Assembly (NCBI GenBank): GCA_012932865.1
Contig: SAXG01000029.1
Coordinates: 434,001-498,000 of the forward strand
Direction: 5' to 3'
DNA: 64,000 bases
Source: Amylostereum areolatum
Taxonomy: Eukaryota; Basidiomycota; Agaricomycetes; Russulales; Stereaceae
Position numbers and translations under genes: made by a program. The notes under the pieces are model-generated. The model worked only from the letters and a program-made list of their open reading frames with translations. It was not told the origin of the DNA and did no database searches. Shown here in pieces: positions 1 through 64,000 of this stretch (positions are counted from its first letter, which is position 1; each line of letters starts with the position of its first letter).

Positions 1-2
1 AA

Positions 3-1502
3 GGCCTGGTCCTGTTCAGAGGAAAGGTATATGTCCCTGCAGATGACGAGTTGCGACGCGACATTGTCAAAATGTACCATGAATCGCCCCTGGCTGGACA
101 CCCCGGTCGCTTCAAGACTTACGAGCTTGTGAGTCGTGAATATTGGTGGCCTGGCATGTCTGTCTTTGTCCGCGACTTTGTAGCAGGATGCGCAACCTGC
201 CAGTCGATGAAGACACAGAGCAGCCGACCCCACGTCGACATGATCCCAAACGAAGTACCCGATCGACCATTTGGCGTCATCTCCACCGACTTCATCGTCG
301 AACTCCCTGACTGCGAAGGCTATAACGCCGTCAATGTCGTGGTCGATCGCCTCACCAAGATGGTGGTTACCACCCCATGTACAACGAAGATCACCAGCGA
401 TGGCACGGCCGACATTCTCTTCGATAAGGTATACCGACACTACGGCTTAGCAGACAAGATCATCTCGGATCGTGGACCCCAATTTGCTGGACAGGTGATG
501 CGTACACTCAACGAGAAGCTCGGGATCAAGTCCGCCCTCAGCACAGTGTATCACCCACAGACAGACGGCCAAACCGAACGCGAGAACCAGAACCTCGAGC
601 AATTTCTGCGAGTATTCTGCAACTACCGTCAAGACGACTGGGTGAAGTGGTTGCCCTTCTTCGAGTTTTCTCACAACTCTCGCACCCACGCAGCTACTGG
701 AAAGGCTCCCTTTGAAGTCCTCTACGGCTTCCTCCCCAAGATGTACCCATCCGTAAACCCGTCCTCAAAGGTCCCTGCAGTTGAAGAACACCTCCGTCAA
801 CTTGAAGAAGTCCGACAAGAGATCAAAGCCAGCCTTGCCCTCGCATCGGACTTAATGAAGCACTACAATGGTGACACGATCAGCAAATCGACACCATTCG
901 CCATTGGAGACAAGGTCTGGCTCGAAGGCAAAAACCCGAAGACGACGAGGCCGAAAGCTAAGCTTGCTGCCAAACGATTTGGACCCTTCGAGATCGTTGA
1001 CATCATTAGCCCAGTGAACTACCGCCTGAAGCTGCCGAAAACGTGGAGAATCCACCCAGTCTTCCATGCTTTGCTGCTCACCGCGTACAAGGAGACAACG
1101 GCACATGGTCCAAACTATGAACAACCGCCGCCTGACCTCGTTGATGACGAAGAAGAATATGACGTTGAAGACATCATCGACTCGAAGCCGACCTGCAACA
1201 AGAAAGGCATACAATACCTCGTCAAGTGGGCAGGCTATCCTGACTCCGAGAATACCTGGCTCCCTCGCTCCTCGCTCTCAAAGGTCACCGACATGATCGA
1301 CGCCTTCCACAAACGCCATCCAAACGCGCCCCGCCCTGTGCGTTCCCTCGGCATCTCCTTTGACGATTTTCTCGCATCTACCCTTGCAGATGACATCGCG
1401 CTCCAGGCGAAAGCGCGTCTTAAAGGGGGGGTAATGTCACGGATCGCTCCATTTCTCTCTTCGTTTGCAGACCTCGTACACGCGACGTGTCACGGCACAT
1501 GA
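3..1502 (+). CDS. Element A (left copy): pol C-terminal part, integrase plus chromodomain, truncated by window edge
   Basis: This is the 3' part of a Ty3/gypsy polyprotein entering from the left edge. The integrase zinc-binding motif starts at the His near 78 (HESPLAGH) and ends at GCATC near 186. The catalytic triad is Asp 288 (STDF), Asp 468 (SDRG) and Glu 576 (TDGQTE). A GPF-type C-terminal domain follows near 985, then a chromodomain at about 1150-1330 (YLVKWAGYPDSENTW). It is nearly identical to the minus-strand copy at 18,110-19,610 but keeps the four-A run at 1038-1041 that has lost one base there, so this copy retains the full chromodomain frame. Integrase inserts the cDNA; chromodomains of this class usually steer insertion to marked chromatin. 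Confidence 0.93.
   Translation, partial: GLVLFRGKVYVPADDELRRDIVKMYHESPLAGHPGRFKTYELVSREYWWPGMSVFVRDFVAGCATCQSMKTQSSRPHVDMIPNEVPDRPFGVISTDFIVELPDCEGYNAVNVVVDRLTKMVVTTPCTTKITSDGTADILFDKVYRHYGLADKIISDRGPQFAGQVMRTLNEKLGIKSALSTVYHPQTDGQTERENQNLEQFLRVFCNYRQDDWVKWLPFFEFSHNSRTHAATGKAPFEVLYGFLPKMYPSVNPSSKVPAVEEHLRQLEEVRQEIKASLALASDLMKHYNGDTISKSTPFAIGDKVWLEGKNPKTTRPKAKLAAKRFGPFEIVDIISPVNYRLKLPKTWRIHPVFHALLLTAYKETTAHGPNYEQPPPDLVDDEEEYDVEDIIDSKPTCNKKGIQYLVKWAGYPDSENTWLPRSSLSKVTDMIDAFHKRHPNAPRPVRSLGISFDDFLASTLADDIALQAKARLKGGVMSRIAPFLSSFADLVHATCHGT
1422..1434 (+). other. Polypurine tract of element A, left copy
   Basis: A run AAAGGGGGGG followed by TAA sits directly before the 3' LTR (TGTCACGG at 1435). 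This is the usual place and composition of the plus-strand primer in LTR retrotransposons. The same tract is at 18,178-18,190 on the minus strand. Confidence 0.8.
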
Positions 1503-1857
1503 CTTTCCCTTGCATCACATGCTTCAATGACGTCATTGCCTGGACTTCCGAGCGGGGTTCCGCATCCTTATCTATGACATCACTGCTCCGGACCTTCATC
1601 CTCCGCCCCATGACTCCTTTCCTATTGTTCCCCCCGCTCGCACCACTATCGCATCGCATCACACCATCGTTCCCACTTGTATATAAGGACAGTGTTTCTC
1701 TTCCCTCTTCCCTAGACTGTCCATCTCGTCATACGGTACTGTAGCGCACGTTGCACTACCCTAGACCCCGGCACTCTCGAATCTATTGTTTCTTCTCGCT
1801 CCTCCCATCGTCGCGACTTAGGCGGTTCCATCGGTCCCATAAACTGCGTTTCTGACA
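1435..1857 (+). repeat. 3' LTR of element A, left copy
   Basis: The LTR begins TGTCAC and ends CTGACA. It contains a TATATAAGG box near 1680 and, 34 nt downstream, the predicted RNA start AGACTGTCC. It is the inverted counterpart of 17,755-18,177. Beyond 1857 the sequence is not genomic flank but the gag of element C, in opposite orientation, showing that A and C are fused at this LTR end. Confidence 0.9.
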
Positions 1858-3324
1858 GTGACCACTGTCATAGATGGAGTCGATGGTCCGGTAGTAGACA
1901 TTGTGCTTGAGTAGCTGCATGAGGTGGATAGGGTCCTGCGCCGTAGAGTATCCTGCCTTCCTTGCTAGTTGCTCAAACCTGGCAAAGTATTCATGGGCGG
2001 TGGTACCCTTTGTCTGTTTGAACCCGTCTAGTTCGACCGCGGCGCGGTGCTGCTCATTGACGTCAGTGAAGGCCCCTTTGAGTACTTTGTAGAAGTCCAC
2101 CCAGGCGACCATGGCTCCATTGGCCAGGTGTGCGTCCTTGTACTCGGCCTTCCAGGTGCGTGCTGCCTCCCCCGTCATGTAGGTGAGGATGAAGAGTACT
2201 TTGTCCTTGTCCGTCACGAGGTCATCCTCGGTGGCTCGCATGTACTCCTCGCATGACCGCATCCAGTTGTTGAAGTCCTCTCGTTTCCCAGAGAAGCCTT
2301 CAGGAGTTTTTGCGTGGACCTTCTTTCGAGGGGGTCTGGCGGCGGCGGCGGCTGGGGCACTAACAGTGACTGCAGGGGGGTTGACGGTGATGGGGGGGGC
2401 AGTGACGTTGACGGTGGGGGGTGGCAGGTTGAGGGAGGCAACAAGCACGGCAGGGATGGCGACCCATTGGCCATTTACTTCCATGAGCCATGCATCGTCA
2501 GTGCTGTTATTCATGTGTTGGATGGGAGAGCCAGTGTGGCCGATGACGATGTTCCATGTTCCACCAATTTCGGTGCAGTTGGCAAGCTCCGCGGGGAGAG
2601 GGGGTTGGGGGTCAGTGCGGATCCACTGGGCAGCCATGACTGGTTCGTCGAGGTCAGAGAAGTCTTCGTTGGTAACAGGTGGTAGGGCGGAGGCGGCGAT
2701 GAAGTCGAAGTCAGCTTCGGTGAGGTTGGGTTGGTCTCCGTCGGTGAAGTACCAGATGATGCCACTAAGCTCAGTGGTTACAAAGGCAACCTCTTGGGTG
2801 GTGTCTCCAAGTCGAGCAAAGAAGAGGTCGTCGTCTTCTTGGGTGAAGCCTAGTGGGAGGGGGAAGATGCAGCAGTTCTCGATGTCGGTGTCAGAGCCTG
2901 TTTCGGAGCTGGAGTCGGAACCGTTGAGTCCGAACGAGGGAATTGTTTATAAGTGGGTGAGGTCGATGACCTCTGGCTCTGGTGTGGGGCTGGGGGTGTT
3001 GCCTGGTGTAAGGAGGCGGTGGGTGTGTCGAGTGTCAACTGGTGTTTTCTCGTTGGGCGCGTAGAAGGACTTTGGGGGTTGCTCTAGTTTGTAGCGGTAG
3101 GTGACGTATGGGCAGAAGTAGACGTAGAGGTTTCCGTTTCCTTGTTCACTTATTTTGAGGCGATAGAAGTGGACGTCTATGACGGAGTCTTCAAGTTCTT
3201 CTACGCTGAGGGCGACCTTCCAATTGTGCCAGGCCCAAGGGTCTTTAGACTCGTTGATAAGGGAGATGATAGTATCGTCGCTGATGGGGATGAATTCTTA
3301 TACTTGCGAGCACCAATCTTCCAT
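1858..3324 (-). pseudogene. Element C gag, left copy, disrupted
   Basis: Inverted copy of the gag at 16,285-17,754 with the same two in-frame TAA stops (one at 2947-2949). The capsid-like part (MAAQWIRT onward, 2637 down to 1858) is open and reads past the junction into the LTR of A, ending at 1783. It differs from the right copy by a 3-nt indel in a C-rich tract near 2400, which locally changes the Pro-rich linker. No zinc knuckle or pol follows because the element is cut by A. Confidence 0.8.
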
Positions 3325-3795
3325 GCACGAGCCCCCAGTCGAAATGGTTACTCTGTGCGGCAAGGGAAGATTTTGTCGAGGGAAGGTGGTTCTGTTACGA
3401 GATCGCAAGACGGTCTGCCTCAGTCTTCTCGACCTGTTGGCTGTCTCTTCATCTAGGGGACACGAGCCCAAAGACTTCCTAAACCGCTTTCCTTTCGCCG
3501 CTTTTACTTGTTTCCTACACCAATGGTGCACCTTCTACTGTCACCTCTGAGCTTTAAACTCCTGGTGTTGGAGAGTCTCGAGTAGGTGTAACGTTTCGGG
3601 GAAACGTCAAGCCGGCACCGGTATACGTGCGCACGACCACAATGTCAGGGTAACGAGTCGCGTACTCTGGGGGCAACGGTCTAGGGCGGCACAGGGGAAG
3701 AACAAGGTCAGTACCAGACGGGTACTACTACTACTACGCTACAGTACGTAGGGACGGTCGTAGGGTGGTGCAAGGATAAGGAGATCTCGAGCTTA

Positions 3796-4105
3796 TGTCA
3801 GCAACGACTAGTGCGACAGCACCAAGTTACAACACAGCTGACTAGAAGATGAGGACGACAGAGGGGAGCCAATCAGACACGGCGACAGACAAGGGAAAGC
3901 AAGCAAAGTCGGTAGAATTGACTAGCTCGAGATAGGGAATATATACAGCGAGAGTGAGCCTTATATACATGAGAGGAGAGAGACTTAGGTAAGCAACCAA
4001 TACATGGCAATCAGTAAGCAGACCAAGTATAAGTAAGCAGTCGTATGTAAAAGAGCACAGCATGAGTCAGTATTGTACAGCATGAGTCAGGGGAAAGGAG
4101 TCAGA
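3796..4105 (-). repeat. Element C 5' LTR, left copy, inner part (split by element B)
   Basis: Reverse complement of 15,508-15,813. In minus orientation it carries the end CTGACA (3796) and the TATATAAGG box (about 3960). The rest of this LTR lies at 14,327-14,474, on the far side of element B. The duplicated TCAGA at 4101-4105 and 14,322-14,326 marks where B went in. Confidence 0.88.
4101..4105. other. Target site duplication of element B (TCAGA), left copy
   Basis: TCAGA abuts the first base of the 5' LTR and is repeated at 14,322-14,326 right after the 3' LTR. Removing B plus one copy restores sequence that matches the uninterrupted C LTR at 15,356-15,813, which confirms the insertion point. 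Confidence 0.95.
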
Positions 4106-4654
4106 TGTTACAACTCGCTCAAGGTATCCCATTTTCCACTTCCCCATTAGGAAAGACGTCGCTAAACGACAGGTTACAACTGTGCCCCAGCTCGTAACCG
4201 TCTCCGCGATGCAGCCACAACGATGCCACAGACCATCACCGTCTCTACGGCATAGCCACGACAGTGCCGCAGATCGTCGTCTTCTCAATAGCATAGCCAC
4301 GACGGTGCCACAGTCCCGTCTCCATAGATACCTGATACGACCGTCGCTCAATGTACATATGTTTACTCGACCTCCTTTCTTATAAAAGGAGGCTCAACGA
4401 ACGAGCCATTCCCCAGCTCGTTCTCTTTGTAAATACAGGACTGTTCTAAATAGAACCTCCTCTTAAAGCTATTAAAGAGAGCCCAAAGTAACTAAGTCGA
4501 AAGCTCGCCTAAGTCTTCCGTGAAGACTTACTGCTTCGCTTATCGACCTCAACCTTCGTATAACCGAGACGTCTGGATCACCTGATCCCACTTCTCACAC
4601 ACACGAGTACTGTAGCCTGAGCCGCTTGTCACGTGATAAGGACCGTCCTTAACA
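4106..4654 (+). repeat. 5' LTR of element B with promoter
   Basis: Starts TGTTACAA and ends CCTTAACA. TATAAAAGG begins at 4381, and the predicted RNA start AGCTCGTTCT is at 4415, 34 nt downstream, because this decamer is complementary to the primer binding site. An imperfect repeated motif (CACGACRGTGCC and similar, about 4190-4320) lies upstream and may be an enhancer-like array. No ATG occurs between 4415 and the end of the LTR. Confidence 0.93.
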
Positions 4655-4656
4655 CT

Positions 4657-4666
4657 AGAACGAGCT
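4657..4666 (+). other. Primer binding site of element B, self-priming type
   Basis: AGAACGAGCT lies 2 nt after the LTR and is the exact complement of AGCTCGTTCT at 4415-4424 in the same LTR. No tRNA-like PBS beginning TGG is seen here. The geometry equals that of Tf1, where the RNA 5' end folds back and primes reverse transcription. Confidence 0.8.
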
Positions 4667-6776
4667 CTCCTCTACATTAGCTCACCCTACAGTTTGGCGC
4701 AGAGCGTCAAACGAAACACCCACCACGGAGTCAGCGGAACAACCCGCTGAAAAAAGACCATCAGATTTTGAAATCCCTCAACTCCAATCAAACTGCAGTC
4801 AAGAATTCCCCAACGGAAACGAAGATCATCGCTGGACATTTGATCCCTATAATCTCATTTTTTACTACGACGGAGCCTTCATCGCAAAAGAAAGCAAAGG
4901 AACATACGTATACCAGTGGAACCCACCCATATACAGATACAATCTTCCCCCAGCAGCAGAATACTACAAAGATAGATCCAAAAGAGAAAAGGAAGACGGA
5001 AGCTACGACAACTCACATTGGAAGCGCCCAGATTATTCAAGACCTCATATCGGGCCCCTCTCATCAGAAGAACTCTGGAAACACCTGGACGCACAGAAAG
5101 TCGAAGAGAAACCTTACACCGGGAATATTAAGGACTACTGGGAATTTGATCCCGATACCGATGCAGCCGATACGACAACCGAACCACAGAACCCTCAGAC
5201 CGAACCCCAGCATCCTCAAGAACCCGCAACAGCTGCACCGCCTCCAGAAGAAATCGCACCAGAACCTAAGAGGACTATATCAAGCCCCCAAATTAAATCC
5301 AATCCCGGAGGAAGTCGAGAACGCAGCCCATTGAGCGCAGCAGAAACGGAAGAACGTACAGAGAACCCAACAAGATCTCCATCACCTGACGACATCTTCG
5401 GAACCACAAGAAGAAGAAAAGGAAATCTGTTCGGAAAACCCGAAAACATTACAACAATGGGAGACATTACCACCTCGATACCCGACCCCGCCACCGCACC
5501 TGGCAATGTCCCCCCTGGAGAGACCTATGTACCGTGCCAGACGCCTGCAACTCCAACACGAGCCGATCCCGCAAAACCGAGACATGAGACTCGATTCCCC
5601 ATAGGAATTGGAATAGCCGAACCAATAAGATGGAGAACGCTATCACCGCGATCACCATCACCATCCGACAGATCGATCAATGATAAGAAAGGAAAAGAAG
5701 TTCAAGACTACGTCTTCGGAAGAGGAGCAACCGCGGACCTCCCGAAAGAATCAAAGCACCCACCAGGAAATTCCCCACCAGGAGGAACAGGAACAATCGG
5801 ATCAAAACCCAATGACAAGGACAAAGGATTCAAACTAAACGCACTAGGAGTATACGATGGAAGAGACCGGGCAAAAGCAGCAAAGTTCATAGAACAATGC
5901 GTACTTCACTTCATAGCATTTCCCAACACATATAAAGCCAACATGCGTAAGATAACCTTCGTACTCTCGCATCTCACCGATGGACCGGCCCTCCACTGGG
6001 CGTCCCTTTTAATAAGCAAGATCGACAAGATACGAGATCGTGGTCTAGATCCAGAAGTATACCTTCCATGGACGGCATTCTGCGACTACTTCTTAGAAAC
6101 CTTCGGAGAAATAGACCCAGGAAGAGACACTAGATTCAATATACAGCGCCTAGAGCAAGGCACCATGGAAACCAAAGATTATATTACAATCTTCAGGGAC
6201 TATGCCATGGAAGCTGGTTACGATCATAAAGCACTGATCGACCAATTCAAGAGAGGACTGCGCAATGATATCGTAGTCGAGATCCTCAAGAGAGACCACA
6301 TCTCGAACAATATTGACGAATGGTATGAACTCGCATTACGCATTGACAATAACTGGCGAGAAGCTCAAGTATTCCAACGACATTATACGAGACCAATGAA
6401 CCCAACGAGCGACCTTACACTCCTGTACAAGAAACCACAGACGTATGTTCCATTCCGAAGAGGAAACGGAAATAAAGGAAACACTACCACTGCCAGAGTC
6501 GCTCAGACAGGAAACAACGGCCGAAACTTCAGACGCCTCACCCCACAAGAACGTACCAAACTCCAGAAATCAGGATCATGCTTCTACTGCCGGAAGCCAG
6601 GACACATCTCCAGGAACTGCCCAGAGAAACGTACCCAAACGACGATCAATGCACGAGCAGCAAATCTAACGCCGGAAGAATCCCCGATTGATCAGATCAC
6701 CAAACTCGTGAACAAGATGGACAGTGAAATGTTCGCATGCACTGCCAACATGTTCAAAGACAATCAGGGTTTTTGA
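4659..6776 (+). CDS. Element B gag with a long ATG-less N-terminal extension
   Basis: One frame is open from 4659 to the TGA at 6774-6776. The first in-frame ATG is only at 5457; the 266 codons before it contain none. The upstream part encodes an aromatic-rich segment (near 4830-5000) and then an acidic Pro/Gln-rich linker. The capsid-like gag domain spans about 5820-6400 and a zinc knuckle CFYCRKPGHISRNC is at about 6580-6620. A different-frame ATG at 5161 opens a 57-codon uORF ending at 5334. Translation may begin at a non-AUG codon or at 5457 by reinitiation. The upstream frame's length argues that it is translated. Confidence 0.85.
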   Translation, partial: NELSSTLAHPTVWRRASNETPTTESAEQPAEKRPSDFEIPQLQSNCSQEFPNGNEDHRWTFDPYNLIFYYDGAFIAKESKGTYVYQWNPPIYRYNLPPAAEYYKDRSKREKEDGSYDNSHWKRPDYSRPHIGPLSSEELWKHLDAQKVEEKPYTGNIKDYWEFDPDTDAADTTTEPQNPQTEPQHPQEPATAAPPPEEIAPEPKRTISSPQIKSNPGGSRERSPLSAAETEERTENPTRSPSPDDIFGTTRRRKGNLFGKPENITTMGDITTSIPDPATAPGNVPPGETYVPCQTPATPTRADPAKPRHETRFPIGIGIAEPIRWRTLSPRSPSPSDRSINDKKGKEVQDYVFGRGATADLPKESKHPPGNSPPGGTGTIGSKPNDKDKGFKLNALGVYDGRDRAKAAKFIEQCVLHFIAFPNTYKANMRKITFVLSHLTDGPALHWASLLISKIDKIRDRGLDPEVYLPWTAFCDYFLETFGEIDPGRDTRFNIQRLEQGTMETKDYITIFRDYAMEAGYDHKALIDQFKRGLRNDIVVEILKRDHISNNIDEWYELALRIDNNWREAQVFQRHYTRPMNPTSDLTLLYKKPQTYVPFRRGNGNKGNTTTARVAQTGNNGRNFRRLTPQERTKLQKSGSCFYCRKPGHISRNCPEKRTQTTINARAANLTPEESPIDQITKLVNKMDSEMFACTANMFKDNQGF
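6767..6773 (+). promoter_or_regulatory. -1 ribosomal frameshift site between gag and pol of element B
   Basis: In the gag frame the sequence reads CAG GGT TTT TGA. GGGTTTT fits the X-XXY-YYZ slippery rule and directly abuts the gag stop. Slipping by -1 gives GGG TTT TTG AAT, which enters the pol frame. Element A has the same arrangement with GGATTTT. Confidence 0.82.
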
Positions 6777-9700
6777 ATCGTCCTTCAAACGCGGCTGTTG
6801 AAAGGACACAGACAATGAACTTTTCAAGTCAATCTCCTGTGCAGGAAACAGAAGATGACATAAATAGAACAGTGTATATAAGGTCATACCAAGATGGAGT
6901 GGCACACGCTCCATCAATTCATATACCTGTTGTGTTTCATGGAAAGTTCCGTAAGGCCGCAGCAAAAGCGCTACTAGATAGCGGAGCAAGCAGCACCCTG
7001 ATCCATCCAGATTTTGTACGAAAACACAAGATGAATCTGATCCAGCTCAAGAAGCCGATACCAATATACAACGTCGATGGATCTCGAAACACTCTGGGAG
7101 AGATCAAACAGAAAGTATATCTTCCGATGACGATGAAAGGAATCAACGGAGAAGTTCACCGCGAAAATTTAGGGTTATTTGTCACAGCCCTGGGAGGAGA
7201 CGAAGTAATCTTAGGAACCCCTTGGCTTAAAAAACATAATCCTAGCATCGATTGGAGAAAGAGACAGATTACACTACAAACGTGTCCAGGTACGTGCTCC
7301 ACTACGAGTAAAACGATGACCGTCCAAGGGAAGGACGAACCCTTTCTACAATCATTCGAAGAACAAAAGGCAAACCATCACGCAACGATGGAAGAGCAAG
7401 AAGATCCCGAATTCGATTCTGATCTCATCGAGATCAAGACAATCAGAACATTCTATGGGAAAGCTAACATAGAAACGATACCAGTTGCAGAAGAAATGAA
7501 CGAAACCAGTACCTGGATAACGGCAAGAGCAACTAAGGCACAAGAACTCGCAGAAAGAGCGGCCCTAAGAGAGAAGAAGAAGACACTCGATGAGATGATT
7601 CCGCCCAGCTACAAACAATATCAAAAGGTATTTGAAAAGAAGGCGTCGGAACACTTTCCAATCAGTAGACCTTGGGATCACGCGATAGACCTAACTGAAG
7701 GATGGAAACCTCGGAATTGTAAACTGTACCCAATGACAGTACCAGAACGAAAGGAACTAGACACATTTGTAGACGAACATTTACGAAAAGGGTACATCCG
7801 GGAATCAAAATCGGAGATATCATCGCCCTTCTTTTTTATCAAGAAAAAAGATGGATCTCTTCGGCCAGTACAGGATTATCGCTATCTCAACTCCATCACA
7901 GTAAAAAACGAATACCCGATCCCTCTTATCTCGGATCTCATCGACAAATTAAAAGGCGCTAAAATCTTCTCAAAACTCGATCTCCGATGGGGGTATAACA
8001 ATGTTCGGATCAAAGAAGGAGATCAATGGAAAGCCGCATTTAAAACAAACAGAGGCCTATTCGAACCAATGGTGATGTTCTTTGGATTAACCAACTCGCC
8101 CGCGACATTCCAAGCAATGATGAATGCATTGTTCAAAGGATTAATAGACACAGGAAAGGTAGTAGTATACATGGACGACATATTGATATTCACGGAAACA
8201 CTCGACGAACATCGAAGACTGATGAAAGAAGCCCTTCAAATTCTAGAACGGAACGACCTGTTCCTAAAACCCGAAAAGTGCTTCTTCGAACAATCGTCAG
8301 TCGAATATCTAGGCGTGATAATCACACATAACAAGGTACAGATGGATCCGATCAAAATTCAAGGACTATCCAAATGGCCCACACCGAGAAAAGTAAAAGA
8401 AGTTCAATCCTTCCTCGGATTTGGAAATTTCTATAGATGCTTCATCAAAGATTATTCTAAGATCGCAAGACCACTATTCCAGCTCACAAAGAAGGACCAC
8501 GAGTGGAATTGGACGGCCGAATGTGAACACACTTTCAAAAGACTAAAACACGAGTTCACGTCGTCCCCCGTATTAATCATGCCTGACAAAAACAAACCAT
8601 TCCGTATAGAAAGTGATGCCTCCGACTTTGCATACGGAGCCATTCTATCACAACCAGATGAAACCGAAAGATGGCACCCGGTCGCGTACCTATCCAAATC
8701 ACTGTCACCAGCAGAACAGAACTATGAAATATACGACAAGGAACTTTTAGGAGTAGTAAAAGCTCTAGAACACTGGCGACACTATTTAGAAGGAGCGAAC
8801 TACAAGATCGAGATCTGGACAGATCATAAAAATCTAGAATACTTCACAACAGCTCAGAAACTTAATTGAAGACAAGCACGATGGAGCCTGTATCTGTCCC
8901 GCTTTGACTACACCCTAGTGCACAAACCAGGAAGTACAAACAAAGCGGACGGACTTTCTAGAAGACCAGACCATAAAGAGGACATCTCAGACAACGACGA
9001 ACGAATCTTACTCCATCCCTCGATATTCAAAGCCAGAGCCACCGGAAGAGGAACAATTGAAACGATCGGAGATAAAGAAATTCTCAAAGAACTAAGGAAC
9101 TTCTCGCACCTAGACGAAGAAGTCTGGACAGCATTGGATACGATCAAAAAATCAGGACCACGCACCCTTGCAAAAGGGATCGAAGATTGGAATTTTGAGA
9201 ACAATTTGATCATCAGAAAAGGAAAGATCTACGTACCACAAAATCTCGAACTTCGACGAATGATCCTAAAATCACATCACGATCTCCAAACGATTGGACA
9301 TCCAGGAGAAATGAAAACTCTAGAACTAGTGCAGAGAAACTTTTGGTGGCCAAAGATGATCTCTTTCGTAAAAGGCTACGTTCAAGGATGTCCCGTATGT
9401 CAGTCAACAAAAAATGTCACGCATCCGGAGAAACATCCATTACAACCTACAGAGATACCAAAACGACCATGGGAAACGATCACATCAGACTTCATCACAG
9501 ATCTTCCGATCTCCAACGGATTTGATTCAATCAACATAGTTGTCGACAGGTTCACTAAAACCGCAGTATTCACACCGTGCCTAAAGACGATCAACGCAGA
9601 AGAAACGGCTGATCTTCTGATCGACAACGTCTACAGACGATTCGGCCTATGGAAAAGAATGATATCAGATAGGGGTCCTCAATTCGCGTCCAAAGTATTC

Positions 9701-10663
9701 CAGTCCATTTGCGAAAGCCTGGGAGTTATCTCATCGCTCAGTACGGCATACCATCCCCAAACAGACGGTGAGACAGAAAGAGTGAATCAAGAACTAGAGC
9801 AATATCTTCGAGCATTTTGCAACGGAGATCAAACAAATTGGGCAAAACTTTTACCGAAAGCAGAATTTGCACACAATATACGACAACATTCAGCTACGAA
9901 AACTTCCCCATTTGAACTCCTACACGGGTATCAACCGGCTTTTAACCCAGCAATACCAACCGATCCAAGAATACCAACAGCCGAAGAAAGAATGAAGAAC
10001 TTTAAGAACGCATGGGACAACGCAGAAGCAAGTCTGGAAATAGCTGCTAAACTGATGAAAATGCAGCATGACCAAACCTTCACACTACGAGATCAACTCA
10101 AACAGGGCGACCAAGTATGGTTAGACGGAAAAAACCTTAACACGGTATACCCGAAAACCAAACTAGCACCAAAACGGTTCGGCCCATTCAAAATCGAAAA
10201 AATTATAGGACCGGTAACCTATCGCTTAGAACTACCGACAAAATGGAAAATACACCCAGTATTCCACGCAGCACTGTTAATCCCATTCAAAGAGACAGAA
10301 CAATATGGCGAAGCTTACGAAAAACCGCCTCCGGAACTAGTAAACGATGAAGAACTCTATGAACTAGAAACAATAATAGCCTCAAAACTAGACAAACGAT
10401 ATTCCGAACCATTACATTATTTTGTAAAATGGAAAGGCTACCCAGACTCCGGTAACACATGGGAACCAGCATCTAACCTCGAAGGATCAAAAGATGTGAT
10501 CGCAGAGTTCCACCAGAATAACCCCAAGGCACCGAAGTTACCACCACAGCCAATCAGAGATACCAATACAGAAGCTACTGATCGGGACGAGATCGCTGTA
10601 GCACAGCAAGAGCAGAGGCCAACGCGACAAAAGAAACGCAAGGCGAAAGCAAAACATTGGTGA
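6767..10663 (+). pseudogene. Element B pol: protease, reverse transcriptase, RNase H, integrase, chromodomain; one nonsense codon
   Basis: Expressed from gag by -1 frameshift. The protease has LLDSGAS (Asp 6977). The RT has YMDD at 8168-8179 and ends in RNase H (SDASDF near 8615; YDKELLG near 8735). The integrase carries a zinc motif (GHPGEMK to CPVCQ, about 9295-9402) and a triad of Asp 9488, Asp 9668 and a Glu near 9776. The chromodomain is at about 10,350-10,540 (YFVKWKGYPDSGNTW). A TGA at 8867-8869 interrupts KLN-RQARW where element A has KLSRRQARW, so it is an Arg-to-stop change, most simply CGA to TGA. Otherwise the 1,299-codon frame is open. Confidence 0.93.
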
Positions 10664-10742
10664 GACTTAACGCCATTCAGGCGAATGCACTGCCAACAAG
10701 AGGGGGATAAAAACCCTACGGATTCAACGAGACAGATTACCA

Positions 10743-10997
10743 ATGTCCACCACCCCAAACGCAACCAACACCTCCTCTACCAATCCAACTGTCTCACCCA
10801 ACAATGTCGACCGCCTTCGCCTCGTCTGCAACAGAACACACCACACTCAACAGGAATGCGCCCTCTGCGGAGACTGCTTCATCGCTAGATCGGCAGCAAT
10901 CCTCGCAATTAAGTCAGTACCTCCTCCGTCTAGGTCAGGACCAGACGGAAGAACAGGGGGTAAGCCGATTAGAAGCACATGGAAGAACCCTAACTAA
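10743..10997 (+). CDS. Small Cys-containing ORF after pol of element B
   Basis: An 84-codon ORF with a good start context (ACCAATG), 30 nt after a GGATAAAAA box. It has a Cys cluster (VCNRTHHTQQECALCGDCF). It overlaps the start of the coiled-coil ORF (10,804) in another frame. It is not recognised as a known family; it could be a real small protein or a leader ORF. Confidence 0.35.
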   Translation: MSTTPNATNTSSTNPTVSPNNVDRLRLVCNRTHHTQQECALCGDCFIARSAAILAIKSVPPPSRSGPDGRTGGKPIRSTWKNPN

Positions 10998-12694
10998 AGC
11001 ACCCGGATTACTCACAGGTGCTAATGCAATCCCCGTGGCCCGGAGCCACGGAAGTCCCACCGCCTGATTCCCCGATCCTAGAGAGCCAGATAGCCCGCAT
11101 GATAGCTGGAGTAGCGCTCGAACAAGCCAGAGAACGGATCAACGACCTCAAGAGGGAGTCAACCGACGTCCAGAACATCTTGAAGAACCACATCAAGATG
11201 CTCGACGGAGAACTCCATCAGCTAGACTCGAGGTACCTGACGCTCTCAACCGAAATGGAGGAGAGAGAGGTCAAGCTTCTTCGACGATTCAGGAAACTAG
11301 CGCAGCAGCTATACTCAACGTTGCAGAACTCCGAAAATTCCTTACTGAAGTTGGACATCGAGTCAACTGGCTCAACTGGGAAAGACACACCTTCCGTGCC
11401 ACTTACGAAGGAGAAATCCTCCGAAGGCGAATGGAAACTACCGGAGTTCCCCATATGTCGTCATGCGAAGGCCCAGACATCGACCTTATCTTCCATGGAC
11501 ATCACATCTCCCCGGGCTACACTATTCGACCTGATCCCATCACATCCGCCCTCGCCAGACCCCCGTTCCTTCCTAACGCCCCTCCACGACCCGTCACCGC
11601 TCCCACACCGCCAGGACCCCTACCCATCCCCAGTATCACCCAGATTAACCCCGTCCAGCCTCCCGTCACTAGAAACGGATTACCCGGAGAGCGAGTCGGA
11701 CAGCCCCTTACTTCCCCGGAGCCTAGACAACCAACCGGCAATCCGAGACCAGTACCTAGGACATCTTCTTGGTGGCCCACAATGCCTAGACCGCCAACTC
11801 CATTCCCGGTATCTGCTAGCGACACTCCCATGCCATGGCACGGAGGTCCCCCTGCTTATCCCTCGCTCCTACATTCGCACTCCGACCACGATCGAGATTC
11901 CATCGCCCAGGATCCCCGAGTCACCTCACAGCGACGTAAACATGAATCTGTCGACCCCGATGGAAGACCACTCAAGCGAGTCAGAGACGTCGGATTCTCT
12001 GATAAGTCGAGCGATAAAGAAATGCGACAAGATCCAGGAGATAATCGAGGAAATGATGGAAACCCGTGCTCACTGGAAACGGGACCGCGAGTCAACGGAC
12101 AAATCGGACAGCTCGGCAGACGAACCAGACAGTTCGATGGACGCCAAGACAAAGGAAGTAGCCGAGAATCCCTCGGACAAATGGAACGACGAGCCGACCA
12201 CATGGACGCAAGAGAAGTGGGACGCGATTCCCGCGAAGCCACGGAAACGCTGCTGGAAATGCGGCAAGCGAGGCCATCTCCGCCGAGACTGTCCCCGTCG
12301 CAAGAACGCTCCCCCTCACTTCCCCCGATCGCGGTCTTGCTATCCCCTCCGACCACAGACTCCTCTTCCTCGCCCTCGCCCGAACCATCCGGACATCGGC
12401 TACGGTCCAGGAACACTGATGTCCCACCCCCACCTCCGACATACCGATGCTACCGCCCGCGCTCACAGGCAGCTTCTGGGATTCCTCACGCGACGTGAGA
12501 GCCTGACGCATGAAGCCGCCCAACACGCCACCGAACAGTGGTTGTACTGGGAGGACGCCATGCTCCGCACTCAGCGAGAACCCCCTTCGCGCTTCAACGA
12601 CTCCTGGCGTGTTGACGATCTCTTCTGGAAGGAAGAAGATTGGGACCTGCAAGAAGCGGAAGAGTCGAAGGATCACTGGCCGGAACCCTGGTAG
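10804..12694 (+). CDS. Element B third ORF: spliced coiled-coil and zinc-knuckle protein in the env position
   Basis: Exon 1 is 10,804-10,959 (ATG at 10,804, 52 codons). A clear intron, 10,960-11,017, has donor GTAAGC, branch CCTAACT and acceptor CTCACAG. Exon 2 runs 11,018-12,694 in frame. The product (about 610 aa) has a long helical coiled-coil segment (about 11,100-11,330, rich in Glu/Lys/Leu), Ser/Pro-rich linkers, a second helical acidic stretch, a CCHC zinc knuckle CWKCGKRGHLRRDC (near 12,250-12,290) and a Trp-rich acidic C-terminus. It is not gag of this element, which already has its own zinc knuckle. It is probably an accessory nucleic-acid-binding protein; its function is unknown. 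An intron inside a retroelement implies a spliced subgenomic RNA. Confidence 0.68.
11068..12498 (+). CDS. Second long frame overlapping the zinc-knuckle ORF of element B
   Basis: A different frame is open for 476 codons inside the previous ORF. The same frame is also open upstream from ATG 10,804 to a TGA at 11,065-11,067, so it would be one 564-codon ORF but for that single TGA (possibly CGA to TGA). The stretch near 11,300-11,510 has convincing protein character (LNVAELRKFLTEVGH; TFRATYEGEILRRR). The later part is Pro/Ser/Arg-rich and may be a shadow. First internal ATG is at 11,431. It is either a truly overlapping gene or evidence of a programmed or accidental frameshift. Confidence 0.4.
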   Translation, partial: FPDPREPDSPHDSWSSARTSQRTDQRPQEGVNRRPEHLEEPHQDARRRTPSARLEVPDALNRNGGERGQASSTIQETSAAAILNVAELRKFLTEVGHRVNWLNWERHTFRATYEGEILRRRMETTGVPHMSSCEGPDIDLIFHGHHISPGYTIRPDPITSALARPPFLPNAPPRPVTAPTPPGPLPIPSITQINPVQPPVTRNGLPGERVGQPLTSPEPRQPTGNPRPVPRTSSWWPTMPRPPTPFPVSASDTPMPWHGGPPAYPSLLHSHSDHDRDSIAQDPRVTSQRRKHESVDPDGRPLKRVRDVGFSDKSSDKEMRQDPGDNRGNDGNPCSLETGPRVNGQIGQLGRRTRQFDGRQDKGSSRESLGQMERRADHMDAREVGRDSREATETLLEMRQARPSPPRLSPSQERSPSLPPIAVLLSPPTTDSSSSPSPEPSGHRLRSRNTDVPPPPPTYRCYRPRSQAASGIPHAT

Positions 12695-12775
12695 GCGCAC
12701 GGACAAACTTTTACCCACCATACGCATTCGGACTTTCTCTCTCATCATCATTGTCACGCTTTCGCATCCATCGTT

Positions 12776-12937
12776 ATGATACTTCTCGGACTAATCACGG
12801 ACTGCGCCCTCATTCGCACGCATATTTTCCTTGGACTTCTCTACTGTACATGTTCCTATCGCTATGAGGAAGGCGAAACACTTGGTATTCTCTCTGCAAT
12901 GCGCTGGCCGCGTAGCTTACTTACGACTCAGTTTTGA
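12776..12937 (+). CDS. Small hydrophobic ORF in element B 3' module
   Basis: A 53-codon ORF from ATG 12,776. The N-terminal half is hydrophobic (MILLGLITDCALIRTHIFLG) and could be a signal anchor. The C-terminal half is charged and ends LLTTQF. It follows the zinc-knuckle ORF by 81 nt. No family recognised. Confidence 0.35.
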   Translation: MILLGLITDCALIRTHIFLGLLYCTCSYRYEEGETLGILSAMRWPRSLLTTQF

Positions 12938-13084
12938 TTATGTACGAACTCTCGCTTATGATTGACGGCAATGATTACATCACTACCCTCTCCGCACCGT
13001 AAGGATAAAAAGGAAAGCCACAAAGACGGCCACATCCTCAGACATCGTCTAAACAACTCACACGCACCACCCAAACCAAACAAT

Positions 13085-13468
13085 ATGTCCTCTACCCTCA
13101 CCTCCTCCTTGCGCAACCTCTCCACCACCGACTATACTCCCCCTGCCACTCCTCCTCCCTCGCCCGTCCCTTCGCGTACTCCCACACCCGACCCACGCGA
13201 CGAGGAACTCCTCCGTCATCTCAAACGAGTCACGGAACTCCTAAACCGTCCGGACGTGGCTCGTGCCATGAAGAGGCCGAGAAGCCTTGACGAAGAAGCT
13301 ATGCGGGGGGCGAAGGGAAGATGCGGCATCAGAGGGATTTTCCGGAAACACGGACCCCGGTTCAGAAGCCCGGATCACGCGACGACGGCCAGGATAGGGC
13401 ATCGGTTAGGGTCTCCCACGATAGACGGGGAGGACGTCAAAGTAGTGGAAGCGTTGCTGAAGCGGTAG
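13085..13468 (+). CDS. 127-aa basic ORF in element B 3' module
   Basis: ATG 13,085 (ACAATATG) begins a protein with a Ser/Thr/Pro-rich N-terminus, a helical segment (DEELLRHLKRVTELLNRP) and a basic C-terminus rich in Arg/Gly. A GGATAAAAA box lies 74 nt before the ATG. No known family. The frame is also open without ATG back to 12,962. Confidence 0.45.
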   Translation: MSSTLTSSLRNLSTTDYTPPATPPPSPVPSRTPTPDPRDEELLRHLKRVTELLNRPDVARAMKRPRSLDEEAMRGAKGRCGIRGIFRKHGPRFRSPDHATTARIGHRLGSPTIDGEDVKVVEALLKR

Positions 13469-13539
13469 AATAGAATTCTATCGCTTAACTCCGGATAAGG
13501 ATAAAAGGAGTGAACATCAAAACACGAGGACTCAGAAGC

Positions 13540-13680
13540 ATGATGCAACCCACACAATCACCCGACCTTACGATCCTCACAGCAACCACTCCTCGCTGGC
13601 TTGCCGTCGTCCTGAGCGTTATCGTAGGACTCACGGTCTTCACCCTTCTCGCATCAATCATCTTCCTCCAAAGATGGTGA
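13540..13680 (+). CDS. 46-aa single-pass membrane ORF in element B 3' module
   Basis: A tandem ATGATG start at 13,540 leads to a short polar N-terminus and then about 24 hydrophobic residues (from WLAVVLSVIVGL through ASIIFL) ending QRW. This is a typical transmembrane helix with no cytoplasmic domain. It lies 34 nt after a GGATAAAA box and 92 nt before the 3' LTR, the location of env in retroviruses. It is too short for an envelope protein. Function unknown. Confidence 0.5.
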   Translation: MMQPTQSPDLTILTATTPRWLAVVLSVIVGLTVFTLLASIIFLQRW

Positions 13681-13757
13681 CGAACAAGCGATCGAGAACC
13701 GATTCAAGAAATCCCTTTAACAGTAATACAATTCGTAAATCAACGGGACGTCGATTC

Positions 13758-13772
13758 TAGAGAAGGGGCTAG
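13758..13772 (+). other. Polypurine tract of element B
   Basis: A purine-rich stretch (TAGAGAAGGGGCTAG) immediately before the 3' LTR, expected primer for plus-strand DNA synthesis. Confidence 0.6.
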
Positions 13773-14321
13773 TGTTACAACTCGCTCAAGGTATCCCATT
13801 TTCCACTTCCCCATTAGGAAAGACGTCGCTAAACGACAGGTTACGACTGTGCCCCAGCTCGTAACCGTCTCCGCGATGCAGCCACAACGATGCCACAGAC
13901 CATCACCGTCTCGACGGCATAGCCACGACAGTGCCGCAGATCGTCGTCTTCTCAATAGCATAGCCACGACGGTGCCACAGTCCCGTCTCCATAGATACCT
14001 GATACGACCGTCGCTCAATGTACATATGTTTACTCGACCTCCTTTCTTATAAAAGGAGGCTCAACGAACGAGCCATTCCCCAGCTCGTTCTCTTTGTAAA
14101 TACAGGACTGTTCTAAATAGAACCTCCTCTTAAAGCTATTAAAGAGAGCCCAAAGTAACTAAGTCGAAAGCTCGCCTAAGTCTTCCGTGAAGACTTACTG
14201 CTTCGCTTATCGACCTCAACCTTCGTATAACCGAGACGTCTGGATCACCTGATCCCACTTCTCACACACACGAGTACTGTAGCCTGAGCCGCTTGTCACG
14301 TGATAAGGACCGTCCTTAACA
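13773..14321 (+). repeat. 3' LTR of element B
   Basis: 549 bp, same length as the 5' LTR. Two substitutions were found by reading both copies (a G for A and a G for T in the upstream half). It ends CCTTAACA and is followed by the second TCAGA. Confidence 0.95.
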
Positions 14322-14326
14322 TCAGA

Positions 14327-14474
14327 CCCGGGCCGAGATGAGTCACGTGGGCCCAAGTGGGATATAGATGAACCGGGTCCAGGCCGAAGTGGAGCCGGAC
14401 TGGTGATAAACCAATAAGTCCTAAAGCGTGTAACCAATGTAAAGTAAAAAGAAAATTATAGACCGTTCATGACA
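14327..14474 (-). repeat. Element C 5' LTR, left copy, outer part
   Basis: Reverse complement of 15,356-15,503. It ends at 14,474 with TGACA, which is the LTR terminus TGTCA on the minus strand. Together with 3796-4105 it rebuilds one 458-bp C LTR. The inverted repeat stops exactly here: the next bases (CTTCC) do not match the flank of the right copy (rev. comp. TGTAG). Confidence 0.88.
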
Positions 14475-15355
14475 CTTCCTCCTTCGTTCCGCCCACCACA
14501 TTGCTCTCCCCTCTTTGTGTTTCTGACTGCCTCATACACACATTGAACATTCAGCTTCATATCATTGCCCCCGCACGCCCGCCACCACCACCGTCACACT
14601 GCTCAGTGTATCCACTGTAGTCTGTCATCAAGTTTTTTCCCCACCGTTGCAACATCTGGCACGCTCCAGCCCCACCACCGCCTTGCGTCGCAGAGAAACC
14701 GGAGGACATTATGTTCCCCAAGGTGTGTCTTGTCTTGTCTTTTCTTCACCCACCTCCACCTAACCCTCCTCTCCCCCTCCATCTTCCTGCACACATCCGT
14801 GTGCTTGCGCTCTGAAGGTATGCTCGGAGACTCGAGGGCGTGTCAATGCCACCGCTGCAGCTACTGCCATACCCCCACATCCTCCCGCTCCTGATGCGGA
14901 CGTTCCGCAGATGTCAGCAATGGTCTACCTGCAGCGCAGGATCAGGACGTTGCGACGAGGTACAAGAGGAGACGAGGATAGGATCGAGGGGGGCGAGTGA
15001 TAAACGAGAGTATGTATCTATCCCTACAGTACTTAGGAGGATACCCCAGGTAGCCGGAGAATAGAGATGACCCTCTCCTCATAGATTAGAGAGCCCTTAT
15101 ATACATGAGGATAAGAGCCCAAACAAGGACAAATGAAGCCGGAGTAGGAGTGGGTCAGGACGGACTACGAAGCGGGTACCACGGAGTACGAAGTGGGTCA
15201 CAACATGAGGCAAGGTAAGTATGACTCCAAGGTCTAGACCGTGACCGAGGAAGCCGAGAAGACCGGTATGCCCGAAGGGCCGGACGCGATGCAAAGAATA
15301 ACAACTATGCTAGGTGTCCAATGCGAGGTCCGGTGGTAAACTACAATAAGCTACA
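14475..15355. other. Spacer between the two inverted C-A copies
   Basis: 881 bp between the two C LTR termini. No convincing gene is seen; the open frames are short and low-complexity. On the minus strand it contains CATGTATATAAGG (near 15,100), resembling the promoter region of the C LTR, so part may be an old, diverged LTR fragment. No matching termini were found for it. Confidence 0.5.
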
Positions 15356-15813
15356 TGTCATGAACGGTCTATAATTTTCTTTTTACTTTACATCGGTTAC
15401 ACGCTTTAGGACTTATTGGTTTATCACCAGTCTGGCTCCACTTCGGCCTGGACCTGGTTCATCTATATCCCACCCGGGCCCACGTGACTCATCTCGGCCC
15501 GGGTCTGACTCCTTTCCCCTGACTCATGCTGTACAATACTGACTCATGCTGTGCTCTTTTACATACGACTGCTTACTTATACTTGGTCTGCTTACTGATT
15601 GCCATGTATTGGTTGCTTACCTAAGTCTCTCTCCTCTCATGTATATAAGGCTCACTCTCGCTGTATATATTCCCTATCTCGAGCTAGTCAATTCTACCGA
15701 CTTTGCTTGCTTTCCCTTGTCTGTCGCCGTGTCTGATTGGCTCCCCTCTGTCGTCCTCATCTTCTAGTCAGCTGTGTTGTAACTTGGTGCTGTCGCACTA
15801 GTCGTTGCTGACA
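15356..15813 (+). repeat. 5' LTR of element C, right copy
   Basis: 458 bp, TGTCATGAACGG to GTTGCTGACA. TATATAAGG begins at 15,642, and the predicted RNA start ATCTCGAGCT is at 15,676, 34 nt downstream. The end was set by the primer binding site match, which lies 2 nt beyond. Confidence 0.88.
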
Positions 15814-15815
15814 TA

Positions 15816-15825
15816 AGCTCGAGAT
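15816..15825 (+). other. Primer binding site of element C, self-priming type
   Basis: AGCTCGAGAT is the exact complement of ATCTCGAGCT at 15,676-15,685, and it lies 2 nt after the LTR end. The layout equals that of elements A and B. Confidence 0.78.
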
Positions 15826-16284
15826 CTCCTTATCCTTGCACCACCCTACGACCGTCCCTACGTACTGTAGCGTAGTAGTAGTAGTACCCGTCTGGTACTG
15901 ACCTTGTTCTTCCCCTGTGCCGCCCTAGACCGTTGCCCCCAGAGTACGCGACTCGTTACCCTGACATTGTGGTCGTGCGCACGTATACCGGTGCCGGCTT
16001 GACGTTTCCCCGAAACGTTACACCTACTCGAGACTCTCCAACACCAGGAGTTTAAAGCTCAGAGGTGACAGTAGAAGGTGCACCATTGGTGTAGGAAACA
16101 AGTAAAAGCGGCGAAAGGAAAGCGGTTTAGGAAGTCTTTGGGCTCGTGTCCCCTAGATGAAGAGACAGCCAACAGGTCGAGAAGACTGAGGCAGACCGTC
16201 TTGCGATCTCGTAACAGAACCACCTTCCCTCGACAAAATCTTCCCTTGCCGCACAGAGTAACCATTTCGACTGGGGGCTCGTGC

Positions 16285-17754
16285 ATGGAAGATTGGTGCT
16301 CGCAAGTATAAGAATTCATCCCCATCAGCGACGATACTATCATCTCCCTTATCAACGAGTCTAAAGACCCTTGGGCCTGGCACAATTGGAAGGTCGCCCT
16401 CAGCGTAGAAGAACTTGAAGACTCCGTCATAGACGTCCACTTCTATCGCCTCAAAATAAGTGAACAAGGAAACGGAAACCTCTACGTCTACTTCTGCCCA
16501 TACGTCACCTACCGCTACAAACTAGAGCAACCCCCAAAGTCCTTCTACGCGCCCAACGAGAAAACACCAGTTGACACTCGACACACCCACCGCCTCCTTA
16601 CACCAGGCAACACCCCCAGCCCCACACCAGAGCCAGAGGTCATCGACCTCACCCACTTATAAACAATTCCCTCGTTCGGACTCAACGGTTCCGACTCCAG
16701 CTCCGAAACAGGCTCTGACACCGACATCGAGAACTGCTGCATCTTCCCCCTCCCACTAGGCTTCACCCAAGAAGACGACGACCTCTTCTTTGCTCGACTT
16801 GGAGACACCACCCAAGAGGTTGCCTTTGTAACCACTGAGCTTAGTGGCATCATCTGGTACTTCACCGACGGAGACCAACCCAACCTCACCGAAGCTGACT
16901 TCGACTTCATCGCCGCCTCCGCCCTACCACCTGTTACCAACGAAGACTTCTCTGACCTCGACGAACCAGTCATGGCTGCCCAGTGGATCCGCACTGACCC
17001 CCAACCCCCTCTCCCCGCGGAGCTTGCCAACTGCACCGAAATTGGTGGAACATGGAACATCGTCATCGGCCACACTGGCTCTCCCATCCAACACATGAAT
17101 AACAGCACTGACGATGCATGGCTCATGGAAGTAAATGGCCAATGGGTCGCCATCCCTGCCGTGCTTGTTGCCTCCCTCAACCTGCCACCCCCCCACCGTC
17201 AACGTCACCTGCCCCCCCCCATCACCGTCAACCCCCCTGCAGTCACTGTTAGTGCCCCAGCCGCCGCCGCCGCCAGACCCCCTCGAAAGAAGGTCCACGC
17301 AAAAACTCCTGAAGGCTTCTCTGGGAAACGAGAGGACTTCAACAACTGGATGCGGTCATGCGAGGAGTACATGCGAGCCACCGAGGATGACCTCGTGACG
17401 GACAAGGACAAAGTACTCTTCATCCTCACCTACATGACGGGGGAGGCAGCACGCACCTGGAAGGCCGAGTACAAGGACGCACACCTGGCCAATGGAGCCA
17501 TGGTCGCCTGGGTGGACTTCTACAAAGTACTCAAAGGGGCCTTCACTGACGTCAATGAGCAGCACCGCGCCGCGGTCGAACTAGACGGGTTCAAACAGAC
17601 AAAGGGTACCACCGCCCATGAATACTTTGCCAGGTTTGAGCAACTAGCAAGGAAGGCAGGATACTCTACGGCGCAGGACCCTATCCACCTCATGCAGCTA
17701 CTCAAGCACAATGTCTACTACCGGACCATCGACTCCATCTATGACAGTGGTCAC
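16285..17754 (+). pseudogene. Element C gag, right copy, two nonsense codons, cut by element A
   Basis: One frame from ATG 16,285 to 17,754 is open except for TAA at 16,309-16,311 and TAA at 16,660-16,662. The region 16,312-16,971 has no ATG in any frame and resembles the N-terminal region of element A (shared WYF-x-D...ESDF/EADF pattern). The gag core starts near ATG 16,972; the capsid-like segment is about 17,280-17,754 (GFSGKREDFNNW). Both stops occur in the left copy too, so they predate the duplication. At 17,755 the frame runs into the LTR of A and ends at 17,829. No pol of C remains. Confidence 0.82.
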
Positions 17755-18177
17755 TGTCAGAAACGCAGTTTATGGGACCGATGGAACCGCCTAAGTCGCG
17801 ACGATGGGAGGAGCGAGAAGAAACAATAGATTCGAGAGTGCCGGGGTCTAGGGTAGTGCAACGTGCGCTACAGTACCGTATGACGAGATGGACAGTCTAG
17901 GGAAGAGGGAAGAGAAACACTGTCCTTATATACAAGTGGGAACGATGGTGTGATGCGATGCGATAGTGGTGCGAGCGGGGGGAACAATAGGAAAGGAGTC
18001 ATGGGGCGGAGGATGAAGGTCCGGAGCAGTGATGTCATAGATAAGGATGCGGAACCCCGCTCGGAAGTCCAGGCAATGACGTCATTGAAGCATGTGATGC
18101 AAGGGAAAGTCATGTGCCGTGACACGTCGCGTGTACGAGGTCTGCAAACGAAGAGAGAAATGGAGCGATCCGTGACA
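17755..18177 (-). repeat. 3' LTR of element A, right copy
   Basis: 423 bp. On the minus strand it starts TGTCACGG at 18,177 and ends CTGACA at 17,755. It is preceded by the polypurine tract (18,178-18,190). It is nearly identical to 1435-1857. Confidence 0.93.
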
Positions 18178-21100
18178 TTACCCCCCCTTTAAGACGCGCT
18201 TTCGCCTGGAGCGCGATGTCATCTGCAAGGGTAGATGCGAGAAAATCGTCAAAGGAGATGCCGAGGGAACGCACAGGGCGGGGCGCGTTTGGATGGCGTT
18301 TGTGGAAGGCGTCGATCATGTCGGTGACCTTTGAGAGCGAGGAGCGAGGGAGCCAGGTATTCTCGGAGTCAGGATAGCCTGCCCACTTGACGAGGTATTG
18401 TATGCCTTTCTTGTTGCAGGTCGGCTTCGAGTCGATGATGTCTTCAACGTCATATTCTTCTTCGTCATCAACGAGGTCAGGCGGCGGTTGTTCATAGTTT
18501 GGACCATGTGCCGTTGTCTCCTTGTACGCGGTGAGCAGCAAAGCATGGAAGACTGGGTGGATTCTCCACGTTTCGGCAGCTTCAGGCGGTAGTTCACTGG
18601 GCTAATGATGTCAACGATCTCGAAGGGTCCAAATCGTTTGGCAGCAAGCTTAGCTTTCGGCCTCGTCGTCTTCGGGTTTTTGCCTTCGAGCCAGACCTTG
18701 TCTCCAATGGCGAATGGTGTCGATTTGCTGATCGTGTCACCATTGTAGTGCTTCATTAAGTCCGATGCGAGGGCAAGGCTGGCTTTGATCTCTTGTCGGA
18801 CTTCTTCAAGTTGACGGAGGTGTTCTTCAACTGCAGGGACCTTTGAGGACGGGTTTACGGATGGGTACATCTTGGGGAGGAAGCCGTAGAGGACTTCAAA
18901 GGGAGCCTTTCCAGTAGCTGCGTGGGTGCGAGAGTTGTGAGAAAACTCGAAGAAGGGCAACCACTTCACCCAGTCGTCTTGACGGTAGTTGCAGAATACT
19001 CGCAGAAATTGCTCGAGGTTCTGGTTCTCGCGTTCGGTTTGGCCGTCTGTCTGTGGGTGATACACTGTGCTGAGGGCGGACTTGATCCCGAGCTTCTCGT
19101 TGAGTGTACGCATCACCTGTCCAGCAAATTGGGGTCCACGATCCGAGATGATCTTGTCTGCTAAGCCGTAGTGTCGGTATACCTTATCGAAGAGAATGTC
19201 GGCCGTGCCATCGCTGGTGATCTTCGTTGTACATGGGGTGGTAACCACCATCTTGGTGAGGCGATCGACCACGACATTGACGGCGTTATAGCCTTCGCAG
19301 TCAGGGAGTTCGACGATGAAGTCGGTGGAGATGACGCCAAATGGTCGATCGGGTACTTCGTTTGGGATCATGTCGACGTGGGGTCGGCTGCTCTGTGTCT
19401 TCATCGACTGGCAGGTTGCGCATCCTGCTACAAAGTCGCGGACAAAGACAGACATGCCAGGCCACCAATATTCACGACTCACAAGCTCGTAAGTCTTGAA
19501 GCGACCGGGGTGTCCAGCCAGGGGCGATTCATGGTACATTTTGACAATGTCGCGTCGCAACTCGTCATCTGCAGGGACATATACCTTTCCTCTGAACAGG
19601 ACCAGGCCTTCTTCGTAGTTCCACTCTTGAAGGTTCTTGACGAGTGTACGTGGTCCGTTTCGTAAGATGGCGTCCAGGGCTTGAACGACCTCGATGTCCT
19701 TGGTTTTGCAGTCACGGATACGTCGTCGGAGTTCGACATCACCGAGGGAGGTTACTGCTCCTGGCCTTGTTGCGCGTACTTGGAAGTACTTGGGGTCAAG
19801 CAAGACGTGCTCCTTGTTGTCATTTTCAACACCATTCTTGTGATCGGGTCGTCGAGACATTGGATCCGGGCGGTGGGAAATTCCTGGTTTATGAACGAGC
19901 GAGAAGTCAAATCGAGTGAGGAATAGAGCCCAACGTGCCTGTCGGCGGCTCAGCTTCTGTGCCGTCTTGAAGTGCTCCAGGTTCTTGTGATCTGTCCAGA
20001 TTTCGACGGTGTCAGGGGCGCCTTCGAGGTAGTGGCGCCAGGCTTCAAGCGCACGGATGATCGCAAGCAGCTCCTTGTCGTAGATGTCGTAGTTCCGTTC
20101 CGGTTCCGATAGGGCCTTGGACAGATATGCCACTGGATGCCAGTGACCGTCATCGCCTTTCTGCGAGAGTATACCTCCAGTAGCAAAGTCCGAGGCATCA
20201 ACTTCAACGAGGTAAGGCTTCTTTGGGTCAGGCATGACCAAGACGGGGGAGGAAGTAAACGCAGCTTTCAGTGCGTCAAACGCAGTTTGGCAGTCCGTCG
20301 ACCAGTCCCATGTGCAGTCCTTCTTTGTCAGGTCAAATAGGGGTCGTGCAACCTTGGAGAAGTCTTTGATGAAACGTCGGTAGAAGTTGCCGAAGCCGAG
20401 GAAGGATTGCACATCTTTGACCGTTCGTGGTGTCGGCCAGTCCTGAATACCTGCTACCTTGACGGGGTCCATAGCGATCTTGTCGTGCGAGATGATGAGT
20501 CCGAGGTATTCGACAGAGTCTTGTTCAAAGACGCATTTCTCCGGTTTGAGGAAGAGGTCGTTGTCTTGCAAACGCTGCAGAACCTGCCGTGCTATGGCAC
20601 GGTGTTCGTCCATGGTGCGAGTGAACACCAAGATGTCGTCCATGTAGATGATGACCTTGCCCGAGTCGATGAGATCCTTGAACAGTTCATTCATCATTGC
20701 CTGAAATGTCGCAGGGGAGTTCATAAGCCCGAAAAACATCACCGTAGGTTCGAAGAGACCGCGATTCGTCTTGAACGCAGCCTTCCACTCGTCGCCTTCC
20801 TTGATGCGGACATTGTTGTAGCCCCAGCGAACATCCATCTTGGAGAAGATCTTTGCACCTTTGAGGAGGTCGACAATTTCAGAGATCAGTGGCAAGGGGT
20901 ATTCATTCTTGACAGTGCCCTTGTTTAATTCTCGATAGTCCTGTACGGGATGCAGCTTTCCATCCTTTTTCTTCACAAAGAAGAACGGACTCGCCTGAGG
21001 TGACTTCGAAGGGCGGATATAGCCCTTCTTCAGGTGGTCGTCGAGGAAGGTGTCGAGTTCGATCTGCTCGGAAGGTGAGAGGGGGTAGATCTTGCACGGT

Positions 21101-22206
21101 TTGGGTTCAAAGCCGTCTTTCATGTCGATAGCATGGTCCCATGGCCGTCGGTCAGGAAGTCGCTCGGAGGTTTTCTTGTCGAATACAGGCGCAAAGTCGC
21201 GGTACGGCGGGGGGACTAAGTCTTCAAAGGTTTGCGGGCGTGCGTTCTCTTTTGAATGCTCTGCAAGCTCCTGCGCTTTTGTAAATCCCGCGCGAATGGG
21301 TATTGCATCTGGATTAGGACCATCGGTTTCAGGGAGGATTCCGGCGCGGCGTAGTCCATTGATCTCCCAGTCTCGGAATACCATGGGCCGCTCGTCGTCG
21401 TCTTCAGTGAAGAGTCGTGCGGGTAGAGGGGAGCGATGGACCGTGCGGACGCGGACACCTTTGACTCTGCGTGCAGGAATAACATAAGTGGGGACTGGGG
21501 TCCAGGACACATATGTCGGCTCTGGGAAGGGATCGTCCACAACGAGAGGTGTCCTTGGGGTTTTACCTGCTTCAACCTTACGCTGTGATTGGACCGATGA
21601 TGGTTTCCGTGGCTTGGTTGCGAGGTTCGTCACAGGAGGTTTGGACAGAGTGCACGAGGGAGGGCAGCGGAGCATGTCAACATGGTCTCGTTGCCAGTCT
21701 ATGGTGGGATTGTGCTCGTCGAGCCAGTCTGTTCCAAGGATCATGTCATGATCGCCGATGTCGGTGATGAAGAACTCAGCTTCTTCTTCATGGTACGCCC
21801 TTGAATCTTGCGAGTATATCCGGATCCGCTGGGTCGTTGTGTCGCGTACCCAGCCCATGACGTTCTCGGTGCCATCCACATTATGCACGGGGAACGGGTT
21901 TTCTAGTTTTCTTGTGGTGAGCTTCTTGCGTTCAACGAAGCTTCAGTTCAGGATAATTCCTTCTGCACCGCTATCAAGCAGCGCGTCTGCGTCGATTTCT
22001 CTTTTGGTAACTCGTCCGATCAGCTTGACTTTGAGCGTGATCAATGGTGTTTGCCTGTTCTTGGTGACAGTAGACAGATACAAACACGGGGGATACGATT
22101 GCTCACAGGTATGCATAGATGATAATACAGCGAAACGATTCGACGATGATACCAAAAGTCCCTTGCCTCCACCAGACGATGCGACTGGGGGGCGTTTCAA
22201 AAATCC
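18110..22206 (-). pseudogene. Element A pol: protease to chromodomain, with one nonsense codon and one frameshift
   Basis: Entered from gag by -1 frameshift at 22,206. The protease LLDSGAE lies near 21,985. A TGA at 21,943-21,945 follows GIILN where Arg is common in the family. The RT YMDD is at 20,635-20,646, then RNase H (VDASDF; YDKELLA). The integrase zinc motif, DDE triad and chromodomain match the left copy. One base is missing from a run at 18,571-18,573 (GCCGAAACG versus GCCGAAAACG on the left), which throws the chromodomain out of frame; the intact reading resumes in another frame to the stop at 18,110. This copy cannot make full pol, though the left copy lacks that deletion. Confidence 0.92.
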
Positions 22207-23891
22207 TGCGATTCCAGGATGTCCTTCAACAGCGCTACTGCCTGCTCCTTGCCTTCCGCGTCCAGATCCTTCAGCTGGCGAGTGATCGCCGCGATGGTTT
22301 TGGATGGGTCGGGAGCTGCTTTTGCAGTGGACGGAGCCGTGTTTGTCGGCAGGTGAGGGGCCTTGGACCCAGTCTCTACTGCGCCCACCCGTCGCGCGCT
22401 CGAGTCGCGGTTGGGGCAGTCGCGAGAGACGTGACCGGCTTGTCGACACATGAAGCACTTGCCTTCGCGCATCATCTTTGCGCGCTCGTCGTCCGTCAGC
22501 TTTGCAGGGCGGGTCGAGGTGTTGGTGAAGGCGCCGACTCAGCGCGACAAGGAGTCGTTGGTCGAACCGTTCGAGGTGAGCGCGACAGCCCCCTTGGACT
22601 GACTGCTCTTCCTCTCCGGGTTCTCTTCGAGCCACTGGTGGTTGATGCGGCGGGCGCGCTCCTTCCACTCCGCGAGCTTGGTGGGGAACGGGTACGACCG
22701 GGCCACCTGCTTGCCGAGGTCACGCTGAAGTCCCTTCTTGAAAAAGTGGATTAGCGCCTCGTCGTCGTACGCTGACATGGTTGCCAGCATCTCAAACTCA
22801 GTGATAAAGTCGGTGACGTCCCGGGTGGTCATTGCGAGCTCGTTGATCTTACGCTGAGCCTCTATCTTCGGATCGACGGGCACAAAGTCTTTGCCAAACC
22901 TCTCGAAGAGCTCTTTGTAGGAGCTATAGTGGAGTGTTGGGGGCGTGGGGTCGAGGGTGTCGGCGTCTTCCTTCTCGTCTTTGTCGGCGAAGAGTTCCAT
23001 GCGGCGATGCGTGGCCCAGGCTTTCGCCGTGTCGTCCTCCATCAGGCTGAGGAGGAGCATCATCTTGGCGTCATCTGTGGCATAAACATCCTTGTTAACG
23101 CGCAGGAACATGCGGAGCTCGAGGGAGAACCGGAGGGTGTCGCGTCTATCGCCTTTGAATGGCTTTGGCTTGGGGCCGATCTCCCGCTTGGAGACGGCAG
23201 GTTTGGATTCGGCGTCGGACATCTTGTCGAAGGGGAGGGGGACGGTGAGGGATTGGGCGAGTTCTTGATCAAGGCGGCGTAGGGTTTCTCGTCGGCGTTC
23301 TTCTGCTTCTTCAACTTCGTCCTCAACTTGTTTTGCGACAAGGAAGTCGGCGGGGGTGAGGAATTGCTGGTTATGATGCCACGACCAGTGATCTTGGACG
23401 GGACTGAACGAAGTGGGCTGCCACTCAACTACTGATCGTCCTGGGGTTCCGTTCTTGTTCCGTCTATAGGCGTACCACTTCCCAGTTGTGTCGTTGTGGT
23501 TGATCCCTTCTGGGACTTCGATTACAGTACGTCGACGGGGTGGGGGCGAGTTGGTCGGAGGGGGGTTCAGGAAGCGCTGTAGAACGTCCGCAGCGGTGGC
23601 AAAATCCGATTCTTCGACGTAGGGTTGTTCGTTGCGGTCGTCGAAGTACCAGTCTCGACGTTGCCGGTTTGGTTCGTCGTGCAGCCAACGTACGGATTCC
23701 TTAGTCTGCTGCGAGGTGAGGATATAGTATTCTTCGGGACAGTAGTCTCGAAAAACACCTGGGGGAGGTTCGGAGTGGGGGGACAAGGGGCTGTGGAGGA
23801 CGTGATGATGGTCTAGAAGAAGTCCGCCGCGATGGGGCGACGGCCGAGGAGTTTCTTGGTGAGGTAGCCGGCTTTTACTGCCTGGCGGATC
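22197..23891 (-). pseudogene. Element A gag with zinc knuckle, one nonsense codon
   Basis: The frame is open from 23,891 and its first ATG is at 23,222 (MSDAESKP). The 223 codons before it include a segment (WYFDDRNEQPYVEESDF) similar to C gag. The capsid-like domain spans about 23,170-22,640. A TGA at 22,539-22,541 interrupts before the zinc knuckle CFMCRQAGHVSRDC (about 22,465-22,424); the same frame then continues to the TGA at 22,197. Restored reading would need an Arg or similar codon at that site, CGA to TGA being the simplest change. A Pro/Ser-rich linker follows the start. Confidence 0.85.
22200..22206 (-). promoter_or_regulatory. -1 frameshift site between gag and pol of element A
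   Basis: The gag frame reads CAG GAT TTT TGA; GGATTTT is directly followed by the stop. The -1 frame reads GGA TTT TTG AAA and continues G-F-L-K-R-P, matching G-F-L-N-R-P at the B site. GGAUUUN is a recognised slippery variant (used at a retroviral pro-pol junction). Confidence 0.75.
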
Positions 23892-24421
23892 TTATGTTCG
23901 TGGTGGCGGCGACGAAGGGTCTTACCCTTGATGGTGGGACGGAGGACTGGTGGCGGGGTGGATTCAGGGGTCCGGAGGTTAAACTGGGAGACGGAGGTGA
24001 AACTGGTTTGGAGGATCGGGTTGGGGGCGTCCTGGATGAGGTACGTGTGGTAGGTGGGGGCGTGGAGGGTGAATTCAAGGCGTTCGAGATCTACGTTGAT
24101 GCACGTAGTGATCTGGACGTATAGGGCGAGGACGACAGTACCGTGATCCTTGTGCCACCTCCACTCGAAGATGCGGAAGTTGAGGCCGTGCGCGGTCCAG
24201 GGATCTTTCTTGTAGAGGTTCTGTACGGGGACGAGGCAGTTGACGGTGACAGCGTCGGACCAAGGGTAGGGGAATGGTGCGTCGTCGCGGGGGGTGATCG
24301 GCTTTCCGTTGAACGGGAGGAAGACCGGTGCGTTCGGGAGGTCCGTGGTGGGAGTTTTTAATGTCGTGGAGACGGCAGAGGTAGATGGAGAGAGGGGTGC
24401 GAGGTAGGCGTAGGGGTAGAC
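23813..24421 (-). CDS. ATG-less leader ORF of element A
   Basis: A 202-codon frame begins within the PBS region and ends at TAG 23,813. It contains no ATG in its own frame, and no frame has one over 24,533-23,223. It has clear protein character: hydrophobic and Trp-rich segments (ACGLNF-like GLNFRIFEWRWHKD; VVLALYVQITTCINVD) and a basic tail. The order of features resembles the start of gag in B and C. Gag lies in the -1 frame relative to it, with 78 nt overlap (23,891-23,813). Alternatively, removal of an intron with donor G|GTAAG at 23,925 and acceptor CAG at 23,759 would join the two in frame. Confidence 0.6.
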   Translation of the reverse strand, partial: VYPYAYLAPLSPSTSAVSTTLKTPTTDLPNAPVFLPFNGKPITPRDDAPFPYPWSDAVTVNCLVPVQNLYKKDPWTAHGLNFRIFEWRWHKDHGTVVLALYVQITTCINVDLERLEFTLHAPTYHTYLIQDAPNPILQTSFTSVSQFNLRTPESTPPPVLRPTIKGKTLRRRHHEHKIRQAVKAGYLTKKLLGRRPIAADFF

Positions 24422-24427
24422 TGTCCA
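24417..24427 (-). other. Primer binding site of element A, self-priming type
   Basis: TGGACAGTCTA lies 2 nt inside the 5' LTR end and is the exact complement of TAGACTGTCCA in the LTR (24,571-24,561 on the minus strand). That LTR site is 34 nt after the TATATAAGG box starting at 24,604. Confidence 0.8.
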
Positions 24428-24429
24428 GG

Positions 24430-24849
24430 TGTCAGAAACACAGTTTATGAGACTGATGAACCGCCTAAGTCGCGACGATGGGAGGAGCGAGAAGAAAATA
24501 GTTTCGACAGTGCCGGGGTCTAGGGTAGTGCAACATGCGCTACAGTACCGTATGACGAGATGGACAGTCTAGGGAAAAGGGAAGAGAAACACTGTCCTTA
24601 TATACAAGTGGGAACGATGGTGCGATGTGATGCGATAGTGGTGCGAGCGGGGGGAACAATAGGAAAGGAGTCATGGGGCGGAGGATGAAGGTCCGGAGCA
24701 GTGATGTCATAGATAAGGATGCGGAACCCCGCTCGGAAGTCCGGGCAATGACGTCATTGAAGCATGTGATGCAAGGGAAAGTCATGTGCTGTGACACGTC
24801 GCGTGTACGAGGTCTGCAAACGAAGAGAGAAATGGAGCGATCCGTGACA
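24430..24849 (-). repeat. 5' LTR of element A
   Basis: 420 bp with TG...CA ends. Promoter elements are as in the 3' LTR. A CpG-to-TpG difference creates the only leader ATG (24,536-24,534); the 3' LTR has ACG at this place. Confidence 0.92.
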
Positions 24850-24851
24850 CT

Positions 24852-27037
24852 CTCCCCCCTTGTCCACCTACATCCACCGAGACGTACGCAAAGACTCGCG
24901 ACACCCTACGTCTATTTGGGCAGCTCTGTCACCATCTTATCCTCCCCTATGTTTGCGTCAATCTCACTCTTGCGGAACAGCTTGAGCACCTCAGCAGCGC
25001 CGCTCATCTCCTACTTGCCCTGTACACGCATGACGGGGCCAAGTCACGCTTCCTCCCCACTATGCTTTACGTTGACCTCATGATAATGATCAAGAATGTG
25101 TTTTTCAGTGTTGCGAAGGCCAAGGTAGATCATCCAGATGAGCCATTCTACCTCATCTTGCTTGGTACAGACCGTCTCAAAACCCTATTCAGAATCCTGC
25201 GGACAATGGTCGGAAACAACGCAAACTTGGATGTCCTCCAGCTCGCATTACGAGTCACCGGTACGACAGAGGTTGCAAACATCCTCGCACGCCATCCTGA
25301 ATGGGATCGGAGTCCCCGCCGTCTCCGTCTCCCATTGCTCGGAAAAGACTTACACGTGGTACCCGGTGAAGCCTCTGACCATATTAACCCAGCATCATGG
25401 CAAGCAGATCTACTGGCTCGCAATGTGACACTGGCAACATGCTGGAGGAGAGGTCGGCGAGCCATTGAAGAAGCTCACCCATTTGCATCAAGCCAGCTAC
25501 ACATCGCTGATGGCACCCACGACACGAGCATCCTCTCTCCTCTTGGAACACATCTCTGCCTCCACACCCCTCCCTCCGATCCTGACAACGACTCCGAATT
25601 TGAAGAAGCTGAAGAAGCTGAATGCCTTGATGGTGGCTTGCATGAAGGAACAAGTGAATCGGATCCAACCGCTGGCATGCGTGAGCTGGAAGAGGCGGCC
25701 GTTGACTTCGACTGGCGATCCAGCACAAATGGTGTACCCTTCACCAACACCGTCGACATTGACGGGTGTGGGACAATGGTGAACAAGTCGCGTGCATTAT
25801 CCCAGCGCTTCAAGTACTCAAAAACGGCGAGTTCAACTGATCGACTACGCCGAGTTCAACATGAAGACCACTATACCTCTAACGGCCGGCGCAAAGACGA
25901 TTCGACAAGCTTTGACCTGCCAGGGCACGAGGGCCCATTCCTCGGTATACATGACCCCATCGCGTCTCTAGTCCTTTGCAACGGCAATCTTTTTTTGTGT
26001 ATAGGCGAGGTCAACGGGATCCAGGTGTCTTCCAAACCCGTTGAAGAGATCACAACGAGCCTTCTTCCCGAGAAGACGGTCTCAGTATCCTACCAGATTG
26101 TGACTTTAGTTCGCACCACCGACGCAGACGATCCATCACTCAAATTTGACTGGCGGTCCTTGCACCTCCTCCCGATTTCCCTCACAGCACCTGGCATACT
26201 GGTTCATCCAATCAATCCTCATCTGGCCACCCATATCACAGGACGGCCTTTCTATCTCTTCGAGAGTTCTGTTCTTATGGCTGTCACGTCAAGCATACAC
26301 GCTCGAACGACGCGGGTTCTCCTGAAGTTGGTTCCGAAACTGAGGCCGCAACCTGAGTTCCCATATCGAGAATTGAAAGGTACAAGAATGCTCCTGTCGT
26401 TCTCATGCTACCATTCGTACTTATCGTACACAACACAGGCATGGCTTGCTTTGTAGACGAAGGTAACACGGATACGCGCGAACCCATCAATGGCTGCTGT
26501 CCAAGGTGTACACCCGAGTTTTCATTCGACGGGATCTCACCACCAAGCATCCTTCAACATGTCGGCTCACACATCCTCCATGACCATACTGTGGATCGGA
26601 CTACAGAGCCGTGTGGTCTCTGCCTCAATACCTTTTCAGTGTGCCAGATATATCTCTCAAAGAATAAGGGGCACAATGGGAATCTGAAGGTTGATTGGAG
26701 CAAAAGTACATGCACAAACATCACAAAGTTTTTGTACAGTGTGGCCGCAAAATCCTCCCGGTCATCCCCCTGCAGCAATGTACCTCTCTCGTGTTCCCTC
26801 TGTCCACCGGGAAGCCCCGCCATCTGGCGCTACAACTTCCGGCAACATCTCATGCGCGTGCATCCGCACGCCGCTCTCCCAAAGTACCGCCACCTGTGGA
26901 CGCTCTCAAAGTTTGAGGAGACCGAGATGAAGGATACCTGGAGGACGCGTCATAAACGACCCAATGCTAAGAAGAATAAAAATGATACGAACCTCGTGAT
27001 ATCAGAAGCGCACAGCTCACGTTTGGTGTTGAGGTAG
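24852..27037 (+). pseudogene. 5'-truncated gene of unknown function, cut by element A
   Basis: An open frame begins immediately after the A LTR, without a start codon, and runs to 26,379. An intron at 26,380-26,438 (GTACAA...CACAG) joins it to a second exon ending at TAG 27,037. The upstream part has a segment GTDRLKTLFRILRTMVG that recalls the DxLExxFxxxR region near the end of P/THAP-type transposases, but I cannot assign it. The C-terminal exon is Cys/His rich (CCPRC; CGLC; CSLCPP; RQHLMRVHP), consistent with one or more C2H2-like zinc fingers. The missing 5' part was not found elsewhere in the window. Confidence 0.55.
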
Positions 27038-27399
27038 GCATTCCAATCCAACCGTGAACGTTCCTTGCGGCCACTGACATCCCTCGTCAGTTCTGAGCAC
27101 GTCGTAGAAGACGAAGAGCATCAGCAACTTAACACTTTCTGTTTTGGTGTTACCAATGGTTTTGGCCTTGTTCCGGGTGTTGAGAAGTTGATGGCAGTTG
27201 TCAGGGCCATTTTAATTGGGTAAACTCGGGCCTTACCCGGCAGCTCCCCAGAACTCCGGGACAATCTATTAGCGGGCATCAAAATATGATGCAAGGGAAA
27301 ATCACGCCGGCCCTAAACTATTTTCGACCGTGAGACTTTTCCCTTCCGCATATTTCTCTGCCACGTCGACGTGTCGTCTCCTTGTTCCCTACCACCACC

Positions 27400-28060
27400 A
27401 CCCCCTTCCTCCTTCCCTTCCCCGACGCCCTCGTCACCACCGTCGCCCTCACCGCCTTGTCACCACCGTCACCCTTGATGCCTCGTCACCACCGTCGCCC
27501 TCGATACCCTTGCCACCACCGCCACCACCGCCCTCAACGCCCTTGCCACCACCGCCGCCCTCGTCACCACCACCGCCCTCGTCACCCTTGCTGCCTTTGC
27601 CACCACCGTCGCCTCTGTCATCCCCGCTGGCCTTGCCTCTCCCGCCACCTGTGTCGCCCCTGTCGTGTCTGCTGCCCCCACCGCGTCTGCCACTCCCGCC
27701 GCCTCCGTCACCCCCGCCGTGCCTGTCTCCTCTACCGCCCGTGTCTCCTCCACCGAGATGCCGCTCCCACCGTGTCTGCTGCCCCTGCCGCCTCCGTCAC
27801 CTCTGCTGCGCCTGTGGCTTCCGCCACCTGTGTCTCCTCCGCCACGTCTGCCACCCCCTCTGCTCCTGCCGCTTGTGTTGCCTTGCTGTGTCTGCCGCTC
27901 CCGCCTCCTCCGTCGGCCCCGCCACGCTTGTCGCCCCGCGCTGCTCCCGCCACCTCCCTTGTCCCTGTTGTCTCCGTCACCCTTGCTGCTCCCGTCGTCT
28001 CCGCTGCCTCCGTTGTTCCCTGTCGTCCTTGCTATGCCATAACCATACTTCCCATATATA
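27400..28060. repeat. Low-complexity CCG/CAC/GTC-rich tract
   Basis: Degenerate trinucleotide-like repetition (CCACCGTCGCCCTCG and variants) gives long open frames on both strands with Pro-, Gly- or Ala-rich products. The lack of codon bias or domains argues against a gene. 27,038-27,400 holds nothing I recognise apart from a short A-LTR-like stretch (TGATGCAAGGGAAA near 27,289). Confidence 0.7.
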
Positions 28061-28356
28061 ACAGTACCAAGTAGTAGTATATACATGTTTTTTGTACCTG
28101 CATAATGAAATCCTGTTTACCCTCCAAATATGTGAATATAAGTTATATTGGCCACACAGTTAAGTTTATTTCATGTAATTAAGTCTATGTTGTAGGGATA
28201 TTCACAATGAATTGGCTTATGAATTAGCCAACTCAACAGCAGTTTTGTAACCATACATAGCTTGGGGGGGTGTTGTGGTGTTGTGGTGTTTGGGGTGTTT
28301 TCACCTGTTGTGCCAGTTGTGTAACTCCTAAACTAGCTCAAACAAGCCGAAACAAA

Positions 28357-29172
28357 ATGTGTGAAGTTGCTGATGAGGGCACCGGTGATGAGAGCGTTCA
28401 CTATGACAGCGATGGCGATGGGACGGATGAGGACAAGCATGATGATCACCTGGAGGTCGTGAACACCGAGTTTGAGGGAAACCAGGCAGGACCCGAAGAT
28501 GAGCTTGGGGAAGACCTCTCTGCGGCGAGGTTTGACGTGGATGCCCCCGGAGATTTTATGCTGTGCGGGATCATTGGTGATATGCATTTGGGCGACACCA
28601 GCATCAATGACAAGTCGCTCGCTCACGTTGGTGACGCCGATGGTTCATGGGGTCGTCGTCCTAGCAATTGCGCCTCCATCGCCGCTGTCGTAGATGATGA
28701 GACCGAAGCCGATCCGGAGCGTATGTACCGTATAGTCGAGAATGTGTTCACGGTACTAACACATCTTCTAACAGGGTCAGATATGCAGGCATCATTACAA
28801 GCAGCTGACAACGACGTACCCAATAGCCTCGTGCCTCCGCAAAACCCACCACAAGTCGCCGTTGAACACATCCTTCACGCATCAATAGTCGAGGGTGCAC
28901 CAACGCGATCTGGAAAGAAGCGGAAAGGGCGTGATTTGGCCGACTTGGGCTTGTGCTTGTGCGGAGAGCGTGCTGCGGGGGGTTCGGGATCGATAAAGTG
29001 CCAATGTTCTGGCTGTGAAACACAATGGGTAAGCTTCAGCCGACATCAGGAGTGCCCGCGAACTGACGGGGGTGCATTGCAGTACCACTTACATTGTGTT
29101 GAGCTCGAGATGGCTCCCAAGAGGTGGACCTGTGAGTCGTGTGGACCTTCAGTTCAACAGAAGCGTCGATAA
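28357..29172 (+). CDS. Small PHD-finger protein
   Basis: The ATG at 28,357 has a strong context (AACAAAATG). Two introns of 54 bp each are visible: 28,721-28,774 (GTATGT, CTAAC, ACAG) and 29,029-29,082 (GTAAGC, CTGAC, GCAG). The predicted product is about 235 aa: an acidic Asp/Glu-rich N-terminal half, a short basic patch (GKKRKGRD) and a C-terminal PHD finger. Splicing brings the CQCSGCETQW half next to YHLHC, giving the C4-H-C3 pattern, and the motif ends RWTCESC. PHD fingers read histone tails; here the protein may belong to the transposon-rich context. Unspliced, the finger would be broken by an 18-residue insert. Confidence 0.7.
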   Translation: MCEVADEGTGDESVHYDSDGDGTDEDKHDDHLEVVNTEFEGNQAGPEDELGEDLSAARFDVDAPGDFMLCGIIGDMHLGDTSINDKSLAHVGDADGSWGRRPSNCASIAAVVDDETEADPERMYRIVENVFTVLTHLLTGSDMQASLQAADNDVPNSLVPPQNPPQVAVEHILHASIVEGAPTRSGKKRKGRDLADLGLCLCGERAAGGSGSIKCQCSGCETQWVSFSRHQECPRTDGGALQYHLHCVELEMAPKRWTCESCGPSVQQKRR

Positions 29173-29879
29173 CTCGAATTCCGGGTTGCAGACGGGAAAG
29201 AATCAGTGCTCTCGTTGACGCAATGCGTGGGGAACGTTGGGGAGGATGAGAGGAGTGTAGAGAGAATGTGGGGAAGACCAAGAGCCCAGGAATTTCCCTT
29301 TATAGACATGTGCCTGATGATGTACCTACTTAGTTAGACCCCCGACGGCAAACCTGAAAATAAGGACCCGGTGTCTTTTTTTCCCATCCCGAGACCCCCT
29401 TGGTGGGAAATTTGCTGAAGACCTTTGTTGAGCTTTGTTGGGGCGCAGCAAAGCGTACTGAGCTGCGCATTTTGCATCGTTTCTGCCTTCGTTACCCCAA
29501 TTTTGGATTCCGGTCGATTGCCGTCCTTTCACATCATCGTTGTGCAAACCAACAAGCTTGCCATCATCATGTAAGGCCTTTTGTGCCCCTCTCCATGCAC
29601 CCCTTGCTGCTGCATCAGCCAAATACCATTTATGACTAAGGCTCCAACTGTTTAGTTTATGTTTACTTGGTGGGGAGTGGGCCATTGCGTGCATGGCAGT
29701 ACGGTTCCCTCATTTTTTTTTCTTTGCAATACATTATCTACAGTCTCCACATAAAGACATACATTTATTCATAGGTATATGATACAGAAGCATGTGAATA
29801 TCCACACTTCACTTCTCTGAGATGTGTGAGTGTACACATGTTCATATGTTTTTGTGTTGAGATAAGGGAGCATACAAGT
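29173..29879. other. Intergenic, no gene recognised
   Basis: Contains short open frames only, none with conserved motifs, and poly-T tracts near 29,373 and 29,712. Confidence 0.5.
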
Positions 29880-30290
29880 GCTCACGCCATTTTGTGTTGG
29901 GTGCGGGAGCGCACAAGTGCTCATGCCATTTTGTGTTGGGTGTGGGAGCATGCCAGTGCTCACACCATTTTGTGTTGGGTGCGGGAGCACGCAAGTGCTC
30001 ATGCCATTTTGTGTTGGGTGTGGGAGCGCGCCAGCGCTCACACTATTTTGTGTTGGAGCACGCAAGTGCTCATGCCATTTTGTGTTGAGTGCGGGAGCTC
30101 GCAAGCGCCTACACCATTTTGTGTTGGGTGTGGGAGCGCGCAAGCGCTCACGCCATTTTGTGTTGGGTGTGGGAGCACACAAGCGCTCACGCCATTTTGT
30201 GTTGGGTGTGGGAGCATGTCAGCGCTCACGCCATTTTGTGTTGGGTGCGGGAGCGCGCAAGCGCTCACACCATTTTGTGGAAGGGTTTCG
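29880..30290 (+). repeat. 39-bp minisatellite
   Basis: About eleven copies of a 39-bp unit centred on CCATTTTGTGTTGGGTG, with one shortened copy near 30,043-30,073. As 39 is a multiple of three, all frames stay open and encode 13-residue repeats (for example ARKRSRHFVLGVG). Unit-to-unit changes are mostly in the GCGCAAGCGCTCAC part, itself an imperfect palindrome. Confidence 0.88.
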
Positions 30291-31150
30291 GATGGCGGAG
30301 GCAGCAACTGAGAAGAGCCGGTGGCCACATTGGCAAGAAACGGGGGAGGGAACTGGGGAGGTAGTGAGGGCGAGGGAGAAGGGGGACCGGCACGCGGGCG
30401 CAGGCGGCTTGAGGCAGCGGGCGCGGGCGCGGGTGGCTTGAGGGCGTGGGTGTCGAGGGTGCACGGGGATAGGTGACAACAGTGTGCAGGCATGCGCAGC
30501 GAGAGGACGCGCACCGGCGCTGAGGGCGCAGACACTGAGGGCACGTGGCGGCGGGCGGCTTGAGGGCGCGGGGGTGCGCGCTGAGGGTGAGCTGGGGTAG
30601 GCATCAAGCGTCGAAGGCGCGGACGCGTGGGCGAAGGCTGTTGAAGGGGGGTGTCGAAAGCGCGGGCACGTTGAGGGTGTGGGCGTGTGCGCATTGAGGG
30701 TGCAGGCGCATGCATGTCGAGAACGCGGGCGCATGTCGAGAACACAGGCACGCGTCAAGAATGCGGGCACGTGGGTGTCGAGAGCGTGGGTGCACGAGCG
30801 TTGAGAGCACGAGTGTTGAGAGCGCAACCATTGAGAGCGCAAGCATTGAGAGCGCAAGCGCATGAGCCTCGAGGGTGTGGGGGCGTCAATGGAGGGGAGA
30901 TGAGGAGACGAGGACTCAGGAGGAGGAGGAGGAAAATGACGTGTCACGTCTCGGCAGTTGCCGAGGGGCCACGTCGCGAGCGCACATGGATTGCTGAAAG
31001 CATGACATATTTTCGAGCCGCATTTTGAAACACGGCCTGAAAATACGTCATGATCTTGCTGGTTGCACCGGCGAGAACGACACGAATTCCTCTTTGGGAA
31101 CACGTCTCGGGATTTGCCAAAACACCCTTCCAATGAGGAAGTCGCGTCTT
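30291..31150. repeat. GC-rich degenerate repeats
   Basis: G/C-rich sequence built of GAGAACGCGGGCGC-like and GAGAGCGCAAGC-like units follows the minisatellite up to about 30,900. Long open frames on the minus strand are Pro/Arg/Ala/His rich and look like by-products of composition. 30,930-31,150 is unique sequence without a recognised gene. Confidence 0.6.
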
Positions 31151-31379
31151 TCTCATCACCAACCTCCACCTCGTCCCTCGTCCCTCTCCTCTCCTCCGCC
31201 CCTGTCCTTCCTCAACACGTCTAACAATGCTCTCAATTTCCAGCGCCGCCGCCGCCGCCACCCTCTTTCCGCATCCAATGAGGCCTTTCCGGAGACTTAG
31301 CAGACAAGCCGCGCCCCAGGTGTGTTCTCCCTCCTTGCCCTCGCCCCTTGCCGCAGCTGGCCCTTGCCCCTTGCCGCCA

Positions 31380-31452
31380 CCTGCCCTCACCTTTGCCTTT
31401 GCCCTCGCCCTCACCCTCACCCTCACCCTCGCCCTCACCCTCACCCTCGACT
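31380..31452. repeat. CCCTCA/CCCTCG hexamer array
   Basis: About ten consecutive CCCTCR hexamers. It looks telomere-like at first sight but lacks the canonical CCCTAA unit and is interstitial. Confidence 0.8.
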
Positions 31453-31480
31453 GCCCTCGTCTCTGCCGTCTTCCGTGTGC

Positions 31481-31516
31481 GCAAGGATGCCATCACGCCA
31501 GTGATGACATCCTTGC
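31481..31516. repeat. Inverted repeat (hairpin 1)
   Basis: GCAAGGATG and CATCCTTGC arms enclose a further CATCAC/GTGATG pair, giving a near-perfect 36-bp palindrome two bases from the next hairpin. Confidence 0.7.
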
Positions 31517-31518
31517 CT

Positions 31519-31586
31519 GCACGTGGTATGACGATTTCCAGAGCCCATTCTTGAGAATGGGCTCCGGAAATCGTCATACCACGTGC
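31519..31586. repeat. Inverted repeat (hairpin 2)
   Basis: A 68-bp palindrome: 33-base arms beginning GCACGTGGTATGACG, with one mismatch, around a two-base centre. It ends 15 bp before the hAT terminus. Possibly a relic of a small foldback element. Confidence 0.8.
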
Positions 31587-31601
31587 TTGTGTGTGCCGCA
31601 C

Positions 31602-31780
31602 CCCAGAGCTCTTCACGAGTATATCCACGGATATACCCATATCCGTGAGACAGGTACCCATGGTGTCCCAGACCACTACCCACATCTGTACGGGTATCAG
31701 GCACACAGATACCTGGATCCGCGGATGCTGAAACCCGTGCGGATACGGGTATCAGAGGTACCCGTTGTGCCTGAATAAAA
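31602..31780 (+). repeat. hAT left terminal and subterminal repeats
   Basis: A TIR followed by clustered GGATA, ACGGGTATC and GGTACCCG motifs in both orientations, typical of transposase binding sites in hAT ends. Confidence 0.75.
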
Positions 31781-31920
31781 TGACATCATTGCCAGCCTGG
31801 ATTCGGCCCGACTCACCCGACTCACCCGACTCACCCAACCACCTTGCCAAGGAACTCACTAGACCTGCCATGCAAGGGAAAACAGTCAATGTATTGAGTC
31901 CATAAAGCAGAGATACAAAA

Positions 31921-34049
31921 TCAGAGACCCCGACATGCACGACAATTCCAACTGTAGGTACGAGGGGATGGGAGCAAGGGGAGAGGGAAAGAACCCCGAC
32001 GGAAACAACTATATACATAAAACTGAAGCAGTCCGTGTTTGTACCTATTCAAAACCTTCATATCCGTAATAGAATCAAAGTCGACCTCATCAAGCTTGAG
32101 GCCCATCTCGCTGAAAATGTAGAATGTCTCGAGCTCAGAAACGTACGCACTAAAAAAATCACGGAGTGCCTTCACCCAACCTCTCCTCTCTTTCACCTCC
32201 GTCAACTCCTATCCTCGCAACCCGTGCCGACCGTTGAACAAAACAACACGCTCAACGGCAGCCATAAGCGCGGCTCGTGTCTCCGATGTTCGATCCAAAT
32301 CCGGATCATAGAAAGCAAGATAGCAGTCAACAGAGAACGGACACGCACTGGGGAGGCGACCATCCGCTGCAAGGGATGAGAGATCAATCAGGAGTGACTC
32401 CTCAACCACGCGGAATGCGATTGAGTAGAGGAGATCACCATCTCCCTCCAGCATTGTGGTGGTCACATCGCACCCACAGTCAAGACTAATTGATGGGTCA
32501 TCGAGGACGCCCTTGCACAGCGCGTCGGACATTGCTGTACCAAAAACTTTGGCACCACCATACACATGAAACTTGAGGGGGTCGTACATGCTCGCCTTCT
32601 CCATTGGCCAGCAGTCATGCTTGAAGTACTGATCGCCTAATATAGCCTGCCAAGCCTCCGTCAATAGTGGGTAGATGACGGGGTCGGTTCGAGCTAAAGT
32701 AACACACCGCAGGAGGTGGGGCCAGAGAGTTACGAGGAGGGAGAAGAACCAAAGTTGTTTTTTACAGTTCAGGGACCCCAGAGGATGTGGATAGGGGGGA
32801 AATACCAGGATTGCAGGTTGTCGTGCTGAACGAAGTGGTTCATGTCAACGTCGGAGAACGCGCGCATGTAGCACTCAACAGGGGGGAGGATGTACGACGG
32901 ATGTGGTGACATGTTGGAGAGTCGACGAAGCTCCTCGTTCCAGTACGGCAAGGCGCCTGCTTTGAAGCCGTCAAACATGGGGTACTTCGTGCGAAGTCGT
33001 GCACGCTCTATGTCGAAGTCAGCTCCAAGCCATACCGAGAATGAACACGTTAGCTTACCAGCTTCTTCGCGCTCATGATCCACCCGCTTTTGCACCATAG
33101 ACGTTGAGGGCACATATACATCAGACCGAGCAAGCGCGCCGTGAGCCTGACGCTCAAACTCCGTGTACAAAGCGGTCTGGGGTGGATAGAACCACTGTGG
33201 CAAGTTGTGGGGGGTGGTTTGTCCTGATTGAGGGATGTTGAGTATTAGAAACAGGTGAGATTGGCAGTGCTTACTTTCAAGAGAGACGGTGAAGAGATTT
33301 CACATTTGAACATCTTGACAGACTTCTTGTTGTCCAACTGCCACAGAGATGTTGGGACCACGATGTAGGCAGGGAGACCGCGGCAACCGAAAGACATGTA
33401 CAGGCGCATCTCTCTATCTGAGAATATAGAGCCGCGGAAGACGTGCCCGGAGAGGGGGGGGGGTTTGATCCAAGTAAAAAATGGACCACCAGTCAAAGAA
33501 GGCTGTCAACTCTAGGAGCGCACGCTGGAGGGCACGGTAGGCATGCACAAATTTGGCCCAAGATGTTACACAGGTGATGAGAACACTGTACGTGTCGGTG
33601 GCCCTTTGCATCGCGAGATTGGGTGGGATGACGTGGTCCAAAGTCCCATCGGTCTGCGCGCGTTCGCAGAGGGCCGCGCGAATTTGGCCAAAGCGCTGCC
33701 GGGTTTCATCGAGGACCGAGCGGAGGGCAGTTTGAGCATCGTGCCGGAGAATATGTTCGCCGGGCTTGTCGGAGCCCTGCCACATTAGCTTGATGGGCGG
33801 GGCAGTGAGTGGGGTATCGGGGGTACCACCAACGCGGGAGTGGAGGAAAGCCAAGTAAGGCGCGGCGTGGTCGAAAGGCTGGGGCTCCAAAGCCCAATCG
33901 CGTGGGCCCCAGTCGCCGAGTGCACCAACAGAGAGCGGGGGGTAGAACTGCGGGGGGACCGGGACGCGCTCCGTGTTCACAATGACAATTGTCGTTGTTG
34001 GTGACCACGCGTGTGTATAGCGGTAGGGGAACGGGAACGGGTCAGGCAT
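31921..34049 (-). pseudogene. Multi-exon gene of unknown function inside the hAT element, probably decayed
   Basis: Coding exons run from ATG 34,049 (right after a CTAAC...TGTAG acceptor-like sequence, so an upstream exon is possible) to a stop at 31,921. One clear intron is 33,224-33,274. A conserved-looking block ends FFDWWSIFYLDQ (near 33,500). The frame then breaks in a run of ten G (plus strand, about 33,454-33,463) and continues as SGHVFRGSIFSDREMRLY. Further frame changes near 32,780 and 32,210 are needed. I recognise it as resembling a large Agaricomycete family of unannotated proteins often near transposases; function unknown. Confidence 0.5.
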
Positions 34050-34436
34050 CTACAATATGTTAGACACAAGTGCGCGCGCAAAGAACAGGCTTGATGAGCA
34101 TGCAAAAACACGTAAGTCGGCGGAAATACGCGATTGATACAATGGAGACGCACCGAGTCGTTGGGCACCGGGCGGCAGGGTGACGAGGGGTGAACAAACG
34201 CGCACGTTAGTACGTGATCATGATAGAGTCGAACGGAACGCACCTGTGCTGACAGAGATGTCAGACAATGGTGAGGCCAACTTGAGCGGGGTGACGGATA
34301 GGCCAACTTGGGCGGTAAATGAGGGGGGAGACGAGGAGATGTGGAAGGGGGAGAGGTTGAAGTTGAAGTTGTGCCGGCGCGTCGCGATGCGTTGACGTGG
34401 CAAGTCGAAGTCGCGACTTCGAAGCTTGTTCGGAAA

Positions 34437-34475
34437 AACCCGTGGGTACCCGGCGGGCCGGCGGGTACCTGCCAG
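34437..34475. repeat. Internal copy of hAT subterminal motif
   Basis: A GC-rich palindromic stretch with ACCCGTGGGTACC and GCGGGTACC, matching the subterminal motifs at both element ends. It lies in the gap between the two divergent genes, beside a TATAAA sequence (near 34,480). Confidence 0.55.
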
Positions 34476-34489
34476 CAAATATAAACTTG

Positions 34490-35328
34490 TCCCTCATGCG
34501 CTGGCCCGCTTTCCCCCTCCCCATTCTCGTTCCCTTTCATCATGCGCACACCCCCTTCGTCATCTCTACTCCCAACGTTGTCATCCACATTCCCAAGGAG
34601 ACTCTTGCCGGCACGGTTTGACAAATGTCTGCCTGTAGCTATGCTACTGCCGGCAGAGTTCTCCTCCCCCCTCGTTTCGGACCCCCTCCCGGATACCCAT
34701 TCGGATTCGCGCGCAAATATTGTACGTGTTCCGGCCGCTCATCTTGCACCTTTGCCTCGTGTTGTGGTGTATCGCTAACGGCTGCACGAATTAACAGGCG
34801 GTCACCAGGGCAGAATAGCGCGAATGAGCGGAGGGTGCGTGGTGTCCACTTTGTCCACATTCTTTTCTCACTTTTATTACTTGTTTGCGGTGGGATGATG
34901 GTCCACGATGTCGAGTGTTCCCTCGTTGGGTTGTTGGTGCGTTTACCATTTCTTTCTTTTTGTTTTCTCTGAGTTACTGATGCTCGCGTCTCCTAGCATA
35001 TAAAAGTAGCATGTTGTAGAGCACTGTGAATATGTCTCTTTCTCCCCTCCTGAACCCCGTCCCTGTTCTGTGTCCAGCCAAGCAATCAGCTCGCTGTCAC
35101 CGTTGTTCATGCCAACGAGCCTCTCATCCTCTACCTCGTCCTCATCTGTGTCCTCCGTGTCGTCCACGCACTCTCAGTGTTCCACTCCTTGTTCATCCCC
35201 GTCTCCCTCGACTAATTTCCTTCCGAGTTTACATTCCGTGTCCCCGTCCCCCTCGCCGCCCCCCTCTTCATCATCACTGCCGATACCCCTAGATCTCTTA
35301 TTAAAGCTCGACGACTTCATTACTGACC
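34490..35328 (+). other. Region between the divergent hAT-borne genes
   Basis: Contains the likely promoter region of the transposase. A short open frame (34,625-34,972) with a possible intron (donor GTACGT near 34,720, acceptor AACAG near 34,797) may be a 5' exon or a tiny gene. No motif supports either. Confidence 0.3.
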
Positions 35329-38024
35329 ATGTCGAAGCGGAAGCAACAAGTGCAGGCGGTGTCGAAGGTGTCGTCTGTGTCCGCTGTCTTGCGCACACCC
35401 TCCATATCAACGCCACGGAGCTCGCCACCAGCGGAGGATTCACCACCGCCGAAGAAGAGGAAGCAGGCCCAGACATTTGATGAGAAGTATGATGTTGAGA
35501 ACAACACGTATGAGGAGGTCCTTGGTACGTACCCTTTACATCTCGTCTCTGCACAATGCTAATGGTTATCTAGCTTTGCAGATGAAAGGATGGACATCGT
35601 CGTGCTATGACCACTTCTCGCTGCCACCCACAATTGACGTGAAGGATGGCAAAGTTTGTTACAAGTTCCATTGTAAAGTGTAAGTGGTGTTCAATGTCTT
35701 GCTACTACTACGCTGCTGACTGCCAAGCAGGCATCCTTTGACCTTTGTCCTCCGTGTCCGCACAGACAGCTCTACCAGCAACCTCCTCTCGCACACGCAG
35801 TCGTGTGGGGGTGAACCCGCCCCCGATCTCTCAATTTCTGCCTTTTCCCATGGCAGAACATACAGCCCTGAGCGTCTGTGTCTGTACACTGACCTCTGGG
35901 TCACCTGCTCCCACCGCCCCTTCGTCATCATTGAGGATGAGTACCTGGTCAAGATCCTCAAGATGTTCAACTCGGCGGCTGTGATACCCTCGGACTCGAT
36001 GGTTTCGCGCGATGTCAAGGAGATATATACTGTCTGCCAGGCCAATGTGAAGAAGTTCCTGCTGGTACGTGCTCCAATAGTTCTATGTAGCCTGGCTAAT
36101 AGTTACGAGTATAGGATCTGCCGGGAATGCATCATCTAGGACTTAACGGCTGGTCCTCTCCCAACGCGATTTCATTTCTTGGTGTCGTGGTTTATTTCCT
36201 TCACGATGGCGAGATGAAGTCAGTCATCCTTGACTTCATCCGCTTGACGGAGGCCCACACTGGGGAATACCTGGCCGAGCAGCTCCATATCTGCCTCAAG
36301 AAGTATGGGTTGGAGGAGAAGGTATGTTGCAGTGAAATCATGCTGCGAAGTCTTACTCATGTGTTGCAGTTCATCGCACTGGCGCTTGACAACGCGGCCA
36401 ACAACGACACTATGCTGCAAGAGCTTGATGTTGTCCTGCCTGAGGAGGCTGTGGGGGGGTCGACAACACGGGTGCGCTGCATCTGCCATGTCTTCAACCT
36501 GACTGTCAAGGTGTGTCAGTATCTCCGTGCTATTGTATCTCTGCTCACAACTTTGCAGGCCATCATCGGCAACTTCATGCGCAAGCGCACAGTGAAGCAG
36601 ATCAAAGCAGAGAAGGAGGGTGATGTCGCGGAGTCAAGCAAAGACAAAGACGGCAATGAGGGAGACATGCCTGATCTCGAGCCTGTCGATGATGACTTCG
36701 ATGATGACGAGGAGCCCGATGATGCCCGCGTTCAACATGATGACGACACCATTGAGCTCGTTGCCGCAGAGGTTGCCGCAGAGCTTGATATTTCGTCCAC
36801 TGAAAAGTGTAAAGCTTGCTCGGCCTTGAAAAAAATCACCAAGCTCTCGACGCGCATCCATTTCTCACCCACCCTCCGCATGGCCCTTCTCGCCCTATGT
36901 GTCAAGCACCGCACACCCTCTCGCATCCTCCTGCGTCCTGTTGCTACACGGTGGAACTCCGTGTCAGCCATGATTGGCAGTGCGCTCGACATCCGAGCCC
37001 CGATCAATGCTCTTGTGGCACAGGATAAGTACAAGCTTCAGAAATGTGTCCTTGACGACAAGGAATGGTTGATGCTGGTCCAGCTCTACCCCGTCCTTCA
37101 GGTATGTCTTTTCTCCCTGTTGTTCATTGTTGTATAGTACTCACATTGTATGGCAGTGGTTCCTCCTCACGACGAAGCACATGGAACAAATGGGGAAACC
37201 CCTTCTCTTCCAAGTCATCCCTGCAATTGACTCTCTCACCAGCCGCCTCGAAGATACAGCGAGTAATTGCACCCTCAACATTGTTGTACGTGCAGCTGCA
37301 CTTTCAGGTGCGAAGGTGCTGAACAAGTACTACTCCAAGATGGATGAGTTCATTATGCCTCACATGGCAATGAGTACGTGTTGATCACCTGTTCTCTTTC
37401 TCTGTTGCTAACTACAAAATAGTGCTGCATCCGAAATACAAGTTCAGCTACTTCGTGCAGAAGGACTGGCCCCAGGAGTGGATTGACGAGGCGAAGACTA
37501 TCATGCGGCTACAATGGAAATGGTACAAACCAGACCCAATCGTTGTTGTTGACGAGCCATCATCAGTTAGTCTCATTGCTGACTTCTAGTATGTGTGCTA
37601 ATGTCTTTGCAGTCCCAGGTTGAGATCATGAATGATCTTTTCGACATGGATGTTGATGAGGCTCCTGTTGACGAGCTTGAAGAGTACATGTCTTCACCCC
37701 GTATCCCCACCGTCTCTGACCCAATCAGATACTGGAGGCAGTTCCTCCCTAGCCCGCTTGCACGCATGGCCCTTGATTTCCTCTCTGCCCCAGGTAAATC
37801 TTGATCTACTCTATCTTGATTTGTTTTACTCACATGACGTAGCATCATCAACAGATGTCGAGCGAGGCTTCTCCCGAGGTGGGTTGACTGTGACAAAGAA
37901 GCGGCATGCCCTGTCTGATGAGTCCATTCGGGCGTCGATAGTGTTAAGTTCATGGGTTGCTTCGGGCATAGGCGAGTTGGTTGTTGAAGATGACCTTCTC
38001 ACACTACAAGTTGAAGCGGGGTAA
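35329..38024 (+). CDS. hAT transposase, ten exons
   Basis: ATG 35,329; introns at 35,525-35,573, 35,680-35,730, 36,065-36,114, 36,322-36,369, 36,511-36,558, 37,102-37,156, 37,374-37,422, 37,566-37,612 and 37,794-37,842; stop TAA 38,022. A basic N-terminus is followed by a BED-type zinc finger (MKGWTSSCYDHF ... TSNLLSHTQSC), the RNase-H-like core, an inserted acidic helical region (about 36,600-36,800) and the C-terminal dimerisation region (DVERGFSRGG). The second acidic site (LALDNAANN) and the Glu of VERGFS are present. The first, normally Asp in D-x-W, reads LNGWSS, so Asp is replaced by Asn, which would block catalysis. All introns splice in phase without internal stops. Confidence 0.88.
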
Positions 38025-38244
38025 GAGCAGCACTATTATTGAGATTGATAAGGTGGCGGCCTCTTCTGATGAACTCTTACATATACATTTTCTCCTTGCA
38101 TTCTCATAATCACACTGTCCTTCATGTCCTCTACATTTGTTTACTCCATTGAATGGTCATCAGACCTTATTGTTATAATCTGGCATGATTTGAGTTCTGA
38201 GTTGGTTAAACTGGTAATTTTTTTTTCTCACGAGTGTGACAGGT

Positions 38245-38445
38245 TTCGACAGGTAACCCGTGGAGAATCTGACGGATTTCTGACAGGTACCTGCATGGGT
38301 TACCTGTAGGCCAGAAAGTACTACTCGTACTCTCACGGGTATTTCGGCGACGGATACTCGTATCCGCGGATGCCAATACCCGCGGATATGCCTGACGAGT
38401 ACTTGAATGGGTACTCACGGGTTTTGGTACCCATGAAGAGCTCTG
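38245..38445 (-). repeat. hAT right subterminal repeats and TIR
   Basis: Mirror of the left end: GGTAACCCGTGG, ACGGGTATTTCGG, CAATACCCGCGG and related motifs up to the TIR. Between 38,025 and 38,245 there is only non-coding sequence. Confidence 0.75.
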
Positions 38446-38453
38446 CCGCACCT

Positions 38454-39330
38454 GCAGCGCCCATGCCCGCACAACCCATGCCCGCACTTCCGCATGCCCC
38501 GCGCCCGCACGCCCGCATGCCCCGTGTACCCACTCACACATGCCCCGTGCACCCACTCACGCATGCCCCGCGCACCCACTCCCACTCGCCCACCACGCCC
38601 ACCACACCCGCCACACCCGCCACACCCGCGGACGGCCGTGCGCATGACAGCCGCATGGCGCACGCAACACACGGCAGCCCGCCCGCCCGCAATGCCCACA
38701 CACGGCCGCCCACCCGCAATGCCCACACACGGCCGCCCACCCGCAATGCCCACACACGGCCGCCCACCTGCAACGCACGCACGCCCACACGCAATGCCCG
38801 CAACACTCACATGCAAAGCCCGCGCACGTCCGCACATCCGCCCGCGACGCGCACGGCCGCTCACCCGCCCGCAATGCCTACAGCGCCCACGCATGGCCGC
38901 ACGGCCGCACGCTCGTGCCACTCTCCCTGTCCCCCGCCTTCCCTGTCCCCCGCTTTCGACGCCCGCATGCCTGCAATGCGCGCGCCTGCACTCAATGCAC
39001 CCGCCCGCAACGCACACCCCCGTGCTCAATGCCTCCCCCGCACCCTGCACACCCGCACACCCGCACACCCGCACACCCGCACACCCGCACACCCGCAACC
39101 TGCACCCCCACCCGCCACGCGCATGCCGGCGCTCAACGCACCCGCCCGCACTCAATGCGCCTGCCCGTAACATGCGCGCACGCCCGCCCACCTTCAACGT
39201 ACAAGGCCGCGCCTTAACCCTGGACGTGCATGTCCACGCACCCTTGGCCACACGCCCGACCGACGTTGCTTGCGCGTCGCGCGAGCACGCGGGTCGTGCG
39301 TGTATATGCCGTGGAGGGCATATGCATAGG
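38454..39330. repeat. GC-rich CCCGCA/CGCAC repeats
   Basis: Degenerate C-rich array. It includes three copies of a 27-bp unit (CCGCCCACCCGCAATGCCC...) at about 38,690-38,770 and a run of CGCACACC decamers near 39,050-39,095. The open frames on both strands are Pro/His/Arg or Gly/Arg/Cys rich and not credible genes. The hAT element inserted at its left edge. Confidence 0.75.
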
Positions 39331-39377
39331 AGGAAAAGGAGGAGAGAGAAATTATTCAAGGTTGTAGACTAGCAGAA

Positions 39378-39870
39378 GTCTTCAAAATGTTTGTACCAAA
39401 GTGTTTGGAATTTCTGTGCAAAGTATTCCAAATTTTTGTACAAAGTGTTCGACAGGTTTGTACAAAGGTGTGCGAAACATTTGTATAAAGTCTTCAAAAA
39501 TTTTATAGGAAAGTGTTCAGAACCTTTGTACAAAGTGTTCAAAATGTTTGTATCAAAATGTTGGTACAAAAGTGTTCAAAATGTTTGTACAGAAGTGTTC
39601 AAAACACTTGTACGCAGTGTTCAAAAGTTATGTATGGAAGTGTCCAAATGTTTTGTACAAAAGTGTTCAGCCTGTCTGTACGAGGGTTCAAAATTTTTGT
39701 AGGAAAGTTTGCAAAACATTTGTACAGAGTGTTCAAGTTTTTTGTACGAAGTGTTCAAGTTTTTTATAGGAAGTTTTCAGAGATTTTGTATAGAAATATA
39801 CAAAGGATTTGTACAAAGTGTTCAAAATGTCTGTGCAAAAGTGTTCAAAAGGTTTGTACAGTGGTTGCTG
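39378..39870 (+). repeat. AT-rich satellite with a GTGTTCAAAATGTTTGTACA-like unit
   Basis: About twenty diverged copies of a 23-25 bp unit containing GTTCAAAA and TTTGTACAAA. The frame stays open by periodicity. Unit length drifts, so it is an old array. 39,871-40,250 is unique and gene-free. Confidence 0.8.
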
Positions 39871-40254
39871 GTCTTAGGAGAGATCAACATGAGCGAGATT
39901 TATGTAGCTCAAAATAAATTGAGCCAGACTGTAGCCTAGAAGAATGTAAGAATAAAAATGTTACCGTCCATTCAAAGATCTGTACTAAGACCATATGAGA
40001 TGTAGAGGAAAGAACCAGTGTAGGGTGGAATGGTTGTGAGACCCACCTTATCGTCGGTTGGATGGAAAATTGTAGGAAGCCTTCACTAGAAATATAGCAG
40101 AGGTTGTATAGAAGTGTACAAGTGAATAGAAATCAGGTTGTATCAAACTAACCCTAACCTTAACCGTCTGAGCGTCACAAATTGTTGCACCTCTCCCAAA
40201 AAAAGATGACATAATAAATGCTCCTAAAAGGAACTGTAACCCCTCTAGGTGTAA

Positions 40255-40920
40255 ATAAACAGTATATAGTTATAAACAGTAAATAAACTATTTATTCGAG
40301 CTTCAAGACCATCGGAGCATGCAGCATGTCGGGATCATCCACGACGATACACAGGTAATTGCACACAGTGTCTATGCCACATTTCCCTCGCCGAATCACC
40401 CCAAACCTGCTATTACTGTCGTAGAGGTCCTCCCCAAACAGGATGTCCATACGACGGTTAAATGTCTCCCAAGTTGTCTCGCCATGTGTTGTAGTTATTA
40501 CGTGATTTATTTCATCTTTTTTCTCACCAACTGTGACTGTGGGCCGTGGCTGGGAGAGCCTTGCTGAGTGTGACAATGACCTGGAAAAGGTCTTGATGGA
40601 TGGTGATTTCGGAATCCATAGACATGGTGAGTGGAAGTGGGGAGGATGAGAAGTTATCGAGCCCGCTTTGTGTGGTGCCAATACTCACACATGAGAATTT
40701 CCATTTTGGGATGAAGCATTTAGATTACGGCCCAATATGGCAAGGGCAGGGAACGAACAGAAGGCCTGCTGACATGACCTGCTTCGGGCAGCCCTGCCGG
40801 TCTGGACCCACTGTTTACTAAATAGTTTACTGTTTATAAACTGTATACCCTAAATGAGTAAACATATAGTAAATTTAAACGGTATATACTGTTTATAAAC
40901 AGTAAATAAACTAAACAGTT
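40255..40920. repeat. AT-rich inverted repeats flanking a short open frame
   Basis: TATAAACAGTAAATAAAC-type motifs at about 40,258-40,299 recur inverted and direct at about 40,815-40,915. Between them, 40,292-40,681 (minus) is a 129-codon open frame with ordinary composition (segment TTWETFNRRMDILFGEDLYD) but no recognised domain. It may be a fragment within a small non-autonomous element. Confidence 0.4.
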
Positions 40921-42000
40921 GGAGCCTTATTTATGACCTTGGTTAACATCCAGCTTGAAAAAATCTTGAGGCATTCAATATTTCTTAGTGGGCACCCGGT
41001 CTACACAGTGCTTGGGAGTGTCAATTTGGGACTACTTAGTTGGGATGTTTCGACAAAATGGACTTTGCACATTTCAAGCGTGAGGTGACTTGTTGGGAGT
41101 GGGCCGATGCACAGCACGGCAGGTACGATCCCTCAGCCCGGTCTGGACCCAATCCAAAAGCACGCCAAAACAACGAAGAAAGTACGCATTTTGCATCTCA
41201 CGTGTCAAAACATACAGGACTATATCTAAACAATCGCCGCCGCCCACTCATCGCATAAACACGCAATTTCCTCCTCAACCCGTCGCATGCGAATACCGTT
41301 GGCTTGCCCGAGCTATCGGCGTGCGAAGGGACGCCGTGCGGGGGCAATAATTAGCGAGGGTAGATGACGAGACTGGTATACGCACCGCGTCTGTCCCCCT
41401 TTCCCCACGTCCCCCGTCTACCCTGTATCCGCGGTACATAGATACTTCCTGCGCAGACTATTAGCTTCGCCAAGTGCATGATACAGCAGATGCACCAGTT
41501 TGTGCAAGAGGCTGTCGACGAATGCGCAAGTGTGGAGTCTCTGAGACCTCGCGGATGCCAAGGACACGTTCAAAACAATCTTCTCCTGCAGGTGATTCGT
41601 TAGTAGCTGACACTCCACTTAGAAAATAGCATACGCACCCGATGAAGCTTCAAGAGCGCGACGACGAGGGCTGGAAAGGTCCCTACTAAGATGTACTCAA
41701 TAAACGTCTGTTAAGGTGGTTAGCAAACGGGGAAAGCCTGCCAAAAGAGGCTTACCATGTTGGTGAGCCGGTTCGAGCAAGGAGGTATGCGAGGTGTGAG
41801 TAGAAAGTGAGTGTCAAAGGTGATGCGTCGCTCGCCGCCAAACGATGTACAAAGCGAACACGTTGTTCGCCGCCAAATGATGTACAACGGTGCCAAACGA
41901 TGTTCACGGACGGCCACACCGTTCCGCGTCAACGACGTCCTAGCGACAACCCGAGTCGACCTACCACCACGCCCCCAGCGACGCGCATTGCCACAGGGCC
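40921..42000. other. Intergenic, no gene recognised
   Basis: Only short frames. Nothing with a motif, intron pattern or repeat structure that I can support. Confidence 0.4.
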
Positions 42001-42004
42001 AATC

Positions 42005-42490
42005 TATTGAGTTCCCCGACTAATGTGCACTCATCCGTCCTATGTTTGGTGAGTGTCGCGGACCATCCAAATTACAATTTTGGTCACCATACATTTGCTG
42101 CAACGTTTGCCCCCGCATTGAATTCACCGTTGTATATGTACGGTTGTCTTCCCCAACCTCCCTGACTAACGTGCAGGCATCTGTCCTTTGTCAGGTAAGT
42201 GTCGTGGACCTTGATAACTACGATTCTGCTCACCTCCGGGGGTTGTGCATCGTTCGCCTCCGTCCCGCCGACCCCCATCGCATACAGACGTATACTATCG
42301 TAGGAGCCTGGCGCAGTGTTATTGTCGTCTCCAATCCGGTCACCCTTGTGACCTTATTGAGTTCCCCAACTAATGTGCACATATCTGTCATACGTTGGGT
42401 AAGTGTTATGCACTTTCCGGATTACGATTTCGCTCACCACACGTGCATCAAAGACACCTTCACCCCGTCAACTTGCATCGTGTACCGACG
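42005..42490 (+). repeat. Three diverged copies of a roughly 110-130 bp segment
   Basis: Copies start near 42,008, 42,157 and 42,357. Each has an ACTAAYGTGCA block, then a RGTRAGTGT block, then GATTACGATTT-like and CTCACC blocks in the same order. Spacing between copies differs (149 and 200 bp). Confidence 0.6.
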
Positions 42491-42581
42491 TACAAACACT
42501 GTGTCATAGGACCCAGCGGCCGTGGTTGCGCGATGCGGGTGGATATGTGCCTATCCACGGCAGTACGGAAAATTGTAACAT

Positions 42582-43000
42582 GGCCAGTCAAACGACCTCC
42601 CCTGAACTGTTTTCGTACGATGATAACCTGGTGGGAGATGGTGGGGTGAAGAACAGAGGAAGAACAGTGAGTGCCTATGCAAATAAATTCTTCCCACGCG
42701 TCGACCCTCACCCGCCTTTTGCCGGAAGTAAGTGTTTCAGTACATACCATGAAGGCTATCGGAGTTCTAATAAGCAGTCTAGACATGGTCCATCAATGAT
42801 GAAATGTAATTGGGCCTGTAACCCAAGCCCCAAACTCCTTCAACGCCCAACTTGGATCCCATCAAGCCCGGCCATGGCACATGTACCAGTTGATGTCTTT
42901 ATCCAGGACCTGTTGAGACATCTCCAGGGTACTGATTCTCTCGTCAGGGTACAAGATGACATCAACGTAAGGTTTCTCGTTTCGTTTTCCCATGTTGTGT
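42582..43000 (+). other. Possible gene fragment
   Basis: An ATG at 42,582 opens a frame of ordinary composition for about 140 codons (VPVDVFIQDLLRHLQGTDSL near the end), followed by a GTAAGG-like donor near 42,967. Downstream, near 43,025, another frame reads TLFALYDGHGRG, which looks like a PP2C phosphatase signature but without the rest of that domain. I cannot build a coherent gene. Confidence 0.25.
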
Positions 43001-43551
43001 GAAATTACACCCTGTCAGAATACTATTCAACACTGTTTGCTCTCTATGATGGTCACGGACGAGGAAGCCATGCAATTAAGGCTGCTCTCCTGCGTACAAT
43101 ACGGCGAACCCCCGCCGGCCCCGCTTCCCCCCCTTTCTCAGGTGAATCATTCAGGTTTCCATCCGCGAAAGCACACATTTTCGGTACTGAAGCTATTCCC
43201 ACCAGGTCGTGGACAGCAATGCCGAATTCCAAGAACCATCCACATCTGCGAAACGACGAAACACGGAACTACAAGATTCACGTAAGACAAAAAGAGTGAA
43301 GTCTGGGAAACCCCCAGTTAGACCCCCTTGTTCTTACATCAGAGCCAACCAGGGTGACCCACCCCTGATGCCACGTATGCCGGATGAGTATCTTCAATGC
43401 ATCCGAGTTCTCGTTGCTTGATGTTTGGAGGACATCACGTTAGCGGAAGGCATACTTGATGATGTCGTGTACTTATTGGAAAACTGATAACTAATAGCAA
43501 CCACCTTGTCTTACCGCCTCGTGTAAACTTCCATTGTTTCCTCCATCCATC

Positions 43552-43917
43552 ATGGATGTGCGCGACGCAGTCTATTTCCACCTCGTCACCGAACTCGAAG
43601 TTTGCGCACTTGACATCTTTCATATACAATCAAAGAACGCGCATGCCTTGCAACAATGGATACATAATATCGAAGCACTCCTGGTATGTCCACTTCATCC
43701 GGCAGTCCGAGACACCCACACTCTATACATCAGCAAGGGTCACTTGCGTACGTTCGAGAGGCAATTCACGTCAGCATCTACGTTTGGGAACATCATGGTG
43801 CACGCCCGGCTCCTTCAAAAGGAAGCCGAGGTTTCGCTGTTGATCGTGCAATTCTTTGTGGACCACCTTATCGTGAGTACACGTAATGCATTTGGGTCCT
43901 TCACGCCGCACAACTAG
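43552..43917 (+). CDS. Small ORF of unknown function
   Basis: ATG 43,552 starts a 121-codon frame with balanced composition (ELEVCALDIFHIQSKNAHAL; VSLLIVQFFVDHLIV). A donor-like GTATGT at 43,684 suggests it may be the first exon of a longer gene. No family recognised. 43,918-45,220 contains only short frames. Confidence 0.3.
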   Translation: MDVRDAVYFHLVTELEVCALDIFHIQSKNAHALQQWIHNIEALLVCPLHPAVRDTHTLYISKGHLRTFERQFTSASTFGNIMVHARLLQKEAEVSLLIVQFFVDHLIVSTRNAFGSFTPHN

Positions 43918-45224
43918 CTGCAGACTACTATGATACATCCAAGGTCCCAATCGAGCCCACCCTGAACTACGGATGAAAGCATCCTTTTCGACCCCCAACC
44001 CGTTCCGACACCAGAACCGCCAAGTCTTCCCCTCCTCGGCATCACCGCCTCGGAGGCAGACAACTGTTCCGGTTAGTACGGCTATACTGTATTCTGTGTT
44101 TCCGCCAATGACTTATATCTGTTCCGTAAAGTGCATGAAGTTTGCCAACCACCCTCAAGTTATTCGCAGGTTACAGCTGAAGTACGGCCACTTGTGACCA
44201 CATTGGCTTGTGCGGCGTCCTCTCTAAGAAACATTGGTATCTGAAAGAGAGTACGTCTCAGCATCGTATTAGCGCACATCATGTCGAATTGTTACCTTGA
44301 ACCGTTAAAATATTTTCGTGAGGTCGTCTAACGCCTCCATAGCCCTCCTGAGCCCTCCCGAGTACACAGTCGGCATCCCCAATAAGCTGCTTTGCAACGG
44401 CTTTCTTCTGCTCTTCCGTCATACCAACAACCACTCCACGGTCCAAACGCAACCGCGCGCCAGTCTTTGCATGCGGAGATTCCGGTCCAACACTTGCCTC
44501 GCCTTCCCCCACAGTTGTTCGTTCCATCTGCGAGGGTACATCATCCATCGTGCTTGAAAAATTGTGGATGATTACAGATGCTGTCCAAAACCCGCATAAC
44601 CCTGTACCCGACAAGCTCCGCACTTATGCCAAATGTGTACAAATGGTCCGGGCCAATTGCATTAGCACCAGTCTCTGGTGTGCCCCAACAAGCCATGTTT
44701 GGGTACTGCCGTCTCTTTCCCCTTCCCAGTACTGTTCCATTTTCTATGCGAACCTCTCACCCGGTACGTTGGAGCAATGATTAAATATGCACATTTCCTC
44801 CAACAACCTGTCTAAGCACAATGGACTTCTACCTCGCATTCCGCCAGACATATGGGACACCATTGTAACAGTTGTTCGAGGTGTTTCCTCCTTCCTGGCA
44901 TCGGACATAGGCCGGTTCATACACGCACTTTGGGTCGTTCAACCGTTTGACGGCTCTTCCAACCCACCACCCATGCTGCCCTCTCCATCTATTATGACGA
45001 CTCTTGGACCCCATCTTGTCATATTCCTTATTATAGACAGTCAGCCGAGTATGCCTAATCCCCATTTTCCCTGCTCGGCCAACGTCAGCCACTCGCCCTT
45101 GATACATGGTCAGCCAGTGTATATTCTAGACACCCTCCTACTTATGTCTCATATCATCCGGCCGACTTATTCTTCCCCACCACACCAGCAAATGTTACCC
45201 TCCACGGATAATGGTCGACTGAGG

Positions 45225-45404
45225 CCCTCCTGCTGTACACCACCTGTCTACTCCCCCATTCCACACCCCCATAGACCACAGTCGGCCGAGCACCTCCCCC
45301 AGGATCCTCCCCCATTCCACATCCCCATGGGCCACAGTCGGCCGTGCATCTCCCCTGGATCCCGCCCCATTCCATACCCCCATAGGCCGCAGTCGGCCGT
45401 GCAC
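45225..45404 (+). repeat. Tandem repeat, three units of about 57 bp
   Basis: Units contain CCCATTCCAYAYCCCCATRG followed by a CAGTCGGCCG block and a CTCCCCYGGATCC block. The MITE at 45,406 lies inside the third unit: the array sequence resumes at 46,171 (CGTGCACCTCCCCTGGATCC). Confidence 0.75.
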
Positions 45405-45405
45405 T

Positions 45406-46170
45406 AGGACCCCTGAAAATAGGGGAGGAGGCCGGATTGGCATCCAATGGGATTTGGGCGAATTTGGGTCCAAAAAACGGATATTCATCCAAAGAATCTC
45501 ACCAAGACCGCCGGTGGCCGGATTTTTATCCGAAGCTCTTGGGGGGTCCGCTGGCTGAGGCCGGATTTTTATCTGATCCAAATTTATGTGTATGTCAGTA
45601 GTTTTAGGCCGATTTGGCATCAATTACCTACACATCTCGCCAGCTATTTGAGCACTCATATGTGCTGACATTTTATGGCTTTGGATACTTACTTACCACT
45701 TCAATCTAATGACGACGGCTGATCAATATGATGTGGAGCTCAATGCGGAGGTGTTCGCGGATTTTGCCGCGACAAACCTCAATCTAGCTGTCGCCAAATT
45801 GGGCCGTTTACGCCGAGGCCGAAGGAAAGGCTCGGAGGGACTACTTATGAGAAGACTAGCTGGTGCTCACTAGTCACTCATAGATACGGCACATCATTTT
45901 TGAAACCAAATGCACAAGAAATCAAGGCTTTTTGAGGCCGGATACACGAATCCGACAATTTTGGGGGAGTTTGGAGGCCAGATACTGGAATCCGACGATA
46001 TTTTGGTCAGTCTTAGGCCAGATCGCGCATCCGACCGAAATCGAGGATCCTGGCTGAAAAATCGGATTTTATCCTATGAAAAAGAGCCAAGTTAGGCCGG
46101 ATTATCTTATGGTCCAAACCGAAATTTTCCGAAACTGTATCCGGCCTCCTCCCTCATTTTCAGGGGTCCT
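45406..46170. mobile_element. hAT-type non-autonomous element (MITE)
   Basis: 765 bp with 32-bp terminal inverted repeats matching at 30 positions, starting AGGACCCCTGAAAAT, and an 8-bp TSD, CGTGCACT (45,398-45,405) and CGTGCACC (46,171-46,178). Many GGCCGGAT/ATCCG motifs in both orientations fill the subterminal regions, as in hAT elements. The termini differ from those of the hAT at 31,602, so another transposase family mobilised it. A 54-codon ORF (45,709-45,873) inside has a basic C-terminus but no transposase motif. Confidence 0.88.
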
Positions 46171-46588
46171 CGTGCACCTCCCCTGGATCCTTTACCCTGT
46201 TGACCATTGGATACCTTACGGATAGTATCTACCACTTGCCTTCCCATTCTACCTCCTCGTAGCTCTCCTTTTATCAGAGTCTCGTAACATGTCACCCCAG
46301 TATCTTTACCCTATCCGTCCATAACCCGGGGGTCCAGTGCCAAAGATGATGGTTGTCCCTACTATACCCCCGCATATCACCATGAAGAGAGACTCTGACT
46401 TTCCATACGAGTATTGCAGGATCGGGAATGTTGAATGGGCATATCATAAAAACATGGTCACCAGTATTGGGATGGATTTTGTAGCCAGAGAATGAGTCGA
46501 TATTCTCCGGGGGTATACTGTCGTCGCATTTGATTCCACACTGTACTCCAAGGGTTACAAAATACTGCAGTACAAGGTCTCAGCATAG

Positions 46589-47520
46589 CTACTCCTCACC
46601 AGAGTCCCAGGACTTGTCCACCGCACTCAGACCCCCATGTAACTCAGCCCAAACACCCGTGTGCTTATCAGCCCGCTGGATACTCTCCTCCTGCACCAGA
46701 GTCCCTGCCTCCTTACTGTCCACCGCAGTGTTGGCTGCATGATCTAGATGACGCGCGAGGGTCCACAGCGGCTGGAGCCATGTGTTTGACACCTCCAAAT
46801 CCTCGTCCTGAGTTCGTGATTAGCCTACATGTGTACGATGATCGGACGACGACACACCTTCAAAAAAGCCATCGTGACGAAGGTCACAAAGGCGGGCCCA
46901 ACGTCATATGGGGTCTCCACGTTGTCGAAGCACCACCAGCAAGGGAGGTAGATCGGGAGTGCCAGGGGGTCCGTCCCATCTTCGGCCAAGGATGGGATTG
47001 CCGACCAATCCCCGCCCTTCCCATCCAAGAGATATGATGCAGCCTGCACAATAATGTCCGGCACGTGGGTGGTAAGTCCCTGTGTCCTACAGTATCCAAC
47101 GATACAGAATATGAGGTTCTTCACCCCTGTAAGCACTCAAAGTCCAAGGATAACTCACATGGGACTCACCAGCTCATTCTGCACTGACACCTTGACCCCC
47201 GGGATCTCCCACTCCGTCCCTACCCCCACCACGGGCCTTGTGGAGAGGTATTTGCCGGCCCTCCCAAGTCGCCATCCAAAGTACTCGATGAGGGCATCCA
47301 TCACATCTGAGAAGAAGTAGTCTTTCGACTGGAACTCGCTTTGCATTGTGATAGAGGTGAGATCGCCGTCGAAGGATAGCGGGTGTGATTTGGGGGAAGT
47401 CAAGGGTAGGACAACAATCACACTTATGTCTTTTGAACGCAACGAACATCGGGCACGTGATCGATTTTCGCAAACAGCCGAAGCGTCCCTTTAGAACGAT
47501 CATCCTTTATACCAACAACA
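46589..47520 (-). pseudogene. Multi-exon gene of unknown function next to KDZ
   Basis: Three coding blocks join through two good introns: donor GTGAGT after SVQNEL (near 47,168) with acceptor near 47,125, and donor GTGTGT after MAFLK (near 46,858) with acceptor near 46,813. The last exon ends at the stop at 46,589. An upstream block (LRLFAKIDHVPDVRC) is in another frame, so a frameshift near 47,430 is likely. The product has a hydrophobic, Trp/Cys-containing middle (LALPIYLPCWWCFDNVETP). No family assignment. It lies downstream of KDZ on the same strand, separated by about 425 bp. Confidence 0.4.
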
Positions 47521-47574
47521 TTTTTCACCAGTCACTCCTGCTCTACACCTCTCCACCCGCATACACCCGCCAAA

Positions 47575-47694
47575 ATGGAACACGTCCGGATCGAACTCAC
47601 ACCCATCAACATGAAAATGTTCGAGGGGAAACGACGCTTCCAAGAGTGGGAGGCCATGCAAGCGGAGCTATACCATTGCACCCAATGGATCTGA
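47575..47694 (+). other. Short ORF between two minus-strand genes
   Basis: A 39-codon ORF from ATG 47,575 (MEHVRIELTPINMKMFEGK). No motif and no paralogue seen; possibly chance. The rest of 47,521-47,944 shows no feature. Confidence 0.15.
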
Positions 47695-47944
47695 TGGGCC
47701 GTGCGTGAGGTGCTGGAACGCGGTGTAGAGAATACCCCATGGAAGGCCGGCTTTGAGGCAGAATTGGTGCCTGCTTATACCCCCCTGAGCTCTGTATCTC
47801 CCTCACATTCGTAACCCTCCCAGCACCACTTGTCATATGTCGCAGGGCAGTACTGTGTCCTTTCAGGCCGCTACTTGCCACGCCGATCACCACATTACGA
47901 CCCCCGGACGTCATGAAATAGCTGCTGTAATGTTTAAATATGGA

Positions 47945-50900
47945 CTACGCGTAGGGATCAAAGTGCTCGTCCGCTGAGTGGGGAGGAATCTCGATCCCAA
48001 TTCCGCCAGGTTCCAGTATGCCGGGCGCATCAAATGCCCGCTTGGCGCGCTCTGCCATCTCAAGCCACTCTGTCTCCTGCTGGAGAGTGTAGCAGATGTG
48101 ACTGGAATACTTCTCCGTCGCTCCTTCCTCCTCCCCAAGCCGGCGTCGAAGCTTCCCCAGCTCCACCCACCGGGTGGTGTAGAAGAGAAATCCCCTCACG
48201 GTCGAGTGCATTTCCGACTCAAATATGACGAGATCTTCCCTGGCCCATTCCCAAGTGGACCAGGCTGTAAGCCACTGCACCCGGAAAACTGAACCCCCAT
48301 CAATTAGCCCCTGATGTCAGTTGAGGCGCAAGGAGATGTACATTCTGCAAACCATTCACCCCTCTCCGCCTGCTTCTCCACGTCAATATCCCAGAACCAT
48401 GCCAACTTCTCGCGCGCGCTGGACACGTTGTTTGCGTTGACCAATGTTGTCAAAGTCTTCAGATGCTCGGGCAAGAGAGGTTGGTACCGATCTAATTTCC
48501 GATCCTTCTCGCGCTGCAGGGCTGACTCCACCTCGTCTTGATGTCCGTCGACCCCGGAAGGGTCTACTCCCGGAGCGGGGCACAGAAGCTGAAACACCTG
48601 GAACCCAACGTTGTAGCGGTGCGCGTGCTCGCGCATTTCCCGATTGGCTGCGCTCAACCGCCTCCAAGCCTTGGTTTTCAATTGTTGCAAGTTTTCTGTC
48701 GTTCTGATTTGCTTTTCGAATCGGTAGGCTTTGTCGGCGAGGTCGATGTGGAGGTCCTTGAGGAGGTCGTCCATTTGTGCCACACGTAGCTTCAGCTCAG
48801 TCTGGACAAGCACTTTGTTCCGGGGGTCAAGGCACCAATCACGCCCAAAAGAGGAAGGAAGGACGATCGTCCAGTTCTCAGGGGAGACCGTATCCTCTCC
48901 CAAGGCTGCAGGAACCCGTTGCCAAGAGTCGTCATCCTCCCCGAGGCGGGTTGGTGGTGCGTGCGGTCGTGCCTCGAGTGACCCGGGGCGAGCCACCATG
49001 AACCGCGCGGCCTTTGGCTGATACTCTTCAATATCGTAGGCAAGCTTTTGGCGCCTCCGTTTCGTCTTAATCCATTCCGTCGAGTCGTTGACAACCCGTC
49101 GCAAGAGAACCTGGATGGCTACTCTAATGACAGAGTCAGATAGTCAGTACTGCTCGACCAAATCCACTGGTGGGCGCACTGTTCCTCTTGCAATCGGATG
49201 CCTTTCGCGATTGTTTCCGCAAGTCCGCCGTTGTCCCTCCGGGAGGTCTCTTCGTCGATAAGTTCGCCTTCCACCTGTTGTCGGGACGGTGCTGACCCCC
49301 GGACGTGAGCTAAGCATGCTTCTGAGAATTCGATCCAGTAGTTGACACACCTGTATGGGACCGGACCTCGAAGATCTTCATCTCATTAACATCCTCATTC
49401 CTGGCTGCCTGGGCTGCTCGGGCGTCGACCTCCCATCCATGGCGGGTCTCATCATCCAGCGACACCCGGAGACGGGCGCACTCTGCATCGCGAGTCTTGA
49501 ACTCAACTTGGCCCTTCTTCCACTTTCTTACCAACGCCGCGGCTGCTCACACGATATGAGCACGAACCCATGGGACCTATGCGGAGGAGAGACTCACCCA
49601 TGCCGATCATTTTCTTGTAGTTGTTGTTGTTCATATGAGCATCCATGAGTTCCGCGCGTGAAGGGAGGGTCATCTGGTGACCGCTACGGGCGATGAGATT
49701 CAAGAGGGACCACAAGGTCTCTACTATCTCGCCGTCAATGTTCCCAATTCCCCAGATGAACGATGGAGAGAAGCTTTGGAAGGCAGGTGTTAACGTGTCC
49801 TTGGATGTGCCAGTTTCCCGATGCCTTTCAGGATCTCCTTGAACTTGGGAAGAGTGAGCTCGTCTGGGCTACACATAAACCGTTCCTATGAAGTATACAC
49901 CGTATTGACACATGATGTTGTACAGCATGAGAACGTGCTCTATCTTGTCCATCTTGTAGGTCAGAGCCTGGTTCACGATGTAGTCGACATTGATATGCCT
50001 GCCAACTCATCCATGGTTAGAAAGCAGGGGCCCGGGGGTGCAGACGCCCACATACCTGTTCTCCTTTTTGGAGGTCTGCACAGGAATGTGGGTACCAACA
50101 CCCGTGGCGGGCACAGCAGACAGAGACGATGCCCGTAACATCCAAGTTCGTCCGGTCAAGGTTTTGATTGCTCGCCGCATGGTGGGAGTGACATTTCGGG
50201 AGGTTTGCCTAGATTCAAGTTAGGCGTGCACACCCCTGGAATCGTTCAAGCTCACCTCTGGTTTGTCGTACGCACCAGCCCTCTTTAGATAGTCGTTGAA
50301 AGGGCCAGGGGGTTACCATGAATCCTGATCCCGTGGATATGTGTTCGTCTTGCCCCAAAGTCGACGATGCAACATGTTGGGCATGGAAGTTGGCATTCGA
50401 TCCCGATGGTTCAGGACATATTTCCACCTGAAGGAGACGTCACCAAGGATCAATGTGTACTCGAGTCAAACGTACAAATCCTCGTGGGTTTTCCAATCAG
50501 CAGGGATGTTGAAACCGTCTTGGGGGCAGGCAATGTAGAACCACGCCAATTCCCCTGGGCCCGGTGTCTTCAGAATTCCTGGGTGAGCATGGCCGAAGGT
50601 GATCAAGTTTTGCAAGAGACGCCACTGCCTGGTGACCCGAAGCAGTTCCTTGTAGCGCGACTGCATAGAAAAGACAGGTTAGTCCCACGACCTGAAGCGG
50701 GATCTACAACATACTGCGACTGAATCTGGATCCCGGGGGTTTGTCAGCCGTTGAAGCTTGTGCATATAGGCATTGCCAACTGGTCTTGCATTCCAGGTTT
50801 TCCAATATAGTGTCTTCCATCAAGTTGAACGTGAATGCGGTGCTTGGGATGTTCTGAGTCGCAGGGAAGAGATGGAGGTCTAGGAGTTGCAGGTCATGAG

Positions 50901-52097
50901 GTAGGGCCCCAGGGCAGTGGCAGAATTGCATCCCGACTTCGTGAATACCGTTGCGTTCGACAATGACATATATCTTGTTATTTTGCTCATCCCGGGCGCC
51001 AGGGCGGTTGGGAGCTCCGTGGATGTACGTGTTCTCCGGCTCTTCCGTCATGTTCTCGCGATCTGCGGCCCGGTCCTCTTCCACCAGTGTAACATTGTCG
51101 CTGTCCCAGGACGTCGTGGACGTCGCCCGTGGGGCTCGGAAACTGCCCCTCCCTCCTTGGCCGGCCTGGAGAGGAGAAAGAGACGGAGATCGAGGTCGTG
51201 ATGTGGATGCATGTGGAGCAGGGGCACCGTTCGTGTAGTCGCTAGCGCCGTCCGAAAAGGAGGAAGAGGTCGGGCTGGAAGTCGCCGGGACGTCCCATGC
51301 ATCCAGAGGAATGATATCGTCGTCGGAAGCAAAAGACGAACGGGATGACCGCCGGGAATGAGTCCTTGGAGTGGGAGATGTTGCCCTAGACGATGGGTTG
51401 GAGGTTCCAAACCGCATGGATCCTTTGCCTGTGCGACGGCCAGGAACTACTGGGTGGAAGGGGCAGGAGTCGCCCCCATGGCCGAGCTTAACCACGAGCC
51501 CTGCATTCCGCAACCAGGAAGGAGCGTAGAACCCTCGGGGAGACCACTGCTCTACACGATGGAAGGGGAGGTACTGGTGTGCAGCGCGGAAGCAGGGCTC
51601 GCACATGTCACGTCCGGATAGGCATTCCAGACACCGCCAGGTTGCTGGAGCCACCTTGCACCCTCGACATCGACGGCCGTTCTGAGGGCCGTGCGTTCCC
51701 AAAATCTGGTTGAGGTAGAGACCCTTCCGGGGCATGAACTCCTGCATACAGGTCTCAGAACGCTATAACCCACAGTCAGTGGTGGGGAGATGTCGAAGGA
51801 AGTGCAGCGCACCCGTCCTCCAGGCCTCTGCAATGGGTCTACACCGCACATCGCGATATCCGGCACGTTCCCAGGTCCAGCCACTCCAAAGTCCGGCGCG
51901 GGAATAGCCCCCCCCTCGTCCTGGTGGAAATCCACCACGTCTGGTCGTCGTTTCTTGGGTGTTGCATGAGGAGTGCTGGGCGCGCCCACCCGCTTGTAAG
52001 CCTTGTCCTTGGTCTTCGTGCGGAAGCTTCCGTCGGTCCCAACAACCGTTTGCTGCTGGCGGAAACTCTTCTTCTTGTTGACTGTCTTGGTACCCAT
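47945..52097 (-). pseudogene. KDZ-family DNA transposase (CxC2 type), probably decayed
   Basis: ATG 52,097 (MGTKTVNKKKSF), stop at 47,945. After a basic linker comes a CxC2-like cysteine cluster at about 51,670-51,465 (CRGCKVAP...CLECLSG...CEPCF...GHGG). Then come KDZ landmarks: LENLECKTS (near 50,800), RYKELLRVTRQWR and LAWFYIACPQDGFNIP (about 50,665-50,490), CCARHGCWYPHS (near 50,110), MLYNIMCQY (near 49,920), DGEIVETLW (near 49,725) and a helical C-terminus. Introns such as GTATGT...CTAAC...GCAG near 50,719-50,667 split it. A frameshift near 50,780 separates KTSW from YMHKLQRLTN. Acidic positions read Asn at 50,395-50,397 (SNANF) and 49,917-49,919 (YNIMC). KDZ enzymes move DNA by cut-and-paste. 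Confidence 0.8.
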
Positions 52098-52909
52098 GGG
52101 AGAACACGATGGGAGGACGCGAGGTAGGCAGTAGACTCTTCGTCCCTGTCGACTTGTGCAACTAGCGCGTGAAGCGAGTACCAATATTTGACGCCAGTTA
52201 CGACAGAAGTCCATGTCACGTGGTGCAACGTCTGTCGTGACCCATTTCCCTAAGTCGCATTCCTCCTTCTCTACCCTTCCGCACCCTCTCTTATTTCCAT
52301 GGCCTCTCTACCTCACTCGCCGCCCTCGTCCCAAACAACGCCTGCTGGCAGCAGCTTCGCCTCTCTCTCGGAGAGGATTCCCTCCATCCGATCGACAATC
52401 ATGCTCATTCATATGTGTGAGCATACCCGATGGGTGTCCGTGCGGTGCGTGACACGTTGTTTTTGCTCCTTCTGAAACTTATCCCCGGTAGAACTCCCAT
52501 CAACGACGGGGAGATGTGCGAAACTGCATGGCAACATGTCACTCGTCAGTATACCACCCGCCGCCGCACCGCCTGTACCGTCTTTCAAGCCATCAACCTG
52601 TCGTTGTCATCTCCACAGGTCTGGAGACTGAACGGCAATTTCTTGCGCGACATGGGTCTCCCTCCCCGTCATGCAGCCCATCTGACATTGTGTGTTTATA
52701 CCCCCAGTCAGTTTTCATTTTCACTGACAATCTGAACAGGGCTGCTGCTGGTGAAAGGGAGGAGGGTACAGGGAACTAGGGAAGGTTAGATTAGGCCTCA
52801 GGATTGTAACAGCGTAGGGGGTGTAGCAGTATTGTATGGTAGCGGGCGGGAGGAGGATGGGAGATGTGTACCAGCAATATACCTCGTCGGTTACAGGGAG
52901 AAAGGCCAA
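52098..52909. other. Gap between KDZ and the dioxygenase gene
   Basis: Holds the KDZ promoter side and the 3' side of the dioxygenase. Open frames here are short and unsupported. Confidence 0.4.
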
Positions 52910-53884
52910 TTAAGACGCGAGGAGGTCGATGGTAACGTAAGAGGTTGGACGAGGAATTCCGAGGCGGTCAAGCAATTCGAGCTTCATGTACCCGGCGATG
53001 GACAGTCGATCTTCTTCAGTGCGCGACACCCCGTGGGCAACGACAGCACCGGAGAAGAAGGACATCGAGCCCGGGATGTATTGACACCGTAATCCGAACG
53101 TAGGTAGTTCGAGGACAGTCCGCGGGCATCCGCCGCATGAAACCAGCATGTCATACAAACAACGGTGCGAGCTATGGGTGTCGCGATGGATCGGAGACTC
53201 CCGGTTCGCAATGACGGAAACGATCGGCGTGTAAAAACCCCAGATCTGGAGCGACTTGTCGAGTTCGTCGGTCGTACACATTTCGATGAGAGCCTGGCGG
53301 CAAAGGCGCGCCATCTCCGGGTGCACCATCGCCAAGATTGCACTGGCGACCATCGCATGCTCACGGACTTTCCTTAACCACAAGTGAGTGGTAGGAAATG
53401 TCTGCATCGTTCTTGACGGACGGATGCCCTTGTCCTGGTCCTGCAAAGAGACATCGACAATCCAGCAGGTCAGCGACGGATCAACCCGTCGCCAGATACT
53501 ACGCACTTTCCAATGACCGGTAGCCATCCATCCGGGGCTGAGTGTCGTGCAGCCTGGCCCAATTGCGAGGCAGTCCTCCTCCTCCGAAAGAGATGGCGGC
53601 TTTGCCTCCACCTGGCGGGTGAAAGGATGATGTCGTGAGGCATGCCGTTGTCCATGGTGTCGCTCATCCAGACGGTCTCGGAGAGAAGGTCCCACTGGTA
53701 TCAGTAAGTTGTGTTCCACTGCGAAGAACAGACCAAGACGTACCTGTCGCCGTTCGGTCAGTATACCGGGCAAGAACCATCCGACGATATTCCCCTCGCT
53801 GTCCCATATAGAGATCGGGTCCGCTACCGCACAATCCGTCTCCGGTGGTGGAAAGCGCGCTCGCAGGTCAGCTTCAAACGCCAC
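52910..53884 (-). CDS. TET/JBP-like 2-oxoglutarate/Fe(II) dioxygenase
   Basis: One frame spans 53,884 to the stop at 52,910, with probable introns (for example GTACGT near 53,742 to ACCAG near 53,697). The catalytic region reads IANRESPIHRDTHSS (His and Asp ligands at 53,180-53,188), then YDMLVSCGG, LPTFGLRCQYIPGSM, and the distal VVAHGV His near 53,033. A downstream Arg (EEDRLSIAGYMK) would hold 2-oxoglutarate. This pattern matches the fungal TET/JBP group, which oxidises 5-methylpyrimidines in DNA and is known to be expanded together with KDZ transposons. An additional upstream coding block (54,384-53,986, minus) may be its N-terminal exon. All metal ligands are present, so it may be active. 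Confidence 0.72.
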   Translation of the reverse strand: MAFEADLRARFPPPETDCAVADPISIWDSEGNIVGWFLPGILTERRQVRLGLFFAVEHNLLIPVGPSLRDRLDERHHGQRHASRHHPFTRQVEAKPPSLSEEEDCLAIGPGCTTLSPGWMATGHWKVRSIWRRVDPSLTCWIVDVSLQDQDKGIRPSRTMQTFPTTHLWLRKVREHAMVASAILAMVHPEMARLCRQALIEMCTTDELDKSLQIWGFYTPIVSVIANRESPIHRDTHSSHRCLYDMLVSCGGCPRTVLELPTFGLRCQYIPGSMSFFSGAVVAHGVSRTEEDRLSIAGYMKLELLDRLGIPRPTSYVTIDLLAS

Positions 53885-54384
53885 TGTTGTCCCCGCTGGG
53901 TGAGCCGCACACGGTCCGCATAGTCTGACATTGACCAGGATAACACGACTTGAAGAACGGTGAGATCACTCAGGGACCGAATAGATCAACTACCGAGGAC
54001 GCACCTCGATTCTCCAATGCACTCGCAATGACCATCGCGGCCAATGCTAGGTCGGCCCTTCACCACCGGGGACAGGGAGGGGAATAAATCCGTGGGCTCC
54101 GACACGACAATCCCCGCACGTCTTTGACGAGCGTGCCCCAGGAGTAGATGTCCATATGCTGTGGCATCGTCGAGGTCCCGAAGTGCCCAGTGCAGTGGCA
54201 CATCGTCCGGGGGAGAGTCAGGGACCACCATGGGAATGACCCGGATTCGTGGAGGAGACCCTGGTGAGGCGTGGGATGAGAGCAAATGAGGGTGGATGGT
54301 ACAGGAGACTGAGGACGGACAACGAACGGTGTTGTAAACGAAAGTGCTCTCGAAATTGTCAACAGTGGCGATCAATACAGTCAA

Positions 54385-55147
54385 CCTGCATCGTGCTTAC
54401 CCAAGCCACGCCTGTAGCATCACAATGGATTACTTGGGACGATCTCTATGATTGTTACGCCTTTTCCGACCATTGTTCATATTGTCGATGTGGTCAGTGG
54501 CCGACGTCAAGAGATCAACTCAAATCTAGGTTAGGACTTGACGAAGCAGGCCTGCTTTCGATTGTGCCGCCATAGATCTCGGCCTATCGTGGTCCGGTGC
54601 CTCCTATCGGATCAACGGCCCAGTCTCCAGGGGCACACGGCCAGAGACGCCGCGGCGGGCAAGTGGATTGGAGCTAATCACATCTTGCACTGACGGACAG
54701 CCCCACTGGTTGTCGACCGGACGCTTCTAGGCCACCGGCTTGTCCTTTCCATTGGTAACTATGTCCGCGACATTGGTTGGCAATTTGCGGTCACGGATGG
54801 GGCCATACAACTTGCAACCAGGCCCATTTCGCCCCCGAAACATCTGGGGGGCAGATCTACACAACCAAGTACCAGGGTATGGGCCCCCAGGTTCGAAATT
54901 TGGGAGTCCAAGTCGATTGGAGACCTGCATGACTTGACTTCCACCGCGCAATCCCTCGTCGCTTCATCCACAGTCACCCCTTGGCTCATACTCGACTACC
55001 CCCGGTGCTTTTCCGGCTGCACTCACCATCCATGCCGTTCTTCCCCTCGCCGACCGTTCCCGGTACTCTGCAACAATGTCGCGGTCCCCTTCCCCCCCGC
55101 CCCAGTTCCTCCACCGCCCCTTCTCACCGCTGAACAGTTTGTCGCCA
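54385..55147. other. Divergent intergenic region
   Basis: Lies between the minus-strand dioxygenase and the plus-strand gene. No supported feature was read here beyond its position as a shared promoter region. Confidence 0.35.
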
Positions 55148-58100
55148 TGGAGGGAGACCTAGACAAGTTTATCAGCACTGTTCAGGCTGACCGTCCGACA
55201 TGGTTCAACTGAGGAGATGAAGGCAATCTGGAAGCTGACACACCCGGAGTTTGACGTTCAGGGAGACGTACCAACGAAGACGGACGACCCGGAGTATCAC
55301 AAGGCGAAGAAGGTATGTGGACTCAATGTCTTACATACTCTCCACTCACAATGCTGACTGTGGACGCTTCTTCCCCTTTACCATCCATAGGCTCTCATGA
55401 CATGGTTTGCGATGAAGGGCCAGAAGAATAAGTCGTGTGCGGCCGTGAAGTGGAGCCGTGGGTCTGCGTGGACAGCAAGATCCGTATGGGCGGAGCTGTA
55501 TCCGGAGTACCAACATACGCTCGTCCAGTGGTGTATCGACAACCCAACCTCGACTGGATGGAGATGGCGAGGACCCAAATCCGAAGATGCCCAAGGCAGG
55601 TCTTCTACACGCGAGCTGACGACTCTCGGCATCCAGCAGCTGTCTGCCGCGGACAGAAAGGTTCTGGAGCAGACGGCTGAGGAGTGGAATGCAGTCGGGG
55701 CACCCCCAGCTATGAAAGCAAAGTGAGTAATGACGACCACGAGCACTATCTTCAGCTGGCTGACTTTCATTCCAGGAAGGCCAAGAAGTGTCTCAAGCCC
55801 CAGTGCAAAGTGTTGGCCGCGAATAACGCCCGGGATCTCAACACGTACACCCTGACCATCACAGCAGAGGTGGATGATCTGGGAGAAATCAAGGGACAGA
55901 TGTACGTCTTACAATTGCTCCTACACGTGTCACCCTTTACTCACCACGGCGGGCAGCCACGAGTTTCACCAGGAGATGGGGTTATTGGACGAAAACTTCA
56001 ACGACACGCCCGAGGGAGAAGCACTTCTCCAGGAGGCGGGCGACACATTTAATGCCCATGTCATGCTATACCTTGGTGTGTCCTTTCCTTCCGGGGGTTC
56101 CTCGCACGGAATGTTTCTGACCTTGGAGTTCAGTGAAGAAAGGTATAATTGAAGGCACCCTACCACAACCTGCGGATAAAATCCAACTGTCGTGAGCGCG
56201 TCGCGACCAGCGGGATCTGGCTAGGCAAGAAGGGCCAACTGGTGTTCGAAGACCGGAATGCCTGGAAGGACATGTCTCGGGATGAAGTCACGACATACGT
56301 ACATCGAATGTGGACGCTGGCGCATCGTATGTTTATGAATTCTGTACGGATGGGGTTTGTACTCACTATTGTTCATTCAGGGTCGATATCTCCTCACGGG
56401 TCGATGCGGATGGGGTGGACCAACGTAGAAGGAGCCCCGGAGATCTTTGTCCCGGAGGATTTTAGGCCTTTTCTCCTTGTGAACGGCGAGAAGGTCTACG
56501 ACACTATCAAGGATCCTGAAAAGATGTCCTGGGACAGTCTCCAGCGTGCTTTGCCGCGTTGGACAAGAACCGCAGACCCCTTACGCATGTTGCGATACCA
56601 AGGAAAGCAGCACGACGAGCCCTGCAAGCCTGTTGCGCTCAATCGTCGCTACTGGCATCCTCACGGCAGCCACGTCGATACCCATCCTATCAAGACGCCT
56701 AAACCGCCCGCACCCCAGGTGGATCCACCCCTTCCCGGGGGCCTGCCAGCTACGACCGCCAGAGCACGTCCTGCCCCTCCTCGTACCAATATAGGTGCAC
56801 CAACCCTCCCCCCTCCCGTTGTCGAGCTTCGTCAATGTTTGCACCGTGCTCCTACCACGGATGAAGGTCCTGTACATCCCAAGGTAGGACCGCCGAAGAA
56901 GGCCCAACATTTGGAGGTGACTGGATGGACACAGCGAGTAGAGAGCCCAGCAGCGTCCACGGATTCGACGACCAGGACTACGTTGAAACTAGGGCTGCCG
57001 ATGGAGAAGATTCTGATGAAGAGGCCCACAACAACCTCCCCAGACCTGTCATTGCGTCGCTCGACACCGCAAATATGACGACATCTGCCGACAACGACAA
57101 CGACTCTGGAGACTTTTCCTTGTCAAGCAGCTGGCCTGGCCCGCGGATACAAGACGAGTTAGGACCGGGATACAGAGTGTGGTGGAATCGGGTCTCCGGC
57201 GGTAACCAGACCCTCATGGACCTTGTGGAGGTGGCGTTTAAGATGCCGGTGAGTATCCTGTACGATCTTTCGCGGCGTATTTCTCACCATGGTGTCAAGT
57301 AGGCAAGGAAGTCTGACGACAACTGTCCCGTCGGCAAGGACTTTGCCTTGTGGGTCCCCGACGACTTCCAATACCCATGGATTGAAGAAGGTTACCAGAA
57401 GATCGAAGGCTATCGCCCAGTTGCGTCGGTGGGTCGCGCAGCGCCCTTATCTGGATGACCTTGGGTACGCAGGCTTCGCACATCTCCACGTGTTTCTGCG
57501 TGTCACGGTGATTTACCACCACGACCTTCGGGCACGTAAAACCCTTGGACACAACCCCACGGTCACCATGCAGAGCGCACACTGGGTCCGGGCCATTATG
57601 AAAGCAGGCCATGTCATGGACGATCCCGATCTTCGCTGAATTGAAGAGGAATGGGATATCTGTCTAAAGTTCCTGACCAAATGCCTGCGACTGTGGGCGT
57701 GGCCAGGAGTTGGTCCCATGGGGCATCCAGGTACTGAGGAGGAGTACCTCCTTTGGTTGCACGATGCCCCCAACTTTCACCGGGCGGTCAAGTTGATCAT
57801 GTAGGTTGAGGTGCGTTTCTTCCGCCTTATCATCTCTATCGCGCGTCTGACGGACATCTTCCAGTCTACAAAAGCGCAGATTGACCTTTACATGAAGCAT
57901 CGCCTTGCTCTGCGTCCGGGAGATTTCGGATCCTGGGAGTATAGACAGGCTGGACTACCTCCCGATACCCACAGGAAGGCCAACACCATTCGGATGCTCA
58001 TCGACGAGTCCACTCAGGCTAGCTGGGCTCCGGGGGGGACCTTCGGCGGTGTAGAGCTTGTCGTGGAGTATCTGCTTCGCTCGGGGGCAGCTGCTCGGGA

Positions 58101-59181
58101 CTGTTTACTTGTCGTTAATCAAGCCGAACTAGAGTCGACATGGAGTGACTTAACAAGGTCAACTATAGACGACTCATGTCTTCGGAGGGCATTTCCCAGT
58201 GCGGTGGAAGTCCTTGGCAAGCTCGATGACGGATGGAGGCGCCTAGTCTCCGACATTCTCAAGGCACATCCTTCCCTCAAGCCACAACCCGGGCGTCGTG
58301 CGATGGAAAAACAAGCTGAACTACCCCCATCCATCTCCACGAGTGTCGTCCCCATCTCTCCCTCCTCCGCCACAAGCTCCTATACGGAGGGCGCCACCAC
58401 TCCGGCTTCCACTTCCCGCACCATCCGCCCCCAAACCAGTCGTCCCCACGAAACAACGCACTCAACCAGGAACATCTGCGCGTACTGCACTGCAGGTACC
58501 AAGCATACCCCCCCTACCATCCATGTCCTTGGCCAGATCGCGCTTGCGGCCAAAGCTCCGGTCGAAGGTGGATCCAAAACAGGGCAATACTTTGTCGGAC
58601 AGGCCGCGTTGTCCACCCAATTCACCGTCAATTGGCGGAAGGGCAGTGGTGGGAAAGGTGGGACGGCCAGCTCCCCGGAGGACACAGCAGGTTTCACGAA
58701 AGCTGAACTGGCGGAAATGGAGGAAGACCCTGATGCGGACGAGGAAGAGCCCCCCTTGGAAGAATGCGCTGCAAGAGCTCCGCCACCTACCGCTCCTTCT
58801 CCCACCCAGAAGCAATTGGGACTTATACAGCAGGCGCAAGCTGACGTTGTGGAATCAGATGGGGATGAGGATGAGGGGGGGCTACGGGATGCAGGACCAG
58901 AGGGGGTGAATGAGGGCATAGTGGACGAGGTCCCCGGCCCAGTGGTGCGCCCCGGTAAACGGAAAGCCGTCCTCTGTGCGTACTGGCCCACCGAAGAAAC
59001 GGAAGAAGGTTGCAGCCCCCAAGACGAACCCTACTGGGCCTCCCCGAGGAAAGAAAGCCCCCGCCCGACAGGTGGCAACAGCGTCTCCTACCAAGATAGG
59101 CACCAGATCAACCACAGAGGGTGTCACCACTCGTTCGAAGGCAGGCCAACGGAGGAGGTGGGACAAGCTTTGACGGGGTAA
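55148..59181 (+). pseudogene. Long multi-exon gene of unknown function, possibly frameshifted
   Basis: Candidate start ATG 55,148 (MEGDLDKFIS). A frame change near 55,205 is needed to reach the next block (MKAIWKLTHPEFDVQGDV). Introns with good signals are seen at about 55,313-55,391, 55,722-55,775 and 55,900-55,957. Later blocks include ALMTWFAMKGQKNKSC, LSAADRKVLEQTAEEWNAVG, a D-x-N-like core region and a long disordered Pro/Ser/acidic C-terminus (57,811-59,181). It resembles a repeated Agaricomycete family found near transposons. I cannot name a function. Confidence 0.5.
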
Positions 59182-59700
59182 TTGTAGACTATTCTGCGTA
59201 CTTTCACTGTCCTTTGAAATACCTTTCGCCATAGTGGGTTTTCATTTGTTACATTACTCAATTTACCTTACATTTTTTAAAGAAATAAATCACCTAATTG
59301 TCTACCCACTTCTAACTGGGAAACAAGTCTAGGGCAATTGATCTGGGGGCGCACCACCCCCGGGAGCGGTGTCATCTCCATATATTCCGGCGGTGTCTCC
59401 CAAGGGATGGCTTTCGCCGTTGGCCCACGGATTATACACACGCCCCCGGAGAGTGATTGTGTTGGCCCTTGTGAGCTTGTTTCATCCAGGATCTGTTTCG
59501 GTGTCTGTGGAGACCTGTTGGAGTATGATTAGAGCTGATGTAAAACCGTGTATCTATCACTGGGTAGTAGGAGGCTAGCTCAGCCCCCTTCTGTTTCACT
59601 CCAAACATCTGTCCAACATGCCACGGTCCGACTTTCCATTCACACCAGTCGCAAGATACGCATACATCGATTGTGTCAAAGGTATAAGTACATCAAGAAA
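59182..59700. other. Intergenic, no gene recognised
   Basis: AT-rich 3' flank of the preceding gene. Short frames only. Confidence 0.4.
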
Positions 59701-59709
59701 GAGACCTAA

Positions 59710-59880
59710 GGAAAATGTACAAATTCAAACCCTAAGAGAAGCAAGCAAAACCAGAAAACCTGTGTCAAAGCATACACAGCAAAATGTACAAGTCAAAACA
59801 TATGACGCAAAACGTACGAGGCTAAACGTACATGTCCAAACGTACGTGTCCAAACAAAACCGCGCAAACGTACATACAAG
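59710..59880. repeat. Cluster of AAACGTAC motifs
   Basis: AAACGTAC occurs four times at about 59,805-59,875, preceded by two AAAATGTACAA variants at about 59,713-59,790. It lies just past the 3' end of the minus-strand gene. Confidence 0.55.
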
Positions 59881-59923
59881 TCCATGCCACCACTACCCCG
59901 TCTTCTTTGCAGCCTCATTGTCC

Positions 59924-62900
59924 TTATCCTGTTGGCGGGTTCGGCGATCCGTTGGCCGAGGAGGGCGGGAGTTTTGTGTGCGCCAACTGGGACCCGCCAC
60001 CGGCTGACTCTGAGTAGAGGAGGGAGAACAGGGGGCGGGGAGCGAGAGGTGAGTCTGGGCGGAGGACGAACGGGTCCTCTTGCTCTTCGTCATCAGCCGT
60101 GGTGGGAGGTGGAGCAGTGGGAGGTGGAGCGGTGGGAGGTGGAGGGGTGGGAGATTGCGACGGCGTCGGGGATGGGCTGCTGGGGCCGGGGTGGGTCACG
60201 GTACTTGCGAACAAGATTGGCTGGATGTACATGCTCGGCGTGGTGAGCGACCCGGGCAACAGGTTGTAGGGGTGAGGGGGAGCAGCCAGCTGGGGCACAA
60301 CGAACTGATGGAGGGGTGTGGACATCGAAGGGAAGCTGGCCGTCGAAGTGACGGGCCACTGGTCATTGCCGATGGGGACGTTGAAGGGGGGATGAGGGGG
60401 AGGTGGTGGGGTGGGGGTCAAACGAGGGAGGGGGTCCGGGCCGCACAGGTCCTTGGTGCACCGCTCCATGTCAAAGACCTGAGATGCGGAGAAGGACATG
60501 TCGGGGTCGCGGTGGCCCATGGTTGAGGGAGCATGCAGGGTTGGTACTCACCTCGTCCTCCTGCATGCTCTGCTCCTCGTGTTCCCCGGGCCCTCCTCCT
60601 TCCATCCCGGTCTCCGCCGTCAAATCAATGTCTATGGCATCGATGTCGCCCTTTGCAATGCGTCCTGCGCCCTCCATGGTGACATCTTGCGGTGTGTCTT
60701 CTGGAACCTGCACCACATGGTCTTGGGTGCTGCAGTGATGGTGGGAGAGGCCTCCGGGGCCTGTACTCTACGGTCTTCCATCTGTTGTGGGTGGGCTTGA
60801 GGGACAGATGGGAGGCGTGCTTGTACGCAGGCAACAATGTTGTCGATGTCGACGGTGGGTGGGAGGCCGAGCTCCACAGCGTTGCTCTTCACGATGGCAA
60901 GGATGCGGGCCGCGAGGTCGTCAACCGACAGCGTGCGACGCTCTACGTCGCTGAGGCGGGGCTCTAGGTCCCTGACTGCGGAGGTCGCCGCCTTGAGCTC
61001 TTCGATGAGTGCCGGGGGGAAGCCGACATTCTTCGATGGGGAGGGAGAGCGGACGGGACGAGGGGTTGGAGCACGAGGGGAAGGGACAGGTGGAGGGGAG
61101 GGGAGGTGATCGTCCGTCATATGGACATCTTCCGTTGGCGGGTCCTCGACAAGGTGAGCTATACTGGAGGTCAGTGAAAGGGTTGTGTGAGAAAAGGAGG
61201 TGACACACGTGTGTGGGCTTGCGGAGGGGAGAACTCTCTCGGACGAGCGGGTTCGACACGCGAGCGAACACGCTTGGGATGAGCGACAGGCTCGGTGTCC
61301 ATGGGCTCGTCGTTCTCAGCCTGGAAGGTGCTTGCTACCAACGGATGAGTGGACTTGAGCGGGGGAATTTTGATGACGAGCGACTTAGCGGAGGTGTTCA
61401 CGAGGGAGGAGGTGGAAGGGATGGCATGGTCGGCAAGGTTGGCCGATGGGATTTCCAAGGGCCAGGTGGCTTGAATGGGGTCGTCGTCGTCATCATTGTC
61501 GTGGATGTCATCCTCGTCCTCCTGCTCACCCTCATCCTCGTCCTCGTCCTTGGTCTCTTCAACTGCCTTGCCCTTGCCTTTGCGATCTGCCTTGCCCTTG
61601 CCCTTGTCGACTGTCTTGCCCTTGCCCTGCCTCGCCTTCTCCGTACCCTTCGTGACGACCTTGCCCTTTGCCGCCTTTGCCGATCCCCGGGGGAGTGGAG
61701 GGCCGGCATCACCTTTCCTGACAGGGGGCAACGTGATGCCCAACTTCTTCTCGAAGTACGATTTCGAGTGGGGGTTAGGGGGGGGGAGTTCGGCGTCGAG
61801 GGGGAGCTTTTTAAGATCTGTTGGCGACATGAGAGATGAGTTCGTCAGAGCTGGGAAATACGAGGCACGTACCTATGGGATCCTTGTGGTTGGCAGACAT
61901 GGCCTTCGGGATTGTCTTCTTGCCGTTTGCAACCCACGTTCGATACCGAATGCGGTCGTCCGGGTAGAATCGGCGAGGGAGAGGAGGGAAGGATGCAATC
62001 TGGCAGGGCTTGTGGAGCTCGAAGCAGGTGAAGCAAGATTTGTTCTTGCCCCACCAGCACGGCACCCCACATCGAAAGCAGGCGACACAAGTTTGCTGTG
62101 GAGAACGCCATAAGCAAACATCGAATGAGTAAAGGAAAAACGCACGTACGGAGTCGTTGGGTGGTTGGACCAGAGGCCAGCGGTTCCAGGGGCGAAGTAA
62201 ACCGCCTGCTTGTGCTTGAGATTAATGGTCTTGCTGGTGAAGCCGTTCACCACAGGGATGAACTCGCCATCGCCCTTCTTCTGCCCCTCGAGGCGGACCT
62301 TGCCCTCCACCTTCTTGATGCTGAAATTTGAGCCAGGGCGGAGCATATTGGCAGGGCCGATGAGCTCGTTGGCGGCTGTATGTTGGATAGGGGGGGCGAG
62401 AGGGCAGGCGGAGGTACTTGCACGGGGCTGGGACTTGGATGTCCAGGGGCGTTTGGCGGGTTTGGGGGGGCCAACCTTGAAGGTGGGGGCCTTGACGGGG
62501 GGATCTTGGTGCGTTGCCGGTCGCCTTTCAACGAGCTCCCTAGTTGCCAGCTGATCGTGCCGGGGGTGATGACGGTACGCGTCCGGAGAGGCATGCGGAC
62601 GGGGATCTGAGGCACGTCGTCGTCATCAGAGTCTTCGTAGAACAGGGGCGACCTTGGTGGTTATCTTGCGAGGGGGCGTGGGCGGAAGGTCGTCGTCATT
62701 GTTGTCATCTGGCGGTGGGGCCGGTTTTGGGTTGGCCTTGCTCTTTGTCGGCGGGCTTCAATGGTGGGCTCAGGAGGAGCTCATCGTCCTCCTCATTGGA
62801 AGGGCGTGGAGTCCTGATCTTCGAATGCCAAAATTTCGGAGCGGGCTTGGCGACATTGGAGCTACTCGGGCCGGGGGGAGGGGGAGAGGAAATGACGGCC

Positions 62901-63570
62901 GTGGTCGACTTGACGGGCCGGGGATGAGGAGGGGGGCGGGTGGGTGGTGGGGCGGTGGGTCCGAGGGTAGGGGGGGCAGGTGAGGGGCTGGGCAATGGGC
63001 TGGGCAATGGGCTGGGCAATGGGTGCATTGGGGTGGAGGGTATGGTGGCCACTGGAGGATGGGACGGCACCCGCAATCTTTGAGCTAACATTTCTACGTT
63101 AGTTACATGGAGATAGATGTATGAAGATGCGGGGGGCACACCTTGGGTCTCCCACCACCGGTTCAGGCCCAACTCATCTCCGTGCAGTGACGGGGTGGAC
63201 GCTGTCAAAACTTGAGTGTGGATGTGGTCTTGCAGGGCAATCAGATCTATTGATGCCTTGCCATCGGACTTGCGCGACGTCACCGGCTGTACGATGTTCA
63301 CAAAGAGCCACTTGAGGAAGGCTGGGGCACCGGGTGCCCCGATTAGGCGCCGGTGTATGACCACGGACTGTGCGATGAACATTGTCAGGTATGCATACTG
63401 AACATTACGGAGGGAGAACGTACGATCTCGCGTTGGAATTGAGTGGCAAGTGGCGCCCCCGGATCCGTTGGCGAGGCTTGAAGGGCGTGGAGAGCCAGCT
63501 GAAGGCGGGCACTGCAAATGATGGCAGAATGAGGGTGGGAGGCAAGAAACTCGTCGAGGGCGGAGGACAT
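59924..63570 (-). CDS. Large multi-exon gene of unknown function with a Cys cluster
   Basis: ATG 63,570 (MSSALDEFLASHP), stop TAA at 59,924. Introns include GTACGT...CTGAC...CACAG (about 63,423-63,362) and GTGTGC...CTAAC...TTAG (about 63,142-63,088). The N-terminal region is helical (PAFLKWLFVNIVQPV), followed by a Pro/Ser-rich tract with a short tandem repeat (PLPS, three units near 62,990-63,025). A Cys-rich module lies near 62,095-62,010 (CVACFRCGVPCWWGKNKSC, then CFELHKPC), followed by an acidic/basic Lys-Gly repeat tract (about 61,680-61,500), a coiled-coil-like segment (about 60,990-60,880) and a Pro-rich C-terminus. The Cys module may bind zinc. No family name can be given. Confidence 0.6.
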
Positions 63571-63824
63571 GGCAAGGAAGGTGCGGTGAGGTTTTTTGTG
63601 GGTGGAAGTGGATGAAGTGGAGAGGTGGAAGGGCAAGGCGCGTCGGACGTGTCCTGGAATTATGAGGCGCGGCAACTGCCAGGGCCGCGGACGGCCCGCG
63701 GGACGCAGGACACGTCAAAATTGCACAAGTCCAGATCCCATTAGCACGTGTGGAGGTTGTCTCCTTCCTCTGCGTCTCTTCCTCCTTACCCCTCGCTCTC
63801 CTCCCACATATCCTCGCATTGACG

Positions 63825-63969
63825 ATGGAAGAAGACAATTTTGAGTTCAACATTGAAGATTTCGACGCCGTGATGGGCGATGCTGGGCTTGGTACACCTG
63901 CTGGAGTGGCGGGGTTGTCGGTGGCAGGATTGTCAGCGGTGGGATTGCCGGCGGTGCCAGCGCCGGAAG
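63825..63969 (+). CDS. First exon of a gene leaving the window
   Basis: ATG 63,825 (ACGATGG context) begins MEEDNFEFNIEDFDAVMG, followed by an Ala/Gly/Val-rich stretch. A strong donor GTACGT starts at 63,970. The next exon lies beyond the right edge. It is divergent from the large minus-strand gene, with about 255 bp between the start codons. Confidence 0.5.
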
Positions 63970-64000
63970 GTACGTTGTGATACATTATATCGACTACATC

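Follow-up and report, generated by a model that had tools for sequence, protein, structure and literature searches.

Selection on two overlapping reading frames in a spliced 3' accessory module of a fungal chromodomain Ty3/Gypsy element

Downstream of pol, a young chromodomain Ty3/Gypsy element of Amylostereum areolatum carries a resident accessory coding region that evolves under purifying selection and is fixed among the copies examined. Substitution patterns indicate that both overlapping frames of this module, encoding the proteins A' and CB, are under purifying selection and by this measure form a dual-coding pair, and splicing, judged from the sequence, also joins a small Cys ORF to the second frame across the CCHC ORF. 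Among the readings proposed in an earlier note on this DNA, that of an accessory cassette is borne out; the overlapping second gene of ~490 codons was missed there. Our explanation as a whole, namely, an internally promoted, spliced mRNA with two overlapping selected ORFs (CB and A'), and X3 and X4 downstream, appears fairly probable.

The window analyzed is the whole stretch of 64,000 nt at positions 434,001-498,000 (forward strand) of contig SAXG01000029.1. The element in it (Table 1) has the features of a chromovirus (Ty3/Gypsy, Metaviridae): gag, the domain order PR-RT-RH-INT, a C-terminal chromodomain, TG...CA LTRs, and a 5-bp TSD, with TCAGA flanking both ends. As previously observed, the LTRs differ at only two of 549 sites (4178 and 4246). 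In self-priming of the Tf1 type, the PBS base-pairs with the 5' end of the transcript that the element itself produces. The 10-nt AGAACGAGCT is the reverse complement of AGCTCGTTCT at positions 4415-4424, which lies 33 nt past a TATA-like ATAAAA at 4382 inside the 5' LTR, close to the predicted transcript start, and by this complementarity positions 4657-4666 may form a self-priming site. The pol stop codon is at 10661-10663; the ORFs listed beyond it in the earlier note are indeed all open and on the plus strand.

Table 1. Features of the element and of its 3' module, in window positions.
Feature	Position	Strand	Observations
Chromodomain Ty3/Gypsy element, young	4106-14321	+	LTRs, domains
5' LTR, TGTTAC...TTAACA, 549 nt	4106-4654	+	2 mismatches to 3' LTR
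Candidate self-priming site, AGAACGAGCT	4657-4666	+	Complementarity seen in sequence
gag, Retrotrans_gag and CCHC	5331-6776	+	Pfam; open frame reaches upstream to 4659
Protease, reverse transcriptase, RNase H	6737-8869	+	RVP_2, RVT_1, RT_RNaseH
Integrase, SH3-like domain, chromodomain	8918-10663	+	Integrase_H2C2, rve, SH3_Tf2-1, Chromo
TATA-like ATAAAA	10707-10712	+	28/30 copies; 36 nt 5' of CB ATG, 97 nt 5' of A' ATG
CB exon 1, Cys-containing, frame C	10743-10959	+	ATG in 45/46 copies
A' exon 1, 52 codons, frame B	10804-10959	+	Overlaps CB exon 1 in other frame; ATG in 46/46 copies
Intron, 58 nt, GTAAGC...CTAAC...CACAG	10960-11017	+	Exact loss in two copies
A' exon 2, 558 codons: long N-terminal helix/coiled coil, CCHC zinc knuckle, Trp-rich tail	11018-12694	+	
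CB exon 2, Pro/Ser-rich, basic, bipartite-NLS-like motif	11018-12498	+	Overlaps A' exon 2
TATA-like ATAAAA	13005-13010	+	30/30 copies; 80 nt 5' of X3 ATG
X3, basic protein, 127 aa	13085-13468	+	Purifying selection
TATA-like ATAAAA	13501-13506	+	21/30 copies; 42 nt 5' of X4 ATG
X4, single-pass membrane protein	13543-13680	+	ATG in 44/44 copies; S 1.67, N 0.47
3' LTR	13773-14321	+	549 sites compared with 5' LTR

The module occurs in dozens of copies in the same genome, and their divergence of ~10% makes selection readable. The search gave 45 matches (40 of 218 candidates being scored), 29 of which cover at least 95% of the module. All copies come from one genome and were recovered through similarity to the module itself; hence, the expectation that the module would recur in other copies under selection holds as regards recurrence and selection, while its presence was preselected. 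From 50 copies, 48 entered the class test (400 of 1128 pairs; L043 and L048 are truncated before exon 2), 47, with a recognizable junction, the survey of spliced ORFs, 46 the ATG counts and codon tests (two intron-lost copies being also left out), and 44 the indel analysis; the counts of TATA-like boxes and part of the survey of second-frame openness cover the first 30 copies. Below, frame A is that of A' exon 2, frame B that of A' exon 1 and CB exon 2, and frame C that of CB exon 1.

The earlier note also suggested capture of host sequence by the element; a recent capture, confined to one copy or subfamily, we consider very unlikely. It is absent from the standard gypsy plan and its GC content is above that of pol, but many diverged copies, albeit recovered by module similarity, carry it under purifying selection, and searches of Pfam and PDB yielded no host-like domain except a zinc knuckle resembling retroviral nucleocapsids.

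The intron is real, because two copies (L042 and L050) have lost precisely positions 10960-11017. Its removal yields the 610-aa A', which agrees with the spliced coiled-coil and CCHC ORF of the earlier note; A exon 2 has no stop in the matched stretch in 56 of the best 78 matches. The small Cys ORF (10743-10997) is open as described, but rather than standing alone it would supply the first exon of the longer CB (~565 aa), which overlaps A' for ~1.48 kb (~490-520 codons). The exon 1 frame of CB is constrained from position 10807 onward, with a weak signal upstream of it, and the exon 2 frame, read unspliced from 10804, is free of stops in 49 of the best 78 matches. Both spliced ORFs are intact (at least 590 aa for A' and at least 545 aa for CB) in 18 of 47 copies, and neither in 16. 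In the window copy, a TGA at 11065-11067 interrupts CB despite the near-identical LTRs; thus, either CB is dispensable in cis or this copy is dead. An acceptor-like CTTAAC...CAG is present at 10666-10680; for a retrovirus-like 5'-leader donor joined to an acceptor at ~10680, zero spliced retrocopies were found among 50 loci, and in L041 and L036, derivatives with gag fused to late pol, the junctions fall at microhomology.

One line of evidence for dual coding is the class test, where values are observed/expected ratios relative to the spacer spectrum. The test passed over sites that had a further difference no more than 2 nt away, which is part of the reason why the noncoding spacer control itself gives 0.50-0.59, not 1, for the main classes; the coding ratios are therefore to be set against coding controls, not against 1. 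With a dummy second frame in three such controls (integrase, the A-only tail, and X3), changes synonymous in A and nonsynonymous in the second frame score 1.39-1.55, versus 0.85 [0.73-0.97] in the overlap, and those introducing a stop score 0.84-1.78, versus 0.18 [0.09-0.29], so that A-synonymous, B-stopping changes are ~5-10 times rarer in the overlap than in single-coding regions. Conversely, A-nonsynonymous changes score 0.59 in the overlap when synonymous in B and 0.29 when both frames change, the same two classes being near equal in the controls (0.16/0.16, 0.09/0.12, and 0.30/0.30). At approximately 11340-11459, the variable sites are third positions of frame B, not of frame A. The amino acids of frame B are weakly constrained in much of the overlap: the A-synonymous/B-nonsynonymous ratio is 1.32 at 11184-11347 and 1.11-1.35 at 11676-12167.

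These observations weigh against A' being the only gene, with codon use or base composition leaving the second frame open by chance. A C-rich, T-poor composition makes stops scarcer in this region, and the same +2 frame is mildly depleted of stops elsewhere in the element (22 versus 28.6 in shuffles for integrase, 30 versus 37.4 for PR-RT; P 0.05 in both). At the N-terminus of gag, an open second frame looks alike: it has no stop in 141 of the 150 matches listed, the class test is suggestive (five sequences, the decayed L026 being dropped from six), and the shuffles give P = 0.06-0.07, or P 0.38 over a longer stretch of the window; chance openness is thus possible in this element. However, in the module, synonymous-codon shuffles of A predict 11-13 stops in frame B, and none was observed in any of six copies, chosen as intact ones; not one of 2000 shuffles per copy reached zero. 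Taking this together with frame B's avoidance of stop-creating and amino-acid-changing substitutions that A would permit, for which the dummy frames of the three controls have no parallel, and with the varying third positions of frame B, we regard chance openness as extremely unlikely.

Indels in the overlap also fit coding: 15 of the 26 distinct events are multiples of three, and these are the 15 that exceed 2 nt, versus 6 of 42 in the spacer (6 of 15 among those longer than 2 nt). Indels of 1-2 nt are common too in exon 1 (4 of 15 events being multiples of three), X3 (2 of 14), and integrase (3 of 22). This pattern supports coding, but does not tell one frame from two.

A second protein might also arise by intron retention, unspliced RNA giving a ~565-aa frame B protein from 10804 and spliced RNA giving A'. 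Indeed, frame B is open and in frame through the intron in 44 of 46 copies (the exceptions being one stop and one 57-nt intron), stop-creating changes in the intron score 0.16 in frame B (though 0.00 and 0.20 in the remaining frames), and 158 copies fit the intron-containing pattern versus two intron-lost ones, as if unspliced RNA mattered. Yet the codon test reveals no constraint on the intron when read in this frame (S 0.43, N 0.49), and a second protein made by read-through is accordingly disfavored; L023 has a stop inside the intron in frame B with both spliced ORFs intact; and frame C upstream is constrained, while intron retention does not require a full-length frame C. We therefore hold retention to be decidedly unlikely and prefer splicing of one mRNA that carries CB and A' in different frames.

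Transcription of this mRNA may start from the TATA-like promoter at 10707, and X3 and X4 may each be expressed from their own TATA-like box, the boxes being conserved and the promoter activity putative. ATAAAA is no commoner in the element than expected from base composition (6 seen, ~7 expected), and so the argument is solely one of position and conservation. An ATG at 10685, in frame A and present in 46 of 46 copies, opens a 67-codon uORF (10685-10888), which a transcript starting further upstream would need to bypass. The CB ATG sits in a weak context, while the A' ATG has A at -3 in most copies, and ribosomes would probably reach the latter past the former by leaky scanning.

In PDB, the matches of A' are zinc-knuckle proteins (19 sequences with E of 1 or less, best E 0.0011), HIV nucleocapsids for the most part; X3 has one match (E 0.62), and CB none. 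The structure model of A' exon 2 (mean pLDDT 48) contains confident helices at residues 19-113 and ~325-363; that of X3 has pLDDT 58.9. X3 lacks a stop in the matched stretch in 143 of the best 150 matches. Both the 127-aa basic ORF and the 46-aa membrane ORF of the earlier note prove to be under purifying selection, the latter (X4) measuring 45 aa when read from the conserved ATG, 46 aa from the preceding one, and 45-49 aa across nine copies. The proposed 53-aa hydrophobic ORF (12776-12937, plus strand) was rejected as a gene: its ATG is present in just 7 of 45 copies and the codon test is weak (S 0.55, N 0.35). A conserved stretch lies within it at ~12795-12842.

The suggestion of an envelope-like cassette finds no counterpart in Pfam, where no env family was detected, and the only membrane protein identified by inspection is X4; env of retroviruses or errantiviruses is, by contrast, a large glycoprotein of the membrane that has a signal peptide as well as fusion and TM domains. 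A structural role is still conceivable, with A' acting as a scaffold or an additional nucleocapsid and X4 as the membrane anchor of an enveloped or membrane-associated particle. The nucleocapsid-like knuckle and the long modeled helix of A' and the selection on X4 are in line with it; the CCHC already present in gag and the lack of an env family are not, and we rate this role as possible, though unlikely.

Under the preferred explanation of a spliced CB/A' mRNA, A', with its presumed dimerizing helix and its CCHC knuckle, and the basic, NLS-like CB might bind the element RNA in the nucleus, and could aid export or packaging of the unspliced, intron-containing genomic RNA by analogy with CERV of Cer1, while X4 might anchor in or permeabilize a membrane. 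More tentatively, the module may represent an independently evolved, complex-retrovirus style of organization, with internal promoters, a spliced accessory mRNA, an intron kept in the genomic RNA, and overprinted regulators (an acidic coiled-coil/zinc-knuckle protein and a basic one with a nuclear signal) controlling the fate of the element's intron-containing RNA; we see this as a minority possibility.

Extended overlaps between genes are typical of size-constrained viruses, and a double reading of ~500 codons would be an unusual, virus-like economy for such a retrotransposon. Among the titles and abstract openings returned by our literature searches, none describes a fungal LTR element with a pair of accessory genes that overlap and are spliced. 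The ~1.48-kb overlap resides in a cellular retrotransposon, many copies of which exist at graded levels of divergence, and hence the upkeep of an overprinted gene can be traced inside one genome.

Downstream of pol, foamy viruses carry the accessory genes tas/bet; they use an internal promoter and splicing there, and have a true env as well. The module is similar in its 3' accessory genes, putative internal promoter, and splicing, with no sequence relation claimed. A published fungal chromodomain Ty3/Gypsy element likewise has an extra ORF beside gag-pol; splicing, overlapping frames, and a multi-gene 3' module do not appear in the description consulted. Another fungal LTR element, BcGypsy1/Boty, carries the additional ORF brtn (PMC8365987), termed an antisense gene in the title of a reference therein, whereas the module is wholly on the sense strand. 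A further parallel is Cer1 of C. elegans, an LTR element in which a spliced mRNA yields an extra large protein, CERV, and the genomic RNA must stay unspliced (PMC10309623). CERV is described as one large protein, with three domains predicted to be structured and a Cys-rich loop of possible RNA-binding function; in the description consulted, no overprinted partner or internal promoter appears (PMC10309623). With a Rev/CERV-like export regulator, a nuclear protein made from spliced mRNA and required for unspliced genomic RNA to be exported, the module would share the spliced mRNA, which is supported here, and the NLS-like motif of CB, the export role being putative. The 158 intron-containing versus two intron-lost copies also offer a natural test, outside animals, of keeping genomic RNA unspliced.

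In the chromodomain Ty3/Gypsy element, the module (the 3' region after the pol stop) carries an intron, which is proved by its exact loss in two copies from the same genome, L042 and L050, whose exon-1 sequence types differ. A pattern search found 158 intron-containing copies, and a search with the spliced junction gave exact matches only in L042 and L050 and four more with one mismatch. Splicing joins the frame from 10804 to the CCHC frame, yielding A' (610 aa), and the frame from 10743 to the other downstream frame, yielding CB (about 565 aa); the spliced CCHC ORF of about 610 aa proposed in the earlier note is thus borne out. In the window copy, A' is intact and CB stops after 88 codons (TGA at 11065-11067). 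Among 47 copies, the count excluding three of the 50 compared that had no recognisable junction, both proteins are intact in 18, only A' in nine, only CB in four, and neither in 16.

Features of the element and its surroundings (window coordinates)
Feature	Position	Strand	Remarks
Element	4106-14321	+	two 549-nt LTRs; TCAGA at either flank
Element genes			gag with CCHC; PR-RT-RNase H; integrase with chromodomain
Module	10664-13757	+
CB	10743-10959, 11018-12498	+	spliced
A'	10804-10959, 11018-12694	+	spliced
Intron	10960-11017	+	58 nt; GTAAGC donor, CTAAC branch-like site, CACAG acceptor
X3	13085-13468	+
X4	13543-13680	+
Inverted repeat	1-4105, 15504-19610		flanks element; 99.9%, 0 mismatches, 4 gap openings, 4108 aligned positions
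Second inverted pair	14322-14474, 15356-15508		153 nt

Both overlapping frames, A (that of A') and B (that of CB exon 2), are under selection. As the noncoding spacer gave 0.50-0.59 in the main classes, the yardstick for the overlap is provided by single-coding controls, each with a dummy second frame: integrase (9950-10600), the A-only tail (12502-12690), and X3. Here, changes synonymous in the real frame were indifferent to the dummy frame, with observed/expected ratios of 1.55, 1.46, and 1.39, respectively, if the dummy frame was changed, and 0.93, 1.78, and 0.84 if a dummy stop was gained or lost. In the overlap (11020-12495), the ratios for A-synonymous changes were 0.85 (interval 0.73-0.97) for those changing B and 0.18 (0.09-0.29) for those affecting B stops. 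A-nonsynonymous changes silent in B gave 0.59 vs. 0.29 for changes altering both frames, whereas the controls give almost the same value for either class; A stops silent in B were observed once against 497 expected, and changes silent in both frames gave 1.53 with a wide interval (0.79-2.36). Frame B is tightest at 11348-11511 and 12332-12495 (A-synonymous/B-nonsynonymous ratios 0.21 and 0.41) and loose at 11184-11347 (1.32) and 11676-12167 (1.11-1.35), both frames being loose at 12004-12167; stop-creating changes in B are rare in all nine sub-windows (0 to 0.47). Synonymous shuffles of A predict 11-13 frame-B stops, and none was observed in six out of six intact copies; the deficit in the equivalent frame of integrase (22 vs. 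28.6 expected) and PR-RT (30 vs. 37.4) is far smaller. Exon 1 is likewise constrained in both frames, with 0.41 and 0.39 for changes silent in one frame and not in the other.

The module recurs in other copies, as the earlier note had proposed to check: a DNA search gave 45 matches from the best 40 of 218 candidates, 29 of the 45 listed covering at least 95% of the module. Protein searches gave at least 78 matches for A (56 of the 78 listed stop-free), at least 78 for the overlapping frame, queried as the unspliced reading from 10804 (49 of the 78 listed stop-free), and at least 150 for X3. With the module as the query throughout, these counts cover module-bearing copies and give no share of module-less relatives. 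Collections of viral and prokaryote contigs yielded no relative, which says little about fungi; what can be said on conservation across species, on the clade of the element and on novelty is based on one genome and open-access literature. L041 and L036 are internal-deletion derivatives with differing junctions, at microhomology, that lost most of gag-pol and kept the 3' module; L005 and L007 carry an insertion of approximately 500 bp at 10689, inside the module start, with a duplication of approximately 5 bp.

The single-sequence model of A' exon 2 has confident helices at residues 19-113 and approximately 325-363 (mean pLDDT, the model confidence, 48); A' has a pI of 5.8 and a CCHC knuckle in nine out of nine copies scanned. 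CB has no Pfam match of value; in L021 its pI is 10.2 and Pro and Ser make up 25%. Its motif QRRxHxSVDPDGRxxKxIR, present in nine out of nine aligned copies, may be read as bipartite-NLS-like. Two smaller ORFs of the earlier note hold up: the basic one is X3 (127 aa, pI 10.8, stop-free in 143 of the 150 matches listed), and the membrane one is X4 (45-49 aa, a single span), with codon-test ratios of 1.67 for synonymous and 0.47 for nonsynonymous changes. Blocks at 12795-12842 and approximately 12964-12985, strongly conserved in the fast-evolving A'-X3 spacer with no clear codon signal, are possibly regulatory.

The LTRs indeed differ at only two sites, and AGAACGAGCT, directly 3' of the 5' LTR, is the reverse complement of AGCTCGTTCT, 33 nt past the TATA-like box of the LTR. 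This complementarity may serve self-priming, as in chromoviruses of the Tf1 type. The chromovirus type agrees with a fungal host, as given in the earlier note. In this 57.1-Mb genome, the element is inserted in one arm of a nearly perfect inverted repeat, and the opposite arm has the unoccupied site, where TCAGA stands only once. Judged against the LTR divergence, the arms appear too young; the repeat is possibly an assembly artefact. Overlapping the gag N-terminus (4660-5456), a second open frame has 217 codons in the window, often 307-324 in the matches listed, 141 of 150 being stop-free. In the gag frame, the earliest ATG seen is at 5457, whereas the ATG that first follows the predicted start of transcription, at 5161, is in the second frame. 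This may reflect a further overlap or initiation at a non-AUG codon, but shuffles give only P ~0.06 for the open frame.

Read-through of the intron is unlikely as the main use, since frame B shows no amino-acid constraint across it (synonymous 0.43, nonsynonymous 0.49). The simplest route to both proteins would be leaky scanning from the CB ATG to the A' ATG, because the former has C and the latter mostly A at -3, and both are conserved (45 and 46 of 46 copies). The ATG at 10685, conserved in 46/46 copies, fits this model less well, unless transcription begins downstream. A TATA-like ATAAAA is found at 10707, 36 nt 5' of the CB ATG, in 28 of 30 copies, ahead of X3 in 30 and of X4 in 21, and in none within the spacer 12700-12980; since its count in the element (six vs. 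approximately seven expected) matches composition, the case for a TATA-like box is one of position and conservation only. The stretch 10681-10739 is conserved with no codon signal, and an acceptor-like site ends at 10680.

The intron is kept in nearly every copy counted, though each passed through RNA, and therefore most of the RNA that is reverse transcribed must have remained unspliced. Possibly no regulator is involved and a cap-distant intron in a long genomic RNA is just spliced poorly. If there is one, A' and CB could jointly act in genomic RNA export, the main rival being a structural role of A' and X4. For export, a parallel is Cer1, whose nuclear protein CERV is made from a spliced mRNA and is required for genomic RNA export (PMC10309623). 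Cer1 thus solves its need for unspliced RNA via CERV, and A' together with CB may be the counterpart here.
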